Origin: Isoetes taiwanensis
Taxonomy: Eukaryota > Streptophyta > Lycopodiopsida > Isoetales > Isoetaceae
Length of the DNA: 64,000 bases
Assembly (NCBI GenBank): GCA_021234155.1
Contig: JAJEKV010000049.1
Span: 2,509,487 to 2,573,486 of the forward strand
Direction: 5' to 3'
In this document: piece by piece, positions 1-64,000 of the stretch
How the letters are laid out: each line of letters begins with the position of its first letter
Position numbering within the stretch: position 1 is the stretch's first letter
Made by a program: the position numbers and the translations under genes
The notes under the pieces: generated by a model
What the model saw: the letters and a program-made list of their open reading frames with translations, nothing else
What the model was told of the DNA's origin: nothing
Database searches by the model: none

Positions 1-1362
1 TCCCCGGTAGGCCTTACACACCAGAGGGATCGTTCAAGAGTCAGAACACGAACCTCCTTCTTAGCCAGTCTGGCCCCTTCACCCACAACCAGGTGTGGTT
101 CTTGTACACAGGTCGAATCTATAGTGTGCTAGAGAGGCTAATCTAAGAGCATCTACTAACAAGCTTTAGGTCTCTACCCCCCTTCCCAATACAAGGAGTT
201 CATAGAGATACATCATCCATATACATCACAGAAGAACTAAAGAACTAGATCTAATCTATATCATAGAGTTAGGTTCTTTAGTTAGAGTCTGGTATCTAAA
301 GATCTAGAAGGCTGCTATGAGCAATTCAATATACTGATTCTATGACTGAAATAGGGTTTAGACTATTTAAGTGGCCAAATACCTGATCCTTGAGTTGCTC
401 CTCCTGACCTGAGTTCGACCATCCTGCTGAAACGCTCGAATCAAGGGAAACTAATGGTGCGATTCTCTCAGACAGAGTCTGGGAGGCGGTTTTGACCCTT
501 GGGGCAGCCAAAACAGAGCTCTAAAACCCTAGAAACGAAAATGGGCAAGTTAGGGCTTCCCCTCCTAAATAGCCAAGGGAGGTGGTTAGGGTTTCCAATT
601 ATCCCCTTTAGGCATGTGGGATAATTGGGAATGGGCCCACTTGCCTTTAATGGCTAGGTGGCAAAGTGTGCCCACATGGAAAGGTGTGCCCACATTAATG
701 TGCACTTTGGGAATGGGCCCACTTGCCTTTAATGGTTAGGTGGCAAGGTGTGCCCACATGGAAAGGTGTGCCCACATTAATGTGCACATTGGTAAATGTG
801 CACATTAATAATAAATGCACATACCTAGCAAGTTGCCCCCTAGGGGCTACCCACCTGGCTACACGTCGGCGTACACGTCAGTCGGAGTGGCGTGTACGCG
901 TGACGAGGCAGTACAGTATACGTGCTGGGACCGTATACTGTGCTGGAATGTCACAATTCACATTACTCATGAAGGACAAAAGTTAAGCTGGCATAGAAGG
1001 CTTAAAATGCTGTGTAGTCTCTAGCTTATTTGTAAGTTAGAAGTGGGAGTAAGTTTATACTCAATTTGGAGTTAAACAGGCACTTGAATAAATCTATTCT
1101 TAGTAGTCTGGAGTTGAATGCACATGCACATTGATATTTCAATATTGAAAACATCTTATAAATTAGCTACTAATATTCAATTCCGCTTGTAATTCACTTT
1201 ACCAGATGCAAAAACATCTTTGGCACCATAGCTGCACCTAAATTCGTCTCTAAGTTCAGCACTTGGGTTGGGACCCACGAACAAAAAAGGAGAACAAAGC
1301 CCGGCATCTACACCTATTTACAGCATAAACCGCTAATCTGTACACGTCAAAGGTCTGTTCAC
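1..1362. other. Non-coding stretch, no gene recognised
   Basis: No reading frame here looks like a real protein. The stretch is A/T-rich plant-like intergenic DNA. The one structured part is the 82-bp tandem duplication at 625-788, listed separately. A CpG-rich patch at 860-930 (ACACGTCGGCGTACACGTCA and neighbours) is unexplained. Confidence 0.5.
625..788. repeat. 82-bp tandem duplication
   Basis: Two head-to-tail copies start at 625 and 707. Each runs from TTGGGAATGGGCCCACTTGC through AAGGTGTGCCCACATTAATG, with only a few differences. The phrase GTGCCCACAT also recurs inside each unit, so the unit itself may have grown from a shorter repeat. Confidence 0.85.
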
Positions 1363-1612
1363 CTTGAATATAGTATGCTGCTGCAGGATCACCTGTAGAG
1401 CATTTATCTGGGTGCCATTTCTGTGACACATTAATAGGGCATAGAATAAACAAAATCAACATTACAGAAAACGTATTTGCAAAGATCTATGCTCATAAAA
1501 CACAGATCGACCATACCATTGTGAGTTTTCTGTAGGCACTTCGAATTTCCGCATCTGTGCAATTCCTCTGCAGTCCCAAAATTGCATAGAAATTCTTACA
1601 AACGTCGTCCAT
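1363..1612 (-). CDS. J-domain (DnaJ/HSP40) gene, 5' fragment of two exons
   Basis: Reading leftward from an ATG at 1612, exon 1 (1612-1517, 32 codons) begins MDDVCKNFYAILGL and continues TDAEIRSAYRKLTM. It ends at a GTATGG donor in phase 0. After a CACAG acceptor, exon 2 starts at 1420 with KWHPDKCSTGDPAAA. Across the splice this gives the classic J-domain core with the HPD motif, which in this family stimulates the ATPase of HSP70 partners. Exon 2 may end at 1363, where AAG is followed by GTGAAC, but that end is uncertain. I could not find the rest of helix III/IV or any C-terminal domain further left, so this is either a truncated relic or a gene with long introns running out of view. It points away from the PPR gene, with about 0.8 kb between the two starts. 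Confidence 0.7.
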
Positions 1613-2426
1613 TTGGCCCACAGAACTGGGCCAATATACTTACACCTTGGATCCGACACTTGAATGCTCGCCGGACTAGATTGTTAGATCTCCTAACAAA
1701 TTTGATCGCTAGGAAATTTTTGCTCCAAGTATCCATGGATTTTTTACCTCTATTTTGGGAAAAAGAATGAAGTCATAAATTCTAGAAGCTCGGAGATATT
1801 TTTGTTGTCCCTGCTTTTTGTCCAGATTAAACGCAAAACCGAGAAGTGCAGAGGCCAGATTTATGCTCTAAATAGAGTTAAACATGCCCCAAAGCAAAGA
1901 TGCTACAAAGATTTTAAAGCAAAAGAAGAAAAGCCCCTTTCAGGGTTTCGTCTGCATCTGCATCTGCATCTTACAGCATTTACCACCAAGAAGTTTTCCG
2001 TTGCCTCAGCAATACACTGCACCCACAAAGTAAAAAAAAATAAAAAATCGGTCAAAAATGACCACCAAAGCTCATGAGTACCGAAAACAGAGAGAATAGC
2101 TCCGGATTTGCCCATCAGAAGATTCGGATTTGCCCTTGCGACGACGCCATAGCCTGCAGAAGAATGCAAACCAGTTCCGTGCTTCCAAATCGTGCGGCAG
2201 TCCTGCAGAAAGCCGAATCAGATGAGATCAACGACGTGGCGTCCTTTCAAATTTTTTCACAATTATTTTTTCTTTCTAATTTTTCCCTCACTCGGGAATC
2301 TAAAGGCATCAAAGCATCGAATCTTGGTGTGAATAAATTATATAAGAGTAGATATATGTTAGGATATACAGAGATGCCTTTTATTTAAGTATTCTTTATG
2401 TTTGTCACAAGCATTGCCGAGAGAGC
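1613..2426. other. Intergenic region between divergent J-domain and PPR genes
   Basis: About 0.8 kb separates the two divergent starts and would contain both promoters. No strong TATA box or known operator can be assigned. A short CATCTG repeat lies at 1950-1970. Frames that stay open here on both strands show no recognisable protein. Confidence 0.4.
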
Positions 2427-5400
2427 ATGTCCTCAATCTCATCTCCCGCTGTTCGAATCTTCTACTTCGGCGTAGGGAACCCTGCACTACTTCTCTTGCC
2501 TTTGCTGCATCTTGTAGTCGATTAAAATCATAGTATCTGTTTGCAGAACACTCTCACCCAGCCAGCAAAGGTTGGTGGCAGCGTAAACAGAGGTAGGCAC
2601 CTAAACTAAAATTAAATTCTTCATACTGGGCAGATATCTGAGTAGACTCCTTTTGTAGCCAGACACATGGAATTTGAAAAAATTGTGCAAGGAAGGTCCT
2701 CTGGAAGAGGCACTTGACATTATAGAGCAGAGAAATGTCCCTATCTCAAAGGATGATGCTTACTATTTCTTGCAAGATTGTGCCGGAAGGAATGAGCCTC
2801 AACTTGCTAGAAGAGTGCAATTACTTATCTATCGAAATGGGATTGAATCAATTTCTGTGCTTGCAGACCATCTCATTCGCCTATTTGCCTCCCTAGATTG
2901 TTTGCTGGAAGCAAACCAAGCATTTAGCAATCTCTCACATCCTAGCGTTTATACATGGAGCTCCATTATCTCAGCTCATGTCAATGCTGGGCAGACCCTA
3001 ATTACACTAGAATTGTACTACACAGTTAGGCTATATGAAGCAGTTAAGGTCAACAAGGATATATATCGTTCTGTCCTTAAAACATGTACAACACTTGAAG
3101 CACTTGATACAGGAAAGCACGTTCATGCTCAGATTATGAAGATTGGTTTGCAAGTAGATTGTATCATCGGGAACATGCTTCTTTATATGTATGCGAAGTG
3201 TGCAAGTTTGGAGGAATCATGCAAACTCTTTGATTGTTTACCGAATCGAGATATTGTGAGTTGGGGTGCAATGATTGCAGCTTACATCCAGCATGATAAA
3301 GAAGCTTTTGCATTAGATTGTTTCAAGAAAATGGAACAGGATAAATTATTCCCGAATAAGATTATCTTTTTGAGCATGTTGAGGGCATTCAGCAAGATGC
3401 AAAGTCTAGAACAAGGAAGGTACATGCATAAAGAGATTGTTACTTGTGGGTTAGAATCAGACATTGTTATTGGAAATACCATCCTAAATATGTATATCAA
3501 ATGTGGAGATCCGATTGGAGCTAACAGCATCTATAAAAATTTGGAAAAGCCAGATACAATATCTTTCAATATAATGATTGCAGGGTATGTGCAGCATGGA
3601 GAAAGCCTTCTGGCACTAGAGTGTTTTTCCAACATGTTTGAACATGGCATTATGCCTGGGAAGGTAACATTTCTTAGCATCTTGAAGGCATGCAGTAATG
3701 TGGCCACCGTGAAACAAGGCCTGTGCGTTCATGAGCTGATCATTGAATACAGACTTCATTTTGATGTGTTTATTGGGAGTGCTCTTGTTGATATGTATGG
3801 CAGATGTGGGAACCTGGAAGAAGCACACAGAGTGTTTGAGAGTTTACCAAACAAAAATGTGGTGTCATGGAGCGCGATGATTGGGGGATATGCCCATCAT
3901 GGTCAAGCTGTTCTTGCTCTTGAATGCTTTAATAAGATGCAAGAAATGGATATAAAGCCCAGCCAAGTTACATTCTTGGGCATTTGTAAAGCATGCAGTT
4001 GTATAGGTAACTTGATGCTTTCCAGATGGGCCCATGAACAAATCATTGAACATGTCATGCTAGTTGAGATTCACCTTTGGAATGCCATTATTGATATGCA
4101 TGTCAAATCCGGGAATCTCAAGGAGGCTATGTTGGTCTTTAGAAGTTTGCCGTTAAAAAACTTAGTGACATGGTGTACAATAATTACAGGATACGCACAA
4201 AATGGTGAAGGTATTCTTGCATTGGACACCTTTCATGAGATGCAAGGAGATGGCGAGGAGCCAGATAAAGTGACATTTCTAGGCGTCTTAAAAGGATGTG
4301 GTAGTATTGGGACTATAGAGCAGGGCAGGCAAATCCATGAACACATCTTTGAAAGCAGGTTACATTTAGATGCTGCAATTGGTAATGCTCTGGTGGACAT
4401 GTATGCTAAATGCAATAAAATGGACGAGGCATATGAGATCTTTAGCAGACTGCAAAATCAGGACGTAGTTTCATGGTGTATAATGATTGAAGGATACACG
4501 CTTCAAGGCGAAGGTTGTCTTGCAATAAGATGCTTCAAGACAATGCTGGAGAATGGCATAACACCAGACAAAGTTATTTTTGTGAGTATTTTGAAAGCGT
4601 GTGCAACTATGAAAGCAGTAGAAGAAGGTAGGCACGTTCACACACAAATTATTGCGAGCAGGCTGCTTTTTGATGTTGATGTGGGGAATACATTGATAGA
4701 TATGTATTCCAAATGTGGGAACATAGAAGAGTCGTGTGCTGTATTTGATAGACTACAAGGCAGAGATGTGACATCATGGAATGCATTAATTCAGGGATAC
4801 GTCCTTCATGGTGAGGGTAATTGTGCCTTACTCTGTTTTGAGAGAATGCAGCATCAGGGGATAAAGCCAGACTGTGTGACATTTTCCAGCATCTTGAAGG
4901 GGTGTGCCAAACTTGGTGCTATTGAATGGGGCAAGTGCATACATAAGAAAATCGTGGAAAGGGGGCTTGAACTTGATGGCCGTTTAGGTAGTGGGCTTGT
5001 TGATATGTATGCCAAATGTGGCAATTTAAAAGAGGCATGTGCGATCTTTAACGAATTGACAGTTAAAGACGTCGTTTCATGGACTGCAATAATTGCAGGG
5101 TATGAGCAAAACAATCAAGGCTTACGTTCCCTAGATTGCTTTGATGATATGCAAGACTTGGGCATAGTACCAGATAAGGTAACGTTGCTGATTATCTTGA
5201 AGGCATGTGGCTCTCTAGGTGCAGCAACACGGGGACGGCATATCTTTGACCAGATCAATGCTAGGAGTCTACAATCTGATCTTGATATGAGTAATACACT
5301 AATTGATATGTATGCAAAAAGTGGGCACATGGAGGTTGCGCAAGAAGTCTTTTGTAAATTGCAAAATCATGATGTGGTATCATGTAATGCATTGATTGCA

Positions 5401-5841
5401 GGATATGCCCAGCATGGTGATTCTGAATACATGGTGGAGTGTTTGAAAGGTATGCTCCAAGATGGCATAAGGCCAAATGATGTAACGTTAAGTTCTGTGC
5501 TGATTGCATTTAGTCATGCTGGATTAATGGATGAGGGTCACTTTTATTACCTAGATATAAGAAGTTGCTATGGCATAGCACCAAATATGTTCCACCAGAA
5601 CTGCTTGGTTGACCTGTTGAGTCGTGCAGGATGCTTTGATGAAGCAGAAGATTTGCTCCAAACAATGAAGCCTAATATCCATGCTTGGACGACGTTGCTC
5701 AGTGCTTGCAATTTACATGGCAATTTGGAGCTAGGAAATCAGTATTTCAAGCATATCATTAGCATCAATTCTGATTGTCCTGCAGCATATGTACTTATGT
5801 CAAATCTTTATGCTAATGCTCAGCGGAGGAAAAATCTGTGA
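2427..5841 (+). CDS. PLS-class pentatricopeptide repeat protein, E-type C-terminus without DYW domain
   Basis: The main exon (2659-5841, about 1060 residues) is a nearly unbroken array of PLS-type PPR triplets about 101 residues long. About nine cycles can be counted from the recurring phrases MYAKCG, VVSWSAMI and ALECF. PPR proteins of this class usually enter plastids or mitochondria and bind RNA one base per repeat, often to direct C-to-U editing. No in-frame ATG opens the main exon, because a TAG (2656) lies just upstream. A TTTTGTAG acceptor at 2651-2658 suggests splicing. A 45-nt exon at 2427-2471 (MSSISSPAVRIFYFG, then a GTAGGG donor, phase 0) is a plausible first exon but is inferred. 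The protein ends within the E-like region (LMSNLYANAQRRKNL) and has no DYW deaminase domain. It may be truncated, or it may recruit a deaminase in trans. Confidence 0.9.
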
Positions 5842-6611
5842 CAATCGAATGTGTTACAACATTTATGCTGTTGAACATGCCATATGTTTATATGGGGATT
5901 GAACATGCCATATGTTTATATAGGGATAGAGATGATGGGTGCAGATTGCAAAGTCATGATATGAAATCAAGTGTTTGAAGGCTATGCTCTAAGCTGGCAT
6001 TCTAGTCACATGATATTGCTCAAAGCTAGTGCTGGATAAGATTTTTTAGAACAATAGATTAGGGCAATGTCGGTTTTGCCATAGTCACTCATTTACATGG
6101 CAAACCCAGGCCATACCTCGGTTTCATTTCTGAAGAGCATTTAGAGAGAGATACTATTAATACATAGCTATAGTCCGTTACTTCTTCCGGTCACTTCTTC
6201 CGTATATGGCTTAGTTGTTGAGGGAGAGCAGCGATGTGAGTCTATTAAGGGAGATATTTGTACATTTGATGTAGGGAAAGTTTTTCATTTTCCTCATACC
6301 TCGCAATTATATATCGAAGCTGATGGTTTCACACTTGCATTTTAGCATTTTCTAGATTTGACCATTTTGACTTCCCACAATGATTTGTGCCAAGATGAAG
6401 ATTAGGTATAGAGCTCTGCAGTAGCATTCAACTAGTTGCCTACTTTCAAGAAGCTGAAATGGAAGCGGATCAATCTCAACTCTAGTCACGATGTACATGA
6501 TCTACCCTATATACGAGATTATAGAAACCGATTATTGACAACAAAATGGTCTTAGGAACTATTGATATCATCTGCAAGACTATTATAGACTGCTAAAACA
6601 GACTACGAGGA
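5842..6611. other. 3' flank of the PPR gene, non-coding
   Basis: No coding signal. A 28-bp unit beginning TTGAACATGCCATATG is tandemly duplicated at 5871-5898 and 5899-5926, directly after the PPR stop. Scattered short matches to PPR-like DNA around 5940-6110 (for example TTTACATGGCAA) suggest decayed remains of the missing 3' part of the gene, but this is weak. Confidence 0.4.
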
Positions 6612-6818
6612 ATTTTAGTGGTGATAGTTTTTTTTTTGAAGAACTGAGACACTTATATTAAAAGAATAGCAATGATACAAGACGAGTAGTGAGGAAAAAG
6701 AATGCCCCGAAGGGACAAAGACACCTCAGCACTCCATACCAAAAAACTAGTGCGTAAACTTCCAATCACCTCTAGTAATCACTGTACAAACTCCCCATTC
6801 ACATTTTAGTGGTGGTAG
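6612..6818 (-). mobile_element. Short retroposon tail with target-site duplication
   Basis: A 175-bp insert (6628-6802) opens with a T-run, which is a poly(A) tail on the minus strand. It is flanked by near-identical 16-bp direct repeats: ATTTTAGTGGTGATAG at 6612 and ATTTTAGTGGTGGTAG at 6803. This is the signature of target-primed reverse transcription. The text after the T-run (GAAGAACTGAGACAC...) resembles the 3' end of a plant LINE or a SINE. The T-run at 57361 is followed by somewhat similar sequence. Confidence 0.65.
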
Positions 6819-6836
6819 TTGTGCTGATAGCAGTAT

Positions 6837-7290
6837 CTGTATCAGGATTCAGAGTTTTTATTTCTGTGATTTGTAGCACAGTTTGTGCAATGCTTGCCGT
6901 TGTATTTCCTTCTGCCTTTCATTCTAGGTTGCCCGATTCCATAGAGCTTATTTTCCTCACTTTGCTTTGTTAGTACCATTTTCTATGTTACTGTTTGGTT
7001 CACTGCACATCGCTCACTTCTTGTATCTTGTTGGTCCCTAGTATTCCCTTCCCTCATCAATTTGTTGGGACTGTATCCGGATTCAGAGTTTTTATTTCTG
7101 TAGCACAGTTTGTGCAATGCTTGTCGTTGTATTTTCTTCTGCATTTCATTCTAGGTTGCCCGATTCATTAGAGTTTATTTTCATCACTTTGCTTTGTTAG
7201 TATCATTTTCTATGTTACTGTTTGGTTCACTGCACACCGCTCAGTTCTTGTATCTCGTTGATCCCTAGTATTCTCTTGCCTCATCAATTT
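6837..7290. repeat. ~230-bp tandem duplication
   Basis: Copy 1 starts near 6837 and copy 2 near 7071, a period of 234 bp. Both carry GGATTCAGAGTTTTTATTTC, TTCATTCTAGGTTGCCCGAT and CCTCATCAATTTGTTGGG, at roughly 90 percent identity. No protein is encoded. Confidence 0.85.
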
Positions 7291-9596
7291 GTTGGGTTCT
7301 GTTCATCTTTTATCCCTTATAACTCCATTTTGTTTCTTTTAGTTCCCATCACGCTTTCGATTATGTTCAGGCTATGGGAGTCAATATGTGTCCCATTGAC
7401 CTTTGCTGAAGCACTACTTTTTCAACTTATCGTCGTTAGCTCCTTCTTGAGATCTTTTGTGTTTTTACCTTAGTGTTAAGACCTTCTAATGTTAGCCTAT
7501 GTTCATCACCAGATTTTCCCTTTATCTATGTGGTTCTTCTGCTTCAGTCCCATTGCTCATATCTGTTATTTTTTATTCCTCATTGCTTTGTAGTCCGACT
7601 AATCCATTCCATTGCGTTAGTTTTGGTTGCGCTCTGTTTGCATTGGTTCGTTGGGCCTCATGCTGTTTTTCTCCATTTATTCATGGTTGGTGTCCATTGC
7701 TTGTTTGGTTGTCTTTATCACATCTCCTTGTTGCCATGTTGCTCCTTGACTCCTGACTTGCTTTTGCTTTATTTTCATCTTTTTATCTCCTTAGGGTAGT
7801 CTGTGTTATCTCCTCTATACCTTATGGTCCCTCGTACCTTCGATCTTTGTTGAGTTTGAGATTGTTCTCCTCTTCTGTCAGACGTTGATGTTTTGTGCAT
7901 AGGACCTTTTCTAAGAATCCAATGGTTCTATTCAGCATGAATAGAATCATCATTCTTGGGAAAGGGATGCCTTCTTTGGCTCAGGCCTCATTTGGCTCTT
8001 TTCTCCCCTATATATACTATGTTCTCTCTCTTAGTTCTCATCGGTGTTCTCTCTGAGCTGGATCTTTGATTCTTGATGTCAACTTCCCTCCTACCTTTTT
8101 CTATTCAGGTCATTGAGTGATTGTTTGTGTTTTGGTCGGTGTTATTTGCATAGGGAGGATTTATATGCATGTGGTTGCTCAACCCTCTTTGTTTTGACAG
8201 TTGTCTCATGATAGGTTTGGGCCGTGGATTATGGACTTGGTTCGTCATGTCTCATATTTTTTCTCGGCATTGCATTGTGACTTCCCAGTAGCACCTTGGG
8301 TTCTCTCTTTTCCCAAGGAGTTTTCCCTTCGAATTTTTCCCATTGGTCCCTCTCTCCCTCCCTCCCTCCCTCCCTCCCTCCCTCCCTCCCTCTCTCTCTC
8401 TCCCCAGTATAGCACTTGTCGCTTCTAGGTAGGCTCCAATGAACTCTTCTATTGGATATGCCTATTTTTTCTTCTTGGTGTAACTTTGTGGCTTCTAAAG
8501 TCTCTTTAACTTTCAAAGTCTTTCTCTTCTCGGCATAGCTTTGTGGCTTCTGATTCTCCTCGTTGGACGTTTTTTTCTATTGATGTTCTAATTTCCTCAA
8601 TCTTCTTTCTCAACTTTGCGTTTGCCATCGAAATTTTATTCGATCCTTCATATATCTTCCATTTGAAATTTTTTCTTCAAGTCGGCACTTCATAAATGGC
8701 CAATTGCTTGTAACTCTAACATTTTGACGGTGGGCATGGTTGATTTTTCCTTGCTTTATAGTTGGAACAACAGTCGATGTGATGGATTTTGGCATATGGT
8801 TTGGGGTTGCGTGTGTGGGGATTGTCGCATCTCTTTGAGTTGACACTCTTCATGGACTATGACGGGCGTGGGTGCATCTTCAATGACTTTTCCGTCGATA
8901 ACTGCTCTTTGAGTCGGTTATTTATCGTTAGGGTTTTCCTCAAAACTTGGGGGGGGGAGGGATATCCCGACGACAAAATTTCTGACTCGGGACGGTTTTA
9001 CTTTCGACAATATTCTTCAGATCCTGGGCCCTTGTGGGATTATTTGTTGCATACTCCATTCATTTGACCTCAATGATTGTCTAGTTCCGAGGCATTTGAT
9101 TCTAGTTTCACTCATTTGGGATTCATTGTTGTGTATTCCTATGAGTGATTGTATTTATAGAATAGAATAGAATTATTGTCCCTAGTACCCTGAGGCCCCC
9201 CGGACTGATGTAGCATGAGAGAGCTCCCAAAGGGTGCTATTAGCGCAACACGCTGATACATTGTAGCCCTTTCGGAGGGCTTTTCTTATTTTCTATTGGT
9301 ACCGGCACCCCGCTTATAATCGGCATCATGGCCATGCGGTGGTGCGTCGCTATCATCAGCTTTTAGCTGAGCTTTTTTTGCGGGCTCTAATGTCCCACCT
9401 TTCTAGTGGATCATATTATAAGTCCTCTTTCTTTGTGCACCTCCCGATGTGTAGTTATCATTTCCATGATTGCATCTGCCATGTCTTTTATTGTATCCAC
9501 TCTTGTCATTAGGATATATGCTGGCTGTCATCAAATAGAACACCACTTTACTGAACATTGATGTTTTGTGCATATGACCTTTTCCAACAACGGGTA
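7291..9596. other. T/C-rich non-coding stretch
   Basis: No gene recognised. Frames open on the plus strand are low-complexity (Leu, Phe, Ser rich) and reflect the T/C bias. A 31-bp phrase beginning TTGATGTTTTGTGCATA occurs at 7885 and again at 9558 with three differences, so the 1.65 kb between may be an insertion or a duplication. A CCCT microsatellite lies at 8347-8405. Confidence 0.4.
8347..8405. repeat. (CCCT)n / (CT)n microsatellite
   Basis: Uninterrupted CCCT repeats pass into CT repeats. They explain the apparent PSLPPS-type peptide in the plus frame and GREGGREG in the minus frame. Confidence 0.95.
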
Positions 9597-11080
9597 TCAT
9601 CAATATTTATGCCTCTACTGAGCTTCATGAGAGGGAAGCATAATGGGAGGAAATGAGAATCTGGATTGGTAGCCAAAGCCAGGTGAAAAATTGGCTCTTA
9701 ACTAGAGATTTCAATAATACTCCTTTATGGGATCACAAATTGGGTAAAAAATTAAACATATACAGGAATGAAAGGAGGGATTGAGACAAGTTCATTGACA
9801 TGTTTATACATCATCCTCCATCTCTTCAGCTGCATAGTCCTGGAGCAGCAAAAGAAAAGATTCGGATAGAACCTTCTGTTTATTGGATAGATTCTATAGC
9901 TGTACAACAAATTTGGATATTTGGGATCAAGCCATAATCATATCTAATTGTAGCAACTCTATCTCTGAACATATCTTTGAGTCCAACTCCATTACATCGA
10001 GAGATCAGAAGGTAATTACTCCATTTGAATTCAATATCCAGCTTTTACATAAAAAACAATTTCGTGAAAAATTTTGAGAGTAGATCACATGGTCTGCTTT
10101 CTGCAGAAGCTGAAGAAGATTGGATAAAGAAATGGGAGAAAAATGGAATGAAGAAAAAAGAGACAAAAGAATGACATTTATGTTCAAATAAAGAAGGTCA
10201 GGGAGGACCTATTTTTGGACAAAGATAATGTAATTTTGTAGGAGCAGGAAAAAAGATTAGAGTTTAATATTAAACATATTGAAGAATCTGAGGCCCAATC
10301 CTTGGCTATCAAAAGCAAGTATCAATATATTAATTATATGGATAAGGCAGCTCCTCGTTCTCTTTAGAGCTGTAAAGAACATGATCATTAACAATGGCAT
10401 TATTTTAGTCAAGGATGATATGGACAACATGATTCAAGGTCAGCAAAATATTCAATCATTCTTTACTCAGAAATACAGAGATTTACTTGATCTGCAGATT
10501 AGTAAAAGATAGATCTCAAGAACCTTTTTTACTTCATTGATCCCTGTAATGAAGAAGTGGATAATGGCTTGCTCCTGGTTCTTCCTCAGAAACAGGAAAT
10601 ATATGCTACTTTGAATTCCATAGCCTCTGGAAAGAGTCCTGGGCCGGATGGATTTCCTCTAGATGGGACATAATGCAAGATGATGTCACTGTTTTCATTC
10701 AAGGGGCTTGGGTAGCTGAACATCTACACCCTCCTATAAATGCTGATCTAATTGCCTTGGTACCTAAGGTGGATAAGCCACTGGGATTTTCAGATTGGAG
10801 ATCTATTTCATTAACCAATGCCCATTATAAAATCTTGGCAAAGTTGCTTGCCGACAGGATGAAACCAATACTGAATAAAATCATTCGCCCTGTACAAACT
10901 GCCATTTCTCCCCTCTAGGAGCATCCTTGACAATTTCATTGGAGCATATGAAGGGTATTGCACTGGGGAAAAGTAAGCGATCAAAATTGCATGCTGTTCA
11001 AACTTGATTTCAAGAGAGCTTTTGACACTATCAACTGAGACTTTTTGCACAAGGCAATGGAGCTTCTCGGATTCTCCCAA
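9597..11080 (+). mobile_element. L1-type LINE ORF2 relic: endonuclease and start of reverse transcriptase
   Basis: Conceptual translations in shifting frames give an apurinic endonuclease region (NWLLTRDFNNTPLWDHKLGK at about 9694, then DRFYSCTTNLDIWDQ at about 9887). A reverse-transcriptase start follows (SGKSPGPDGF at about 10630; ADLIALVPKVDKP; SDWRSISLTNAHYKILAKLL at about 10790). Order and spacing fit ORF2 of a plant L1-clade LINE. The RT stops abruptly at LLGFSQ (11080), where an unrelated repeat begins, so the catalytic YADD half is missing. Many stops and frame changes show that it is old. Confidence 0.8.
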
Positions 11081-11215
11081 CGTAACCCCCCTGTGTGAAT
11101 ATGCACCCAAACTAGAGGGGGTTTTAGGGGGATTTTTAATTTAAAGTTATTGAATGCAATGGTTTGTGTTATTAATGTTAATGGTAGTTATATTGAAAAA
11201 AAATTTGGGCATACA
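11081..11215 (+). repeat. Solitary arm of the fold-back repeat family seen at 20.1-20.6 kb
   Basis: The segment starts CGTAACCCCCCTGTGTGAAT and passes through ATGCACCCAAACTAGAGG and AATGCAATGGTTTGTGTTA. It matches the right arm at 20462 base for base apart from scattered changes and short indels. It abuts the broken end of the L1 relic, so it either inserted there or marks a deletion joint. Confidence 0.8.
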
Positions 11216-11750
11216 AATATGATACAAGTAGTAAAAAAAAGTTCCGCAATGCTCCGCTTTAAGAACTTGAAAGGCAAATAAGAACTTAAAACAAGTGTCA
11301 ACCCTTTGAGAACTTGAACAACAAATAAAAACTTAAAACAAGAGCATCAAGAAACATTGTGCTTGTTGGCAACAAAAAGCAAGATAGTTGCTACATAAGT
11401 GTTCAATCAAATCCCTCAAGTATAACTTCCTGTAAGATAGAAGCCTTCAGTTGGAAATAAAAAATATGAGTTCTACACAACTTTCAGTAAGATAGAAGCT
11501 TCCAATTGCCACAAGAATGGTGGGAGGCACATAAGATACATCGTTTGACAAAGACCACTTTAACAGAATAATGTAATGTGCTAATAAATTCATTGTATCG
11601 ATCAAATGGACTATCATCATCATGTAGCAAAGATTGTGCAGGTTGTATCTACAAGTTGCTGCACATATGTAGAATACAAGATATCACAAAAGCTGCTAGA
11701 TGCTTATGGCAAAAAGCACTGTAAGAAAAACGGCCTTGAAAGCACAAACA
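11216..11750. other. Non-coding, no feature recognised
   Basis: A/T-rich DNA. A short imperfect repeat (AGAACTTGAA...AAATAAGAACTTAAAACAAG) occurs near 11270 and 11311. No protein or RNA gene is visible. Confidence 0.4.
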
Positions 11751-13860
11751 AATGTCATTACCTCAGGGAAGCAAAAGAGGAGCTTTTTATCATCAACATC
11801 TCTATTCTAGGCATCTTGCTAATGGTAAAGCAAAGGACTTGCAGGGACTTCAGGCCGAGCTGTTGAAATGGGGTGGGCCAGCTTTGCTCGGACCTTTGAC
11901 ATGGATAATCAATCAGGCCATAAGAGAGGGCCTCCCGCAGGAATGGATGGTTAGCAAGGTCACCCCTATTCATAAGACGGGAAGCAGGGATGACTCCATC
12001 AACTACCGTATGATCATGGTGAGCCCGTTACTCGCAAAACTTCTAGCGAGGGATCTTTGGAGAAGAAGTTAACGCAATGGGCTGAGGGAAAGCGGAGGCG
12101 TGCGATTGGCGGGCGAGTTTCGCTCTGCCCACTCCACAGTGATCATATTTTTACTCTCGGAATCCTTATGGAAGCTAGCCGCAATGCACGCGTGACTGTA
12201 TTCTTTGTTTCATGGATTTTAAGGCGGCATATGATAACGGTCCCGGGACCTTTTGTGGCAACGCTTGCGGGGCTGCATGTCCCACGGGATTTGCGAATGC
12301 CATCTACGGCTGTATGGCCGGAATATATGCCACTTTTACTGCGTCAGACCAACGGGCGACCAGCACCATAGGTGTTAAACAGGGATGCCCGTTATCTCCA
12401 ACACTTTTTGGACTCTATATTGACAAGTTGGAGACCCGGATGCAAGAACATGGAGGTGGTGGCCCCGGTTGCGAGGCATATCTGATAAAAGCGGTTGCTC
12501 ACGCAGACGATCCGGGCTTATTATCCCATATAGCGGGAGTATGCGAGGGAATATTGGATGCTCTTAATCAATTACGTGACATAGCGGGAATGACAGTCAA
12601 CCCGTGAGAAAACCAAGCATTTGCCAATCCTGTCTACGCAGCATGATATCCCAGACTTCTATTACAGAGGACAAAGGATGGAAGTTGTAAGGACCTTTAA
12701 GTATCTGGGAATCGATTTCTCTACTAACATGCTATGGGATGACTGCGTAGAAAGGAGGGGGGGGCGGGATGGAAAGCCCCAGTATGCAATGCTGAGAATA
12801 GCATCCTGAGAATAGACCCTGCGATTGGGACGCATAAAGCACACTTGTTCCGAGCACTCGTGGAACCCGATCTTTGTATGGGGTAGAGGTGCGGGGCCCG
12901 GTGATTAGCAAGGGTACTTGGGATAAGCTAGAGAGAGTCGCGAAGGCTTTTTCGACATCTGACCCTGGCGTCAAGGACCGCGGTGCCTTATCCATTTTTC
13001 TTTGTATGAGGCGGCTTTTGGCCCTGCGGCGATACGCCATGCGCGGAGCACCTTGCGTATTTCCATAAGGTTGTGAAATGGATACACAACATCTTCCTCC
13101 CAGGCTCATTATTGGCACAAAGGGCATAGCGTCGAGGAGAGTATGGCAAGAGCATTGTAGGGGATGGTTCGCGACGATGGTCCATAGACTATCAACACAT
13201 CGTGGATATGTCGGATATCGCAGAAAGCGAGAGTCGCATTTGAATCGCGCGCTTTCTTTGCCTCTCGTGGGATCGCCCACTCTTGCAAAAAGCGAGCACT
13301 ACCACACCGAGGTCAATCCGCGCGGCGAACACGGCCCCCACCAAGTATCTGAAGGCACACATTTCCACCAAGAAACGAAGAGCTATAACTGCAATAAGGA
13401 CAAGGTCCCACCATCTCGCGAATTATTAAAGGCGGGGGAGTGCGGATGGAGGGCAAGGAATCCCCCGGCATGAGAGATTATGCCAGTGCTGTCACATGCA
13501 GATAGTAGAAGATGAACACCATGCTCTACAGGAATGCCCAGCATATGCACACATCCGAAAGCAGCTCATGCCGATCTCGGATGCTCGAGATAGCAATTCA
13601 CCAATGGCTGGCTTCGCCAATGGTGGCACATCTTGCGCCCTACATTCTACGCAAGTCTCCACCGCCGGGGAGTCCCTCACAGACAGGGGAATTTGAGCGC
13701 CCAAATAGGGTCTCTCAACACCTACTACAAGGGTTTTTCCTCCCACACGTGGGGTTTTTTCATCCCCGGTGGTAGAGACACATTGTATAGGGTTTCTGTG
13801 GTTTTATTTTGTGTTTGGAAACTTTTACGCTATATTGTAAATTGTCTCGTAGGCGGTTGG
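11751..13860 (+). mobile_element. LINE reverse-transcriptase relic, second family, with C-terminal zinc knuckle
   Basis: Reading in several frames, this shows an RT palm and fingers region: LKWGGPALLGPLTWIINQAI near 11865, SKVTPIHKTGSRDDSINYR near 11955, VDFKAAYD near 12210, GVKQGCPLSPTLFGLYIDKL near 12370. It then reaches the catalytic box as AHADDPGLL near 12500 (the family norm is YADD) and FKYLGIDFS near 12690. Near the end, QIVEDEHHALQECPAYAHIR (13500) is the Cys/His knuckle typical of LINE C-termini. The 3' part then passes into a CCTT microsatellite at 13883, a common LINE tail. The base composition is visibly more GC-rich than the flanks, which suggests a younger insertion than the L1 relic. 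Frame changes and stops make it inactive. Confidence 0.85.
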
Positions 13861-13882
13861 CCTCCGTGGGACGTTAAATTAT

Positions 13883-13962
13883 CCTTCCTTCCTTCCTTCC
13901 CTCCCTCCCTCCCTCCCTCCCTCCCTCCCTCCCTCCCTCCTTCCCACCCACCCACCCACCCC
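13883..13962. repeat. (CCTT/CCCT/CCCA)n microsatellite
   Basis: CCTT passes to CCCT and then CCCA units. It sits directly after the LINE 3' region and is probably its tail. Confidence 0.95.
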
Positions 13963-15868
13963 CATTCCAAGAGGAGATCCAATGGTTTTTCAAGTGGAAA
14001 CTCCAAGTCAAGGTCGCGTTCATCACCAACTAATAAAAAGTCTGAGCAACGTGTTCTTAACTTCATACCCTAGTGGAATTTATATAAGACAAAGAAAGAA
14101 AGTGTAAGCTTTAGATAGATCAATGGTAATGGAAGAAAGATACAATACGACTCATGCTCGAGCTAGCTAAGAGAACAACTCGAACTAATGGTATATGACT
14201 ACATGACTTATAAATGAAAGCTGTGTCAGCAACAGGCATGCAGTGTGCCAGGTCAGCAGTATGACGTCACCATACACGTCAACATATAGATCTTAATACC
14301 CCTCCTGATGACTAATACAACTGCAACCTCAAAACAAATAGTTTCAGAAGACTTCAACAGATAGAGTAGACTCAGCCACAGAAGTAACCACGGCTACCAT
14401 GAACTGTTGGCCTTAAACTATATTTTCTGCCCGTATCATTCCCCTTGTTTATCAATATAAGACATAAACTTATTGGAACCCTGACTGAGGTACAACAGCA
14501 AATAGAAGTCTTGTTTACTCAAGAACTTAGATATAGAGAACTGAAACTCACTGAGTAGACTCATACAAAAAGGAAGCTTAAATCATACTGCATAACATCC
14601 ATAGCCCCTCCTGTTCCCATATTGGTTTCCAATATCAATCTTTTTAATTTGGGAATTTCCGGTTTGGCTAGAAACTTTTTGGAATTTTTGTTAAGCTATT
14701 TTCCTAAGGTTTGAAGCGTTTTCAGTTACCGGATAAATTTCCCGACATCCAGAAATCCCGGGGGTTTCACCTTTACTAAGGGGGTATATGCCATGTGCGT
14801 TCCAGGGGTAACCAAAAACCCCCAGGTATACGTTTTTTCACAAGGAAAACCCCCTCCCATACGACCTTGCACGGACGTATGAAGTATACCCCCTAATGGT
14901 TTTCTACATATCTTGTTCTCGTAATTTAAGTACCCCTCTCATATACATACGAACCAGTAGGCAGTTTACACCCTAAAAACTTATTAAATAACGGCCCCAC
15001 AGAAAATATGCTTAACTTAATTAAAAATACAACAACGGCCCCACAGAAATATGCTTAACTTAATTAGAAGTTAGCCAAGTCTTCTATGCATTGTTTGCCA
15101 ATACTTTTACCAAATTTAGTTCGTGATAGACTACTATAATCTCCATACTAATTTTGCCGCATGAACCTTACGAGGCCTCATTTGAGTAATCTCCCATCAA
15201 GTCAAGTTGCATTCCATAAGGCAAGGACACTAGAGAACGAAAGCTCTGAAGCAAATTTTAGAACACTAGAGAACAAATGGCATGGAGGATACTAGAGAAC
15301 AAAAGGCACACACAAAGATTTGAAGCAAAGTCTAGAATAAATGAAAATCAAGTCAAAGCTAAGAAGCAATTTGTAGAATAATGTTTTTTACAAGTGGTAG
15401 TTTAGAATGTTATGTCTTCTATGAAAATAGGCACTCAATTTGCAAATAACGGTATAGCATATGATTTCCAATGTAAGTAGAAGAACATGTTGTACATTGT
15501 CCCAAGGCAATGATGCAATAAGGTTTGTCAATGCAATTTAAGATCCTAAATTGAGGGTTTTTCTTCATTTTGTGAGGATCTCACATAAAGCTAGGACGTT
15601 GAGCCTCTAAGTGAGGAAAGCTTCCAAGACACACATTTAACATTTTGCAAAGGATTAATTAATAATAAGTTTAAATGTTGCCGCTTATAGTCTTGTCCTT
15701 TTTCAGTCTTCAATTTATTGCAAGCCTTATCCACTACGTCATAATGTTATTTTATTCTCATATAAACGCTTCACAATGAGACGCATGCCAAACCTGTAAA
15801 GTCACTTGGGCACATTCCTAACGTGGGGTTAGGTCGGTAATCTCACTTGGGCACATTTCTAAGGTGGG
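13963..15868. other. Non-coding; contains one dispersed repeat
   Basis: No gene recognised. 14640-14765 matches 27320-27465 in the same orientation: a run of TTTGG..TTTTC.GGTTTG, then TTCCTAAGGTTT, then CGACATCCA.AAATC. At 14766-14900 several GTATAC/GGGGTATA phrases recur, similar in flavour to 18360-18500. The A/T-rich remainder holds repeated AAGGCAA/CTAGAGAACAA phrases near 15230-15310. An LTR-like origin for 14050-14300 was considered but not supported. Confidence 0.4.
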
Positions 15869-15869
15869 G

Positions 15870-17468
15870 TTAGGTAATACGTGTCTTTGTCGTTCTCCAT
15901 CCTCTTGGTGTTTTATCTAGTTTTTGTCTAGCAACCCTCATTCTAAAATCAGATTGCTTGGGTATTGACAAACAATATGAACATTGGTAGTTCGTGAAGG
16001 GTTTCCCATCATTGCTAACTCTTATACATGAGTTGTGCCTAAATGTCCCATCAATAATAATAGATTCGCCTTTAACACTAAAACAACACTTTATGCTTGG
16101 TTCACAGTACCAATTGGATCCAGGTCTTGATTCATCTAAAAATGGCCTCAAGTCTCTTGACCCAGATGCATATCTATATTTCATTTGCCAGTAACCCCAA
16201 CATAAAAAAGCCAAGCATTCATTTCCTGTATTTTCAAATATTTTAACATCTAGCACTACACACTTGCAATCAAAATAAGAAATGAAAACTTACTAGTCTG
16301 ATCTCCCTCATCCACTCTAGATGATGTTGCTGCAATGCAAAAAAACAGAAATTTTTAGCTTATCAATCAAAAACCATTATAAATTTAACTAGAGTATCTC
16401 TTGTAATAAATGTCATCATGCTCATTTGTCGTGGGTCGGTGGGTGATCTTCCGTGGTCTCCCTCAGGTGTTTGGCTCCTCGTCTCTTTCTTCTCTCTAGC
16501 TTCCTTGCTGGCAAACATTTTGAACATGCCTAGATGATTGAATATGTTGTTTCATGTTCACAACCACGGACCTATTTGGTGGAAATAGTAGAATTGACTT
16601 GTTACATAGTTTGCGGACAACACAAATGCTACCCGGATCTAGATAGCACGCTACACTATCATTTACTGACTCAAAAACAACAACACCGACGTGTGTTACA
16701 AAAGGTGTAATATCGTTTAACAATGATTTCTCCACCAAGGCCTTGTTGCGTTCAACAATATCCTCTGTGCATTCCATAGCATCAAGATTTGTTGTAACTG
16801 ACTCGTTATGACTGCGCTGATAATTATCTATATGTGTCTTTGTTTTACAATGCTTAGTGAAGTTCGCAATGACATCACGTTGACCTTTTCCATAGGACTG
16901 ATCACACTCATTGCACCATATAGAAAACATTGCTTTGCCATTTACATCTGCAGACATGAGTTCAAAGCGGTCCTGCTTGCCTGCTTTTCTCAATTTAGTT
17001 GTCAAATCCCTAACGACTTTTTTCCACTTAAACAGTTCAGCTCTTATAGCCAATTTAGACTGTATCTTGCTCTTACATAAAGATCTTCCTTTGTTGTTAT
17101 CAATGCAGTCATCTTTATCCTCATCCTTATTACATTGGGTCTCTATAACTTCAACTACATCACCATGTAGATTAGCCTCTTCTTCTAATTCATCAATAAC
17201 TAAACGTGGTCTTTTAGAGGGGTGAATACTTCTGTCATCTGTCAACTTTACGAGAACCTCATTGCCCATGATCTTAAACCTTGTTTCTTGTTTTTTTGAT
17301 AAAGGCAATTTACACTCGGTAAGGAAAACAAAGTTGCAACCCGTAAGTCCTTCTAATTCATCATTTTGGATCTCTTCTCTTAGATCTGCATACGAGGCAC
17401 CATCTTTCACTCTTACAAATCCAACTTCTGTGGAGTTCCCATTGCCATCATCTAAGTGAATGACAACT
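15870..17468 (-). CDS. Unidentified multi-exon protein with zinc-finger-like Cys/His segments
   Basis: The large exon on the minus strand runs from about 17468 to 16496. After a CATAG acceptor it reads VIHLDDGNGNSTEVGFVRVK, then DGASYADLREEIQNDELEGL, an N-terminal part of ubiquitin/PB1-like flavour. It continues to CNECDQSYGKGQRDVIANF followed by KHCKTKTH, a C2H2/BED-like finger. A 36-nt segment bounded by GCAG and GTAAGT (near 16300-16335) looks like a small exon. A last exon (about 16235-15870, after an AATACAG acceptor) encodes WYCEPSIKCCF, IIIDGTFRHNSC and a C-x2-C pair, ending at a stop at 15870. The lack of stops over 300 codons and the good splice sites suggest a real or recently real gene. 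Function is unknown. It could be a host zinc-finger protein or the gene of a DNA transposon. Confidence 0.5.
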
Positions 17469-19248
17469 ATGGTGGATCAGTTTGCATATTGGCTGCAAAA
17501 TCAAAGCAGCAAAGTCTTAGCTTGCAGTAAAACTCACTAAGTAATGTCCTAGTGCATGCATATTTATTCTATCTTGGATGCTAACCTCCATAGATCTAAT
17601 TTGATATTTTTTAGTAGAAGTAACTCTCTAAAATAACTCTCTCCTAGCCTTGCAAAACCAGCATTGCTAAGCTACCTCGCTGCCATAAGCATCCAAATAT
17701 GGGGATGGCCACATTGCTTGACGATCATAGCAGACAAGCAGGTTATTTGTTTTCTATGCAAAAAAAATTTAGGAAATCAATGAGAATCTGGAACAACCGA
17801 GCAAATAATTTCCATTTACCCACCTTAAACATAAGAAAAAGCGATAATTTGTTCATAAGGGCATTGTGATAGAGCCATAAAGCGTTATAGTGATAATTGT
17901 TTGCTAGCAAAAGCTTTATAAGCTACAAAAATTTACTCCAAAATGGGAGCTATGATACCTTTTGAGTAGATCAGCCTTAATCTTGTAGGTCACGATGGTG
18001 CTTAGAAAGAATCCCACAGTTGATATGTGGCTGCAAAATTGTTGTCTGGATGGTGAATGATAGTGCAAAAGCTATATAAGCTACAAAAATTCACTCTAAA
18101 ATGGGAGCTATGATACCTTTTGTCTTTGGAGTGGATCAGCCTTAATCTTGTAGGTCCACGATTGTGCTTAGAAAGAATCACACAATTGATATGTGGCTTA
18201 AAAGCGTTCTCTGAATGGTGAATGATAGTGGTAAAAGCAAGCAACGATCTGCATTCAAATTCAAAGACTAATTAGACGAATGTAATTTAAATATAAGAGT
18301 TCTAAAAGAATAATATCCTACATCTCTAGCAACAACCCAAGGCAAACAGAGGGCCTATGTATACGGCAAAAACATCCCAAATGTAAGATAGGGCCTCCGT
18401 ATACGGAGTGAGAAGCTTCTCCCGCCAACTTCCCCTCCAAGTTTGTCTATGGAAAAGAGCCCCGTTTACCGTAGAATTGGTTGGCGTATACGTACGTTTC
18501 AACTTAAAAAAAACCCCTTACGTTTAACGCACATGTTTTCTACCCCAATAAAATGTGAAACCCCCGGGCCAGAAATCAAAAAAAAAAATTAATGTGTTTT
18601 CTAGGTCTGTCTTTGGACTGTGTATTCGGCATATCGATGAGAAGCTTTCGGCATGTTCAACATTTGTCTGCCTGCCACATGCATTAGACGAATCTATTTA
18701 TCCTATACTACCGAGCATTTGTGATCTACAGAGAAAGGATAATATGTTGTTTGCATATCCTTTAGGGCTGGCCTAAAAAAACGTCTTTGGGCGCCCCTGG
18801 AGTTCCATGGTTTTGCGTAGGCCAGACTAAAGACTACCTGGTCCAAAATCGTGCAAGTAAGGCCACTGCTTTGGAGCCCCCTTTCTGTTTTGAGTTTTGT
18901 AATTTATAAATGCTTCTATTGTCTAGCTCTCAAAATCGCATGTCTTATTGCTTTTCCCATGCAACGAAATTACCAGATATAGCTAGAGCTGTTTGCATTT
19001 ATGCGTTACTTTCTATTGCTCTAGAAGGTCTGATTTTTATAACCATAATCGATATTGCTTATTCCTGTAAACAGCGTAGTACAGAAACACTACCCTGCTA
19101 AGCAGAACCTTACTTATTAAATTTTAGGGTGCTTCTCTGATGCTGAACATGTATCTCAATAGAAAGCTTAACATCTTTTGTCATATCCTTTTGACCCTGA
19201 TCATACATTTTTTGAAAAATATTAATGTGAAAACCAACTTTTAGTTGC
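17469..19248. other. Non-coding with a 158-bp tandem duplication
   Basis: No gene recognised. The duplication at 17907-18240 is listed separately. Around 18350-18500, phrases such as CCTCCGTATACGGAG form short palindromes, and similar GTATAC-rich DNA occurs near 14770-14890. Confidence 0.4.
17907..18240. repeat. 158-bp tandem duplication
   Basis: Two copies start at GCAAAAGCT (17907 and 18065). Both carry AAATGGGAGCTATGATACCT, GATCAGCCTTAATCTTGTAG and AGAAAGAATC.CACA.TTGA, differing by small indels. Confidence 0.85.
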
Positions 19249-19400
19249 CATTCTAACTCCAATGGTTAAAGCTCCAGAGCTTGGAGTCGGCAGTAGACTT
19301 TATGTTTGAGAAGCAATGCAGTTAAAGAAGTGAAGATCTGTCTACCTAGGATCACGATACCACTGATTCAAATTTGCAAGCTTCCAGGTACTTGACTAGC
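19249..19400 (+). mobile_element. Possible tRNA-derived SINE
   Basis: CTAACTCCAATGGTTAAAGC (19254) resembles a tRNA A box. About 50 bases on, ACTTTATGTTTGAGAAGC (19297) resembles a degenerate B box, the spacing expected of an internal Pol III promoter. There is no poly(A) tail or clear target duplication, so the call is tentative. Confidence 0.35.
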
Positions 19401-20129
19401 TTTTTCTTTCCAGAGAGTTGATTACTGTTGATTTTGTGCTGGTGAATCTGTAGCAGTTTAAATAGCACATATGACTTGATTTTGCACATGAAAGTCACTC
19501 AAATTCATGGGTTTTGCCTTGCAATTGGCTTCTGCATAAGTAAACGTGCACCAGGTAATTGCAAATCTATTCTTTATCTTCATTAGGACTCCCCACCGGC
19601 AAGTCTTTAAATTTGGCTCTTGCAATCCATATCTATTTGTGTAACTTTCAGTCCAAATTATTCTTGAGATTTACCTTCTGATATGTGCATTAGTCTTTGT
19701 ATTTGTCTTGATGCTTGGCTTTAACAACCTCATAACGCCATGTGACAGGGGCTTGAGTATGGGGGGACACTTTTTCATAGACAAACAATCCTACATGTAC
19801 ATGCTTAGAATTCCTTATTCGGCATTAGAGGCCTGCGTAAGTAGGACACGTTTCTTATTTCTCTTCTCATAGTTTATGTACATTGGATCAGATAAAGAGG
19901 CAAAGAAATATGCCCTACATTACAATGGGTTTTGCCTGTCCACAAAGATAAATGCAGTTTTTGCTTATGTCTCAATGAACATTGACATGCATTCCAATAT
20001 GACTTGACACATTTAAATTGCCTTTATTCTTGTTCGACTATAGATTGTTCAGATATGACAAAATACGTTCTGCAGAAAGAATTACTGGAATGAGTATGTA
20101 GCAACGAGGTCTGGATATGCCATCAATGG
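19401..20129. other. Non-coding, no feature recognised
   Basis: A/T-rich DNA with short meaningless open frames. Nothing could be assigned. Confidence 0.4.
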
Positions 20130-20612
20130 ATAACACACAACTACTATTAACATTATTAACACAAACCATTGCATTTAACACATTTAAATTAAAATCCCCC
20201 TTAAACCCCCTTTGGTTTGGGTGCATATTCACACGGGGGGTTACTCCGGGCAACGAGAGCTGTCGGATAGGCATATTTGCCCTTTATTCCAAGATCTGGA
20301 CCGTACATAGCGATCCTCGTTTGTGGGGTATGCATGTACAAGTTTTTGTATACTGTATATTAAAGTTTGCAAAATACTATAAGGTTTGAGAGAATGTACT
20401 TAATGGTGTTAATTTTGTACATGTATTGTAAATATATTTTTGGAGCTCTCATTTGCCCTCACGTAACCCCGTGTGAATATGCACCCAAACCAAAGGGGGT
20501 TTAAGGGGGATTTTAATTTAAATGTGTTAAATGCAATGGTTTGTGTTAATAATGTTAATAGTAGTTGTGTGTTGATTGTTATATTAAAAAAATTTTTGGG
20601 CCCTTCGGGCCC
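20130..20612. mobile_element. Fold-back (long inverted repeat) element
   Basis: The left arm (20130-20244, ending GGGTGCATATTCACACGGGG) is the reverse complement of the right arm (20462-20574, beginning CGTAACCCCGTGTGAATATG), with very few differences over about 110 bp. The inverted match continues imperfectly inward (CTCCGGGCAACGAGAGCT against AGCTCTCATTTGCCCTC). The unmatched core is about 200 bp and encodes nothing. The right arm is followed by a perfect hairpin, GGGCCCTTCGGGCCC, at 20597. A solitary arm of the same family lies at 11081. This looks like a non-autonomous MITE or fold-back transposon. Confidence 0.75.
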
Positions 20613-20816
20613 TAACTAAAGCAAACATAGGTAAACTTTATGGGCCTAAATATTAATTACTAAAAACCACAATAACATCAAGACAAACAAATTATTTCCG
20701 CAAAGCATTCATAAGGTATTACAACATAGGGTATTATTACAACATGAGTGGAAACGAGCACACGGGCCTGAGCTTTCTTTCTCAATCGCATGTTTCTCAA
20801 TCTCCCTGATATAATG

Positions 20817-21065
20817 TTAAGCTAATGTGCCATGTCTCAAAGCAAAAGCTGCAATGATTGGTGGCAAATTCCAACACAAACCCTCTTTTGATCTCAAATG
20901 ACCTGACAATTGGTTTTGTGATGATAAAACTGGATAAGAATGTAAGAAATTAAGTAACTTGTTTTGCATTTGTCTCCAGCTTTGTGATGCCAGACACAGA
21001 CAACAGAGCTCTGCAATATCAACCCATGTATTGACTTCTGAGTGCTTATTACTTTCAGGTAGCAT
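20817..21065 (-). CDS. Possible terminal exon, hypothetical
   Basis: An 82-codon frame follows an acceptor-like TTTTTGAACAG. It reads MLPESNKHSEVNTWVDIAEL and ends RHGTLA then a stop. The residue mix looks more protein-like than the local background, but no domain is recognised and no upstream exon can be joined with confidence. Chance occurrence is quite possible. Confidence 0.2.
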   Translation of the reverse strand: MLPESNKHSEVNTWVDIAELCCLCLASQSWRQMQNKLLNFLHSYPVLSSQNQLSGHLRSKEGLCWNLPPIIAAFALRHGTLA

Positions 21066-21250
21066 CTGTTCAAAAACATTTGTCTAATGTGCGCTTTTCG
21101 GACTTAAAATGATCATCCCTCCCATGAGCTTGTACATTGTCTCGAAGTGATATCTGACAAACTCTCTCTAGCCCATTGTTTCACGGTGACATGGCCGGAC
21201 AAGAAATGTCTCAAAATTGTTTTCGCTCAAGTCGATCTCTTCCAAATATC

Positions 21251-21475
21251 CATAGAATCCTTAACACTTGTGCCGCATTTGGCAAGAGAATACAATCAGC
21301 CAAATGAGATAAAGAGCAAGGCGAGCATGTATGCTCTAACATTTATGCAAGGTAACCTTGCCATAGAATCCTTAACACTTGTGCCGCATTTGGCAAGAGA
21401 ATACAATCAGCCAAATGAGATAAAGAGCAAAGGCGAGCATGTATGCTCGACATTTTATGCGATAACCTTGCCATA
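21251..21475. repeat. 111-bp tandem duplication
   Basis: Copies start at CATAGAATCCTTAACACTTG (21251 and 21362) and are nearly identical through AAATGAGATAAAGAGCAA and GGCGAGCATGTATGCTC. The near identity implies a recent event. Confidence 0.9.
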
Positions 21476-21936
21476 AAATCGCCGATAAAAGTTATGTACC
21501 AAACAAGCCGAATTACGTACCTCTAGCAATAGGTTTCAAAATCAAGAGATAAGACATCCGCAAATCTTCTATGCACTCGCTATCTGATTCATTAAGGAAG
21601 ATAAGTTGAAACCATAACCTAGCTTGACCGAGTGCAACTACTCCATCTTATCTTTATCTCTTGCATAGTATGCCCATGAAGAAACATCTATGGCCAATCG
21701 CTCTCAAGCTTCTGTTATGCTTCTTCACGCCTTGACACTGGCGGCATCCACGAGAATCGATATGAATTACTATAAGCGCCACGCATCTAAATTGAAGGCA
21801 TAAAATAGATCCATACAAGATAAAGCCGATGGCAAAATATGCATCAGATTGTCCAAACATGCATCAGTTGTTGGCCTGGTTTTCAATAACACGGGATGAC
21901 CTAAATTTTGCATGCCTTTTTACGATTAGCTTGCCG

Positions 21937-22188
21937 CTAGCTCCTCGGTGGAAATAGCTCCTTCTCAGAAAAGCCATCGTTAGGATTCAGGATTGGCTGT
22001 AGATGATAACTTCTTTGTGTGTTCATGATATCCGACACAAAAGCTTCTCGATCAGCCGAACTTAAAATAGATTCAGACATCCGGCCCAGATTTTCATTCG
22101 TATAATCTTTATGAGAAATACTACATTTCTCAAAACTTTCGTGACAAATTCTTCTCTGTAGCACCAACTCTGCTCTCAAAACTTGCAT
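21937..22188 (-). CDS. Hypothetical small ORF or exon
   Basis: An 83-codon frame reads MQVLRAELVLQRRICHESFE and later SILSSADREAFVSDIMNTQR. It looks compositionally like a soluble protein but has no recognised domain. A ~190-bp dispersed repeat (22540-22735) lies upstream of it on its own strand. A second copy of that repeat lies in the same position relative to the minus-strand ORF at 29105-29383, which could mean a shared promoter segment or just repeat scatter. Confidence 0.25.
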   Translation of the reverse strand: MQVLRAELVLQRRICHESFEKCSISHKDYTNENLGRMSESILSSADREAFVSDIMNTQRSYHLQPILNPNDGFSEKELFPPRS

Positions 22189-22539
22189 GACAATTTAAAT
22201 CCCTTACCTCTTGTCTATTCCGACCTCCTGTGATTGCCCTTCACAGGGCAAAATTTCAAAGGCGGGCAACCCCGGAGAAGAGAATAGAAGGTCCGCTGGG
22301 AGATACAATCTTCATAACATAAAAATTTTGTTTGCCGAAATGTTTTGTTTCAACTGGACCAAAATTCATATCCAAAGACTATGTTTTCTAGTATAGCTCA
22401 CAATGAAGAATCAACGGGAAGGTGTGCCGATCAAACCCTTTGTACGATTTCCTAAAAGCCCCCTTGCGAAAAAGGAGGTTCCATGTTCCTTGTGTTGGCT
22501 AAAAACCCTAAAAATAATGGGAGGACCAAAAATAAAGAA

Positions 22540-22735
22540 GCCTCCACCATAGGATTTGCCCCATTTCCTAAAATCAACGGCTGACAAAAGGGTGCACTCT
22601 AGAAATACTATTTAGTACACCTTGATGAATACGGCCACCAAATCATATGAAAACCTTAGAGAAAACAGTACAAAAACAGAAAGGAAAACCCCCTGTTATA
22701 ATGCTACATATTCTTTATTGCATGTCTATCAGGTA
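22540..22735 (+). repeat. Dispersed repeat, copy 1
   Basis: GGATTTGCCCC..TTTCTAAAATCAACGG, ACAAAAGGGTGCACTCTAGA and GAATACGGCCACCAAATCAT occur here and, at about 90 percent identity in the same orientation, at 29425-29590. No terminal inverted repeats are visible. Unclassified. Confidence 0.8.
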
Positions 22736-25554
22736 ACATGATTTTCTATTCCAGTTGTAAGCATGGTTGATGCATCGGCTGCACTTTGCATATCTGCAAT
22801 TTCCAGAACCGATATATTCAAGGTTCGTGTTTTTTATTCAACACATAGATGATGCTCAGATGATTGAATGTGACCAATGGATGTAGATATAAAGAGTAAT
22901 TTATTGTTACATTATTAATGAATGTAGATGCAACAGTCCTCTATATTGCTATGGCATATTCAGGGCCTTTCTTGAAGCCCAAGTGCATTACCCAGCTTGA
23001 TAGTGCATTTACATATGATCCTTCTCAACCCAATTGGAATCTAGCTCCTTGACTTTCAAAGAGCCTCTAGAGTCTATGTTAACTCAAGTTCTTTGTTGTC
23101 TGCATAAATATCCTCCTGCATAAGGAGTTGTTTGATGAAAAGCATGTTCTATGATGAGAAAGATGGGCCAATGCAAAGAGGTCATATTTTACACAATATA
23201 TATTCTTGATTGAAATCTTTTTAAGGATTTCTACTTCGTTGGTTGTTCTTGAGCTGTTACTACAATACTTTAAGTACTCTGTTGTATCATTTTATCCATT
23301 ATTATTTCCCTTAAATCATTTCATGTCAGACTTTGCCTCTGGAAGATAGGGCTAATCACCCTTAACCGTATGCTACAACCATTTAAGCTATTACATGCTC
23401 TAGATGAGGTGTATTCAAGATGTTATTTGTGCCAGTCCCTTTTCAGTATTCTTTTTTAAACTGCTGTTGTTTTCTTACAGGAACATGCATTCATATCCAC
23501 GGCACATGCTCCAACATCTGAAAGCCACTTTTCTAAATTGCAATAAGTCAAGTATGTATTTCTTAAGCTCCAGGTATATGTATTGCGTCTTCTGAAGCTG
23601 TTATTAGATAATCAGCTTCATAGATTCGTACTTTCGTAGCTTGACAACAATAAGCTCTACCTCTTTTTTATCATCTCAAAAGCGCCATGCGGAGCAATAT
23701 AGTAGAACTGCCTTTTGTGGCTCTTTTATGTAATTCATAATTATTATAGTGAAGCATGTAGTGCAAATGATAGCAGAAATGAGGGGCAAATGATAGCATG
23801 TATAATTCTTGGTTTTTTTAGAGATTTATCTTGGGTTTTCTTGCACCATTTTGACATGTTACATTTTGCAAAATCATTTAGCAACAGATGCAACATGCAT
23901 ATCATGGTTGTAATGCATCTGTATGAGACTTGAACTACTTATTTACAGTTGTATGCTTGGAGATGAAGATATTATAACTTCCAAACATGGATTCTTTTTG
24001 TGTTAAATGTTTTAGATGTAATGTTTTAGATGTAGGTTGAGACTAGGCCTGTAATTTAAGAGGAGACAAGGTTGTAGAGTGCATTGATGAAAGTCCTAGG
24101 CTTTGAAAAAGATTTGGATATCCAGAGCAGCAGGTTTCCTGTTATAGAAAGAGTAATAAAGTATGTGATATGAAGGTGATAATATTGCTGCGATTGTCCC
24201 TTTGTGAGGGCATTGAAAGAGCGTTGATTTTGCTTAAGTTTGGTAGCACCGGCTCTTCTCATAACAGTTGGGTAAGTATGGATTTGGCTCCCTATTTCTT
24301 ACTTCTTGAGATTTCTTTATGACTCTACAACTGGATGCTTTAAATTTGGGTGGAAAACTTGACACAAAAGTTATGGACGATTTACCTACTTGCAGATCAT
24401 TTAAAAGCAATGCAGTGGGATGCGTTTGAATTACCCAGTTGGTGACCATCTCAGACCATGTTCAAAAGGTATCCATTTGCAAACGTAATTTTATCCCTGA
24501 AATATTCTTATTCTTAGTTTGGAATGTTTTTTTTGGCCTCATTTATTAAGTTTTGACTTCTTTACAACTTTCCTTGAGCTTTCAGGGATTCCTTGATAAG
24601 TAATGAATATCTGAAATATCAAATTTACGTTTGCTCTGTCATTGTGCCACGTATGATTTTGATTTGAATTTGTCTGTTGTAGGTAATAGCTTGGTCTATC
24701 AAGTGGCCTGAAGTGCAACATTTTCAGGTATATATAGTATGGTGACGGCTAGCTTTATCCAACATGGTAACGGCTAGCTATGACCAACATGGTGAAATCT
24801 CACTCTTCCCATACAATAAGATTGCAATCTTGCATTCTGACCAATGATGCGAAATGATGAATTTGACTTCTATTTTCAAGAAGCATTCTCAGAAGATAGT
24901 AGTCGATATAGAGTTATGCTTGGATGTTCACAAGGTTCTGCCACAGCATTCTGTCAGCTACAAAGAAGTGTACAGGCTGGTTCTTTCCCTTCTCCTTTAA
25001 TTGAGACTTGGACACTGAATGTTCAGGGTGTTCTTTGAAGGAATTTTCTATCTTGGAAGGGGATTGCCATCTCCTTTCTTAGCTTGGGCCAAAAAATGGG
25101 AGCAAAAGGAGTTCCTTTTTCAAGCAGGTAGCCTGTCATTATCTCAAGATTGTCTTTATATTTGTGTCCTCCGCATTAATTTAAACCATCTTTTCTCTCT
25201 TAGTCTCTCTTCAAAGCTTAAGTAGAATGATTGTTTTCTAAGGCCCTCTCCATTTTAACATGCTATATTTTATTTTGCCAGGGAAGCACACTATGTAGGA
25301 GTTCGGTATGAGCTTTGGAATATCAACAAATAGATGCATCTTTTCTTACCACTAAGGTCCCAAGTTAAGCGTAGGTGGTTCTCAAGGGTTACTACTCAAA
25401 CCTCTCTTCTACACCAGGAAGGAAAGGCAACCTCGATGCTTCACTCACCCACCATATCTTCTTATTCTATAGCTAGATAGCATTTCTGTAAAGCATTTAT
25501 TTAAATTTACTGGATTATTCGTCGGAACCTAAAGCTAATCCCACCTATGTTACA
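22736..25554. other. Mostly non-coding; a few possible exon-like segments
   Basis: No gene could be built. 22755-22822 is bounded by TTCTATTCCAG and GTTCGT and reads VSMVDASAALCISAISRTD, an exon-like segment. A second segment follows a TTTCTTACAG acceptor at 23481 (EHAFISTAHAPTSESHF). A frame at 24844-25035 (EAFSEDSSRYRVMLGCSQGS) also looks protein-like. These may be pieces of one decayed or long-intron plus-strand gene, but I cannot name it or join it. Confidence 0.25.
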
Positions 25555-25557
25555 TGT

Positions 25558-25990
25558 GCATATCATTCTAGAGGCGAAGGTAATAACATCATTTTCTCTA
25601 TTTAAAACTGTTGTGCTAGCTAGGTTAACCACTTCAATTTAAGCAGTCTGAACTAAGTTGATTCGTATTTATGTGTGTGCATATCATTATAGAGGCGAAG
25701 GTAATAACATCATTTTCTCTATTTAAAACTGTTGTGCTAGCTAGGTTAACCACTTCAATTTAAGCAGTCTGAACTAAGTTGATTCGTATTTATGTGTTGT
25801 GCTAGCTAGGTTAACGATTTCAGTTGAAGCAATTTGAACTAGCTAGGTTAACGATTCCAGTTGAAGGTTAACGATTTCAATTGAAGCATTTTAGTTGAAG
25901 CAATTTGAACTAGCTAGGTTAACGATTTCAGTTGAAGCAATTTGAACTAGGTTAACGATTTCAATTGAAGCAATTTGAACTAACTTCCAC
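25558..25990. repeat. Compound tandem repeat: 121-bp duplication plus ~30-bp minisatellite
   Basis: A 121-bp unit starting GCATATCATT is repeated at 25558 and 25679 and is almost identical. The array then continues as shorter irregular units of GCTAGCTAGGTTAACGATTT followed by CAGTTGAAGCAATTTGAACT up to about 25990. The short unit is a fragment of the long one. Confidence 0.9.
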
Positions 25991-27319
25991 ATGAATAGTT
26001 TCTTTCGTAGATTCATATTTAGGCCATTATTCTATTTTTATAAGCTAGGCAATGCTACATCTCACAAAGAGCAAGCCAATGACCAAAAACCACGCATATT
26101 TAACTATCAACAATGTATGTTTTTACTTATTGGCATAGAAAATATGATTGCAACATTTACTAGGTTGTTGGAAACAAGATACCGGAAATGCCGGGAAACT
26201 CTGGATATAAGATATGTGAACACAACACCTAAGACCTTTTTTACTGGCCTCCAAGTGTGAATGGATTTAGTCAAGGCTTGGACCAGTGACAGAGAAGGTG
26301 AAAAATGTGGACAATTGGCAAAGTCATTAGCCATTTCAAGCTTTCTAGGTTTTAAGACATTTGTTTGGTTCTTTTGCCGCCATTGGTTGTAGCAGATGTT
26401 TCATATTGTAATGTCTAAACATAATATTTATTTTGCAGTACACTAGCTAACAATGTGCAACAGGAGTTGATCTAAGTTGGAATTTGTTGGTTCAAATGGC
26501 CAAACTTTTAGAGGACTAGAAGTTTCATTTAAATTATTGCCACTACATCAAATAAAGTGGAAACAATAACATTGATGTGTGTTCTAGAGCTATACGCTTT
26601 ATTTGGGTAGATTGTAACAGATGGGGTTCTATAGTCAGATGTTATCCCAGGGGCATGCATGACATATACATGGCAATGCCAAATTCTAGATGGAATGTTA
26701 ACTACTTTGTAGTCTTCTCTTGAATGTGTTATGGAAAAGATCATTATGGAAAAAATTACAACGTATTATGTTACGATAACACATCAATCTTAGGCAGTTA
26801 AATTTCTAATGGTATCTCAATTCCTTTCAATTCCTCTAGCCGCCTTCCCACAGTTTCCAAAGAAAGCTTAAACTCATATGAGATTCTTCATGACCATCAC
26901 ATTATTGTCTCACATACACAATTGTTATACGAGACTCAGACTATAGCAAATGTACATGAATCTAAAAATTAGATTGGATTTTAAATGCTTACATTGAAAT
27001 TTAATAGCATAACAATATGTAAATAACACCTCCGTTCCACATAACTCACGAGGGAAACTATTTTCATTGGACCCCCCCGACTTCTTAACACAAACAAAGA
27101 GTTAATTATAGGGCTCCAATTGATCTTCAAGCAAATATCCTTTCACCTCAAACACTGGTGTGCTTACCATAGAACAATGACATATCATTTCATATCATAA
27201 TTCTTAAGACTTCCACGCCAACACTACATCCTCATTAAATAATATGTATCCTTCTCTATCTTTCAATGAAGGTACGTCATATAGGGCATGAAATTGCGTT
27301 ACAAGAGATGTATTAATCT
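25991..27319. other. Non-coding, no feature recognised
   Basis: A/T-rich sequence with no recognised protein, RNA gene or repeat. Confidence 0.4.
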
Positions 27320-28615
27320 ATTGTTTAAATTTGGATTTTCTGGTTTGATAAAAACTTTTTTGGTTTTTTTTTTAACGTCATGTTCCTAAGGTTTAAGATT
27401 TATTGGCAGCCGGAAGATTTTTTCGACATCCAAAAATCGAGAAAGAAACATTTTCATGGTTTCTGGAGGAGTTTTGCCCTGCGATGATATCCGTTTTTGG
27501 AAATCTTTTGATGAAGGGCGAGCATGGAAAACACCTGTTTTCTAGCCTACATGGACATGAATCGCTGTCATATATGTCCAACCTTTGCTTTGATTGCTCG
27601 GCTTGGCCAAAGTAGCTATCATTTTGTTATTGTTTATCCCGAAGGATTCCGTGCAGGTAGATTTGCTGACTTCGTCTAGCTTAATCCCAGACCTTTCGAA
27701 TGTCTTTGCTCTTTTGCCAGGCATTCTATGAGTCTGTTCAGGAAGAAAACATCTGAAAAAGGTCAGAAGCGAAACGAGGAACATGCTTTAAGGATGGGGG
27801 TGATGCGTGCACAGATGCAGACATGGCGGCAAAGATACCAGGAGCGATTGCTTGCTTACGGACGATGTGTTGTAAGTAGGTCTTTCCATCGAATTTCCAA
27901 AGTGCATCCACAGATGATTTTCCACAATCTATTCTCTTTAACCGATTTGCCAGGTAAAATCAGTTTCAGATTGAATCTCCACAGGTGATTTGCCAGAGAC
28001 GATTCTCCTTAGCCGATTTTCCAGATGAAATTGATTTGAAGAATTTATTTGCTTTAGGAAATGGATATTTGGTCCTGATATTTGCCTATTCCGCACAAGA
28101 AGCATGCTCCACGAGCTATGTTGCCATGTAATTCTTGCAGGACTTCATCAGAATTATACAGCCAAAGAGGGATTAAAGAAACATTTTCCTATGCAGTGGA
28201 ATTGACTGAGAGACTCCGGCACCTAAGGAGCTGGTTTCTTTTTGCAATTTCAATAAGAGTCTGCATAGCAGAAGATTATGGCTGGAAACAAGTAAGAAAT
28301 TCAGTCCTTTTTTGCATTTTCAGCTTTTTTTTTTCCAGAATCTAGATAGATTTCTTGCTAGATTTAGAGATGCATGCAGTGCACTTCCTTTTTATATGGA
28401 AATTTGCAAAACATATACCACAATTCTACACATATGGTCACTAAAGCCCGACCTAACCATAAAATGATTTTGATAAAAGTATCGTATAAACTAAATCAAC
28501 ATACTATACAATTCTACGGTTCAATAATCGAGATCAAATCTATAATTTTCTACTCATGGTTCTTTATCTTTATCAATGTGGTTCTACCAAACCATCCCTT
28601 CAAATTATTACTAAA
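27320..28615. other. Dispersed repeat and possible decayed coding DNA
   Basis: 27320-27465 is the second copy of the repeat at 14640-14765. Downstream, plus-strand frames 27403-27615 (FFRHPKIEKETFSWFLEEF) and 27728-27988 (MSLFRKKTSEKGQKRNEEHA, then QTWRQRYQERLLAYGR) look mildly protein-like, the latter basic and helical. No family is recognised and no splice model is convincing. Confidence 0.3.
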
Positions 28616-28643
28616 GCCCGGCAACGCCGGGCACCATAACTAG
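28616..28643 (+). mobile_element. Helitron 3' terminus
   Basis: A perfect GC-rich hairpin (GCCCGGC, loop AAC, GCCGGGC; 28616-28632) stands seven bases before CTAG (28640-28643), and the next base is T. A hairpin close to a terminal CTRR with insertion beside T is the diagnostic Helitron 3' end. The A/T-rich DNA upstream (from about 28370) is probably the body of a short non-autonomous copy. Its 5' TC end was not located. Confidence 0.65.
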
Positions 28644-29104
28644 TTTAATGTAAATTTGATATATTGTAAAGATCATTATCCAAGTTCGTATCAGATGATA
28701 GAGTGCTTGTTTTTAGATCATAGCCTGGATGGACAAGGTTCAGCTACTGTTTTTTGATCTAGATCCAAAACAGCTTGTATAATCAAAAACCCATTTTATG
28801 GAAGCATCAGTAGATTCTTAAAATAATCCATAGTATGCCCATCTTTTGGAAATCCGCATGATGCCCATCTAACTTTGAAAAACTGTGATTTAGGCCAGAA
28901 AAACTCTACAGTGCCAATCTTACCTGTTAAGTTTACTTTTTGACTATCCGATCCCAACCTTCATAACTTTTGAACGCAAAACTCCATCATTTACATTGTC
29001 TGAAAGAAGAAACAGAGGCAGGAATGATCTGACCTGACGATTTAGTGTAATTGGATCATGGCGAGCCCAAAAGACATCCAAAAGAGTCTCATAAAGAACT
29101 CCAA
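28644..29104. other. Non-coding, no feature recognised
   Basis: A/T-rich spacer. Nothing assigned. Confidence 0.4.
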
Positions 29105-29383
29105 CTACTTCAGCATGGCCTGTATATCCTTCACAGACATCTCTGTAGGTAGGCGAATCTTCAGCCCCTGTGCAATCTTCAGCCCCATTTCATCTCTCAA
29201 TGCATTAGTACGGTTGCCACAGAGCGTAAAAATGAACAGATCCAGAGGCTTGATTAGAGGATATAAAGGAAATGGATGCAAGTGCTCTATGAGGCAAATG
29301 AAGAAATCAAGAATCGATGTTTCAAATGGGTTTGGATCGGAAAAGATCTGCAAGAAATTTGAAGAACGGATAATTCGAAACAA
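29105..29383 (-). CDS. Hypothetical 92-codon ORF
   Basis: The frame reads [20 protein letters not shown], then [20 protein letters not shown] and ends KDIQAMLK then a stop. Its composition is plausible for a helical protein. No domain is recognised. The dispersed repeat at 29425-29590 lies directly upstream on its strand. It may be an exon, a decayed gene piece or chance. Confidence 0.25.
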
Positions 29384-29424
29384 GTTAACAAGTTGAACCC
29401 TAAAAAAACCCTAAAATACCACCA

Positions 29425-29590
29425 CAGGATTTGCCCCCTTTTCTAAAATCAACGGCTAACAAAAGGGTGCACTCTAGAAATACTATTTAGTACACCTGGA
29501 TGAATACGGCCATCAAATCATATGAAAACCTTAAAGAAAATAGTACAAAAACAGAAAAAAACCCTTTGTTATAATGCTAGATATTCTATC
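29425..29590 (+). repeat. Dispersed repeat, copy 2
   Basis: Same-orientation partner of 22540-22735. It shares ATCAACGGCTAACAAAAGGG, TACTATTTAGTACACCTGG and CATATGAAAACCTTA, about 6.9 kb apart. Confidence 0.8.
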
Positions 29591-30300
29591 GAAAAAGCAA
29601 ATTATTTTGAGATGAATGATTAAAAGCAAAGGTCAAATCTATGGAAACCCATTATAAACAAAATAGTATCACTAATTAAAACATGAAGAAAAAGGAGGAC
29701 AAAGGATGAATCAAATCCAAAAGAAACTTCAATTGAACTTGGAACTTCAATTGAAGTTAGATTTTGAGAGATGGCTAAATAAGCTATCTAGAATGCAAAG
29801 AACTCTATCCGAATTTTGGAATGTGATGGCATTATTAAGCCGTTCAATGGGTTAGAAAATCTAATGGTTTTAATGTGTGCAATTCACCTGTTAGGTACGC
29901 GAATAGCCTGTTCTTTGAGATAATTGAGATAAGATATTCTATTCTCAAACAATTAAGATTTGTATATTAAAGATGTAGATGAAAATGAAGGAAGCAAATA
30001 ATTCTTAAACATAGCCTCTTCTTTAGATAAAGTGCCACTCTCAAACAAAACGATTGGTATATTAAAGATGTATATGTAAAGGACGGTTAGGCTGCATTCA
30101 GCCTTATCCGCCAGTGGAGTGATGACACGTGGCAAACATTATTTTTGTGGATGTCGCCTGCCGCGTTTGTTGGTCGACATTCTGTTTTTTTGGTCGACAT
30201 TCTGTTTTTTGCTCGCGACCTGCTCGTGATACGCAACAAAACAATCTCTCGTAGATCCCACGTGGCAAAGATCGGCCGGTGAATGCATTAACCGACCTTC
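29591..30300. other. Non-coding spacer
   Basis: No gene. A GGTCGACATTCTGTTTTTT phrase is doubled at 30171 and 30191. CACGTGGCA occurs at 30126 and 30260. Confidence 0.4.
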
Positions 30301-30303
30301 CGT

Positions 30304-30388
30304 TAATCGAATGGCATTTGGGCTTGATTCAGCCTTGGGAGGCGGTTTTATTTCTTGGCGGAATCAAGCCCAGCGGGCCATTCGATTA
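30304..30388. repeat. Imperfect inverted repeat (hairpin-forming)
   Basis: TAATCGAATGGCATTTGGGC then TTGATTC (30304-30330) pairs with GAATCAAGCCCAGCGGGCCA then TTCGATTA (30361-30388). The stem is about 27 bp with a 30-base loop. It could be a small MITE or a structured transcript, and it has no coding role that I can see. Confidence 0.75.
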
Positions 30389-30950
30389 TACGAAAATGAC
30401 CAAAGCAAATAATTCTGGTAGAAATAAGCCGCAACAAATAAGGGTGAGATTCCCTGGCGTCAATTGATGCCTGGAAGTTAGAAGTTGACCAATCCAGTTG
30501 AACGATTTAAAACTTCCATTGTTTTCTGATTCCACTAACAGCGGCAATTAAGCATTGGGTTTTGCTTTGGAAGATGATGTGTACGCTATAAAAATTCGAT
30601 TAACTGTCAGGGGAATCCTCCCGGCCTTTTGCACCAGAAACAATTAGCCCTCTCCAGATCTTGCCACGAATCAGACTAACGGAAGAGATTTTTTGTGGAA
30701 CAACTGCCTTTGCCATAGTGGAATCATATGCATCTGGCTATAGTAGTTTAGGTTTATGGCATTTGATGCCACAGAGTTAATTACCGCTTCTGGCAGTGGA
30801 ATCTCATCCTAATTACAAAATAATATAATAGAATAGATTTTTTATGGTAAAAATAAGCCGCAATAAATAATTACAAAATAATATAATAGAATAGATTTTT
30901 TAGTGTCCACCGAGACCAAAAAGAGGATGGGGTTGAAATAGGCGAACTGG

Positions 30951-31890
30951 TTACACCGGATTAGAGGTGTTTGTGGCGTCGTCCACCTTCAATGCGGCAT
31001 CCTGGCGACGCCACTTGATGTGGAGCAGGAGGAGTGCGACGACGACGAAGACCCAGTAGAGAATGTAAGCAGAGAGGGTGCCGGTAGTAGCCTCGTTACG
31101 CCAACCAACGACGGCGTTAAGGAGGGACCACAAGTTATTGCCGTTGGTGCAGCACTTGAGCTTCCATATGAAGTGCTCGTTCTGGGTGTACTCCTCGAAC
31201 TCGTGGACGCTACCAGCAAACAATCCAGCTGCGATCACCAGCAGCAGCAAGGTTGCGGCCCCCATGAAAACCTTAAAGGCCGCCTTGTTGCCTCCCGTGT
31301 AGAGCAGGTACCCGACCAGGATGCCGCACGCGGCACCCCCGACGGCAGGGATCGGGTACGCAGTGCCAGATCCCTCCAACCCGATTCCGCCTAGAAAAAT
31401 AATTGCCTCTACGCCGGTATCAGAAACAGAGCATACCGGCTTTTAAACGACAACTCATTGCCGGATGCAGCCACGTCATTCGCCACGCTGTCGGATTTAG
31501 TGGTGGCATCGACCCTTCCGACTGCTTCTTCAGTAACCTTGGTGAGCTTCCGTTCCCATTTCTCTCGCCACGTGTCAATCCGAATCATGCCATGAGTGTG
31601 ATGAGTATGACTGCCACCAGGCCTAGGATCCCCTCCCACAGTGACTCTGTCCTGTCCCACGCATCCTTGGCTACTGTGTAATACAGGGATAAGAAAACCG
31701 CCGCTGCAGCCATACACGTCCCTACTCCGGCCAGCACTCCCATCCATACCTGCTTCTTCATCCTCCTCCGGCGTCCCGCATCCTCCACCATCTTGTTCAT
31801 CAGCGCCAGCATCACAGACAGAATTATCGACGCCTCCAGCGTCTCTCTGAACAGAATAAAGAACGCCGGAACGCTGAAAAGCTCCACCAT
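30951..31890 (-). pseudogene. FTR1-type high-affinity iron permease, frame-broken
   Basis: Reading leftward from ATG 31890: MVELFSVPAFFILFRETLEA opens with the R-E-x-x-E iron-binding motif inside the first membrane helix, as in FTR1/EfeU permeases. Further hydrophobic helices follow (WMGVLAGVGTCMAAAAVFLS; ILGLVAVILITLMA). The frame shifts near 31585, continuing as MIRIDTWREKWERKLTKVTE. It shifts again near 31405, where SRYALFLIPA should lead to the second REGLE-type motif. Only GVEAIIFLGGIGLE survives, so the R-E pair is gone. The C-terminal half (YLLYTGGNKAAFKVFMGAAT to TNTSNPV, stop at 30951) is intact. Total length (about 310 codons) is near that of the family. FTR1 moves ferric iron with a multicopper oxidase. 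The two lesions suggest a pseudogene, though assembly indels could contribute. GC content is higher than in the flanks. Confidence 0.75.
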
Positions 31891-34725
31891 TTTTACCCCC
31901 TGTTCCTTGCCTGATTCGCTCACAGGAAGTCTCCTCTTTTGCCTTCAAGCTCTTGAGACGGATCTTCTACGGCGAGGAGTTCGAAAACCCGGTACATATT
32001 ACCCCATTCTCCCGGGCAGGGGAAAAATCCCAAAAGGAGCCGAATATGGGCGGCCTACGGATTGCCAAACATGGCACGGCTAAAGATAAAGGTAGGGGAG
32101 GGTGACCCTCCTCCGTCGGATTACCATTCTTGGACTCTTTAACACCCAATTCCTCCTTTTCGTCCACTAGTGGACCTTCATTCGACCACCAGTTTCCCTT
32201 CGTCCGACGCTTGCGAGAAGTTCTAGATGCGGCATCGATCAAAGCAGGCGGCTTCATCGAGGGGTGCTCAGCTTAGTCAAAAACAAGTACTGTGACCTTC
32301 ATCCTTTGCCTTTTCCTTAGCAATTTGAGCTGCTTCAGCTTGAGAAAACAGATAATTTAGGCTTTTCTCTGTGTTTTCAATTCTGCAGTCATGAAAGCTT
32401 GAGCTAGGGTTTATCATTTACACCGTTTTTCTAACTTGGCACTGATCTGTTGGTAGCTGGGACACTACCACAGCATCAGGTTCTGTCAATAGAAAGAAGA
32501 AGCGTATCAAAAATCATCATTTTTATTTATACTCTTTGAAATAATGGGATTTAGATGTATGATTTGAAATATGAACTGATTCACCCCATGCATTGTGTTA
32601 TGGGATTTATCTGTTGTTTGTTAAAGGCAGCTAGAGTTTTCTGAATAGAAGCTAATGGACCAAATACCAAAACCACTGAGGCCCAATGTGATTATTTATG
32701 ACGTCCCTCATTTGTTCAATTGCTCATTCAACATCCTGCTTGGTTAAGGCTCAAAAATACCCTATTTGTTATTACTGATGAGCAACTTGGAAGTGCAAGT
32801 TTGTTAGTTGTCCCCTTGTGTTATCTGCAGTAAATTAGAAAATTGAGCCATGGCATTTAAGTTGTCATTCTTTTCATCTCAGATGCCTGCATACTTTTGG
32901 GTGCCCCTTTCTTCAAGCAGTACATACATTCACATATAGAAAAGAAAATCTTTGTAGGTGGCTTGCCCAACTAGATTGCTCAAGGAATTTTGCTAACTTT
33001 GAGATCAAGCAGATATCAGTGCACCAGATGGGGATGCATCTTAATGCAGTGAGGACGAAGACATGGCATTGGAGCAAACTGTATATACAAGTAGAGATGC
33101 TAGTGTTTTTGATAGGAAACACTAAGAAACAAGTCAAACAAACGACGACCAGGCATATGCCATATTAATGGAGCCAGTGGATAGAGAACCCGAAGTTGCA
33201 CAATTGCAGTTTCAACTGGTGAATACATTTCCCTGATGTGCTTCTAGGGCTTGGTCAATTGTTGGACATTGCAAGTCTGTAAATCTGATGGATGTGATAT
33301 CCTTTGTATCAGCATATGACAAGTAGAGATAGCAATGAGGAGGATATGGAATTGGGGATGATTGGCACAATACGTTTTGGGTATCAGGCACAGGGAAACT
33401 AGTCTGACGCAGATAGCACATTTACCAACATTAGCAGGGCCGTTAAATAAAAAACCATAAATAGCACAAGTGCATCATCGATCGGTAGATTCATTGACCT
33501 AATTTAGTTGGTAGTGTTAAAACTGTAAATGGTTTCTAACATAATCTGATTGCATCTTAGTGGCCAAATACAAGTACAATGAGGATAGTGCAATGAGGAT
33601 ATTGAGCAAATTTGATACACGAATAACTCGTTAAATGCCTATGTTTTGTCCTTTAAGGACAAAGAAACATGTAGAACACAGACTATGCCTGTACCAACAT
33701 CATAAACTTTGCTAGGTAGAGAAGCAAAAATAACGCAGGTGAATTTTGAGTTGATGAATATGGTGATGAGCAAAGTTATGTCCAATTCTATTCTGGTTAT
33801 AAAATGGCAGAAATTGTGATGCTAACCCATTGAGTGATGGTCTGCAGTGTCCAGGGAATACGGAATTAGATTCTTCTCCTCTGAGCCCTGAGGGCAAAAA
33901 AACAAGACGAACATAGACGCTGCATGGGGAGAGCTTAGCAGACATGCTAGACAGGGAAGCAGAAGTACCACAAGCAGAAGTACCACAGGTGCAGTTTCGG
34001 TTGATTATTTAAATAATACAGATATTATTAGTTAATCCAGCACAAATTTATAATCGTGTCTATCGTATCTGCAGATTTCCTTCATCCAGAGAACATGGTA
34101 AAATTCTTCTCTCATACTAGACAGACTTCATATTTGTCTCGTACTGCATTGAATGCAATCAACTTGTTAGAAAAAAATTTAGTGGTCAATTTCTAAATTA
34201 GTCTCTCTGCGCTGTGGCAATGGTGGGACAAGAAGTCATTATGTGACACCTTGCAGAAGCTGGATGGCCTATTTACCTGATAAATGAAGACTAGAAATGG
34301 CTAAATCAACAGATCCTCCAGAATGACTGGTTATACCACTTAAGGGTGGATAGCATATGAGCATGTATATAGTTAGAATGAAATTAGAGGGCCTGAACGC
34401 AGACAAGTTTACATTTTCAAACATTCCAAAGGCAGTAAATCACTGAACAGGGTAGAAGACAGTATATCATTGAACATGTTGAAGAGAACATTCATCGTCA
34501 TAAAGTTTGCTTCTGAGGTTGGTTCACAAAGTTTGCTTCTTCATTTGTTGTTTGAGAAGTAAAAGAGTCGGCATCTTCGTGCCAATACTTTTGTAGATTA
34601 TTTCTCATACTCATAAACATTTCGGTCATGTTTTGGTTTCAGGCCTCTAGAATAATGGCATAAATCTCTAAAAAAAATTGATATATTATTATCGTTATCT
34701 CGCAAGTAAGCAGTTGTAAAGGTCC
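31891..34725. other. Upstream flank and intergenic DNA
   Basis: 31967-32257 is a minus-strand open frame immediately upstream of the permease (PPALIDAASRTSRKRRTKGN). It may be 5' leader or chance. 32260-34725 shows no gene, only A/T-rich spacer with short shadow frames. Confidence 0.4.
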
Positions 34726-34830
34726 CATGTGGTCCATTGAAGGTCCTAAGTGGTCTATTGAAGGGAACTTAGTGGTCCATTGAAGGCAATTAATGGTCCA
34801 TTGAAGGGCACATGTGATCTATTAGGGTTA
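34726..34830. repeat. Short tandem repeat built on TGGTCCATTGAAGG
   Basis: Five imperfect copies of TGGTCYATTGAAGG separated by 8-16 bases occur in about 100 bp. Confidence 0.85.
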
Positions 34831-35559
34831 AATTAGCCTTCTGATTTAAAACCTTCGTAGCAAATTCCAAATTTATCAAAAACTCTGATATGTGGGATCG
34901 ATCAAAAGCTAAACACCCAATCTTCATTACAGTGTGTTACAGGGAGGAGTTAACATAATAACATCATAATAACATTTGTTTACTTAAATGGGCGCTTCAT
35001 GGGCACCCTCCCCTATTTGTTCACAAGACGTGTTTACCAACTAGTGCAATACGTCAACTCAATAACTTGAATTGGTAAGGAAATAATCTTTTGTTGTACA
35101 AACTAAAAACATAGGCCGTCGTAAAAACAATCAATGGGTATAAGACACAAACTAGAAAGCACAAAGTAGTAGGTCGACTGCCGCCGCGACAAATTTCTGT
35201 ATAGTATTATAGTATTACAAAACACTTTCAAGTAAACTATAACCCTAAAAAGGAATTAAAATTAAAAAAAGATCTCCAAAAAAAACCGGAGATCATATTA
35301 TAGCCAAAAAGACTATTCAACCCAGAAGATAAATTAACAGATTACAACTTAGCAAATTCTTCGAATAGAAAACTAATGATCTTGCTTTCCATTCAGCAAA
35401 TTCTTCGAATAGAAAACTAATGATCTTGCTTTCCATTCATCAACTTCGTGACACATGCACAGTTTTGCCTTTGCCATATTGAACCTTCCCTTAGCATCTT
35501 TGGCCTAGCAGATCAGATCCTTTAAGACGCCCGAGCAGGACCGAGCGATTTCAAGGGAT
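34831..35559. other. Non-coding spacer with 44-bp tandem duplication
   Basis: AGCAAATTCTTCGAATAGAA then AACTAATGATCTTGCTTTCC is present twice, at 35351 and 35395, with no differences over the unit, implying a recent slip. The remainder has no recognised feature. Confidence 0.7.
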
Positions 35560-38254
35560 GAGCTTTGAGAAAGAAACTACACACTCTTGCATGAGTGTTG
35601 CATCATGCCTTATGGTTTCGGCGTGATCATCTTCACTGACCCTAACCAGGCAGTTGCTGATACAAGATTAGGAGATGAATTCTTGGGTGCCACCTTAATG
35701 AAGATATGTCCTGCCATCTATGAGATGCCAAGCTTGTGTTGAAATGCCACAAATCCATGACCTGGTGAGGTGGCCCAATGCTTTAGCGTTGGTGGATAAT
35801 GTCTCAGTGTCACGGCTAGTAAGGACTGTGAAAGAGCAGGTTAATGAGGTGGAACCTTATGCCATGCAAGTTGAAGTTCTGAAGACTCTAAAAAGACCTT
35901 ATAAAATGGTGAATCGCACACCACGAAAGTCGGCCAAGAATAGTAAAGCTGAAAGAAAGATGGCGGCGGCTGCCATTTTAGAGTTCAAATCTTCAATTTG
36001 TTGCATGCGAAGATGTTGTGCTAACTTCTCCACAGGTGAGATCACGTGCATGCAGACATTTTTTTGGAATATGAGTGCTGTAGACAGGATCAACTTTGCT
36101 TACAACATGTTGGACCTTTGCTCTGAAAATGGGCAGGTCCAAAAGCTCATGCTCAACAACAAGCAAATGTGCTTGAAGGCATGGCACAAAGCCTATGGTA
36201 TACCTATGTCCACTTTTTACAAGTGGCGTAAGCTTTTCCTAGCTGGACACAGAATTGCAGAACGTGGTAATACGGGTTCAAAGAAACCAAGGTCACACAT
36301 TCTAGCTTGAAATATTGTGTTATCCATGTACATAGACGAGAATGCAAAAACGATGCCCCACAGGTCAAAAATAACAAGTGACAGTGTGAGGGAGAATGTG
36401 AAGAGGCTCTCGTCCGTTCTGACCAAAAGAGACATTCTCCATGAGGTGACAGGCAAGCACATTTCTGCATCTTCATTCCTATCTGGATGGAAGGAACACC
36501 ACTCAGAGGTGGCTATAGCGAAGAGGATTGCATTCTCAAAGTGCAACAGTCGTATTGTAATAAAAGAGAAAATGGCTAAAACAAGAGATCCGAGGGAGAG
36601 AAGAGAATTGCAGATGGAAAGGAAGGCACACATGACAGCCCAGATATCTTGTAGGATCCTTTGCTGGTCGTGGAGGGCTTTATCACATCGTGATCCAGAG
36701 CATGCACTGACAATCATTCATGATAAAATGGATCAGAACAAAACCATGGTACCTAGACTAGAGAAGTTGGCAAAATCAGTATGGAGGGGAGAATGCTTGA
36801 AAGTCAGTGTTACAGGTCACGACCATGGCATAGGCGCCCTGGGCCATTTTTCCCTCGATCTATGGAAGGATGATTCTAATTTCCACATGGGATCTTTGAA
36901 CCACACACTTAAATCCCTTGAGGATGCTTTGGAAAACAATTGGGGCTATTTAAGAGATGCAGATCATTCTGATTGTGCATGGGGGGGCAACAATCCTTAA
37001 CTCAGATGCATTGAGGACTAAAGAAAAGAATAGCAATGGACAAGTGTTCTTAGCTCCACCAAAAGCTCCAGCCCACCCTAAACAGCCCCCAAGGAGACTC
37101 TATCTGCAACTAGACAATTGCTCTGGTCAGGACAAAAATAGATATCTTTTCTCTTACCTTTTTTATCTTGTATAGTTAGGGGTTTTTGATCAGGTCCAAC
37201 TTGGCTGCATGATGGTTGGCCACACCCATGATGGCATCGATGCACTATTTGGAAATTACTTAACTTTGCTGCACACGTCGGATGCACTCACTATTCCTGA
37301 ACTTATGCAGCTATTTCGAGAATGTGGCATCAAGGCACCGGCACCTTACCTGGTAATCGAAGTTCCTGATTAGAAGTCATTCGTGAAAGGTTACATTCCG
37401 GACAAGAAGGATCGCTTGATTGGTTACTTGGAGCCCATGCTTTTCAAGTTTTCCATGAGAGATGGTTGGCCGCTCATGTATTACAAGATGAGGCCAGGGC
37501 ATCGGGAATGGTTGCCTGAGAATGGAATAAGAATGTGGAAGACAGATGCTAATGGTAAGTCAACAATACCAATTGGAGTACCAAAGACTGCGAAGCCGTA
37601 TGCAACACTAATGGATATAGGTGCTTTGAGATCGTCCATTGCGAAGTACATGATGCACTGGGCAAATATCTCTCGTGCTAGAATGAACTCATGGTCCACT
37701 GCCTATATGAACGAGGTTATTGACTATTGGTCAAATTTGATGCATGCACTTGGGGATATTCCATCCAGGGTAGAGGAAATCAAAGACTTCTGGCCTCTAA
37801 CTAGACAGGCCATGCTAGATGAGCCTGATTCCATAATGGACGGCGAGTACATACCACCACCCCACTACGTCGGGCCTGCAAAGGATAAACCCCAAAACCC
37901 AGTTGAAATCTTCGACCCAGACCAGGATGTGAAGAAAGGTATGCTTTTGCTCATCAAACCAGCGGGCTCATGTCCTAGTGGATGGCCTTTGCTAAAGAGG
38001 ACCCTGTGCAAGACCCCACTCTGCCCCATTACGAAGAAGTGTTTGTATCTTGGTGGGAGCCTGTAGCAAGGAAAGGTGCATCTTATGCTCAAACAATATA
38101 GAGATTGATGGCCTTGCTATCAATATCTCAAAACCATAGATTATGGTTGGTCAGTTAAGGACATGCCGCAAATGGTTGTGACACCCACAATTGTAGCGGT
38201 TCAACTACATGAATTATTGACCAAAGAGGTAGCAGATGAGGGGAAAGATACTTA
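35560..38254 (+). mobile_element. Putative transposase relic, DUF7869-like family, copy A
   Basis: Plus-strand frames encode, in order: RCQACVEMPQ, a CxxC pair; CCMRRCCANF; a helix-turn-helix-like stretch WHKAYGIPMSTFYKWRKL; a C-x-x motif region AKRIAFSKCNSRIV; TIIHDKMDQNKTMVP; FSLDLWKDDSNFHMGSLN; LQLDNCSGQDKNRYLFSYLF; GHTHDGIDALFGNY; and a long C-terminal region from GYIPDKKDRLIGYLEPMLFK to VADEGKDT. The Asp in HDKMDQ, the Asp in LQLDN and the acidic residues after GHTH are placed like an RNase H-fold catalytic triad. I recall plant proteins of this pattern annotated as DUF7869, which an HMM search would need to confirm. A diverged copy lies at 42466-45583. The frame is interrupted about four times and the copy is inactive. 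No terminal repeats were found. Confidence 0.65.
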
Positions 38255-40560
38255 AGTATCAAAACCAATAGAGATTATGCTTTCCAGGTACAATAAATTA
38301 GTTATTTTTCATTATGCTCTGCATTCTTCATAATCGCACAAGAGGGATAGGTCATTCTTATTGAATCAAATGAAGCCATAGTTGGAGGGCTTGAGAGAAT
38401 CAAATCATGTTGTAGACTATGTTCGAGACATCCTATTACCAATTGATTGGATGATATTTCTGATTCAGTAATTGAATTGTTGATAAAGAGAATGGTTTGA
38501 AATATTCTTGTATGTACACTGGTAATCAAATTGCATAAGGTGACCTTTATTTACAACTTTTGTGATATTACAGCTTTTGTGATATCCTGATAATTGTTTG
38601 AACTTTAAGTCTGAGATTTTATTTTAGTTTTTGGGTTACTAACGAGTTGCAAGGACACTTGATTATTTGCATGCTGACCCTAAAATTGCAATCCAATCAC
38701 AAGCACATTATTTAAGATACAAAACACACAATGAGATGGGAATCTTATTTGCAAAACAGAGTATCACTACAGAAATATCAAATAGAATTGAAGAACCATA
38801 GATCTGGACTAAAGAAATTACTTGAAGTTCTGTACATATATTATATATTAAATAAAAACTATCAGATGGATGTCTTACAAAAAAGCAAGCTCGAAGCTGT
38901 CAGATAAATAAGTATACAAAATATTAAAGACAAAATACAAGCTAGTAAACTACAATATAGTAGCAACAAGGAAAAGTAGTCAAGCAGGCGACATTCTCAG
39001 CTCCACCATCAGTTCACCTCCATTAGCAATTATTTTCAACTCCAGAAGATGCTATTGATTGAGATAAGCTCGATCAAGCCTCAGAATGACCTTGTCGGAG
39101 CAGAATGCTCCACCATCTTGAAGATAACCCACGTCAAAGAAGAAAACCAAGCAACCAGAGTTATAGTCTGCCCCAGGTCGTTGAACTAGATTCGATTGGG
39201 CTTGGCTCAACAATTTGCTTCATTCTCACCATCTTAGAAGAATGGGACAGAGGTAAGGAAGAACAGAGTTTAAGGAAAAGGAAGCATGCAGAGGAAAAGA
39301 AGGCATGCAAAGAATGTGCCATCTCGGAAGGAGAGATCCCCATTGATTAAAAAAAGTGTCATTGGGTTGTCATGCCGATTTTATCATTTGAAAAGTGTCA
39401 ACATAGCTAGAACATGTTAGAGTAGTTAGATTGCCAATTATTAGAATAGTTAGACCATAACATGTATAGAATAATGCCAATAATTAGAATAATTAGAACA
39501 TGTATAGAACAATGCCATATACCGAGTTAAAAAAGGAAACCTTATGTAGAATTATACTTGGACTCGGGAAAACCATTTGAAGCCACAAATAATTTTGGTA
39601 CACCTGGCATTCACACATGTAGCATTTGGCAAACAAGTAACATGCTTGGCATTTGGAACACATACACGTTAAAACAGATCAACGTTTAATTTGCTAGGTC
39701 TACAGTATCAATAGGTATGTGCGCGAGTGCATTATTCACTTTGGTTATAAATATAGAGGTAACCATGAAAGGGCTATACTGATATCTCTTTGTTGCTCAG
39801 TCTTGGACCTTGTCTTTTCACCTACCTTGCCTAATCATTTTTTCATGGATCATTTTCTTCTAAATTTCGTAGTCCATTCCCCATTTTTCCTACTTTCCTA
39901 ATGTCCTACTTGTCTAATTCCATGGTTCATGCACTTGACTTATGATGCTATGACTAGGGTAGACATTTGGCTATGACATAGCCCTGAAAATGACTTTGCT
40001 AGGGCTATAGCATTCACACACATGGCATTTGGCAAACAAGTAACACGCCACTTGGCATTTGAACAACTACGACTGAGACCAATAGGCCAATGGGGTCCAA
40101 TTAAAAGAGCACAGCAAACATATTACTGCTAGGACAACCCCTTCCCCCCTCCCGCAAGGGTTTTCGAGTTGCCAGTAATAAAAATGCTGATAAATTATAC
40201 AAGGAAATATCATGATACATTATGATGCTTGCTAAGATATTATCCAAGGACATAGCTAAATTATTATATATAGATAAGTCCCTTGATATTTAGGGACTGT
40301 AGCTTGTAAAATGTGTAGAAACTGTATGAGGCCAATGGTTGTTAGGTGAGTGCGAAGTTGCTCTAATCTAAATACTTCATGTGTTGAACATGAGATAGTA
40401 TATCGTATCAGTAAATATAGCTTTCTACTGCAAGGTCCTAGGGATGCGTGCAACATGGTTCGACATTGTTAATGCAGATGTTGTTTCACAATGTTAACTT
40501 TTAGAAATCAAATTGAACTTCAAGAGAGAGAGACAATCTACACCATAGAAGTCATGTCCT
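38255..40560. other. Non-coding, no gene recognised
   Basis: A/T-rich spacer. The phrase AGAATAGTTAGAACATGTATAGA and its variants recur near 39420-39510, and CATTCACACA.GTAGCATTTGGCAAACAAGTAACA recurs in part near 39608 and 40013, so short local duplications exist. Nothing is coding. Confidence 0.4.
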
Positions 40561-42018
40561 CAATATTCCATAAAGATTCCTCTAGATCCTTCAATGTTCC
40601 CAAAAATCCCCCTAGACTCCCTAAGATTCTACAAGGATTTCCATAAATTCTATACAAATTCTCCTCGATTATTTAAGATTCCCTTAAGATTCTATGAATA
40701 TTCCTATAGATTCTTTAAAATTCCATAAAGCTAGTTTAGATGCCCTAAGATTCCATAAAGATCCCCTTATACCCCTTGCCTCCCATTAAGATTCCCATAG
40801 ACAAAAATAGTGATAAACGGCAGAGGATAAAGGGCAGAAACACGTACAAATGGCACATAAATGTCATATGTATGCATTGATTTGTGCCATTTATACCTAT
40901 TTTTGTAGTAGTGATCCTCAAGGTTCTCTTAGATTTCTTCAAGATTCTCTGAGTTTCTATCAAGGTTTCCTTAGATTCCTCAAAGTCCCTTGAAGATTCC
41001 TCAAAATTCTCTAATATTCTATAGAGATTTCCTTTGATTCACCAATTTTCTATGAGGATTCTATTAGATTCTTCAAGATTACCTTAAGATTCTCAAAGAT
41101 CACCCTAGAATTTTCTAAGATTCCACAAAAATTTTGATATAGATTCCCTAGATTCTCTAAGATTCCCAAAAATTACTCAAGATAGCCCTAGATTCCGGAG
41201 GTTTCTTGAGATTCCGTCAAGGTTCTGTGAAGGATTCCCCTAGATCACTTGGATTTCCTTAGATTGACTAAGATTCTACAAAGACTCCCATAGATTCCCA
41301 TAGATCTACAAAGATTTCCATAAATTCTCCAATATTCTATGGGATTCACATGAATTTTCCTAAGATTCCTCTAGATCCCCTTAGATTCTCTAAGGTTCCA
41401 TAAGGGTTCCTGTACCATGAAGGACAATAAGAAATTGACCCTCTAAAACACACCCAGCATGAAAGATTTCCCTAGATCCAGAATTCCCTTAGATTCCCTA
41501 AGATTACTCAAAGATTTCCCTAGATTTCTCAATATTCTACGAGGATTCATAAGAATTTCTCGAATCCCCTAGATCCCCTTATGATTCTCCTATACCCCTT
41601 TAGATTCCTTAAGGTTCCATAAGGGTTCCCCAAGATTCTCATTAGATTTCCCTAGATTTCCAAAGATTATTGCAAGGTTCCTCTAGATTCTCCAGGATTC
41701 TGTATCGGTTCTCTTAAATTCCCTTAGATTGTATGGAGATTCCTCTAGATTCTCCAAGATTCCATCAAGATTCTTCTAGATTCTTAAAGATTCCATCAAG
41801 ATTTTCTTAGATCTTGTGAAGATTCCCTAGATTTTCAAAAATTCTATTGAGATTACCATAGATTTCATAAGGTTCTCCAGAGATTCTTCTAGATTCTCAA
41901 AGATTACCCCAAGATTCCTCTAGATTCTCCAAGATTTTATGTAGATTCCTACAGATTTTAGATTCTATGAAGATTCCCCTAGATTCTCCAAGATTTCATT
42001 AAGATTCCCCTAGATTTG
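40561..42018. repeat. 1.45-kb degenerate array of AGATTC-type units
   Basis: The whole stretch is built from variants of AGATTCCCCTAGATTC, TCCAAGATTC and TCTAGATTCTC, with a core of about 12-13 bp and a doubled period of about 25 bp. Almost every line carries three to five copies of GATTC. Strong degeneracy implies an old satellite-like expansion. It carries no coding frame. A 106-bp hairpin insert interrupts it at 40801-40906. Confidence 0.9.
40801..40906. mobile_element. 106-bp MITE-like hairpin inserted in the AGATTC array
   Basis: It begins ACAAAAATAG and ends with the exact reverse complement CTATTTTTGT. Inside, AAATGGCACATAAATG (40848) pairs with CATTGATTTGTGCCATTT (40875). It is foreign to the surrounding array. 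Confidence 0.6.
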
Positions 42019-42219
42019 CAAACTTTATGAATTTCATCCAGCATATTTGGGCATCCAAGGAAATGATTATGCAGAGGCCTATACCCAGATGGTCATGCCA
42101 GACCTAGAGGGAATACTACAACTCCCCATGTTACAACAATAGACTGTTAATTTAACTAATGTGCTATGATGGCCAGTGACAGATGTTTTGGGAGAAGGTA
42201 GTCACATATGCCTTTATGA

Positions 42220-42390
42220 GCTTCGACCTTTCTTCGCAATCAGTGGTTTGATGACAAATGTAGGGAGCTTAAATGCAGGCTGCGACAGGTCACTGACCCC
42301 GTCTTGTGGCCAATTGCAATTAGGCATTACCATACTATCTTGAAAGGAAAGAAAGCCAGATATATTGCGGAACACTGGCAACAATAAATG
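42220..42390 (+). mobile_element. LINE fragment (linker between endonuclease and RT)
   Basis: The frame reads FLRNQWFDDKCRELKCRLRQ then RHYHTILKGKKARYIAEHWQ. The F-D-x-x-C-x-x-L-K and KKARYI-type phrases are typical of the segment just before the reverse transcriptase of non-LTR elements. The RT itself does not follow here. A matching RT piece on the same strand occurs at 54565-55320, beyond the palindrome-rich block. Confidence 0.55.
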
Positions 42391-42465
42391 TTCTATCTTC
42401 TAGATGTCACCTTAGAAAATTTCAGAGAAGGATATTGAACAAGCCTATGCTACCTCAGAAGAATA

Positions 42466-45400
42466 TCACGATGCTTCAGCAACGGGCACTGGAATCTCGA
42501 CAGTGTTGGAGAGCTTCTTCCTGTTCGATGGAGCCCAAGCAAAGTCGATTGTCTCCAATTCAATGCGATCACTAGCAGTGGTTGGCCTCCATCTTTTCTT
42601 CCAACAGTTAACATAATTGGCTAGGTACACCTGGTTCCTTACGGGGACAGGCTCCCACCAAGTGACCTTCTCCTTTTTATCATCCATTTGGGGCTCTTCC
42701 GTGGCGTACCCTACCCATGTGGGACACAACACGTCATTAGGACGTGCCATAATGAACATACCCTTCTTCACATCCTTGAATGGATTGAATTCTGGTATGG
42801 GTTTATCCTTCAATGGTCCCACGTATGGAGGAGCGATGCTTGCAATTGGCTCCGCTACTGCAACCATTTCTGGAAGCTGAGCTCGTTCTTGCCTGGTGCA
42901 TGGCCAAAAGTCCTCGTAAGTGCCTTCCGGGCACGAAATCTTCCTTAGCTCCTGTAAAAGACCCATCCAATACTCAAATGTAGCCGTGAATTGTGCGCAA
43001 TAGTTGGCTGTTTCCGGGGTGCCCTGCTTGATTATGGAGATTGCAACCCAATGAATATGCTTGTGGATGCTGTTTCGCAACTGGCCAAGGTCTTTTACTG
43101 TTGCCTTTGGTTTAAGCAGCTTGGGTGTTCCAGTCGGCATCATGGGCTTCCCGTCTTCCCCTTCCTTCCACATTTTTATACCACCTGTAGGCAGCCAATC
43201 CAAGAAGCACGGACGGGTTTTGTAATACATGACAGGCCACTCACCATTCATTGCAAATTTGAATGTCAGAGGGGTGGTGTGGCCAGTCAATCTATCATCG
43301 CCGTCGGGTATGTACCCTTCTATAAACCCCTTCCAATCTGGCACTTATCAACAATGTATACTACAGGTGCGTTCAGATTGCATGTGTGGAACTCATATAA
43401 TAATTCGGGCATGGTCAGCACTTCGGCCTTCTTTAGAGTGGAGGAGAAGTTGTCAAACAAAGCATCAATGTCTTCGTGTGTATATTTAGACATCATGAAA
43501 CCCAACTCTATCTCCTCGAACACACCAAGATATACTAGGTATGAAAGGTACGAGAATACATACCTGTTTTTGTTTTGATCTGAAGCATTGTCCAGTTGCA
43601 GCATTAGTGTTCGGGGGAGGGGCTTGAAAGAAGGTCTTTCTGGTCTAGGCAAGCTCGCAGGGATGTTGCTATTGGTGAGTGCCAATTTCGATTTGAGCGC
43701 TGCATTGTTACGCAAGGAAGTCACCCAAGCCGAGTTGATGTTTCCGGCATTGTAAGATGGCCTCCTGGATACTCATGAACCATCTCGAGCCTTCTCAAGA
43801 TGCTATTCAAAGAACCCACATGGAAGTTCGAGTCTTCTGGCCATAGATCCAAAGCAAAGTTTCCATAGCTTCCCCTCCCATGGCCATGAGTGAGAGCACC
43901 CATCAATGATGTTTTGAGTTTATCCAGTCTCCAAAGTGACTTCACCGATTGCTGCAATTTTGGAATTACTGTCTTTGCCTGGTCCATCTTATCATGAATA
44001 ATACAAACATAGTCTTTGGGATACCTATGGAATATAATCTCCATGACCAATACTGGGTACGACAGGAGGCTTGCTCCAATCTGTGTGCTCTTCTCTGGTC
44101 ATGCAATATCCTCCTTTCTGCCTCATCCTTTGTCTTCAACAGCTTCGTACGAATGACCTCGCATGTATCACATTTAGAGAACAGAATTTTTTTTGCGATA
44201 CTGACATCCCTAAAGCTCCTTTTCCAAGTTCTATGAAACCCCGCTGGCGAGACTTTCTTGCCTGTCAGTGCCATAACTTCTACATTCACCTCATCTAGGA
44301 TGCTTGTTTTCGTAAACATTGCAGGCAACTTCCTAATGTTTTCCCGGATGCCATCTTCATTCCTTTGACTACGGTGAGGCAAGGATTCGCAATTCTCCCT
44401 TACGAACATGGAGAAAACAGCCTCGGATGCTAAGGTGGATGCATGAGTCTTCAAACTACCACAGTTGCCGTGCTCTGCTTTGCGAGCACCCTCGATGTAT
44501 TGTGCTTTCCATTTCAGATATCCTGACTTTGAGATTCCCAGCCCAAGGTACCAGGCTCTCTCACAGACTAGCCTGCTATGCAACACCAGACGTTCCACTC
44601 GATGGCCTTTCATGTTGTTCCCAAGCATGTCATAAAGAAATGTCACCCTGTCGCTAGACTTCATTGCATAGAATTCCTTGCGCATGTTTATGACCTGATT
44701 ATATAAGAGCTTTGCACAAAACTTGTGTTTGCAACACAACGTCGTTCGATATTTCAAAATAGCCTCCCTAGAGCTAAGGCGTTCAATCTCAGGAACCACC
44801 TACGCTGACGGGAACCACCTACGTTGTCTCAGGAACCACCTACGCTAACGGGAGTGGAAAGTGTACTTGCGCCTCTCGAAGTTTGGATGCTTCTCAATAA
44901 CAGAGCTACCTTGACTTGACAAAGTATTTGCTTGCTCGGTTGGCTTTGCAGTCAAGATCTCAGACACCTTTACACCATCCACTGTAACATATTCATTACT
45001 CCACCTTACGAGCATACCTGCTTTTGGTACCTGTAAACAAGCCTGACAACGTAAATTCACTTCAGCAGAAATCTGGTAACCCTCAACAGACACTCCAATG
45101 CATTTCAACCCTAAGAACTGGTCGCATACTGCATCATCTAGGCCTGTAAAGGATATAATCCCTTTCCCGCAGGAATGGAGTCGCAAGAGTGCCATATTTC
45201 ACAGTCTTCTCTAGTAAAGTGTATCTGGTATGGGGGATAGGTTCCATAGTAGATTCCACTCTCTGTTTTTTGGAGGTGGACGAGACATCTTCTATATTGG
45301 ATTCACGAACGTCTTCCTCTCTCCAAAGAATGAAGGACCCTTTGGCCCCTCCTATAGTTTCTTCATCCTGAGTAAGCCATGGGAGGGCGTGATGCTCCTC

Positions 45401-45583
45401 AAAAACCTCTTGAACATCAACACTGACAGCTCCAGCGGGGATGGTTCTGAAATGGCACTGGTTAGAGTCTCCAGCGAATCCTTTGGCAATGGGACGACCA
45501 TCCTTGAAGATGTACACTTCCTGCACAACAGATTGAATCAGAACATGGGGCCAGGCTAGTGAGAACAGAACATAATGCAACAC
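42466..45583 (-). mobile_element. Putative transposase relic, DUF7869-like family, copy B
   Basis: Reading leftward. The first frame (45583-45134) contains VEVFEEHHALPW-like text and GGAKGSFILWREEDV, resembling the DUF8039-type domain found in plant transposon ORFs. The next (45195-44845) has LRCQACLQVPKAGMLVRWSN, matching copy A. Then 44799-43966 carries CCKHKFCAKLLYN, an HTH-like CERAWYLGLGISKSGYLKW and AKKILFSKCDTCEV. 44050-43721 has IIHDKMDQAKTVIPKLQ and NFALDLWPEDSNFHVGSLN. 43724-43320 has LMLQLDNASDQNKNRYVFSY and THEDIDALF. 43344-42466 is the C-terminal region, ending PVPVAEAS. Domain order equals copy A at moderate identity, so the two are old paralogues. A handful of breaks leave it inactive. 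Its 5' end abuts the first palindrome cluster (45608), and it points away from the ParB/methyltransferase-like gene. Confidence 0.65.
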
Positions 45584-45607
45584 AATCAGCCGTGATTCGG
45601 GACCTCA

Positions 45608-46043
45608 TATCGGGCGGATGCCCAATTTGACCCATGATGCACTCAGCACGGAAGGCCATATTGGACGGACATCCAATTACAGGCCCGAGCCAGTTTGGCA
45701 TATCCAATCGGTTCTGAAATTGGGCGGGCGCCCAATTTGGTTCCGAAGCATCGCTTAGGAGGCCACTGGGAAACTGATATTGGACGGCCGCCCATCCTAA
45801 CTCCCATCCTAACAGCAGGCAATCCAAATTGGGTGCCTACCGAATTTGTTTTACATTTCTTGCACTTCCGAATTGGATGCTGTGCACGTCGCACACCGGC
45901 CAAAGTAAATTGGGCGCCCACCCAATTTGTCTTCCATTTCCTGCAGGTGGGAACACATGAGCGCCTTTATTGGGCGGTCGCCCGAATTGCATGTTGTGCA
46001 CGTCGCTCTGCAGGCTAGCAAGATTTGGCGGCCGCCCACATTT
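45608..46043. repeat. Palindrome cluster 1 (8 sites) upstream of transposase copy B
   Basis: Sites of the 22-bp palindrome (half-site AAATTGGGCG, two bases, then CGCCCAATTT) or close variants start at about 45608, 45658, 45717 (perfect), 45778, 45829, 45907, 45968 and 46022. Spacing is 50-80 bp. Flanks differ from copy to copy, so this is not a simple tandem repeat. Most mismatches are C-to-T or G-to-A at the CG steps. Confidence 0.9.
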
Positions 46044-46296
46044 GGGCCAGGTGTTTCTGGAGGGGTCCTCAAAATGGGCTGGTTTTGAAGATTGTAAGAA
46101 CTTGACTCTCCAGAGTGGGCGGGACATCTATTTGTATCAGCACTTGGACTGAGTCCCGAAGCTGCAATCTTAAAAGCATTGAATTGGCAGGCCAAGCAGA
46201 GGCAGATTCTTTAAGGCTACACCATTGAGGAAGAGGGAGCTCAATCAAGTCACCAAGATAAAGTATTGTGTCTATTAGCTAGTAAGCATGGAAGCA

Positions 46297-46366
46297 CAAA
46301 ACTTGAAATCCAGGTGCTGACATCAGTAAAAAACATCTTCCAAAAAATGTTTTACCAGTTGAGCTA
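46297..46366 (-). mobile_element. Possible tRNA-derived SINE head
   Basis: On the minus strand TAGCTCAACTGGTAAAAC (46366-46349) is close to a tRNA A box (TAGCTCAGTTGGTAGAGC). About 50 bases later CACCTGGATTTCAAGTTTTG stands where a B box is expected, but it is degenerate. The end of the element is not visible. Confidence 0.35.
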
Positions 46367-46519
46367 AAATGAATTCGAACTCAAGAAACTGCCAAAATCA
46401 CAGATCTACCTTATTTAAGAAAAATTACATTGGGAGTGACTGGCGCCGTGTAAGTTCTTCGATCAACTATATTAAAGTAGGCGCTCAAGATTGATGGATT
46501 CAAATGCAGAAAGCAATAG

Positions 46520-46604
46520 ACATAAATGGGGGGAATTCGAGATCCGAATTTGAATTACTCAGCAATTTCAAACTCAGAATTCAAATTCTCCCCCCATTTA
46601 TGTG
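46520..46604. repeat. Inverted repeat with ACATAAATGGGGGG ends
   Basis: ACATAAATGGGGGGAATTCG (46520) pairs with AATTCTCCCCCCATTTATGT (46585-46603). The inner part pairs imperfectly. A separate perfect 10-bp inverted repeat, ACACGTGCGC/GCGCACGTGT, follows at 46643 and 46669. Confidence 0.8.
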
Positions 46605-47498
46605 TATTTAATAAAGGCCAAAGTTTATTAATGTTATTTGGAACACGTGCGCGATGTCATTATATCTAGCGCACGTGTGTATATTCAAATTTTTTTGAAT
46701 TTCAAATTTGAATTGTGGACCCTTGGTCCATCAGCCCCCCTTCTTTACTTTCAAATAAGGGTTGCCATGTGGCGCCCCACATCTTCATGGACGCAGGATT
46801 GCCATGTGGCATCCCGGATTCTGTTCAAGCACGGCGGCTGCCCATTATTTATGGACTACAACGGTTCATTATAACCGGAATTTGACACTTGTCCTCGGCC
46901 AGTGCAACCTCGGTGCATGCCTTACTGATAAGTATTGTTTTTTCTGGATAGCCGCATTTTCAATAGTCCAAAGCTCCGCTTCCAAAACAGGCGCTTTGTT
47001 GTCACCATATCTTACGACAAGGCGCCTATCCACATCAAGGTGAAATGTCCTGCTCTGCATTGCTGATGGAAAGTCGCCCCACCAAAGGAGACAAAGGTAA
47101 TGCTTGCATCACTACCGGGTTACTGTGACTGTTTATAAATTTTTTAATATTGCTTCCCAAAACAACATGGCATCTATTCTATTTTCTATATTCCCCCATT
47201 TGCTTTAAAAGAAGCCTGCACCTCTTGATTCTGAGTCTGTCTTGAAGTTACTGCAATAATCAACTGTTTTACCTTATAATACCTCTCTATTCTATCCTAT
47301 AACTATCCCCCAGTTCCTCTAAAAGAAGCTTGCACCTAATTCTTGTACTGTCCTGAAGTTGCTGCAATAATCTACTGCCTCTCCTTGAGCTACCTCTCTC
47401 ACAAGTACCTTCTGTTGTCGTACTGAAACTTGATCAAATTGGGAGCCTACATGTTTTGACCCCATGTCCCTTACCATTTCGCAGCAGTTCACACTCGC

Positions 47499-48002
47499 AA
47501 ATTGGGCGCCCGCCCTATTTCTCTGTTAATCACAGCTCTGGGCAGGTCATGTGCTTGAAAGTCGAACCACCTCACCTTGCTTCCCACTCAGTAAATAGGG
47601 TGCCCACCCAATTTCACTGAGCAAGTGTATCTGCATCAATTGCAAGCACTTAGTAAATTGGGCGTCCGCCCATTTTACCTAGGAAGTGTGTATGCCTCAA
47701 GATCATCCACCGTTAGACTTGTCAGGTTGGTCGCTAGTCCTGGACCTGGCAAATTGGGCGGACGCCCAATTTCAGAAGGACATGCCTCTCCCTTGACAAA
47801 ATGTGCGCCCGCCCAATTTTCTGCAATGCTTTCTGATCATCGTGCACTTCATAGCGGCTCTTGAAATTGGGTGCCCGCCCTGAACCATTCCACCTTACTT
47901 CAAGCCAAGTAAATTTACCTCTGAATTGTATGCCTAATTTGGGGAACCCACGATTTCTTCAACACCTTGCGCCTCTTGGCAAATTGGGCGCCCGCCCAAT
48001 TT
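47499..48002. repeat. Palindrome cluster 2 (7 sites) upstream of the ParB/methyltransferase-like gene
   Basis: Sites start at 47499, 47593, 47654, 47751 (perfect), 47798, 47864 (right half decayed) and 47981 (perfect). The last lies 81 bp before the first ATG of the plus-strand gene at 48083. In this cluster most sites read with CC in the centre, whereas the right-hand clusters mostly read GG. Confidence 0.92.
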
Positions 48003-49746
48003 ACTGTAAGTCGGTCAACTTGTACTTCATAGTGTCTTTTGCGAAGCAGTATTTAATTCTTGTTTGACGCAATGCAGGACTAATGGCAAGGACAAAACAG
48101 ATTGCCCACCTGCCTGGCTATGGACCTGGGATACCGCAGGCCGTTGCTGCTGCGAAAGAGACAGAACATGATGCGACATTTCAGGGGATTGATGTAGTTC
48201 CAGAAGAAATCACATCTGTTGCTGACAAGAACACGTGGTGCATTGAAATTGGAAACGTAAATCCTAAGTCGAGCACAAACCATCTCAAGGATTTATGTTT
48301 GTATTTTGCCGTGCCAGGGACAAAAAAGACAAGCAATGCTGGGATAGCAATTGATATGGGGGTTAACACAGAAGTACCCCGCGAGATAGAGGTTTTTGTA
48401 AAAGACGTATTGGACAAGTGCTTCCGTGCATACAGGCTACCCCTTGCCACTTATGATCCCCAACTAATGTCAGCAAGCATTACCGAAAATCAAAACTCCT
48501 GCGTTGCAAAGGGTTGGCAGCTGAACTCATACGAGAGTTTGGAAAGATCTGGAATTAGAAAGCGTGGAGACATTATAGACGGCTTCCACATAGTGAGGCA
48601 GTGGATTCTTGATCACAAGCAGACTAGGTCGAAGGGCTTGTATACAGAATATCATGGGAAGGCCCAGCCAAAAATGTACGATTCGACCTAGTTAAAGACT
48701 CGATATGGAGTTCCCAAAAAGGGAGATGCAGATAAAAGTGCAGAGAAGTCTAAGAACGTAGTAGTTGACAAGGGCACTGCTACAAAGAAAAAAAGGTCAT
48801 CTTTGACAACGAACCCCAGCATAGAGACACGAGTTGCTATGGTTGGAGGTATGGAGAAGAGAGCACGATCCTCTGATCCGAGCACTAGTGCCAGAGAATC
48901 TTCTGAACATTCTGCTGACGTTCGGTTGATAAAGAAACGAAGAACAGAAGAGCAAGCAGGCACCTCCTCTAAGAAAGGAAGACGCCCCACTCCACCTCAG
49001 AGTTCATCTGAGACAAGCGAGGACAGTGAAACGCGTAGTGATAGTGTAGAAAGGGGATCAATGCAACTTGTACAGTCTACAGCCTCTACTGGGGAGTTAA
49101 CACAGGAGAGTAGGCGTGAATTATCTCAGAGCGCCATGTTGAACATCAAGCATAGGGACAGGATTTATCCACTAGGTGTTGGGTTCGAAATTGATGTCGA
49201 CATATTCAAGATGCATCAAGCCCCTGCCAACATGACCTGCAGGGTCATCAGTGCAGAACACGTGGATACCCTTTATGAATCTTTCATAACTATGCAAATG
49301 CATCCTCCGTGTGCAGATGTCGTTCCATTTGACCCGTCAACAGGCGTGCTATCAAGTGGAAGAGAGCAAGTGATTTGGACAATGCGGAATTCTGGATCGT
49401 CAATGGAAATCACACTACAGTCGTTGCTCAGATCCTTGTGAACCATGCTTTGGAATTGCCCCCAGAAAGGAAGCATTTAAAAGATTTGATCTTTTTCTTT
49501 TATGCCAAGCGAAAGTGTCGTGTACTGGCTGGAAACCTAACTCCAACGGAATATGTTAAGGTCAGCCAGGAAACAAATGATATCATACTCAAGACAATTC
49601 ACGCAGATGTCTTCTTCGAGCAGGTCCAGCAGCTTCACAATCAGTGGGAACTGTATGGCAAGCCCAAGAAAGGGAAGCATGGTCAATCAACGGAAGGCGC
49701 TTACTCTGTAAGTTATCTCCCCATTAACCCCTGTCCCCCGCAATCC

Positions 49747-49922
49747 AAATCGGGCGCCCGCCCAATTTCAACCATGCCATCGTTATTCCAATCTGTTGTA
49801 ATATGTACATCTCCAATCGAGTGCCCATGCATGTTCCCTCCAAATAGGGCGGTCGCCCAATTTCAAACCCTTAATATTTATCCATATTGTAGTTTCGTCC
49901 AATTTTGGCGGGCGCCCAATTT
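49747..49922. repeat. Palindrome cluster 3 (3 sites) inside an apparent intron
   Basis: Sites start at 49747, 49842 and 49902, all between the GTAAGT donor (49709) and the GCAG acceptor (49988). The intron consists largely of these sites and their spacers. Confidence 0.85.
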
Positions 49923-50798
49923 GAGGATGCGTCTACAAAAATTTTCTTGTGTCGTCTCAACTTGTCTTACAGTATCTTTTGTATGCAGGAATGGGTAGCT
50001 ATAGCGAAACAGACCCTGAAGAAAGCGAGCATGCGGGACTATGATTACTTCGTCTATCTTGACGAGCCAACTTGGAATATGTGCACGCGTGTCGCTCAAC
50101 TTTTTTATGAGGACGGGCTGAAGGATGAGAATGGCGACAGAATTGAAGTCAAAGATCGTCTAAGGATGTTCACAAACAATTCTTGTAGGCCACTGAAGTC
50201 TATGCACCCTATGGACTTGCAGAGATTAATGAGGGGGATCATGGCAGGCACCACGTTCATCAAGGCCACGAAGGCTTATAAAGGAAGGCGTGTCATGAAG
50301 ACAAGAGCGCAAGAATCAAGGAAAATTGGCACTGTTAGCGTGCATTACTGAAATACCTGAGAGAGGTGAAGAAGTTGAAAGTCGAACATATGGATCAAGT
50401 CAAACAGACTCATCCCATATTCACAGAGAATCCCATACTAATGTTTTGCTAACAGTGTCAGTGATTGGACAGAGAGTCGAAAAGAAGCTGAGAAGGAATG
50501 AGTGCTTGGCTGCAATGAAAACAATAGATGGTGGTAGTCGGGTGTGGATTGCAGCCTACCAGGATTCCAAAGCAAAGTCAGGGTCAACCTCTAGAGTTCG
50601 TGAGCTTCAGAGCCTTGTCTTGGTCATGTACGTGGCCCGAGACCAAGCGACAACACCTGCTATGGATGACTTGAATGTATGCTTTATAGACAGTGACCAT
50701 TCACAACAGCATTCGAAACTTCCCCAGCATCTGAAAGAGGCAGAGGACATCGAGAAGAACTTACCAGACGTGGAGTGCTCAGCAGGTAATATTCTTTG

Positions 50799-50820
50799 AA
50801 ATAGGGCGGTCGCCCAATTT
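50799..50820. repeat. Palindrome site inside the second apparent intron
   Basis: One site (left half AAATAGGGCG, one mismatch; right half perfect) lies in a ~67-bp intron bounded by GTAATA and TTTCAG. Confidence 0.85.
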
Positions 50821-51771
50821 ATGTGTTATTTTTGCTAAAATAGTTTCTCTTTCAGCGTATTGGTTGTATCGTCCCTGGGGTGATAAGAGTGCAGCAGGTG
50901 GGTCTGGACCTCTCGTTCCGAATCAACTACAAGCCAAGACCTGCACGTATTTGTGCACAAACTAATGATGGAGGGTTGCAGCGTTCTTGATTTCTTTTCT
51001 GGAGATTCATTCAGTCGTGCAGCACTATGCGAAGGCTACAAAGCAACTTCCTTCGAGATAGACGAGAACCTGCGGCTCAAGCTAGTGCAGATCTTCGATC
51101 AGCTAGAAATAATGTTGGACGAGAAGAAATCTTTGGCCCACCGGAGGCAGAAAATTGCAGAGGGCAAGAAAGAAAAAATCTGGTTCCAAGGCTTTACAGT
51201 TACCAATCGCTGCCCCATCAGCAATTCCATTCTCTGCTCAGACAGTTCAGGAATTGCAGTCCACGCTCCACCTGAGTAAGGAATCCCTTGCAGAACAAAT
51301 AAAGAAGGCTGCAGGAATTGGAAGTAAGGATCTATCCATCTTCCAAAAGAAAAAAGAAAAAATTAATATGTTGGCAGGAAAGCAACTAGTGAACACTCAG
51401 GATGTGATTGACAGCAGTTCAAAATTCCATGAGATAGTGGACAATGATCGTGAGGAATCGTTTGTCAAGGACACACCTCAAAGTCAACAGGAAGAAGTGC
51501 AAGAGCACGCACGAGAGCATGCGGAAGAACAAAGGCAAGTAGAAAATCTGGACATAATATCCGATGTAGAGAAGGAGACAGGTGAGGTAGAGATAGGTGA
51601 GGGAGAGACAGGTGAAGAAGGTGGCTTACTGAGCAATGAAGAATTCATTAACAGGATGGAAGCTATAAAGCAAGCTGCCCAGCAGGAGCAAGATCAACAA
51701 AATGACATGGACAAGCCTGAAGAGAACCCCCCAGACCCCTGAACCAAGGTTGGAGCTCAGGAGAGTTGCTG

Positions 51772-52167
51772 AAATTGGTCGCCCGCCCAATTTTAGCAGT
51801 TACATCCGTCGAACCAAGGTTATATCTTATGTGATTTTGTATCTAGTACTTGTATCTGTGACAATTTGAAAAATGAAATACAATTTTTGTTGTAATGATG
51901 TTTATGGTATTGGATGTAATTGGTTGTATTCTAATAGAACATCGTCTGACGTAATTGGGCGGGCGCCCAATTTGTCCAACCCGGGTCGCGATTCGTAGGG
52001 TGGGCTGAGGCTCTACATGCAAAAGCAAATTGGGCGAGCGTCCAATTTGCCTGAGCTAGAAGCGTCACCTCATAGTAATTGGGCGGGCACCCAATTTGAA
52101 CTCCGGGGAGGCGATATCAATTTTAGTAGACTTACCTTTGCAGGGAAATTGGGCGGGCGCCCTATTT
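51772..52167. repeat. Palindrome cluster 4 (5 sites) between convergent genes
   Basis: Sites start at 51772, 51952, 52027, 52076 and 52146. They fill the gap between the stop of the plus-strand gene (51742) and the stop of the minus-strand ORF (52219). Confidence 0.92.
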
Positions 52168-52218
52168 GTATTTTAGCAGTATTAATATGAAGACATTACA
52201 ACAAGAGTGCAACTACTA

Positions 52219-52930
52219 TTACTCTTCTGAATCGTCATCACCAGGCGCTCCAGAGATCCTTTCGATCATGAACATTTGATGCTCTCTATTCCATATAAGA
52301 TGGATGATAACATCGAAGGGATCAGGATAATGGCGAGGATTGAGAGCAACAGTGGTCATCCAGTCTTCAAGTGGTATATCTCGCTGGCGGCACTGCTTGA
52401 AGTCCTTGTGATTCATCTTGCAAGTAATGGAATCATGTTCAGCACCAGAATGTGTCATAGCTAGACGGAAAATGTTGATGGACTTCACGAATTGATGCAT
52501 AGATATACCCACCAAAATTATTGATGGTATATACGTCGACATTATTGCGTGTACATACTACGTATGAAACCCAGTAATTTCACTGCATGGGACATCAATA
52601 ATTTCGCGGGTATAAATGTATCTGCAGTGTATTGCATAATGCATTCATCTGCTATGTCTCGAAGGCCTAGTTCTGCAGAGGTCCCAATTGCCTCCTCCTC
52701 CTGAACATCTCGACACCATTTGTTGCTTTATGACCTTCAATGATCTTCATGCATGCCTGCTAAAACCCTGACTGCATGGTATAGCAGCCGGTCGAGAGAG
52801 AGATTCCCCCGGCGAGTACCGTGTTGTCATCAATATTGTTTGGGTTCCAGAGCGCGATGCTTATGAGATTGATAAAATCATCAATGACTATAATCTTTGA
52901 ATCATGGCAGTCATAAGAATTTATATCTGA
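52219..52930 (-). CDS. Unidentified minus-strand gene of the palindrome block, degraded
   Basis: The 3' frame (52542-52219) reads MSTYIPSIILVGISMHQFVK, then DIPLEDWMTTVALNPRHYPD, and ends ISGAPGDDDSEE. Upstream on the same strand, DDFINLISIALWNPNNIDDN then TVLAGGISLSTGCYTMQSGF (about 52895-52770) also looks coding, in a different frame. An intron or breaks may separate them. No family is recognised. It lies between palindrome clusters 4 and 5, and no palindrome falls in its coding part, so it probably belongs to the same element. Confidence 0.4.
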
Positions 52931-53046
52931 TATGACTGTATTATGTAGCCTTCACACGTGATCTTATAGTGTTGAATTACTTATATTTGTGTTGGATTAA
53001 TTATATTTGTGACAGTCTGAATTTCCATTTTCTCGCAACAACAAGG

Positions 53047-53135
53047 AAATTGGGCGGGCGCCCAATTTCCTTTGGAGGCATCCACGGAACTTTGTTCAGA
53101 CCATTACCAGGGCAAATTGGGCGGGCGCCCAATTT
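53047..53135. repeat. Palindrome cluster 5 (2 perfect sites), right-most
   Basis: Perfect sites at 53047-53068 and 53114-53135, both with a GG centre, 67 bp apart. No further site appears to the right, so the element's right end probably lies beyond this but before the LINE piece at 54565. Confidence 0.95.
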
Positions 53136-53330
53136 GCACACAACAAATTGGTGTCTTGAAATTGTGGGTTATGCTCCTTCATGAAAATAGATAGAACCAG
53201 TTCTATTCATATAGAAATGCAGTACATAGATGGAGTACACATATTATAAAACCAATGAAACATCATGCCTCGACGTAGATAGTTCGACACAAATAGAATA
53301 GACAATAGAAAATAGCAGGGAGTCCAGGTT

Positions 53331-53828
53331 TCAATCAATGCCTAGTTCTATCTGAATAAGATCCCCCAGATCGAACTCATCAATGTAACTTCTGCTATAC
53401 ATATCCAGCCAGTCATGCAATTCAAGGATCGAGTGAGGAGTGTTGACAACGAGCTTGGTTACCAAAGCTTCATGCTGCCTTTTTTCCTTCTTATAAAGCT
53501 TCTTAAATAACGGTCTGAATGTGTTGTGCAGCTAAACATCCTCTATTTTGAGTAGCCTCTTCAGGGCCTCTCCCCTGTAAACATGGCATTTCAATGATAT
53601 GAGGCAGGCTTCCAGCTCCACCCTACTGAGTTGATCATTGCTTTCCTTTAACAACCCTTCCCCATGGAGGAGCTTCATGACTTGCCCACTGATTTCTTTT
53701 GTGCCATTCTGGTTTATCTCATTCTGCACCTCAACCTGCAACTGATTTGCATGGGCTAAGATTGGCTCACTAATATGGGACTGCATTTCAATCATTGTGA
53801 GTCCATACCGGCGTCTTGTTTCAACCAT
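53331..53828 (-). pseudogene. Unidentified minus-strand ORF pair of the palindrome block
   Basis: The first frame (53828-53532) reads MVETRRRYGLTMIEMQSHIS and is helical and Glu/Gln/Leu-rich, ending LKRLLKIEDV. After a single in-frame stop the same frame continues LHNTFRPLFKKLYKKEKRQH and ends DLGDLIQIELGID at 53331, about 165 codons in all. The length and one interruption suggest a recently inactivated small gene. The family is unknown, and the helical character would suit a coiled-coil or DNA-binding accessory protein, but that is guesswork. Confidence 0.4.
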
Positions 53829-54564
53829 TCTGAGTGTTTTGATATGAATCTATGCTGCGCAGATTTGCAAAACAAAGCTTGACTAGCAACACCTCTTATA
53901 AAGAAGGCGCTTTTCTGCGACACCGAGTTTGTTGTGTCTTCCTTGGCTTAATAGAAACAACACCTGCCATCTCACCTACCTGCACGATTCCCGAAAATTT
54001 GCATCATTCTATTAAAAAAAACCATAATATTCCAGAAATTTGCGTCCATTTCGGAGGCATATGGACTTAGGGAAAGTCCATATATAATGAAACAGTGCTT
54101 ATACGTGAAAAAACATGGATTGATCCCTTAATGTTTTATTGGAATATATGATATTTTTGTATGATATTTGTGTCATGTATCGATAATTTTAGGTCTGCAA
54201 TTGCCTCGCAAATAATGCAATATGTTATTATCAAACCTAATATTTTCATCTAAATGCTGTTCAATTTTGGTCTCATCTATCTTAGCAACTTGCTCTTCAG
54301 TTTTGCATATTTCAATTTGCATATGAAATGATACACGTGGATTGCAACCTTCTGTTATTTATCAAGTCCAAAAAAAAAAGATTAAAAAGAACAAAAACCC
54401 CCTAGAAGACAACAGCAAGTTGGCGTGATTTTGGAGTTGACATAATCCCAATTTAATAGGATGATGGTTCAATACTTATAGTAGTTGTATGATCCTCTTG
54501 AAATTCCAGCGGCAATACCCCTGCAGATGGGTCCAGCACTAGTAATAATGCAGATGTCACCACA
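53829..54564. other. A/T-rich flank, no gene recognised
   Basis: Contains no palindrome and no convincing protein. It probably includes the junction between the palindrome block and the flanking LINE DNA. I could not identify terminal repeats. Confidence 0.35.
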
Positions 54565-55320
54565 GGTTTACAGCGCGTCGCCAATGGCAAGGCACAGATT
54601 TAGATGGCATGTAGGCAGAATTTCTCAAATGGGCTGAGCCTGCGATAGTGCCCATCTTAACGACATTGTTCAATAAGGCATTGCAAGAGGGCTTTCCCCC
54701 ATAGTGGACCATTAGCAGAGTAGTTCCAATATACAAGGCGGGCAACCCTCACTCCCCGTCCAACTACCGCACCACCATAGTCAGTTCGCTCTTTGCAAAA
54801 TTGCTAGTCGGCATTCTTGAGCAGCAGTTGACGATGTGGGCAGAGGAAGCTGAGATGCGTATTCTTATGCAGGTGGGGTTTGGCCACACCACTCCACCAT
54901 TGATCATATTTTTACTCTATAAATCTTGGTGGAAGATAGCAGAGATCGTTAACAATACCTATAGTGCTGCTTTGTGGACTTTGCCAAAGCTTTTGACATT
55001 CTGGCTCGGGACAAGCTATTGAACAGATTAAGGTTGTTGGGGGCACCTATAGACCTGCAAATTGTGATATACAGGTTGTATGAGGTATGTAGACTAACAC
55101 CATTAGGATAGCCAGTCGCAAGCAATATTGGAGTATGCCAGGAGTGTCCACTCTTCCCGATGCTCTTTAGCCTATACATTGACCAGTTGGAAGCTTGGCT
55201 TGCTGGGGGAGGGGGGGGGGGATTCTCTCAGCTCTTGCACCATATAGTCTGGTAGCTCATCTATGCTAACAACGTGGACCCCTTAGCCTAGACAGCGCCA
55301 GCCACAGAGTTCCTCCTTCA
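54565..55320 (+). mobile_element. LINE reverse-transcriptase fragment, same family as 11.75-13.8 kb
   Basis: Frames read RVANGKAQ (54565), SRVVPIYKAGNPHSPSNYRT (about 54715), VSSLFAKLLVGILEQQLTMW and VGFGHTTPPLIIF. These match SKVTPIHKTGSRDDSINYR and VSPLLAKLLARDL of the LINE at 11.9 kb. Later text (SLAYTLTSWKLGLLG) corresponds to the FGLYIDKLE segment just before the catalytic box. It is heavily decayed and ends before the zinc knuckle. Confidence 0.65.
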
Positions 55321-58300
55321 CCTCTGAAGTTCGCAGTCGATGTTGGTTTTGGTTTGACTTCCTGAGCTCAATCTTGATTTCTATCATTTTGTTCATTTGC
55401 CCATCTGAACGTAGACATTTTATCCATTTGATAACTTGGCCTTCCTTCATGAGAAGTAATGGATCTACAATGAAGACACATATTGTTTGTCTCGATTTTG
55501 TGTATGACTAAGACTTCGACTCTCTTCTTCTTAATAGGTATATTCGTCCATGAATATTCGATTTAAGTCTTCCCTATGCAACCTTTTATTCTTGATGACA
55601 AGTTCAATTATTTATTTGAAAGAGGTTTTCACAATTCAATCCTTGGGTGTTGCACATCACGTTCTTTTGGTTGCCTCTTCCACCACATTCCCCTTCTCTC
55701 TCTATCTGGAGTTATTAAGTGCCACGCTCTTCAGAAATGCCCAACATTTGGGCCTATCAGGGAGTGGTTGCATCTAACCAATCGCTGCATGTGCTATTGA
55801 GACAGCTTCAGACCATCACGAAACGCACTCTGGCCTCTACATGTGGTTGCCCGAGCCCTGTAATATCCAAACGTAATCTAGAGAGAGAAGAGGGTTAAAT
55901 TGTCTACAAAATTATAGTTAGACATTACCTACAAAATGAGTTTGGATATTTGAGTCATGGGTCCTTTTCTAAGACAAGAAGCTTACTGACTGGTTGAACA
56001 GATAGATGTAAATGGCTAAGATTACACTTTCGTTTGTTCCTCTTCCAAGCCACATGAGGATAATATCAACCATGAACACTGAAGGCAAGATCTAGAGCTG
56101 GGGGACCATATTATCCATAGAAGCCCATAGTACCATCTCCAATAATCTAGGACTCATCAAGACATACCCCTTAGCGAGCTAGTTGAACGGTGGTACAAGA
56201 GCCCATGAGCAACATCAAGGATCGAAGCCAATGGAGTTGAAGCTTAGATACGATTTCCAAAAGACAAAGGGGAGCAACGCTCACTAACCCTTCTTGTCAG
56301 GTGAACTTCCATCCCTGCACTTCATGGCATCTTTGAATAGCATGCTGGTCACGTTCGATGCTCAGTCAAACTGAACCTCGCCTCATGCTGCTACTAAACT
56401 CATAGCAAGACTTGGGAGCCAAAAAGAGTTCAGGGCCTCTAGAACTAGGAGCATATTATAATGCATCACTATTCTTTAAGACCAATATAAAAGTGGATAT
56501 GGTCAAGGTAACCTAACATGTATATAAGTGCATATTTGGACTATCTCCTGGTATCCGTGGCTGCTTAGAAATCATGTTCCCTTTCGATACACCCTGAGGG
56601 GTGTCCACGTGGGCACGTGTCCAGGAAGTATGGGGAGTATTACACTCTCCAACCCTTAAAGAAGATGGACCCATCCATGACGTCTGCCATTAATCTAACA
56701 AGATTAATCAAGTACACAATTTTCAAACTCTACATTAACCTTAGAGAAACTTATCCAAATTTTCACAAGTTCGCAAAGTTTGCAACTATGATATAGCTTT
56801 AGTCAAAACTAGATTGTCTAGATTTCACGCTTTCTTGGTTTAGGAATTTAGAAAGAGGGATAGTTCCTCTTCAAATCCGTTTCCTTCTCCAAGTAGCTTT
56901 TTCCCTGCTTGCAAACTTCCACTTTACCAAGTGACCTTTGCATGGCGTTTGCCTTGTTACTATCGGCTCCCTTGATTGAAGGATCTTTTCAGGTTCCACA
57001 GGGATTTTGATGAGCATAGACTTGCTGGTGTGTAAAAGAACATCATCCATGCTTTTTAAAGATCTTCTTATAGATGTTATGCTTGGAATAAGCACATAAA
57101 AGTTTGAGCATAGACTTTCGATCTATGCTTTACTGGAGAAGCAGTGAAGTAAAACCCTTATAAAAGTCCCCCACTTACAAGCTAGAGAAATTGTGCAATA
57201 GCCATTCTAACTACTATGAAGTTATAAATACTTGTTGTTTCCTTCTTTAGTTGTATGAATCAACCTTGATAACTTGTGAAATCTCAGAACTTCTAGGCAA
57301 TGAAAGAAATTCCCCATATTTATAGCATTTAGAAGGTTCGATATTAAAAAAGAAAGATCTCTTTTTTTTTTTTTTTTTTTTTTTGAAGTCAAGGATCTGT
57401 ATTATATTCAAAAGATAAACGTTTTCATACATACAGTTTAGCCCAGAGCTGCTACCACTTCTCGAATCCATGGATAGCAGTCCAAACTCTGAGCCTAGTA
57501 CTCTTTAGCCTCTCTCAACTTCTTCTCCGTAGGATACTACAGGAGAGAAGGACTAATTTCCTAGACTCTAATGACACAACTAGGGCCAGTTACTGGACAA
57601 GAACTACCCGGCCTCTTCTCCAAAACAGATACTATGGGAGCTGAGTTCCTGTCTTTCCACATGCCCCAACTGCGTCATCGCTTCAAAAAAAAGGCCCTCG
57701 AATATGGCAAAGAAACCAGACCTGAGATTACCAGCAGCAGGAAAGAGAGTAGCCAATCGCACTGGTCAGCTGTCAAACTAGAGGCAAGATCCTCTTTAAG
57801 CTTCCCTGCCGAAGATAGTATTGATCCCATCAGCTGCTGCAGCAATACTATAGGGGGTGCCTCATTTTATAAGGCACTCGCCCTTCTTCTCACCAACGCA
57901 CCAAAGGGAGCAGCACCGCTAGAATCTTGACCCACGCCTGACCCATCTGCTTCTAGCCCTGCAGGCCTTGTCTTCCTGCAAGACCAAGAATTTAACCTTT
58001 CTAGGGTCTCCCGCCCACTAGAAGTCAATGGCTTTTGAGCTGTCCCGTTCCTGCAAACTACCAATTCTCAAGCCACCCCTTGCTGGGAAAGGGGAGCACG
58101 GGCCCTGCTAATTGTTAGACAAACAGCCACAAAGTCATGAAATATTTGCAACAGAAATGCATAGGCGCTTGTCTTCAGTCAAAAGGTTTGGCTCTTGCTG
58201 ATACTAGCACTGGCATAAAGAAAAGTGCTGCAGAAAATAGTACTATAGATGCCAACAAACAACAAAGTAAAAAACATGCAATCACACCTTATCAAACTCT

Positions 58301-59227
58301 TGTGTGTAAAGGGAAAGCCCTTGTTTTTTGGCGATCCTTATTGGTGCAGTGTTGATGGCTAGTTATCAGTACTATTCCACCCATATAAGCCCGATCAAGC
58401 AGTTATTGGTCGTTGCCTCGGTTGTACGTCCTCGGGCTTTCGGCCCTAGCGGGCCTCGAGCTTATGTGCCAAATATCTGGCCTCGGACGTACAACCTCAG
58501 CCACACATTTTTTGGTTATCAGCCTCGGCCAAACCAATAACCTTACCCTTATGGCACCAAAGTGCAACTCTAGATGCGCAACACCTTGTTTTATGTTGGC
58601 ATGCCTTGTTTCGGATTGATACAAGGTGTTTTATGTTGGCAACACCTTGTGTTATGTTGGCAAGGCCAATCGATATTTTAGGGCACATCAGCTATATTTG
58701 CTTCCTCACTTTATTCAAGGTTCCACATAGACACCAGGAATGTCCACGTCACTGAAAGAGTGGACCCCTATTGGTTGTTTTTTTTTTCCTGAAGCACAAT
58801 ACGTAACGTGGACATAAAAAGTGACCGCGTGGACAACGTGGCGTAGGGAACTCTCCCCTCCTTTCGCCTCAACGTGCTCTTTGAAGCTCATGATCCATAA
58901 TTGGGGATTTCTTTTTTCCAGTCCGTTTTCTGGCAGCCGGAAGATCGATCTCATCTGTGGTATCTCTTTGTAAACCATATCCTCTTTTCTGATTTAGCAA
59001 GGCACTGCCTCAGGTTTCATGCGGAGATATTGAGCTAAAACGATCCTTTTTCTGTGAAATTGCGACAATTCTGTTACCTTCGACAATTAAATCGGGGGAA
59101 GAATAGGATTAGGTCAAATTATTGAGCTCTGTTAAGACCCAAGGAGGAATTATCGTTACAGTTAGGAATATAAGTCCGGCTACAATTGAGCAGTTTTTAC
59201 TTTTAACGTCGTGGCCGTGGCGAAAGA
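55321..59227. other. Non-coding; minor repeats and upstream region of the Rab gene
   Basis: No gene recognised. A T-run of about 24 bases at 57361, followed by GAAGTCAAGGATCTGTATTA, looks like a minus-strand retroposon tail similar to that at 6628. 58420-58496 holds an inverted repeat (GGTTGTACGTCCTCGG against CCTCGGACGTACAACC). 58560-58680 holds repeated CAACACCTTGTxTTATGTTGGC phrases. A plus-strand frame at 57571-57930 has no recognisable domain. Confidence 0.4.
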
Positions 59228-60894
59228 ATGAAGCCCGGGCCATTGACCTTCAAGCTGGTGCTTCTTGGAGATGGTAGGTTTACGACTTGTCTAAGCTGGA
59301 GTGTTTTTAGGTTTCCTCATTTATTTGCTCATAAACAGTCGTTACTTTGTATCAGCACATATTTTTTACATCGGGGACCAAAATAAATCATCTAACAATT
59401 TTGTCTGATCTGCAGGTAGAGTTGGGAAGACCTCCTTAGTTTTAAGATACGTTAACAATGTGTTCTCAGAAAAGCAATCAGCGACAATACAAGCATCATA
59501 TGTTACAAAGCGTGTAAATGTCAATGGGACAATTGTAACACTTGCCATTTGGGTATGCTACCTAAAGCATTCCTCTCATCAATAAGTCACTTCTTGTTGT
59601 ATGTTTGAGTCTATTTAGATGTTGGCAAAGAAAACTGAATTGCTATACTGTTGTTTAAGATGATAAAGGCATTCATGGTCTCAGTTCATGGCATGAATAA
59701 CAGACTATGCTTTCAGTCTGTATAAGTGGTAACCATATGCAGGCATAACAGTAGAGAAAAATGTTATCTTTTCAACCATCTATTTAAGCAAGGCTGTCAA
59801 CAAGTCATAAAAAGTGCTGTGCTTTGTGCGGGTTGTCTAAGATTCAGTTATGCAGGACACAGCAGGACAGGAGCGATTTCATGCATTAGGGCCTATTTAT
59901 TATCGGGATGCAGATGGTTAGTGTGATCCCCTTATCATTTTTGTTTAGAGCAGTGGGTTTTGATTGTACTCGTTTGTCATAGGCATGGAAATCTTTTATA
60001 GACTTGTTCACTATAGCATTGATTTCATCATGCTGGTTTACCTGCCGTTCAATATAGTTAAAAAGGTCTAGACTTTGTATGTTGTATTCCCTTCATAAAG
60101 AAAGAAGATGAAATTTCGTTTATGAAATGTCATGGATGGCAACCCAAACATCTAGCACTGCATTAATTCTACCACACTATACCATGGCTGGCAACCAAAC
60201 AGCTAATGTTAGTATGGTTCAATTAATGCTGTGATAGGTATCTCATAGGCAAGATGTCTTTTCGGTGTGCAGTGAATAAAACTTGCAAAGTCTGGGCCAT
60301 CTTCATTTATCGAATGTAACATTGGTGTGCACTGATGCATTTGTGTCCTTATTTCACAATTGCAGCTGCGTTATTGGTATATGATATAATGGACAAAGAC
60401 AGTTTTACTAGAGTTAGAAACTGGGTAAAGGAACTGCGCAAGATGGCCATAAATAAAAACATAGTTCTTACGATTGCAGCAAATAAAAGTGACATGGATA
60501 GACAGCGGAAGATGGACCTTCAGGATGCAGAGAGGTATGTCATCCTAATACAACATAATTCGTTTGGCATTTCAGATGTTGTTTGTTCAGGCATATCTAA
60601 TTGTTGGCTTGGTTCAGATATGCTGCATCAATTGGAGCTACTCATTTTTTAACATCAGCAAAATTAAACGTTGGCATAGATGAAGCTTTTAAAGATATTG
60701 CATCTCGTAAGTTCGCTTCCCTACTTGTTTAACTGCATGTTCCACCTTTCCTTTGATATTCTACTGTGATGTGAGCAGGTTGCTTGGAACAGAAGAAGAA
60801 TGTTCCAGAAAGCTCGACCGTGCTCTCACAAAGAAAGAGTATAATCATTGTCGATGACCAGCCAAAGCCACCACCATCAAGTTGTTGTTCCTGA
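59228..60894 (+). CDS. Rab21-like small GTPase, six exons, intact
   Basis: Exons 59228-59273, 59416-59552, 59856-59916, 60366-60534, 60618-60706 and 60779-60894 have GT/AG borders and consistent phases, giving 205 residues. Seen: P-loop GDGRVGKT (residues 14-21), DTAGQERFHALGPIYYRD (from 62), NKSD (121-124; family norm NKxD), TSAK (150-153) and a C-terminal CCS suited to geranylgeranylation. The phrases KTSLVLRYV, ERFHALGPIYYRD and WVKELRKM closely match animal Rab21, an early-endosome Rab that cycles between GDP and GTP on membranes, rather than plant RABF (Rab5). Rab21 is absent from Arabidopsis but has, as I recall, been reported in early-diverging plants. The start is the only ATG in frame before the P-loop. 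It is a complete gene with no visible lesion. Confidence 0.93.
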
Positions 60895-61689
60895 CAAAGG
60901 ATGGCTGTCTGAGTTTTGATTCGTTCTGGATTTCTGGGAGATGTGTAACAACAAAGCCTGGCTGTTGTATTCTGCAGGAGAATTTATGGATCCGAACATG
61001 CATTCATCGTTTTGAGTGTCCAGCTCAATAGATTTGTATAAAATGTGGCTATTTTGTCTTCGTGACTCAAGTGATTATTTATCTAGTTAAATTATGTTAT
61101 CCTTACTACATCAGGAAGTAGCAAGGTGCCTAGTTTATTATAATTCCAGGTGTCTCATGTGGCCTTCACAACCTTCTACCCATTGGGGAGAAAAATCATT
61201 GTTTGCAGCTGCGGGGTTCATAAATGCACATTTTTGTCGCCTAGATCAGTGTTCTTTCTGTCCAGAAGAATTCTCTAAAAGTTTTCTTCCATCTATCAGG
61301 AATTCAACAGCCTTTTTTATTTGTATTTCTCACGAGCAATGTGCAAATAATACGTCTTTGCTAACTCTTGAACCATCTTCCTATTTCTGTAGCTCTTTTC
61401 CTTGCCCTTTCCTTTGGAAAATAAGCGAGAATAAGGGTTGTTTTTGCCATATATATACAATATATACAATATAACTCTTTCCTACCAAGCTTCTAAATCT
61501 GCCTTAAACTTGAGGTTATTAATGCTATCTTCTTACATTTTAAAAGTTGTTTTGTATGTTTATTGTGAATCAAACCGATCTAACGGCCAATATTGATTTG
61601 TGCAAATGACCAAGATTGATCATCTTTTCTAGTACGCGCCGACATTTATAGTACATGCGGCAAAAAAAGCGCCCACTCCCAAATGGCCG
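60895..61689. other. 3' flank of the Rab gene, non-coding
   Basis: Probably contains the 3' UTR. No further exon or gene is recognised. A 126-codon frame at 61094-61474 has no domain and is likely chance. Confidence 0.4.
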
Positions 61690-62025
61690 TGCCAATAATA
61701 ACACTCAGACAAAGAAAAGGTCAAATCCGGCGTTCCAATAATTAACACACAGCAAAAAAAAAAGGCCCACTCTTAAACGGGCACGACAATTATAGCACAA
61801 GAGAACTATATAGGAGCAAACAAAAAGAGAATAGGATAGAATCCTCCAGAAAAGCATGCCAATAATAACTCTCGGCAAGAAAAAGGGCAAATCTGGCATT
61901 CCAATAATTAACACACAGCAAAAAAAAGGCCCACTCCCAAACAATATAGAAAAATAAAGGCATGAGAACTATATAGAAGCAAACAAAAAGAGAATAGAAT
62001 AGAATCGTCCACAAAGGCCATTATC
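61690..62025. repeat. 168-bp tandem duplication
   Basis: Copies start at TGCCAATAATAAC (61690 and 61858). They share CCAATAATTAACACACAGCA, AGAGAACTATATAG and AGCAAACAAAAAGAGAATAG. Confidence 0.85.
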
Positions 62026-62070
62026 TTCTGCAATTGAAGAAAGGGTCATGGCTTACAGAAGATTTCCTAT

Positions 62071-62211
62071 GGTTTTGGCAAGTATGAGTATGCCAAAACC
62101 GTACTTTGATGATGTCAGAAAATGGGGTTAAAATTTTCCATGGTTTTGGCAAGTATGAGTATGTCAAAACCGTACTTTGATGACGTCAGAAAATGGGGTT
62201 TGGGTGTTGCA
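62071..62211. repeat. 71-bp tandem duplication
   Basis: GGTTTTGGCAAGTATGAGTA then TGTCAAAACCGTACTTTGAT occurs at 62071 and 62142. Within each unit GGTTTTGGCA and TGCCAAAACC form a short inverted repeat, so each unit can fold. Confidence 0.85.
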
Positions 62212-62316
62212 TGGTTCTGGTTTTTTTAAGGGGATAGGTTTTCTTACGGAGGCTTATTTTAGAAAATGGAGTTTGGGTGTTGCATGGTTATGGTTTTGGC
62301 TTTTTTTATAGAGATA

Positions 62317-62944
62317 GCGTCGTTGAACGACGTCTGCTCTGACGTGTCATGACATCTGGCCCGCCAGCGTGGCAAGCCAACAAGCCACGCGGGCACTCAG
62401 GGCACGTCAGACTAAATAGACGTCGTTCAACGACGTCTGGCTGACGTGGCATGACACGCAGGCCGTCCACCGTGGCAACAGCAGCAGGCCACGCAAGCCA
62501 ACGCGACACATCAGTTATAAGAGACGTCATTTAACGACGTCACGCTGACGTGTCATGACACATAGGCCGGCCGTCTTGGCAACAGCAGCAGACCACGCAA
62601 GCCGACGCGACACGTCAGCTATGACCGACGTCGTTAAACGACGTCTCCCTGATGTGTCATGACACGCAGGCCAGCCGTCGTGGCAACAACAGCAGGCCAC
62701 GCAAGCCGACGCGACACGTCAGCTATGACCGACGTCGTTAAACGAAGTCTCGCTGACGTGTCATGACACGCAGGCCGGCCAGCTTGGCAACAACAGTAGG
62801 CCACGCAAGCCGACGCGACACGTCAGCTTTGTCTTGCGTCGTTAAACGATGTTTGCGTCGTTTAACGACGTCGTCGTTCATAGACGTCGTGACGTCGTTG
62901 GTCAATGTGCAGACGTCGTTCAAGGTCGACGATCCCTTGTAGTG
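62317..62944. mobile_element. CACTA-like terminus with ~104-bp palindromic subterminal repeats
   Basis: Six units start at about 62317, 62420, 62524, 62628, 62732 and 62837 (period 103-105). Each opens with an ACGTCGTTNAACGACGT-type palindrome and carries TGACGTGTCATGACAC, GGCAACA.CAG and CACGCAAGCC. The array ends CCCTTGTAGTG at 62944, the reverse complement of CACTACAAGGG, the usual start of CACTA (En/Spm) terminal repeats. Subterminal arrays bound by the element's own protein are typical of CACTA transposons. The other end and a transposase gene are not visible here, so this is a truncated or non-autonomous copy. Confidence 0.65.
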
Positions 62945-64000
62945 AGTACCAATACCTTGCTATGAAAAGCAATCTCTCTTCATCTTGTCCAGAAGCAAAT
63001 CTTTCTAAAATTGTCACTGTTAGCAACTATAGAAGCTATAGAAGCATGAATCGGGAAAAAAATCGAGTTATAGAAGCATGAATCGAGGAAAAAATAAAGG
63101 TATAGAAGCAAGCACATGAAGCCAATCCTGTGCCTGGAAAAAAAAAATCAATATAAAAGAGCTTTGAAGTTATGGCCTCCTTCTGGTAGCTATGGCATAG
63201 AACAGATTGGCTGCTCCACCGTCAACATCATGCCATCGCCTCTAAACGGCTGCTCCTTCCCTGCAGAAGACTTCTAAAATAGCTTGGACTTGGTATTATC
63301 AGAATGGGTAGATCATACTTACTGTAAGTAATACTGCCTTGGACTTAGTACTATAAGAATGTAGCTCAGAATACACTCTATAATACTGTAGCTTGGCCGA
63401 AGCTTGGGGACTGATCAGAATATAAATGGCTTGAAGGGCTTGGTCTAAATCGTGAGCTTTTGGGTATATAGATCAGAATGGGCGATCCAACAAGTTTAGC
63501 AGGCTGGGTAGGGGAAGGATACTGGAGAGACTCTATTCCGACATGCAGCATGCATGCAAGTTCAAAAAGGAATGGAATTCATTTAAAGATCAGCCAGATT
63601 CTCTGTCAGTATTGGTTTCTCTCGAGGAATCAACTGATCTTCTTGAATCCAGTCAGGATGTTAATATTTTTTTGAAGTAAGTGGAACTTTTCCATCCTCT
63701 CTAAATAGTTTTATGACGAATTGAGAGCTTATTGTTTGTTGTTTACAAAAGCACAGTTAGAAAACGCATCATAGTAAAGCGAGTGGAGATTCAAAAACTT
63801 GTTAGTGATCCTGCTTTAGACAAACTATTGTCGATCAAAAACAGCTGCAAAGACATAGCAACTTGATGCAAAAATGGAGCAACTTTTGAGTGAGTTTACT
63901 AACTTTGGTAAGGGTGGAGGTGAGGATAGCCAAGCCATGGGGGTAGACTAGCAACACTTCGTTCATTTAGCAGCAAAGAGTGTTTGGATGTTGCTGATAC
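62945..64000. other. Non-coding, no gene recognised
   Basis: A TATAGAAGCATGAATCG-type phrase is repeated three times at 63020-63110. CTTGGACTTGGTATTATCAG and CTTGGACTTAGTACTATAAG (63283 and 63332) form another short duplication. Otherwise A/T-rich spacer to the window end. Confidence 0.4.

Follow-up and report, generated by a model that had tools for sequence, protein, structure and literature searches.

The window analysed here, a stretch of 64,000 nucleotides from Isoetes taiwanensis, contains two divergent broken genes, designated A and B, together with a family of 22 bp palindromes located between them, in two inferred introns of gene B, and downstream. Judged from its sequence, the block looks like a decayed transposon-like element with a DUF7869 gene (A) and a large broken gene (B) opposite it. 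The features are listed in Table 1.

Table 1. Genes, inferred introns and palindrome sites (mismatches are to the 22 bp consensus).
Feature	Position	Strand	Remarks
Gene A	42466..45583	-	Broken; DUF7869 protein; ends from open frames
Gene B	48083..51742	+	Broken; exons modelled on reading frames and GT-AG borders
Inferred intron 1, gene B	49708..49988	+	GT/AG borders; three palindrome sites
Inferred intron 2, gene B	50786..50855	+	GT/AG borders; one palindrome site
Site 1	45607..45628	.	3 mismatches
Site 2	45658..45679	.	5 mismatches
Site 3	45717..45738	.	Perfect
Site 4	45777..45798	.	5 mismatches
Site 5	45826..45847	.	4 mismatches
Site 6	45907..45928	.	1 mismatch
Site 7	45967..45988	.	4 mismatches
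Site 8	46021..46042	.	4 mismatches
Weak, mostly half site	47436..47457	.	7 mismatches; 9.5 bits; by eye
Site 9	47499..47520	.	1 mismatch
Site 10	47593..47614	.	3 mismatches
Site 11	47655..47676	.	1 mismatch
Site 12	47751..47772	.	Perfect
Site 13	47798..47819	.	2 mismatches
Site 14	47864..47885	.	6 mismatches; damage in right half
Site 15	47981..48002	.	Perfect
Site 16	49747..49768	.	1 mismatch; inferred intron 1
Site 17	49842..49863	.	1 mismatch; inferred intron 1
Site 18	49901..49922	.	2 mismatches; inferred intron 1
Site 19	50799..50820	.	1 mismatch; inferred intron 2
Site 20	51772..51793	.	1 mismatch; just beyond gene B stop
Site 21	51952..51973	.	1 mismatch
Site 22	52027..52048	.	1 mismatch
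Site 23	52076..52097	.	2 mismatches
Site 24	52146..52167	.	1 mismatch
Site 25	53047..53068	.	Perfect; symmetry over 28 bp, 53044-53071
Site 26	53114..53135	.	Perfect

Gene A is oriented away from the left palindrome cluster, and its piece at 43320-43724 matches DUF7869 (PF25273) with an E value of 1.8e-28. Sequence searches of the gene A pieces found nothing significant in PDB and no relative among the proteins of viral contigs, and no mention of DUF7869 was found in the literature searched. A diverged second copy of gene A lies at 35.7-38.1 kb with no palindrome sites nearby, so that the palindromes do not simply track gene A.

Gene B is damaged by an in-frame stop near 48689 and several frame breaks. 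By eye it bears a resemblance to ParB-like and methyltransferase-like proteins: the stretches ISAEHVDTLYESF ... FWIVNGNHTTVVAQ stand in ParB order, with an alignment that is collinear for both at a score far below significance, and VLDFFSGDSFSRAALCEGYKATSFEID resembles methyltransferase motif I with one residue missing. The label ParB-like, used in an earlier note on this DNA for a protein family of the block, is not borne out by profile searches of gene B. Neither Pfam nor PHROGs nor NCBIfam yields a significant match to it; when its pieces are joined with X at the breaks the best Pfam hit is DUF3634 (E 0.12, not significant), and the joined piece, from a gene that is broken, ranks 47th of 984 reported (1260 searched) on a home-made 32-row profile of ParB. 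On a home-made 13-row profile of N6/N4 methyltransferases the frame at 50887-51276 is the top real frame of the window (E 1.7), albeit as a motif-I-like stretch only; the catalytic motif [DNS]PP[YFW] is absent from all three forward frames of gene B. Comparison of gene B with PDB sequences gave no significant match (best E about 1), and its pieces have no relative in a protein search of viral contigs. Single-sequence AlphaFold models of a gene B piece and of the second gene A copy are both unusable (mean pLDDT 37.5 and 33.9, respectively).

Compared with Pfam at E values up to 1, in three frames apiece, gene A (- strand), gene B (+) and 52160-54200 (-) gave no match besides DUF7869. Convincing terminal inverted repeats or a target duplication were not found in the stretches searched, so that the borders of the element, and even its status as a single element, are putative.

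The palindrome consensus is AAATTGGGCG-NN-CGCCCAATTT, with two half-sites around two central bases. Five copies in the window are perfect (45717, 47751, 47981, 53047 and 53114, the same five that had been named earlier), and the count rises cumulatively to 15, 18, 20, 23 and 25 with up to one, two, three, four and five mismatches, respectively; all of these lie inside the block at 45607-53135. At up to three mismatches, the 20 matches in the 64 kb compare with none in 100 dinucleotide shuffles. The first two matches outside the block appear only at six mismatches, where simulated sequence gives ∼2.4 per 64 kb. A weight matrix finds 26 clear sites at 17.0-38.3 bits, all in the block and self-scored, in that the 27 tabulated sites themselves supplied the matrix; outside the block the window reaches at most 6.9 bits, at 32043. 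The earlier count of about 26 copies in one block, with none elsewhere in the 64 kb, is therefore upheld, although the block begins with the first site at 45607 and not at 45608. Thirty-one matches in the block have up to seven mismatches, of which those at 46112, 46827, 47935 and 49884 were dropped from the table; the site at 47436, with its left half intact, was retained by eye in spite of scoring below the dropped 46827 (10.9 bits). A 12-base duplication reported by Tandem Repeats Finder overlaps the end of site 4.

The motif has an information content of ∼28 bits, and the copies differ from it at 57 of 540 positions (10.6%). CpG is retained in the left half of 23 and the right half of 20 of the 27 sites, and the ratio of observed to expected CpG near the sites, with the sites themselves masked, is 0.54-0.69. 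G or C stands immediately outside the half-sites in 42 of 54 cases. The central bases had been described as free, and they are not fully so, with GG or CC in 17/27 sites.

The copies are alike independently of their flanks. Over 40 flanking bases compared in register (702 pair/orientation combinations), mean identity is 25.0%, where non-coding pieces drawn at random from the block give 25.8%, in agreement with the claim that flanks are not shared and at odds with the end-to-end alignment of an ordinary satellite. The exceptions are the pairs 45826/45907 (60%), 49747/49842 (47.5%) and 47593/47655 (gapped similarity). Spacing, previously called irregular, is not simply so: no start-to-start gap among the tabulated sites is smaller than 47 bp, although gaps of 46 and 17 bp would appear if the dropped weak matches were included. 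Even spacing is significant only in the left cluster of eight (p 0.00045; for the remaining three tested, p is 0.061, 0.14 and 0.33, all uncorrected). By the gene models none of the 27 tabulated sites is coding, in a block that is 44% coding (naive p 1.6e-7); 16 lie between the divergent genes and four in the inferred introns. One frame (49375-49998) is open through inferred intron 1, and if this intron were unspliced its three sites would fall in coding sequence.

Dyad symmetry, the ∼28 bits of information, non-coding position in the gene models, retained CpGs and dissimilar flanks together favour sites that have been maintained for binding by a dimeric protein. This remains the best reading, as the earlier note had it, with the ParB label left aside. 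In its fuller form, for which we would put the chances at about even, the palindromes are a cis-acting array in a decayed plant transposon-like element, serving a dimeric sequence-specific protein that the element encodes or once encoded. The sites, the way they cluster in the window and their lack of dependence on the flanks are observations, and their placement outside coding sequence depends on the gene models. We infer four things here, namely protein binding, encoding by the element itself, the dimer state, and an effect of binding. The candidate protein would bind the dispersed palindromes across promoters, introns and downstream DNA, and so would mark or shield the non-coding DNA of the element; the outcome might be anti-silencing or regulation of the element's own genes, by analogy with VANC for VANDAL and TnpA for Spm. 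Also in its favour are the number of sites and their absence from the rest of the 64 kb, the even spacing of the left cluster, CpGs kept although the surrounding DNA is poor in them, the functional precedents of VANDAL and CACTA, and, for the layout of gene B, that of Ectocarpus Sola1. Several points count against this reading. With no significant match for gene B in Pfam, PHROGs, NCBIfam or PDB, the binding protein is a proposed candidate only. Purging of insertions or duplications from exons would also predict non-coding positions, the low divergence would call for no selection if the bare motif had been copied, and the second gene A copy has no sites.

A more specific proposal, which we regard as possible but on the unlikely side, is that gene B encodes a ParB-like accessory protein with an N4C/N6A methyltransferase, such as algal transposons are reported to carry, and that the palindromes are its recognition and modification sites, with bacterial-type methylation marking the non-coding DNA of the element and so keeping it open. 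The ParB-ordered and motif-I-like stretches seen by eye and the rank of frame 50887-51276 point this way, as do the opposite-strand gene layout, which is that of Ectocarpus Sola1 in the text available of PMC12477816, and the role of 6mA as a permissive chromatin mark in several eukaryotes, described in the available part of PMC12695648 and there due to the unrelated AMT1 pathway. Against it stand the lack of a significant ParB or methyltransferase profile match, the missing catalytic motif, a motif I short of one residue, and the broken state of gene B in this copy. Rather doubtful is the further proposition of a land-plant mobile element with a bacterial-derived ParB/methyltransferase-like protein and its own parS-like palindromes of 22-24 bp, dispersed over promoters, introns and downstream DNA, which would amount to a VANC-independent self-recognition marking only its own non-coding DNA.

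The array might instead descend from an ancient satellite or local duplication, in which motif-bearing units of ∼50-60 bp multiplied in non-coding spaces and then eroded, leaving a motif that has no function today. Gaps of 47-70 bp recur, two of the similar flank pairs (45826/45907 and 47593/47655) fit such units, and the orientation of the central spacer is cluster-specific, with CC in five of seven sites at 47499-48002 and GG in five of six at 51952-53135. However, the motif is only 10.6% divergent while the flanks are at background, and erosion alone should affect both; the intron and downstream clusters are moreover hundreds to more than 1000 bases apart. We consider this descent improbable. 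No array built on the motif appears in the output of Tandem Repeats Finder, on which ground an ordinary minisatellite was rejected, and a simple satellite was rejected on the background similarity of the flanks.

It is very improbable that the 22-24 bp unit is itself a functionless mobile or repair-copied micro-palindrome. Such copying would account for a motif common to copies whose flanks are not, but direct repeats beside the sites were not seen by eye in the site listing, no copy with up to five mismatches occurs elsewhere in the window, and the left cluster is evenly spaced. We rejected RNA hairpins in transcripts, acting in processing or as small RNA, as scarcely credible: the sequence is self-complementary, and inferred introns and the DNA beyond gene B hold some of the sites, but facing double changes across the dyad number 5 against 3.1 expected (p 0.17, at low power), 16 of the 27 sites lie between divergent genes, and the window has no Rfam match at the gathering threshold. 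Since this covariation is not above chance, single bases and not pairing seem to be kept, and DNA recognition fits better. Least credible of all is the capture of host transcription factor sites by the element; the palindromes do lie upstream of both divergent genes, but no clear copy is found elsewhere in the 64 kb of the same genome, and a usual host transcription factor needs far less than ∼28 bits.

To our knowledge, the best-described transposons that use a sequence-specific binding protein for self-defence are the VANDAL elements of Arabidopsis. In the text available of PMC5735166 and PMC10398659, the VANC21 and VANC6 motifs lie in non-coding regions of these elements, are 8-9 bases long, form recognisable tandem repeats and are read by an element-encoded protein. 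In the VANDAL/VANC anti-silencing system, binding of the motif goes with removal of DNA methylation. The array described here likewise has one short motif in numerous copies within a plant element, all of them non-coding by the gene models (0/27 coding), although the reading protein is only proposed. It differs in having 22 bp dyads with hardly any flank similarity, above background in one to three pairs only, where VANDAL is described by a tandem motif layout; the main text of the VANC motif paper, as available, has no word beginning "palindrom" (PMC5735166), and, as regards a VANC protein and a Mutator-type transposase, DUF7869 is the only Pfam match up to E 1 in the frames scanned. CACTA subterminal repeats form palindromes that are read by an element-encoded DNA-binding protein varying between elements, according to the portion available of PMC2613891. 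The targets of TnpA in CACTA (En/Spm) elements thus resemble the present sites as arrays of a repeated palindromic motif, with an element-encoded reader only proposed here. However, CACTA repeats occupy subterminal borders in elements that end in CACTA and have a tnp2 transposase (PMC2613891, text available), whereas the palindromes here are in inferred introns and between genes. No TAGTG-type right end was found between 53100 and 54600, no convincing terminal inverted repeats with a 3 bp target duplication in the stretches searched, and no Pfam match to tnp2 in gene A (-), gene B (+) or 52160-54200 (-) at E up to 1. The palindromes may work like VANC or TnpA targets without necessarily belonging to either group.

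Ectocarpus Sola1-1 carries a gene for a ParB-like protein with a DNA methyltransferase on the strand opposite its transposase, and the accessory protein is proposed to bind, and to modify, the element that carries it (PMC12477816, text available, in whose main text no word begins with "palindrom"). Large gene B (+) lies similarly opposite gene A (-), for which a transposase role is only putative, but the domains of gene B differ in having no profile confirmation. In ParB/parS partition systems, the sites are palindromes clustered near the ParB gene. The present sites likewise cluster near the possibly ParB-like gene B, although they differ in lacking ParB profile support, in their eukaryotic setting and in occurring also in inferred introns.

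Were the self-recognition reading true, the system would have evolved independently of VANC, its target array visible in the sequence. Such a second design, in which long dyad sites occupy introns and promoters and the protein is apparently a different one, would point to a general use of arrays for self-recognition. Accessory proteins of the ParB/methyltransferase type in algal transposons would also gain a candidate kind of target, and the bind-and-modify proposal, as given in the available text of PMC12477816, would be directly testable with one defined oligonucleotide.

A pattern search with the palindrome gave no matches in viral contigs. In genome contigs it matched five bacterial contigs at one site each, which is close to the number expected by chance when a pattern fixing 18 bases is run against 257 billion (an estimate of about 4), and a prokaryotic origin of the motif was rejected on this ground. 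The rest of the window, scanned for palindromes and repeated 8-mers, holds no comparable dispersed family; its single other group of similar palindromes is a tandem repeat at 62.4-62.9 kb.

A pattern search of the 64 kb for the 22-bp palindrome at no more than three mismatches finds 20 copies, all between 45607 and 53135 (hereafter the block); the same search of 100 shuffled sequences finds none. Counted by mismatch over the 64 kb, five copies are perfect, 15 have at most one mismatch and 25 at most five, and no copy with five or fewer lies outside the block. A matrix was built from 27 tabulated sites, drawn from the 31 block matches with up to seven mismatches (46112, 46827, 47935 and 49884 were left out, and 47436 was retained by eye). 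With it, 26 sites reach at least 17.0 bits, weaker matches lie in the block at 46827 (10.9 bits) and 47436 (9.5 bits), and the best score outside the block in the 64 kb is 6.9 bits; as the matrix was scored on its own source sites this gap is somewhat flattered, although the mismatch counts are unaffected. The estimate in the earlier note of about 26 copies, in one block and nowhere else in the 64 kb, is thus borne out.

Each site consists of two ten-base halves flanking two bases, and the matrix holds 28.1 bits of information in total. Of the 54 bases that immediately adjoin a half on its outer side, 42 are G or C, and the real site is therefore probably 24 bp long. Among the 27 sites the central spacer reads GG or CC 17 times and is symmetric (GC) just twice. 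By cluster, it is CC in five of seven sites at 47499-48002 and GG in five of six at 51952-53135, as if the clusters had separate founders in opposite orientation. Mismatches affect 57 of 540 positions, 12 of them being C-to-T or G-to-A changes at the two CpGs; the CpG is intact in 23/27 left and 20/27 right halves, and the surrounding non-coding DNA, with the sites masked, has a CpG observed/expected ratio of 0.54-0.69. Double changes at facing positions number five against 3.1 expected (p 0.17), and three of these match against 1.8 expected (p 0.27), so that this test of dyad covariation, weak because changes are few, gives no sign that the pairing itself is kept.

By our inferred gene models none of the 27 sites is coding; the exon borders used in this test are a few bases off the GT-AG borders, with no site affected. 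The naive chance of such a result within the block is 1.6e-7. One reading frame is open throughout intron 1 of gene B, the broken large gene among the sites, and its three sites would become coding if it were unspliced. Purging of insertions into exons would give a non-coding placement too, and the placement therefore locates the sites without proving function.

Features of the block and of the window around it
Feature	Position	Strand	Remarks
Perfect 107-base inverted repeat	20132-20238 / 20467-20573		228 bases between arms
FTR1 iron permease gene	30954-31944	minus	two pieces
Second, diverged gene A copy	35720-38066	plus	in-frame stops
Degenerate AAGATTCC-type minisatellite	40570-42010		directly adjoins gene A
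Gene A	42466-45583	minus	DUF7869, E 1.8e-28 on one piece; frame broken
Sites just upstream of gene A			n=8
Imperfect inverted repeat, ~98 bases	46515-46612		between two upstream site clusters
Tandem duplication, ~111 bases	47173-47399		75% alike; without the palindrome
Sites upstream of gene B			n=8, one weak
Gene B	48083-51742	plus	oriented away from gene A; in-frame stop near 48689, several frame breaks
Sites in intron 1 of gene B			n=3
Sites in intron 2 of gene B			n=1
Sites downstream of gene B			n=7
98-aa open frame	53532-53828	minus	
Tandem 104-base repeat	62378-62897		contains CpG-bearing palindromes
Long PPR gene			PF13041, E 5e-114
Ras-family piece			
Reverse transcriptase piece			

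As proposed earlier, the copies do not have their flanks in common: overall flank identity is at background (25.0% vs 25.8%), except for one clear pair, 45826/45907, at 60% and one or two weaker pairs. Tandem Repeats Finder reports no array having the palindrome as its unit, and tabulated sites start at least 47 bp apart. The irregular spacing also described holds in part; evenness is not significant in three of the clusters tested (p 0.061, 0.14 and 0.33), but the left cluster is spaced more evenly than chance (p 0.00045). Mean mismatches per cluster drop from left to right, from 3.25 in the left cluster through 2.5 upstream of gene B (the weak 47436 counted), 1.25 in the introns and 1.2 at 51772-52167 to 0 in the last pair. 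We read the sites as old local duplications in which the flanks have eroded and the motif has persisted; alternatively, the bare motif alone may have been copied.

Gene B is a candidate reader of the sites because it is located among them. It has no significant match in Pfam, PHROGs, NCBIfam or PDB. The description of the block's protein as ParB-like has no profile support: Pfam gave nothing significant and a home-made ParB profile did not favour the ParB-like piece, which ranked 47th of 984 reported. With a home-made methyltransferase profile the frame at 50887-51276 comes first among the window's real frames (E 1.7), behind the joined version of that piece (E 1.2); the alignment spans a motif-I-like stretch with one residue absent, and none of the three forward frames of gene B contains the catalytic motif. 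The nearest published parallel to gene B is a gene of Ectocarpus Sola1, which combines ParB-like and methyltransferase domains and lies on the strand opposite the transposase (PMC12477816).

For the array itself the closest functional likenesses are the targets of VANC, the anti-silencing protein of VANDAL transposons (PMC5735166, PMC10398659), and the subterminal repeats of CACTA elements (PMC2613891). No tandem structure was found in the array, and neither CACTA ends nor tnp2 in the stretches searched; we therefore assign the array to neither class.

Since no element ends were found in the stretches searched, we infer rather than delimit the extent of the element and the membership in it of gene A, the broken DUF7869 gene. 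The second copy of gene A is 31-56% identical to it over same-sense pieces of at least 35 residues in a translated comparison; three of its pieces have no Pfam match above cut-off, and no palindromes lie near it. The open frame to the right of the block has a very low CpG observed/expected ratio (0.14), unlike the block, and no Pfam match, and may mark DNA beyond the element. The genes give the window the look of plant nuclear DNA, perhaps that of a seed-free plant, although the FTR1 iron permease gene is one that we take to be unusual in such a setting; searches of the window for tRNAs and, at the gathering threshold, against Rfam returned nothing.

Several other repeats were noted. The imperfect inverted repeat at 46515-46612 folds far better than shuffled sequences (z -8.2) and looks like a small MITE-type insertion. 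A relative of the 107-base arms lies near 11.1 kb, and the 8-mer ACGACGTC is enriched across 58-64 kb.
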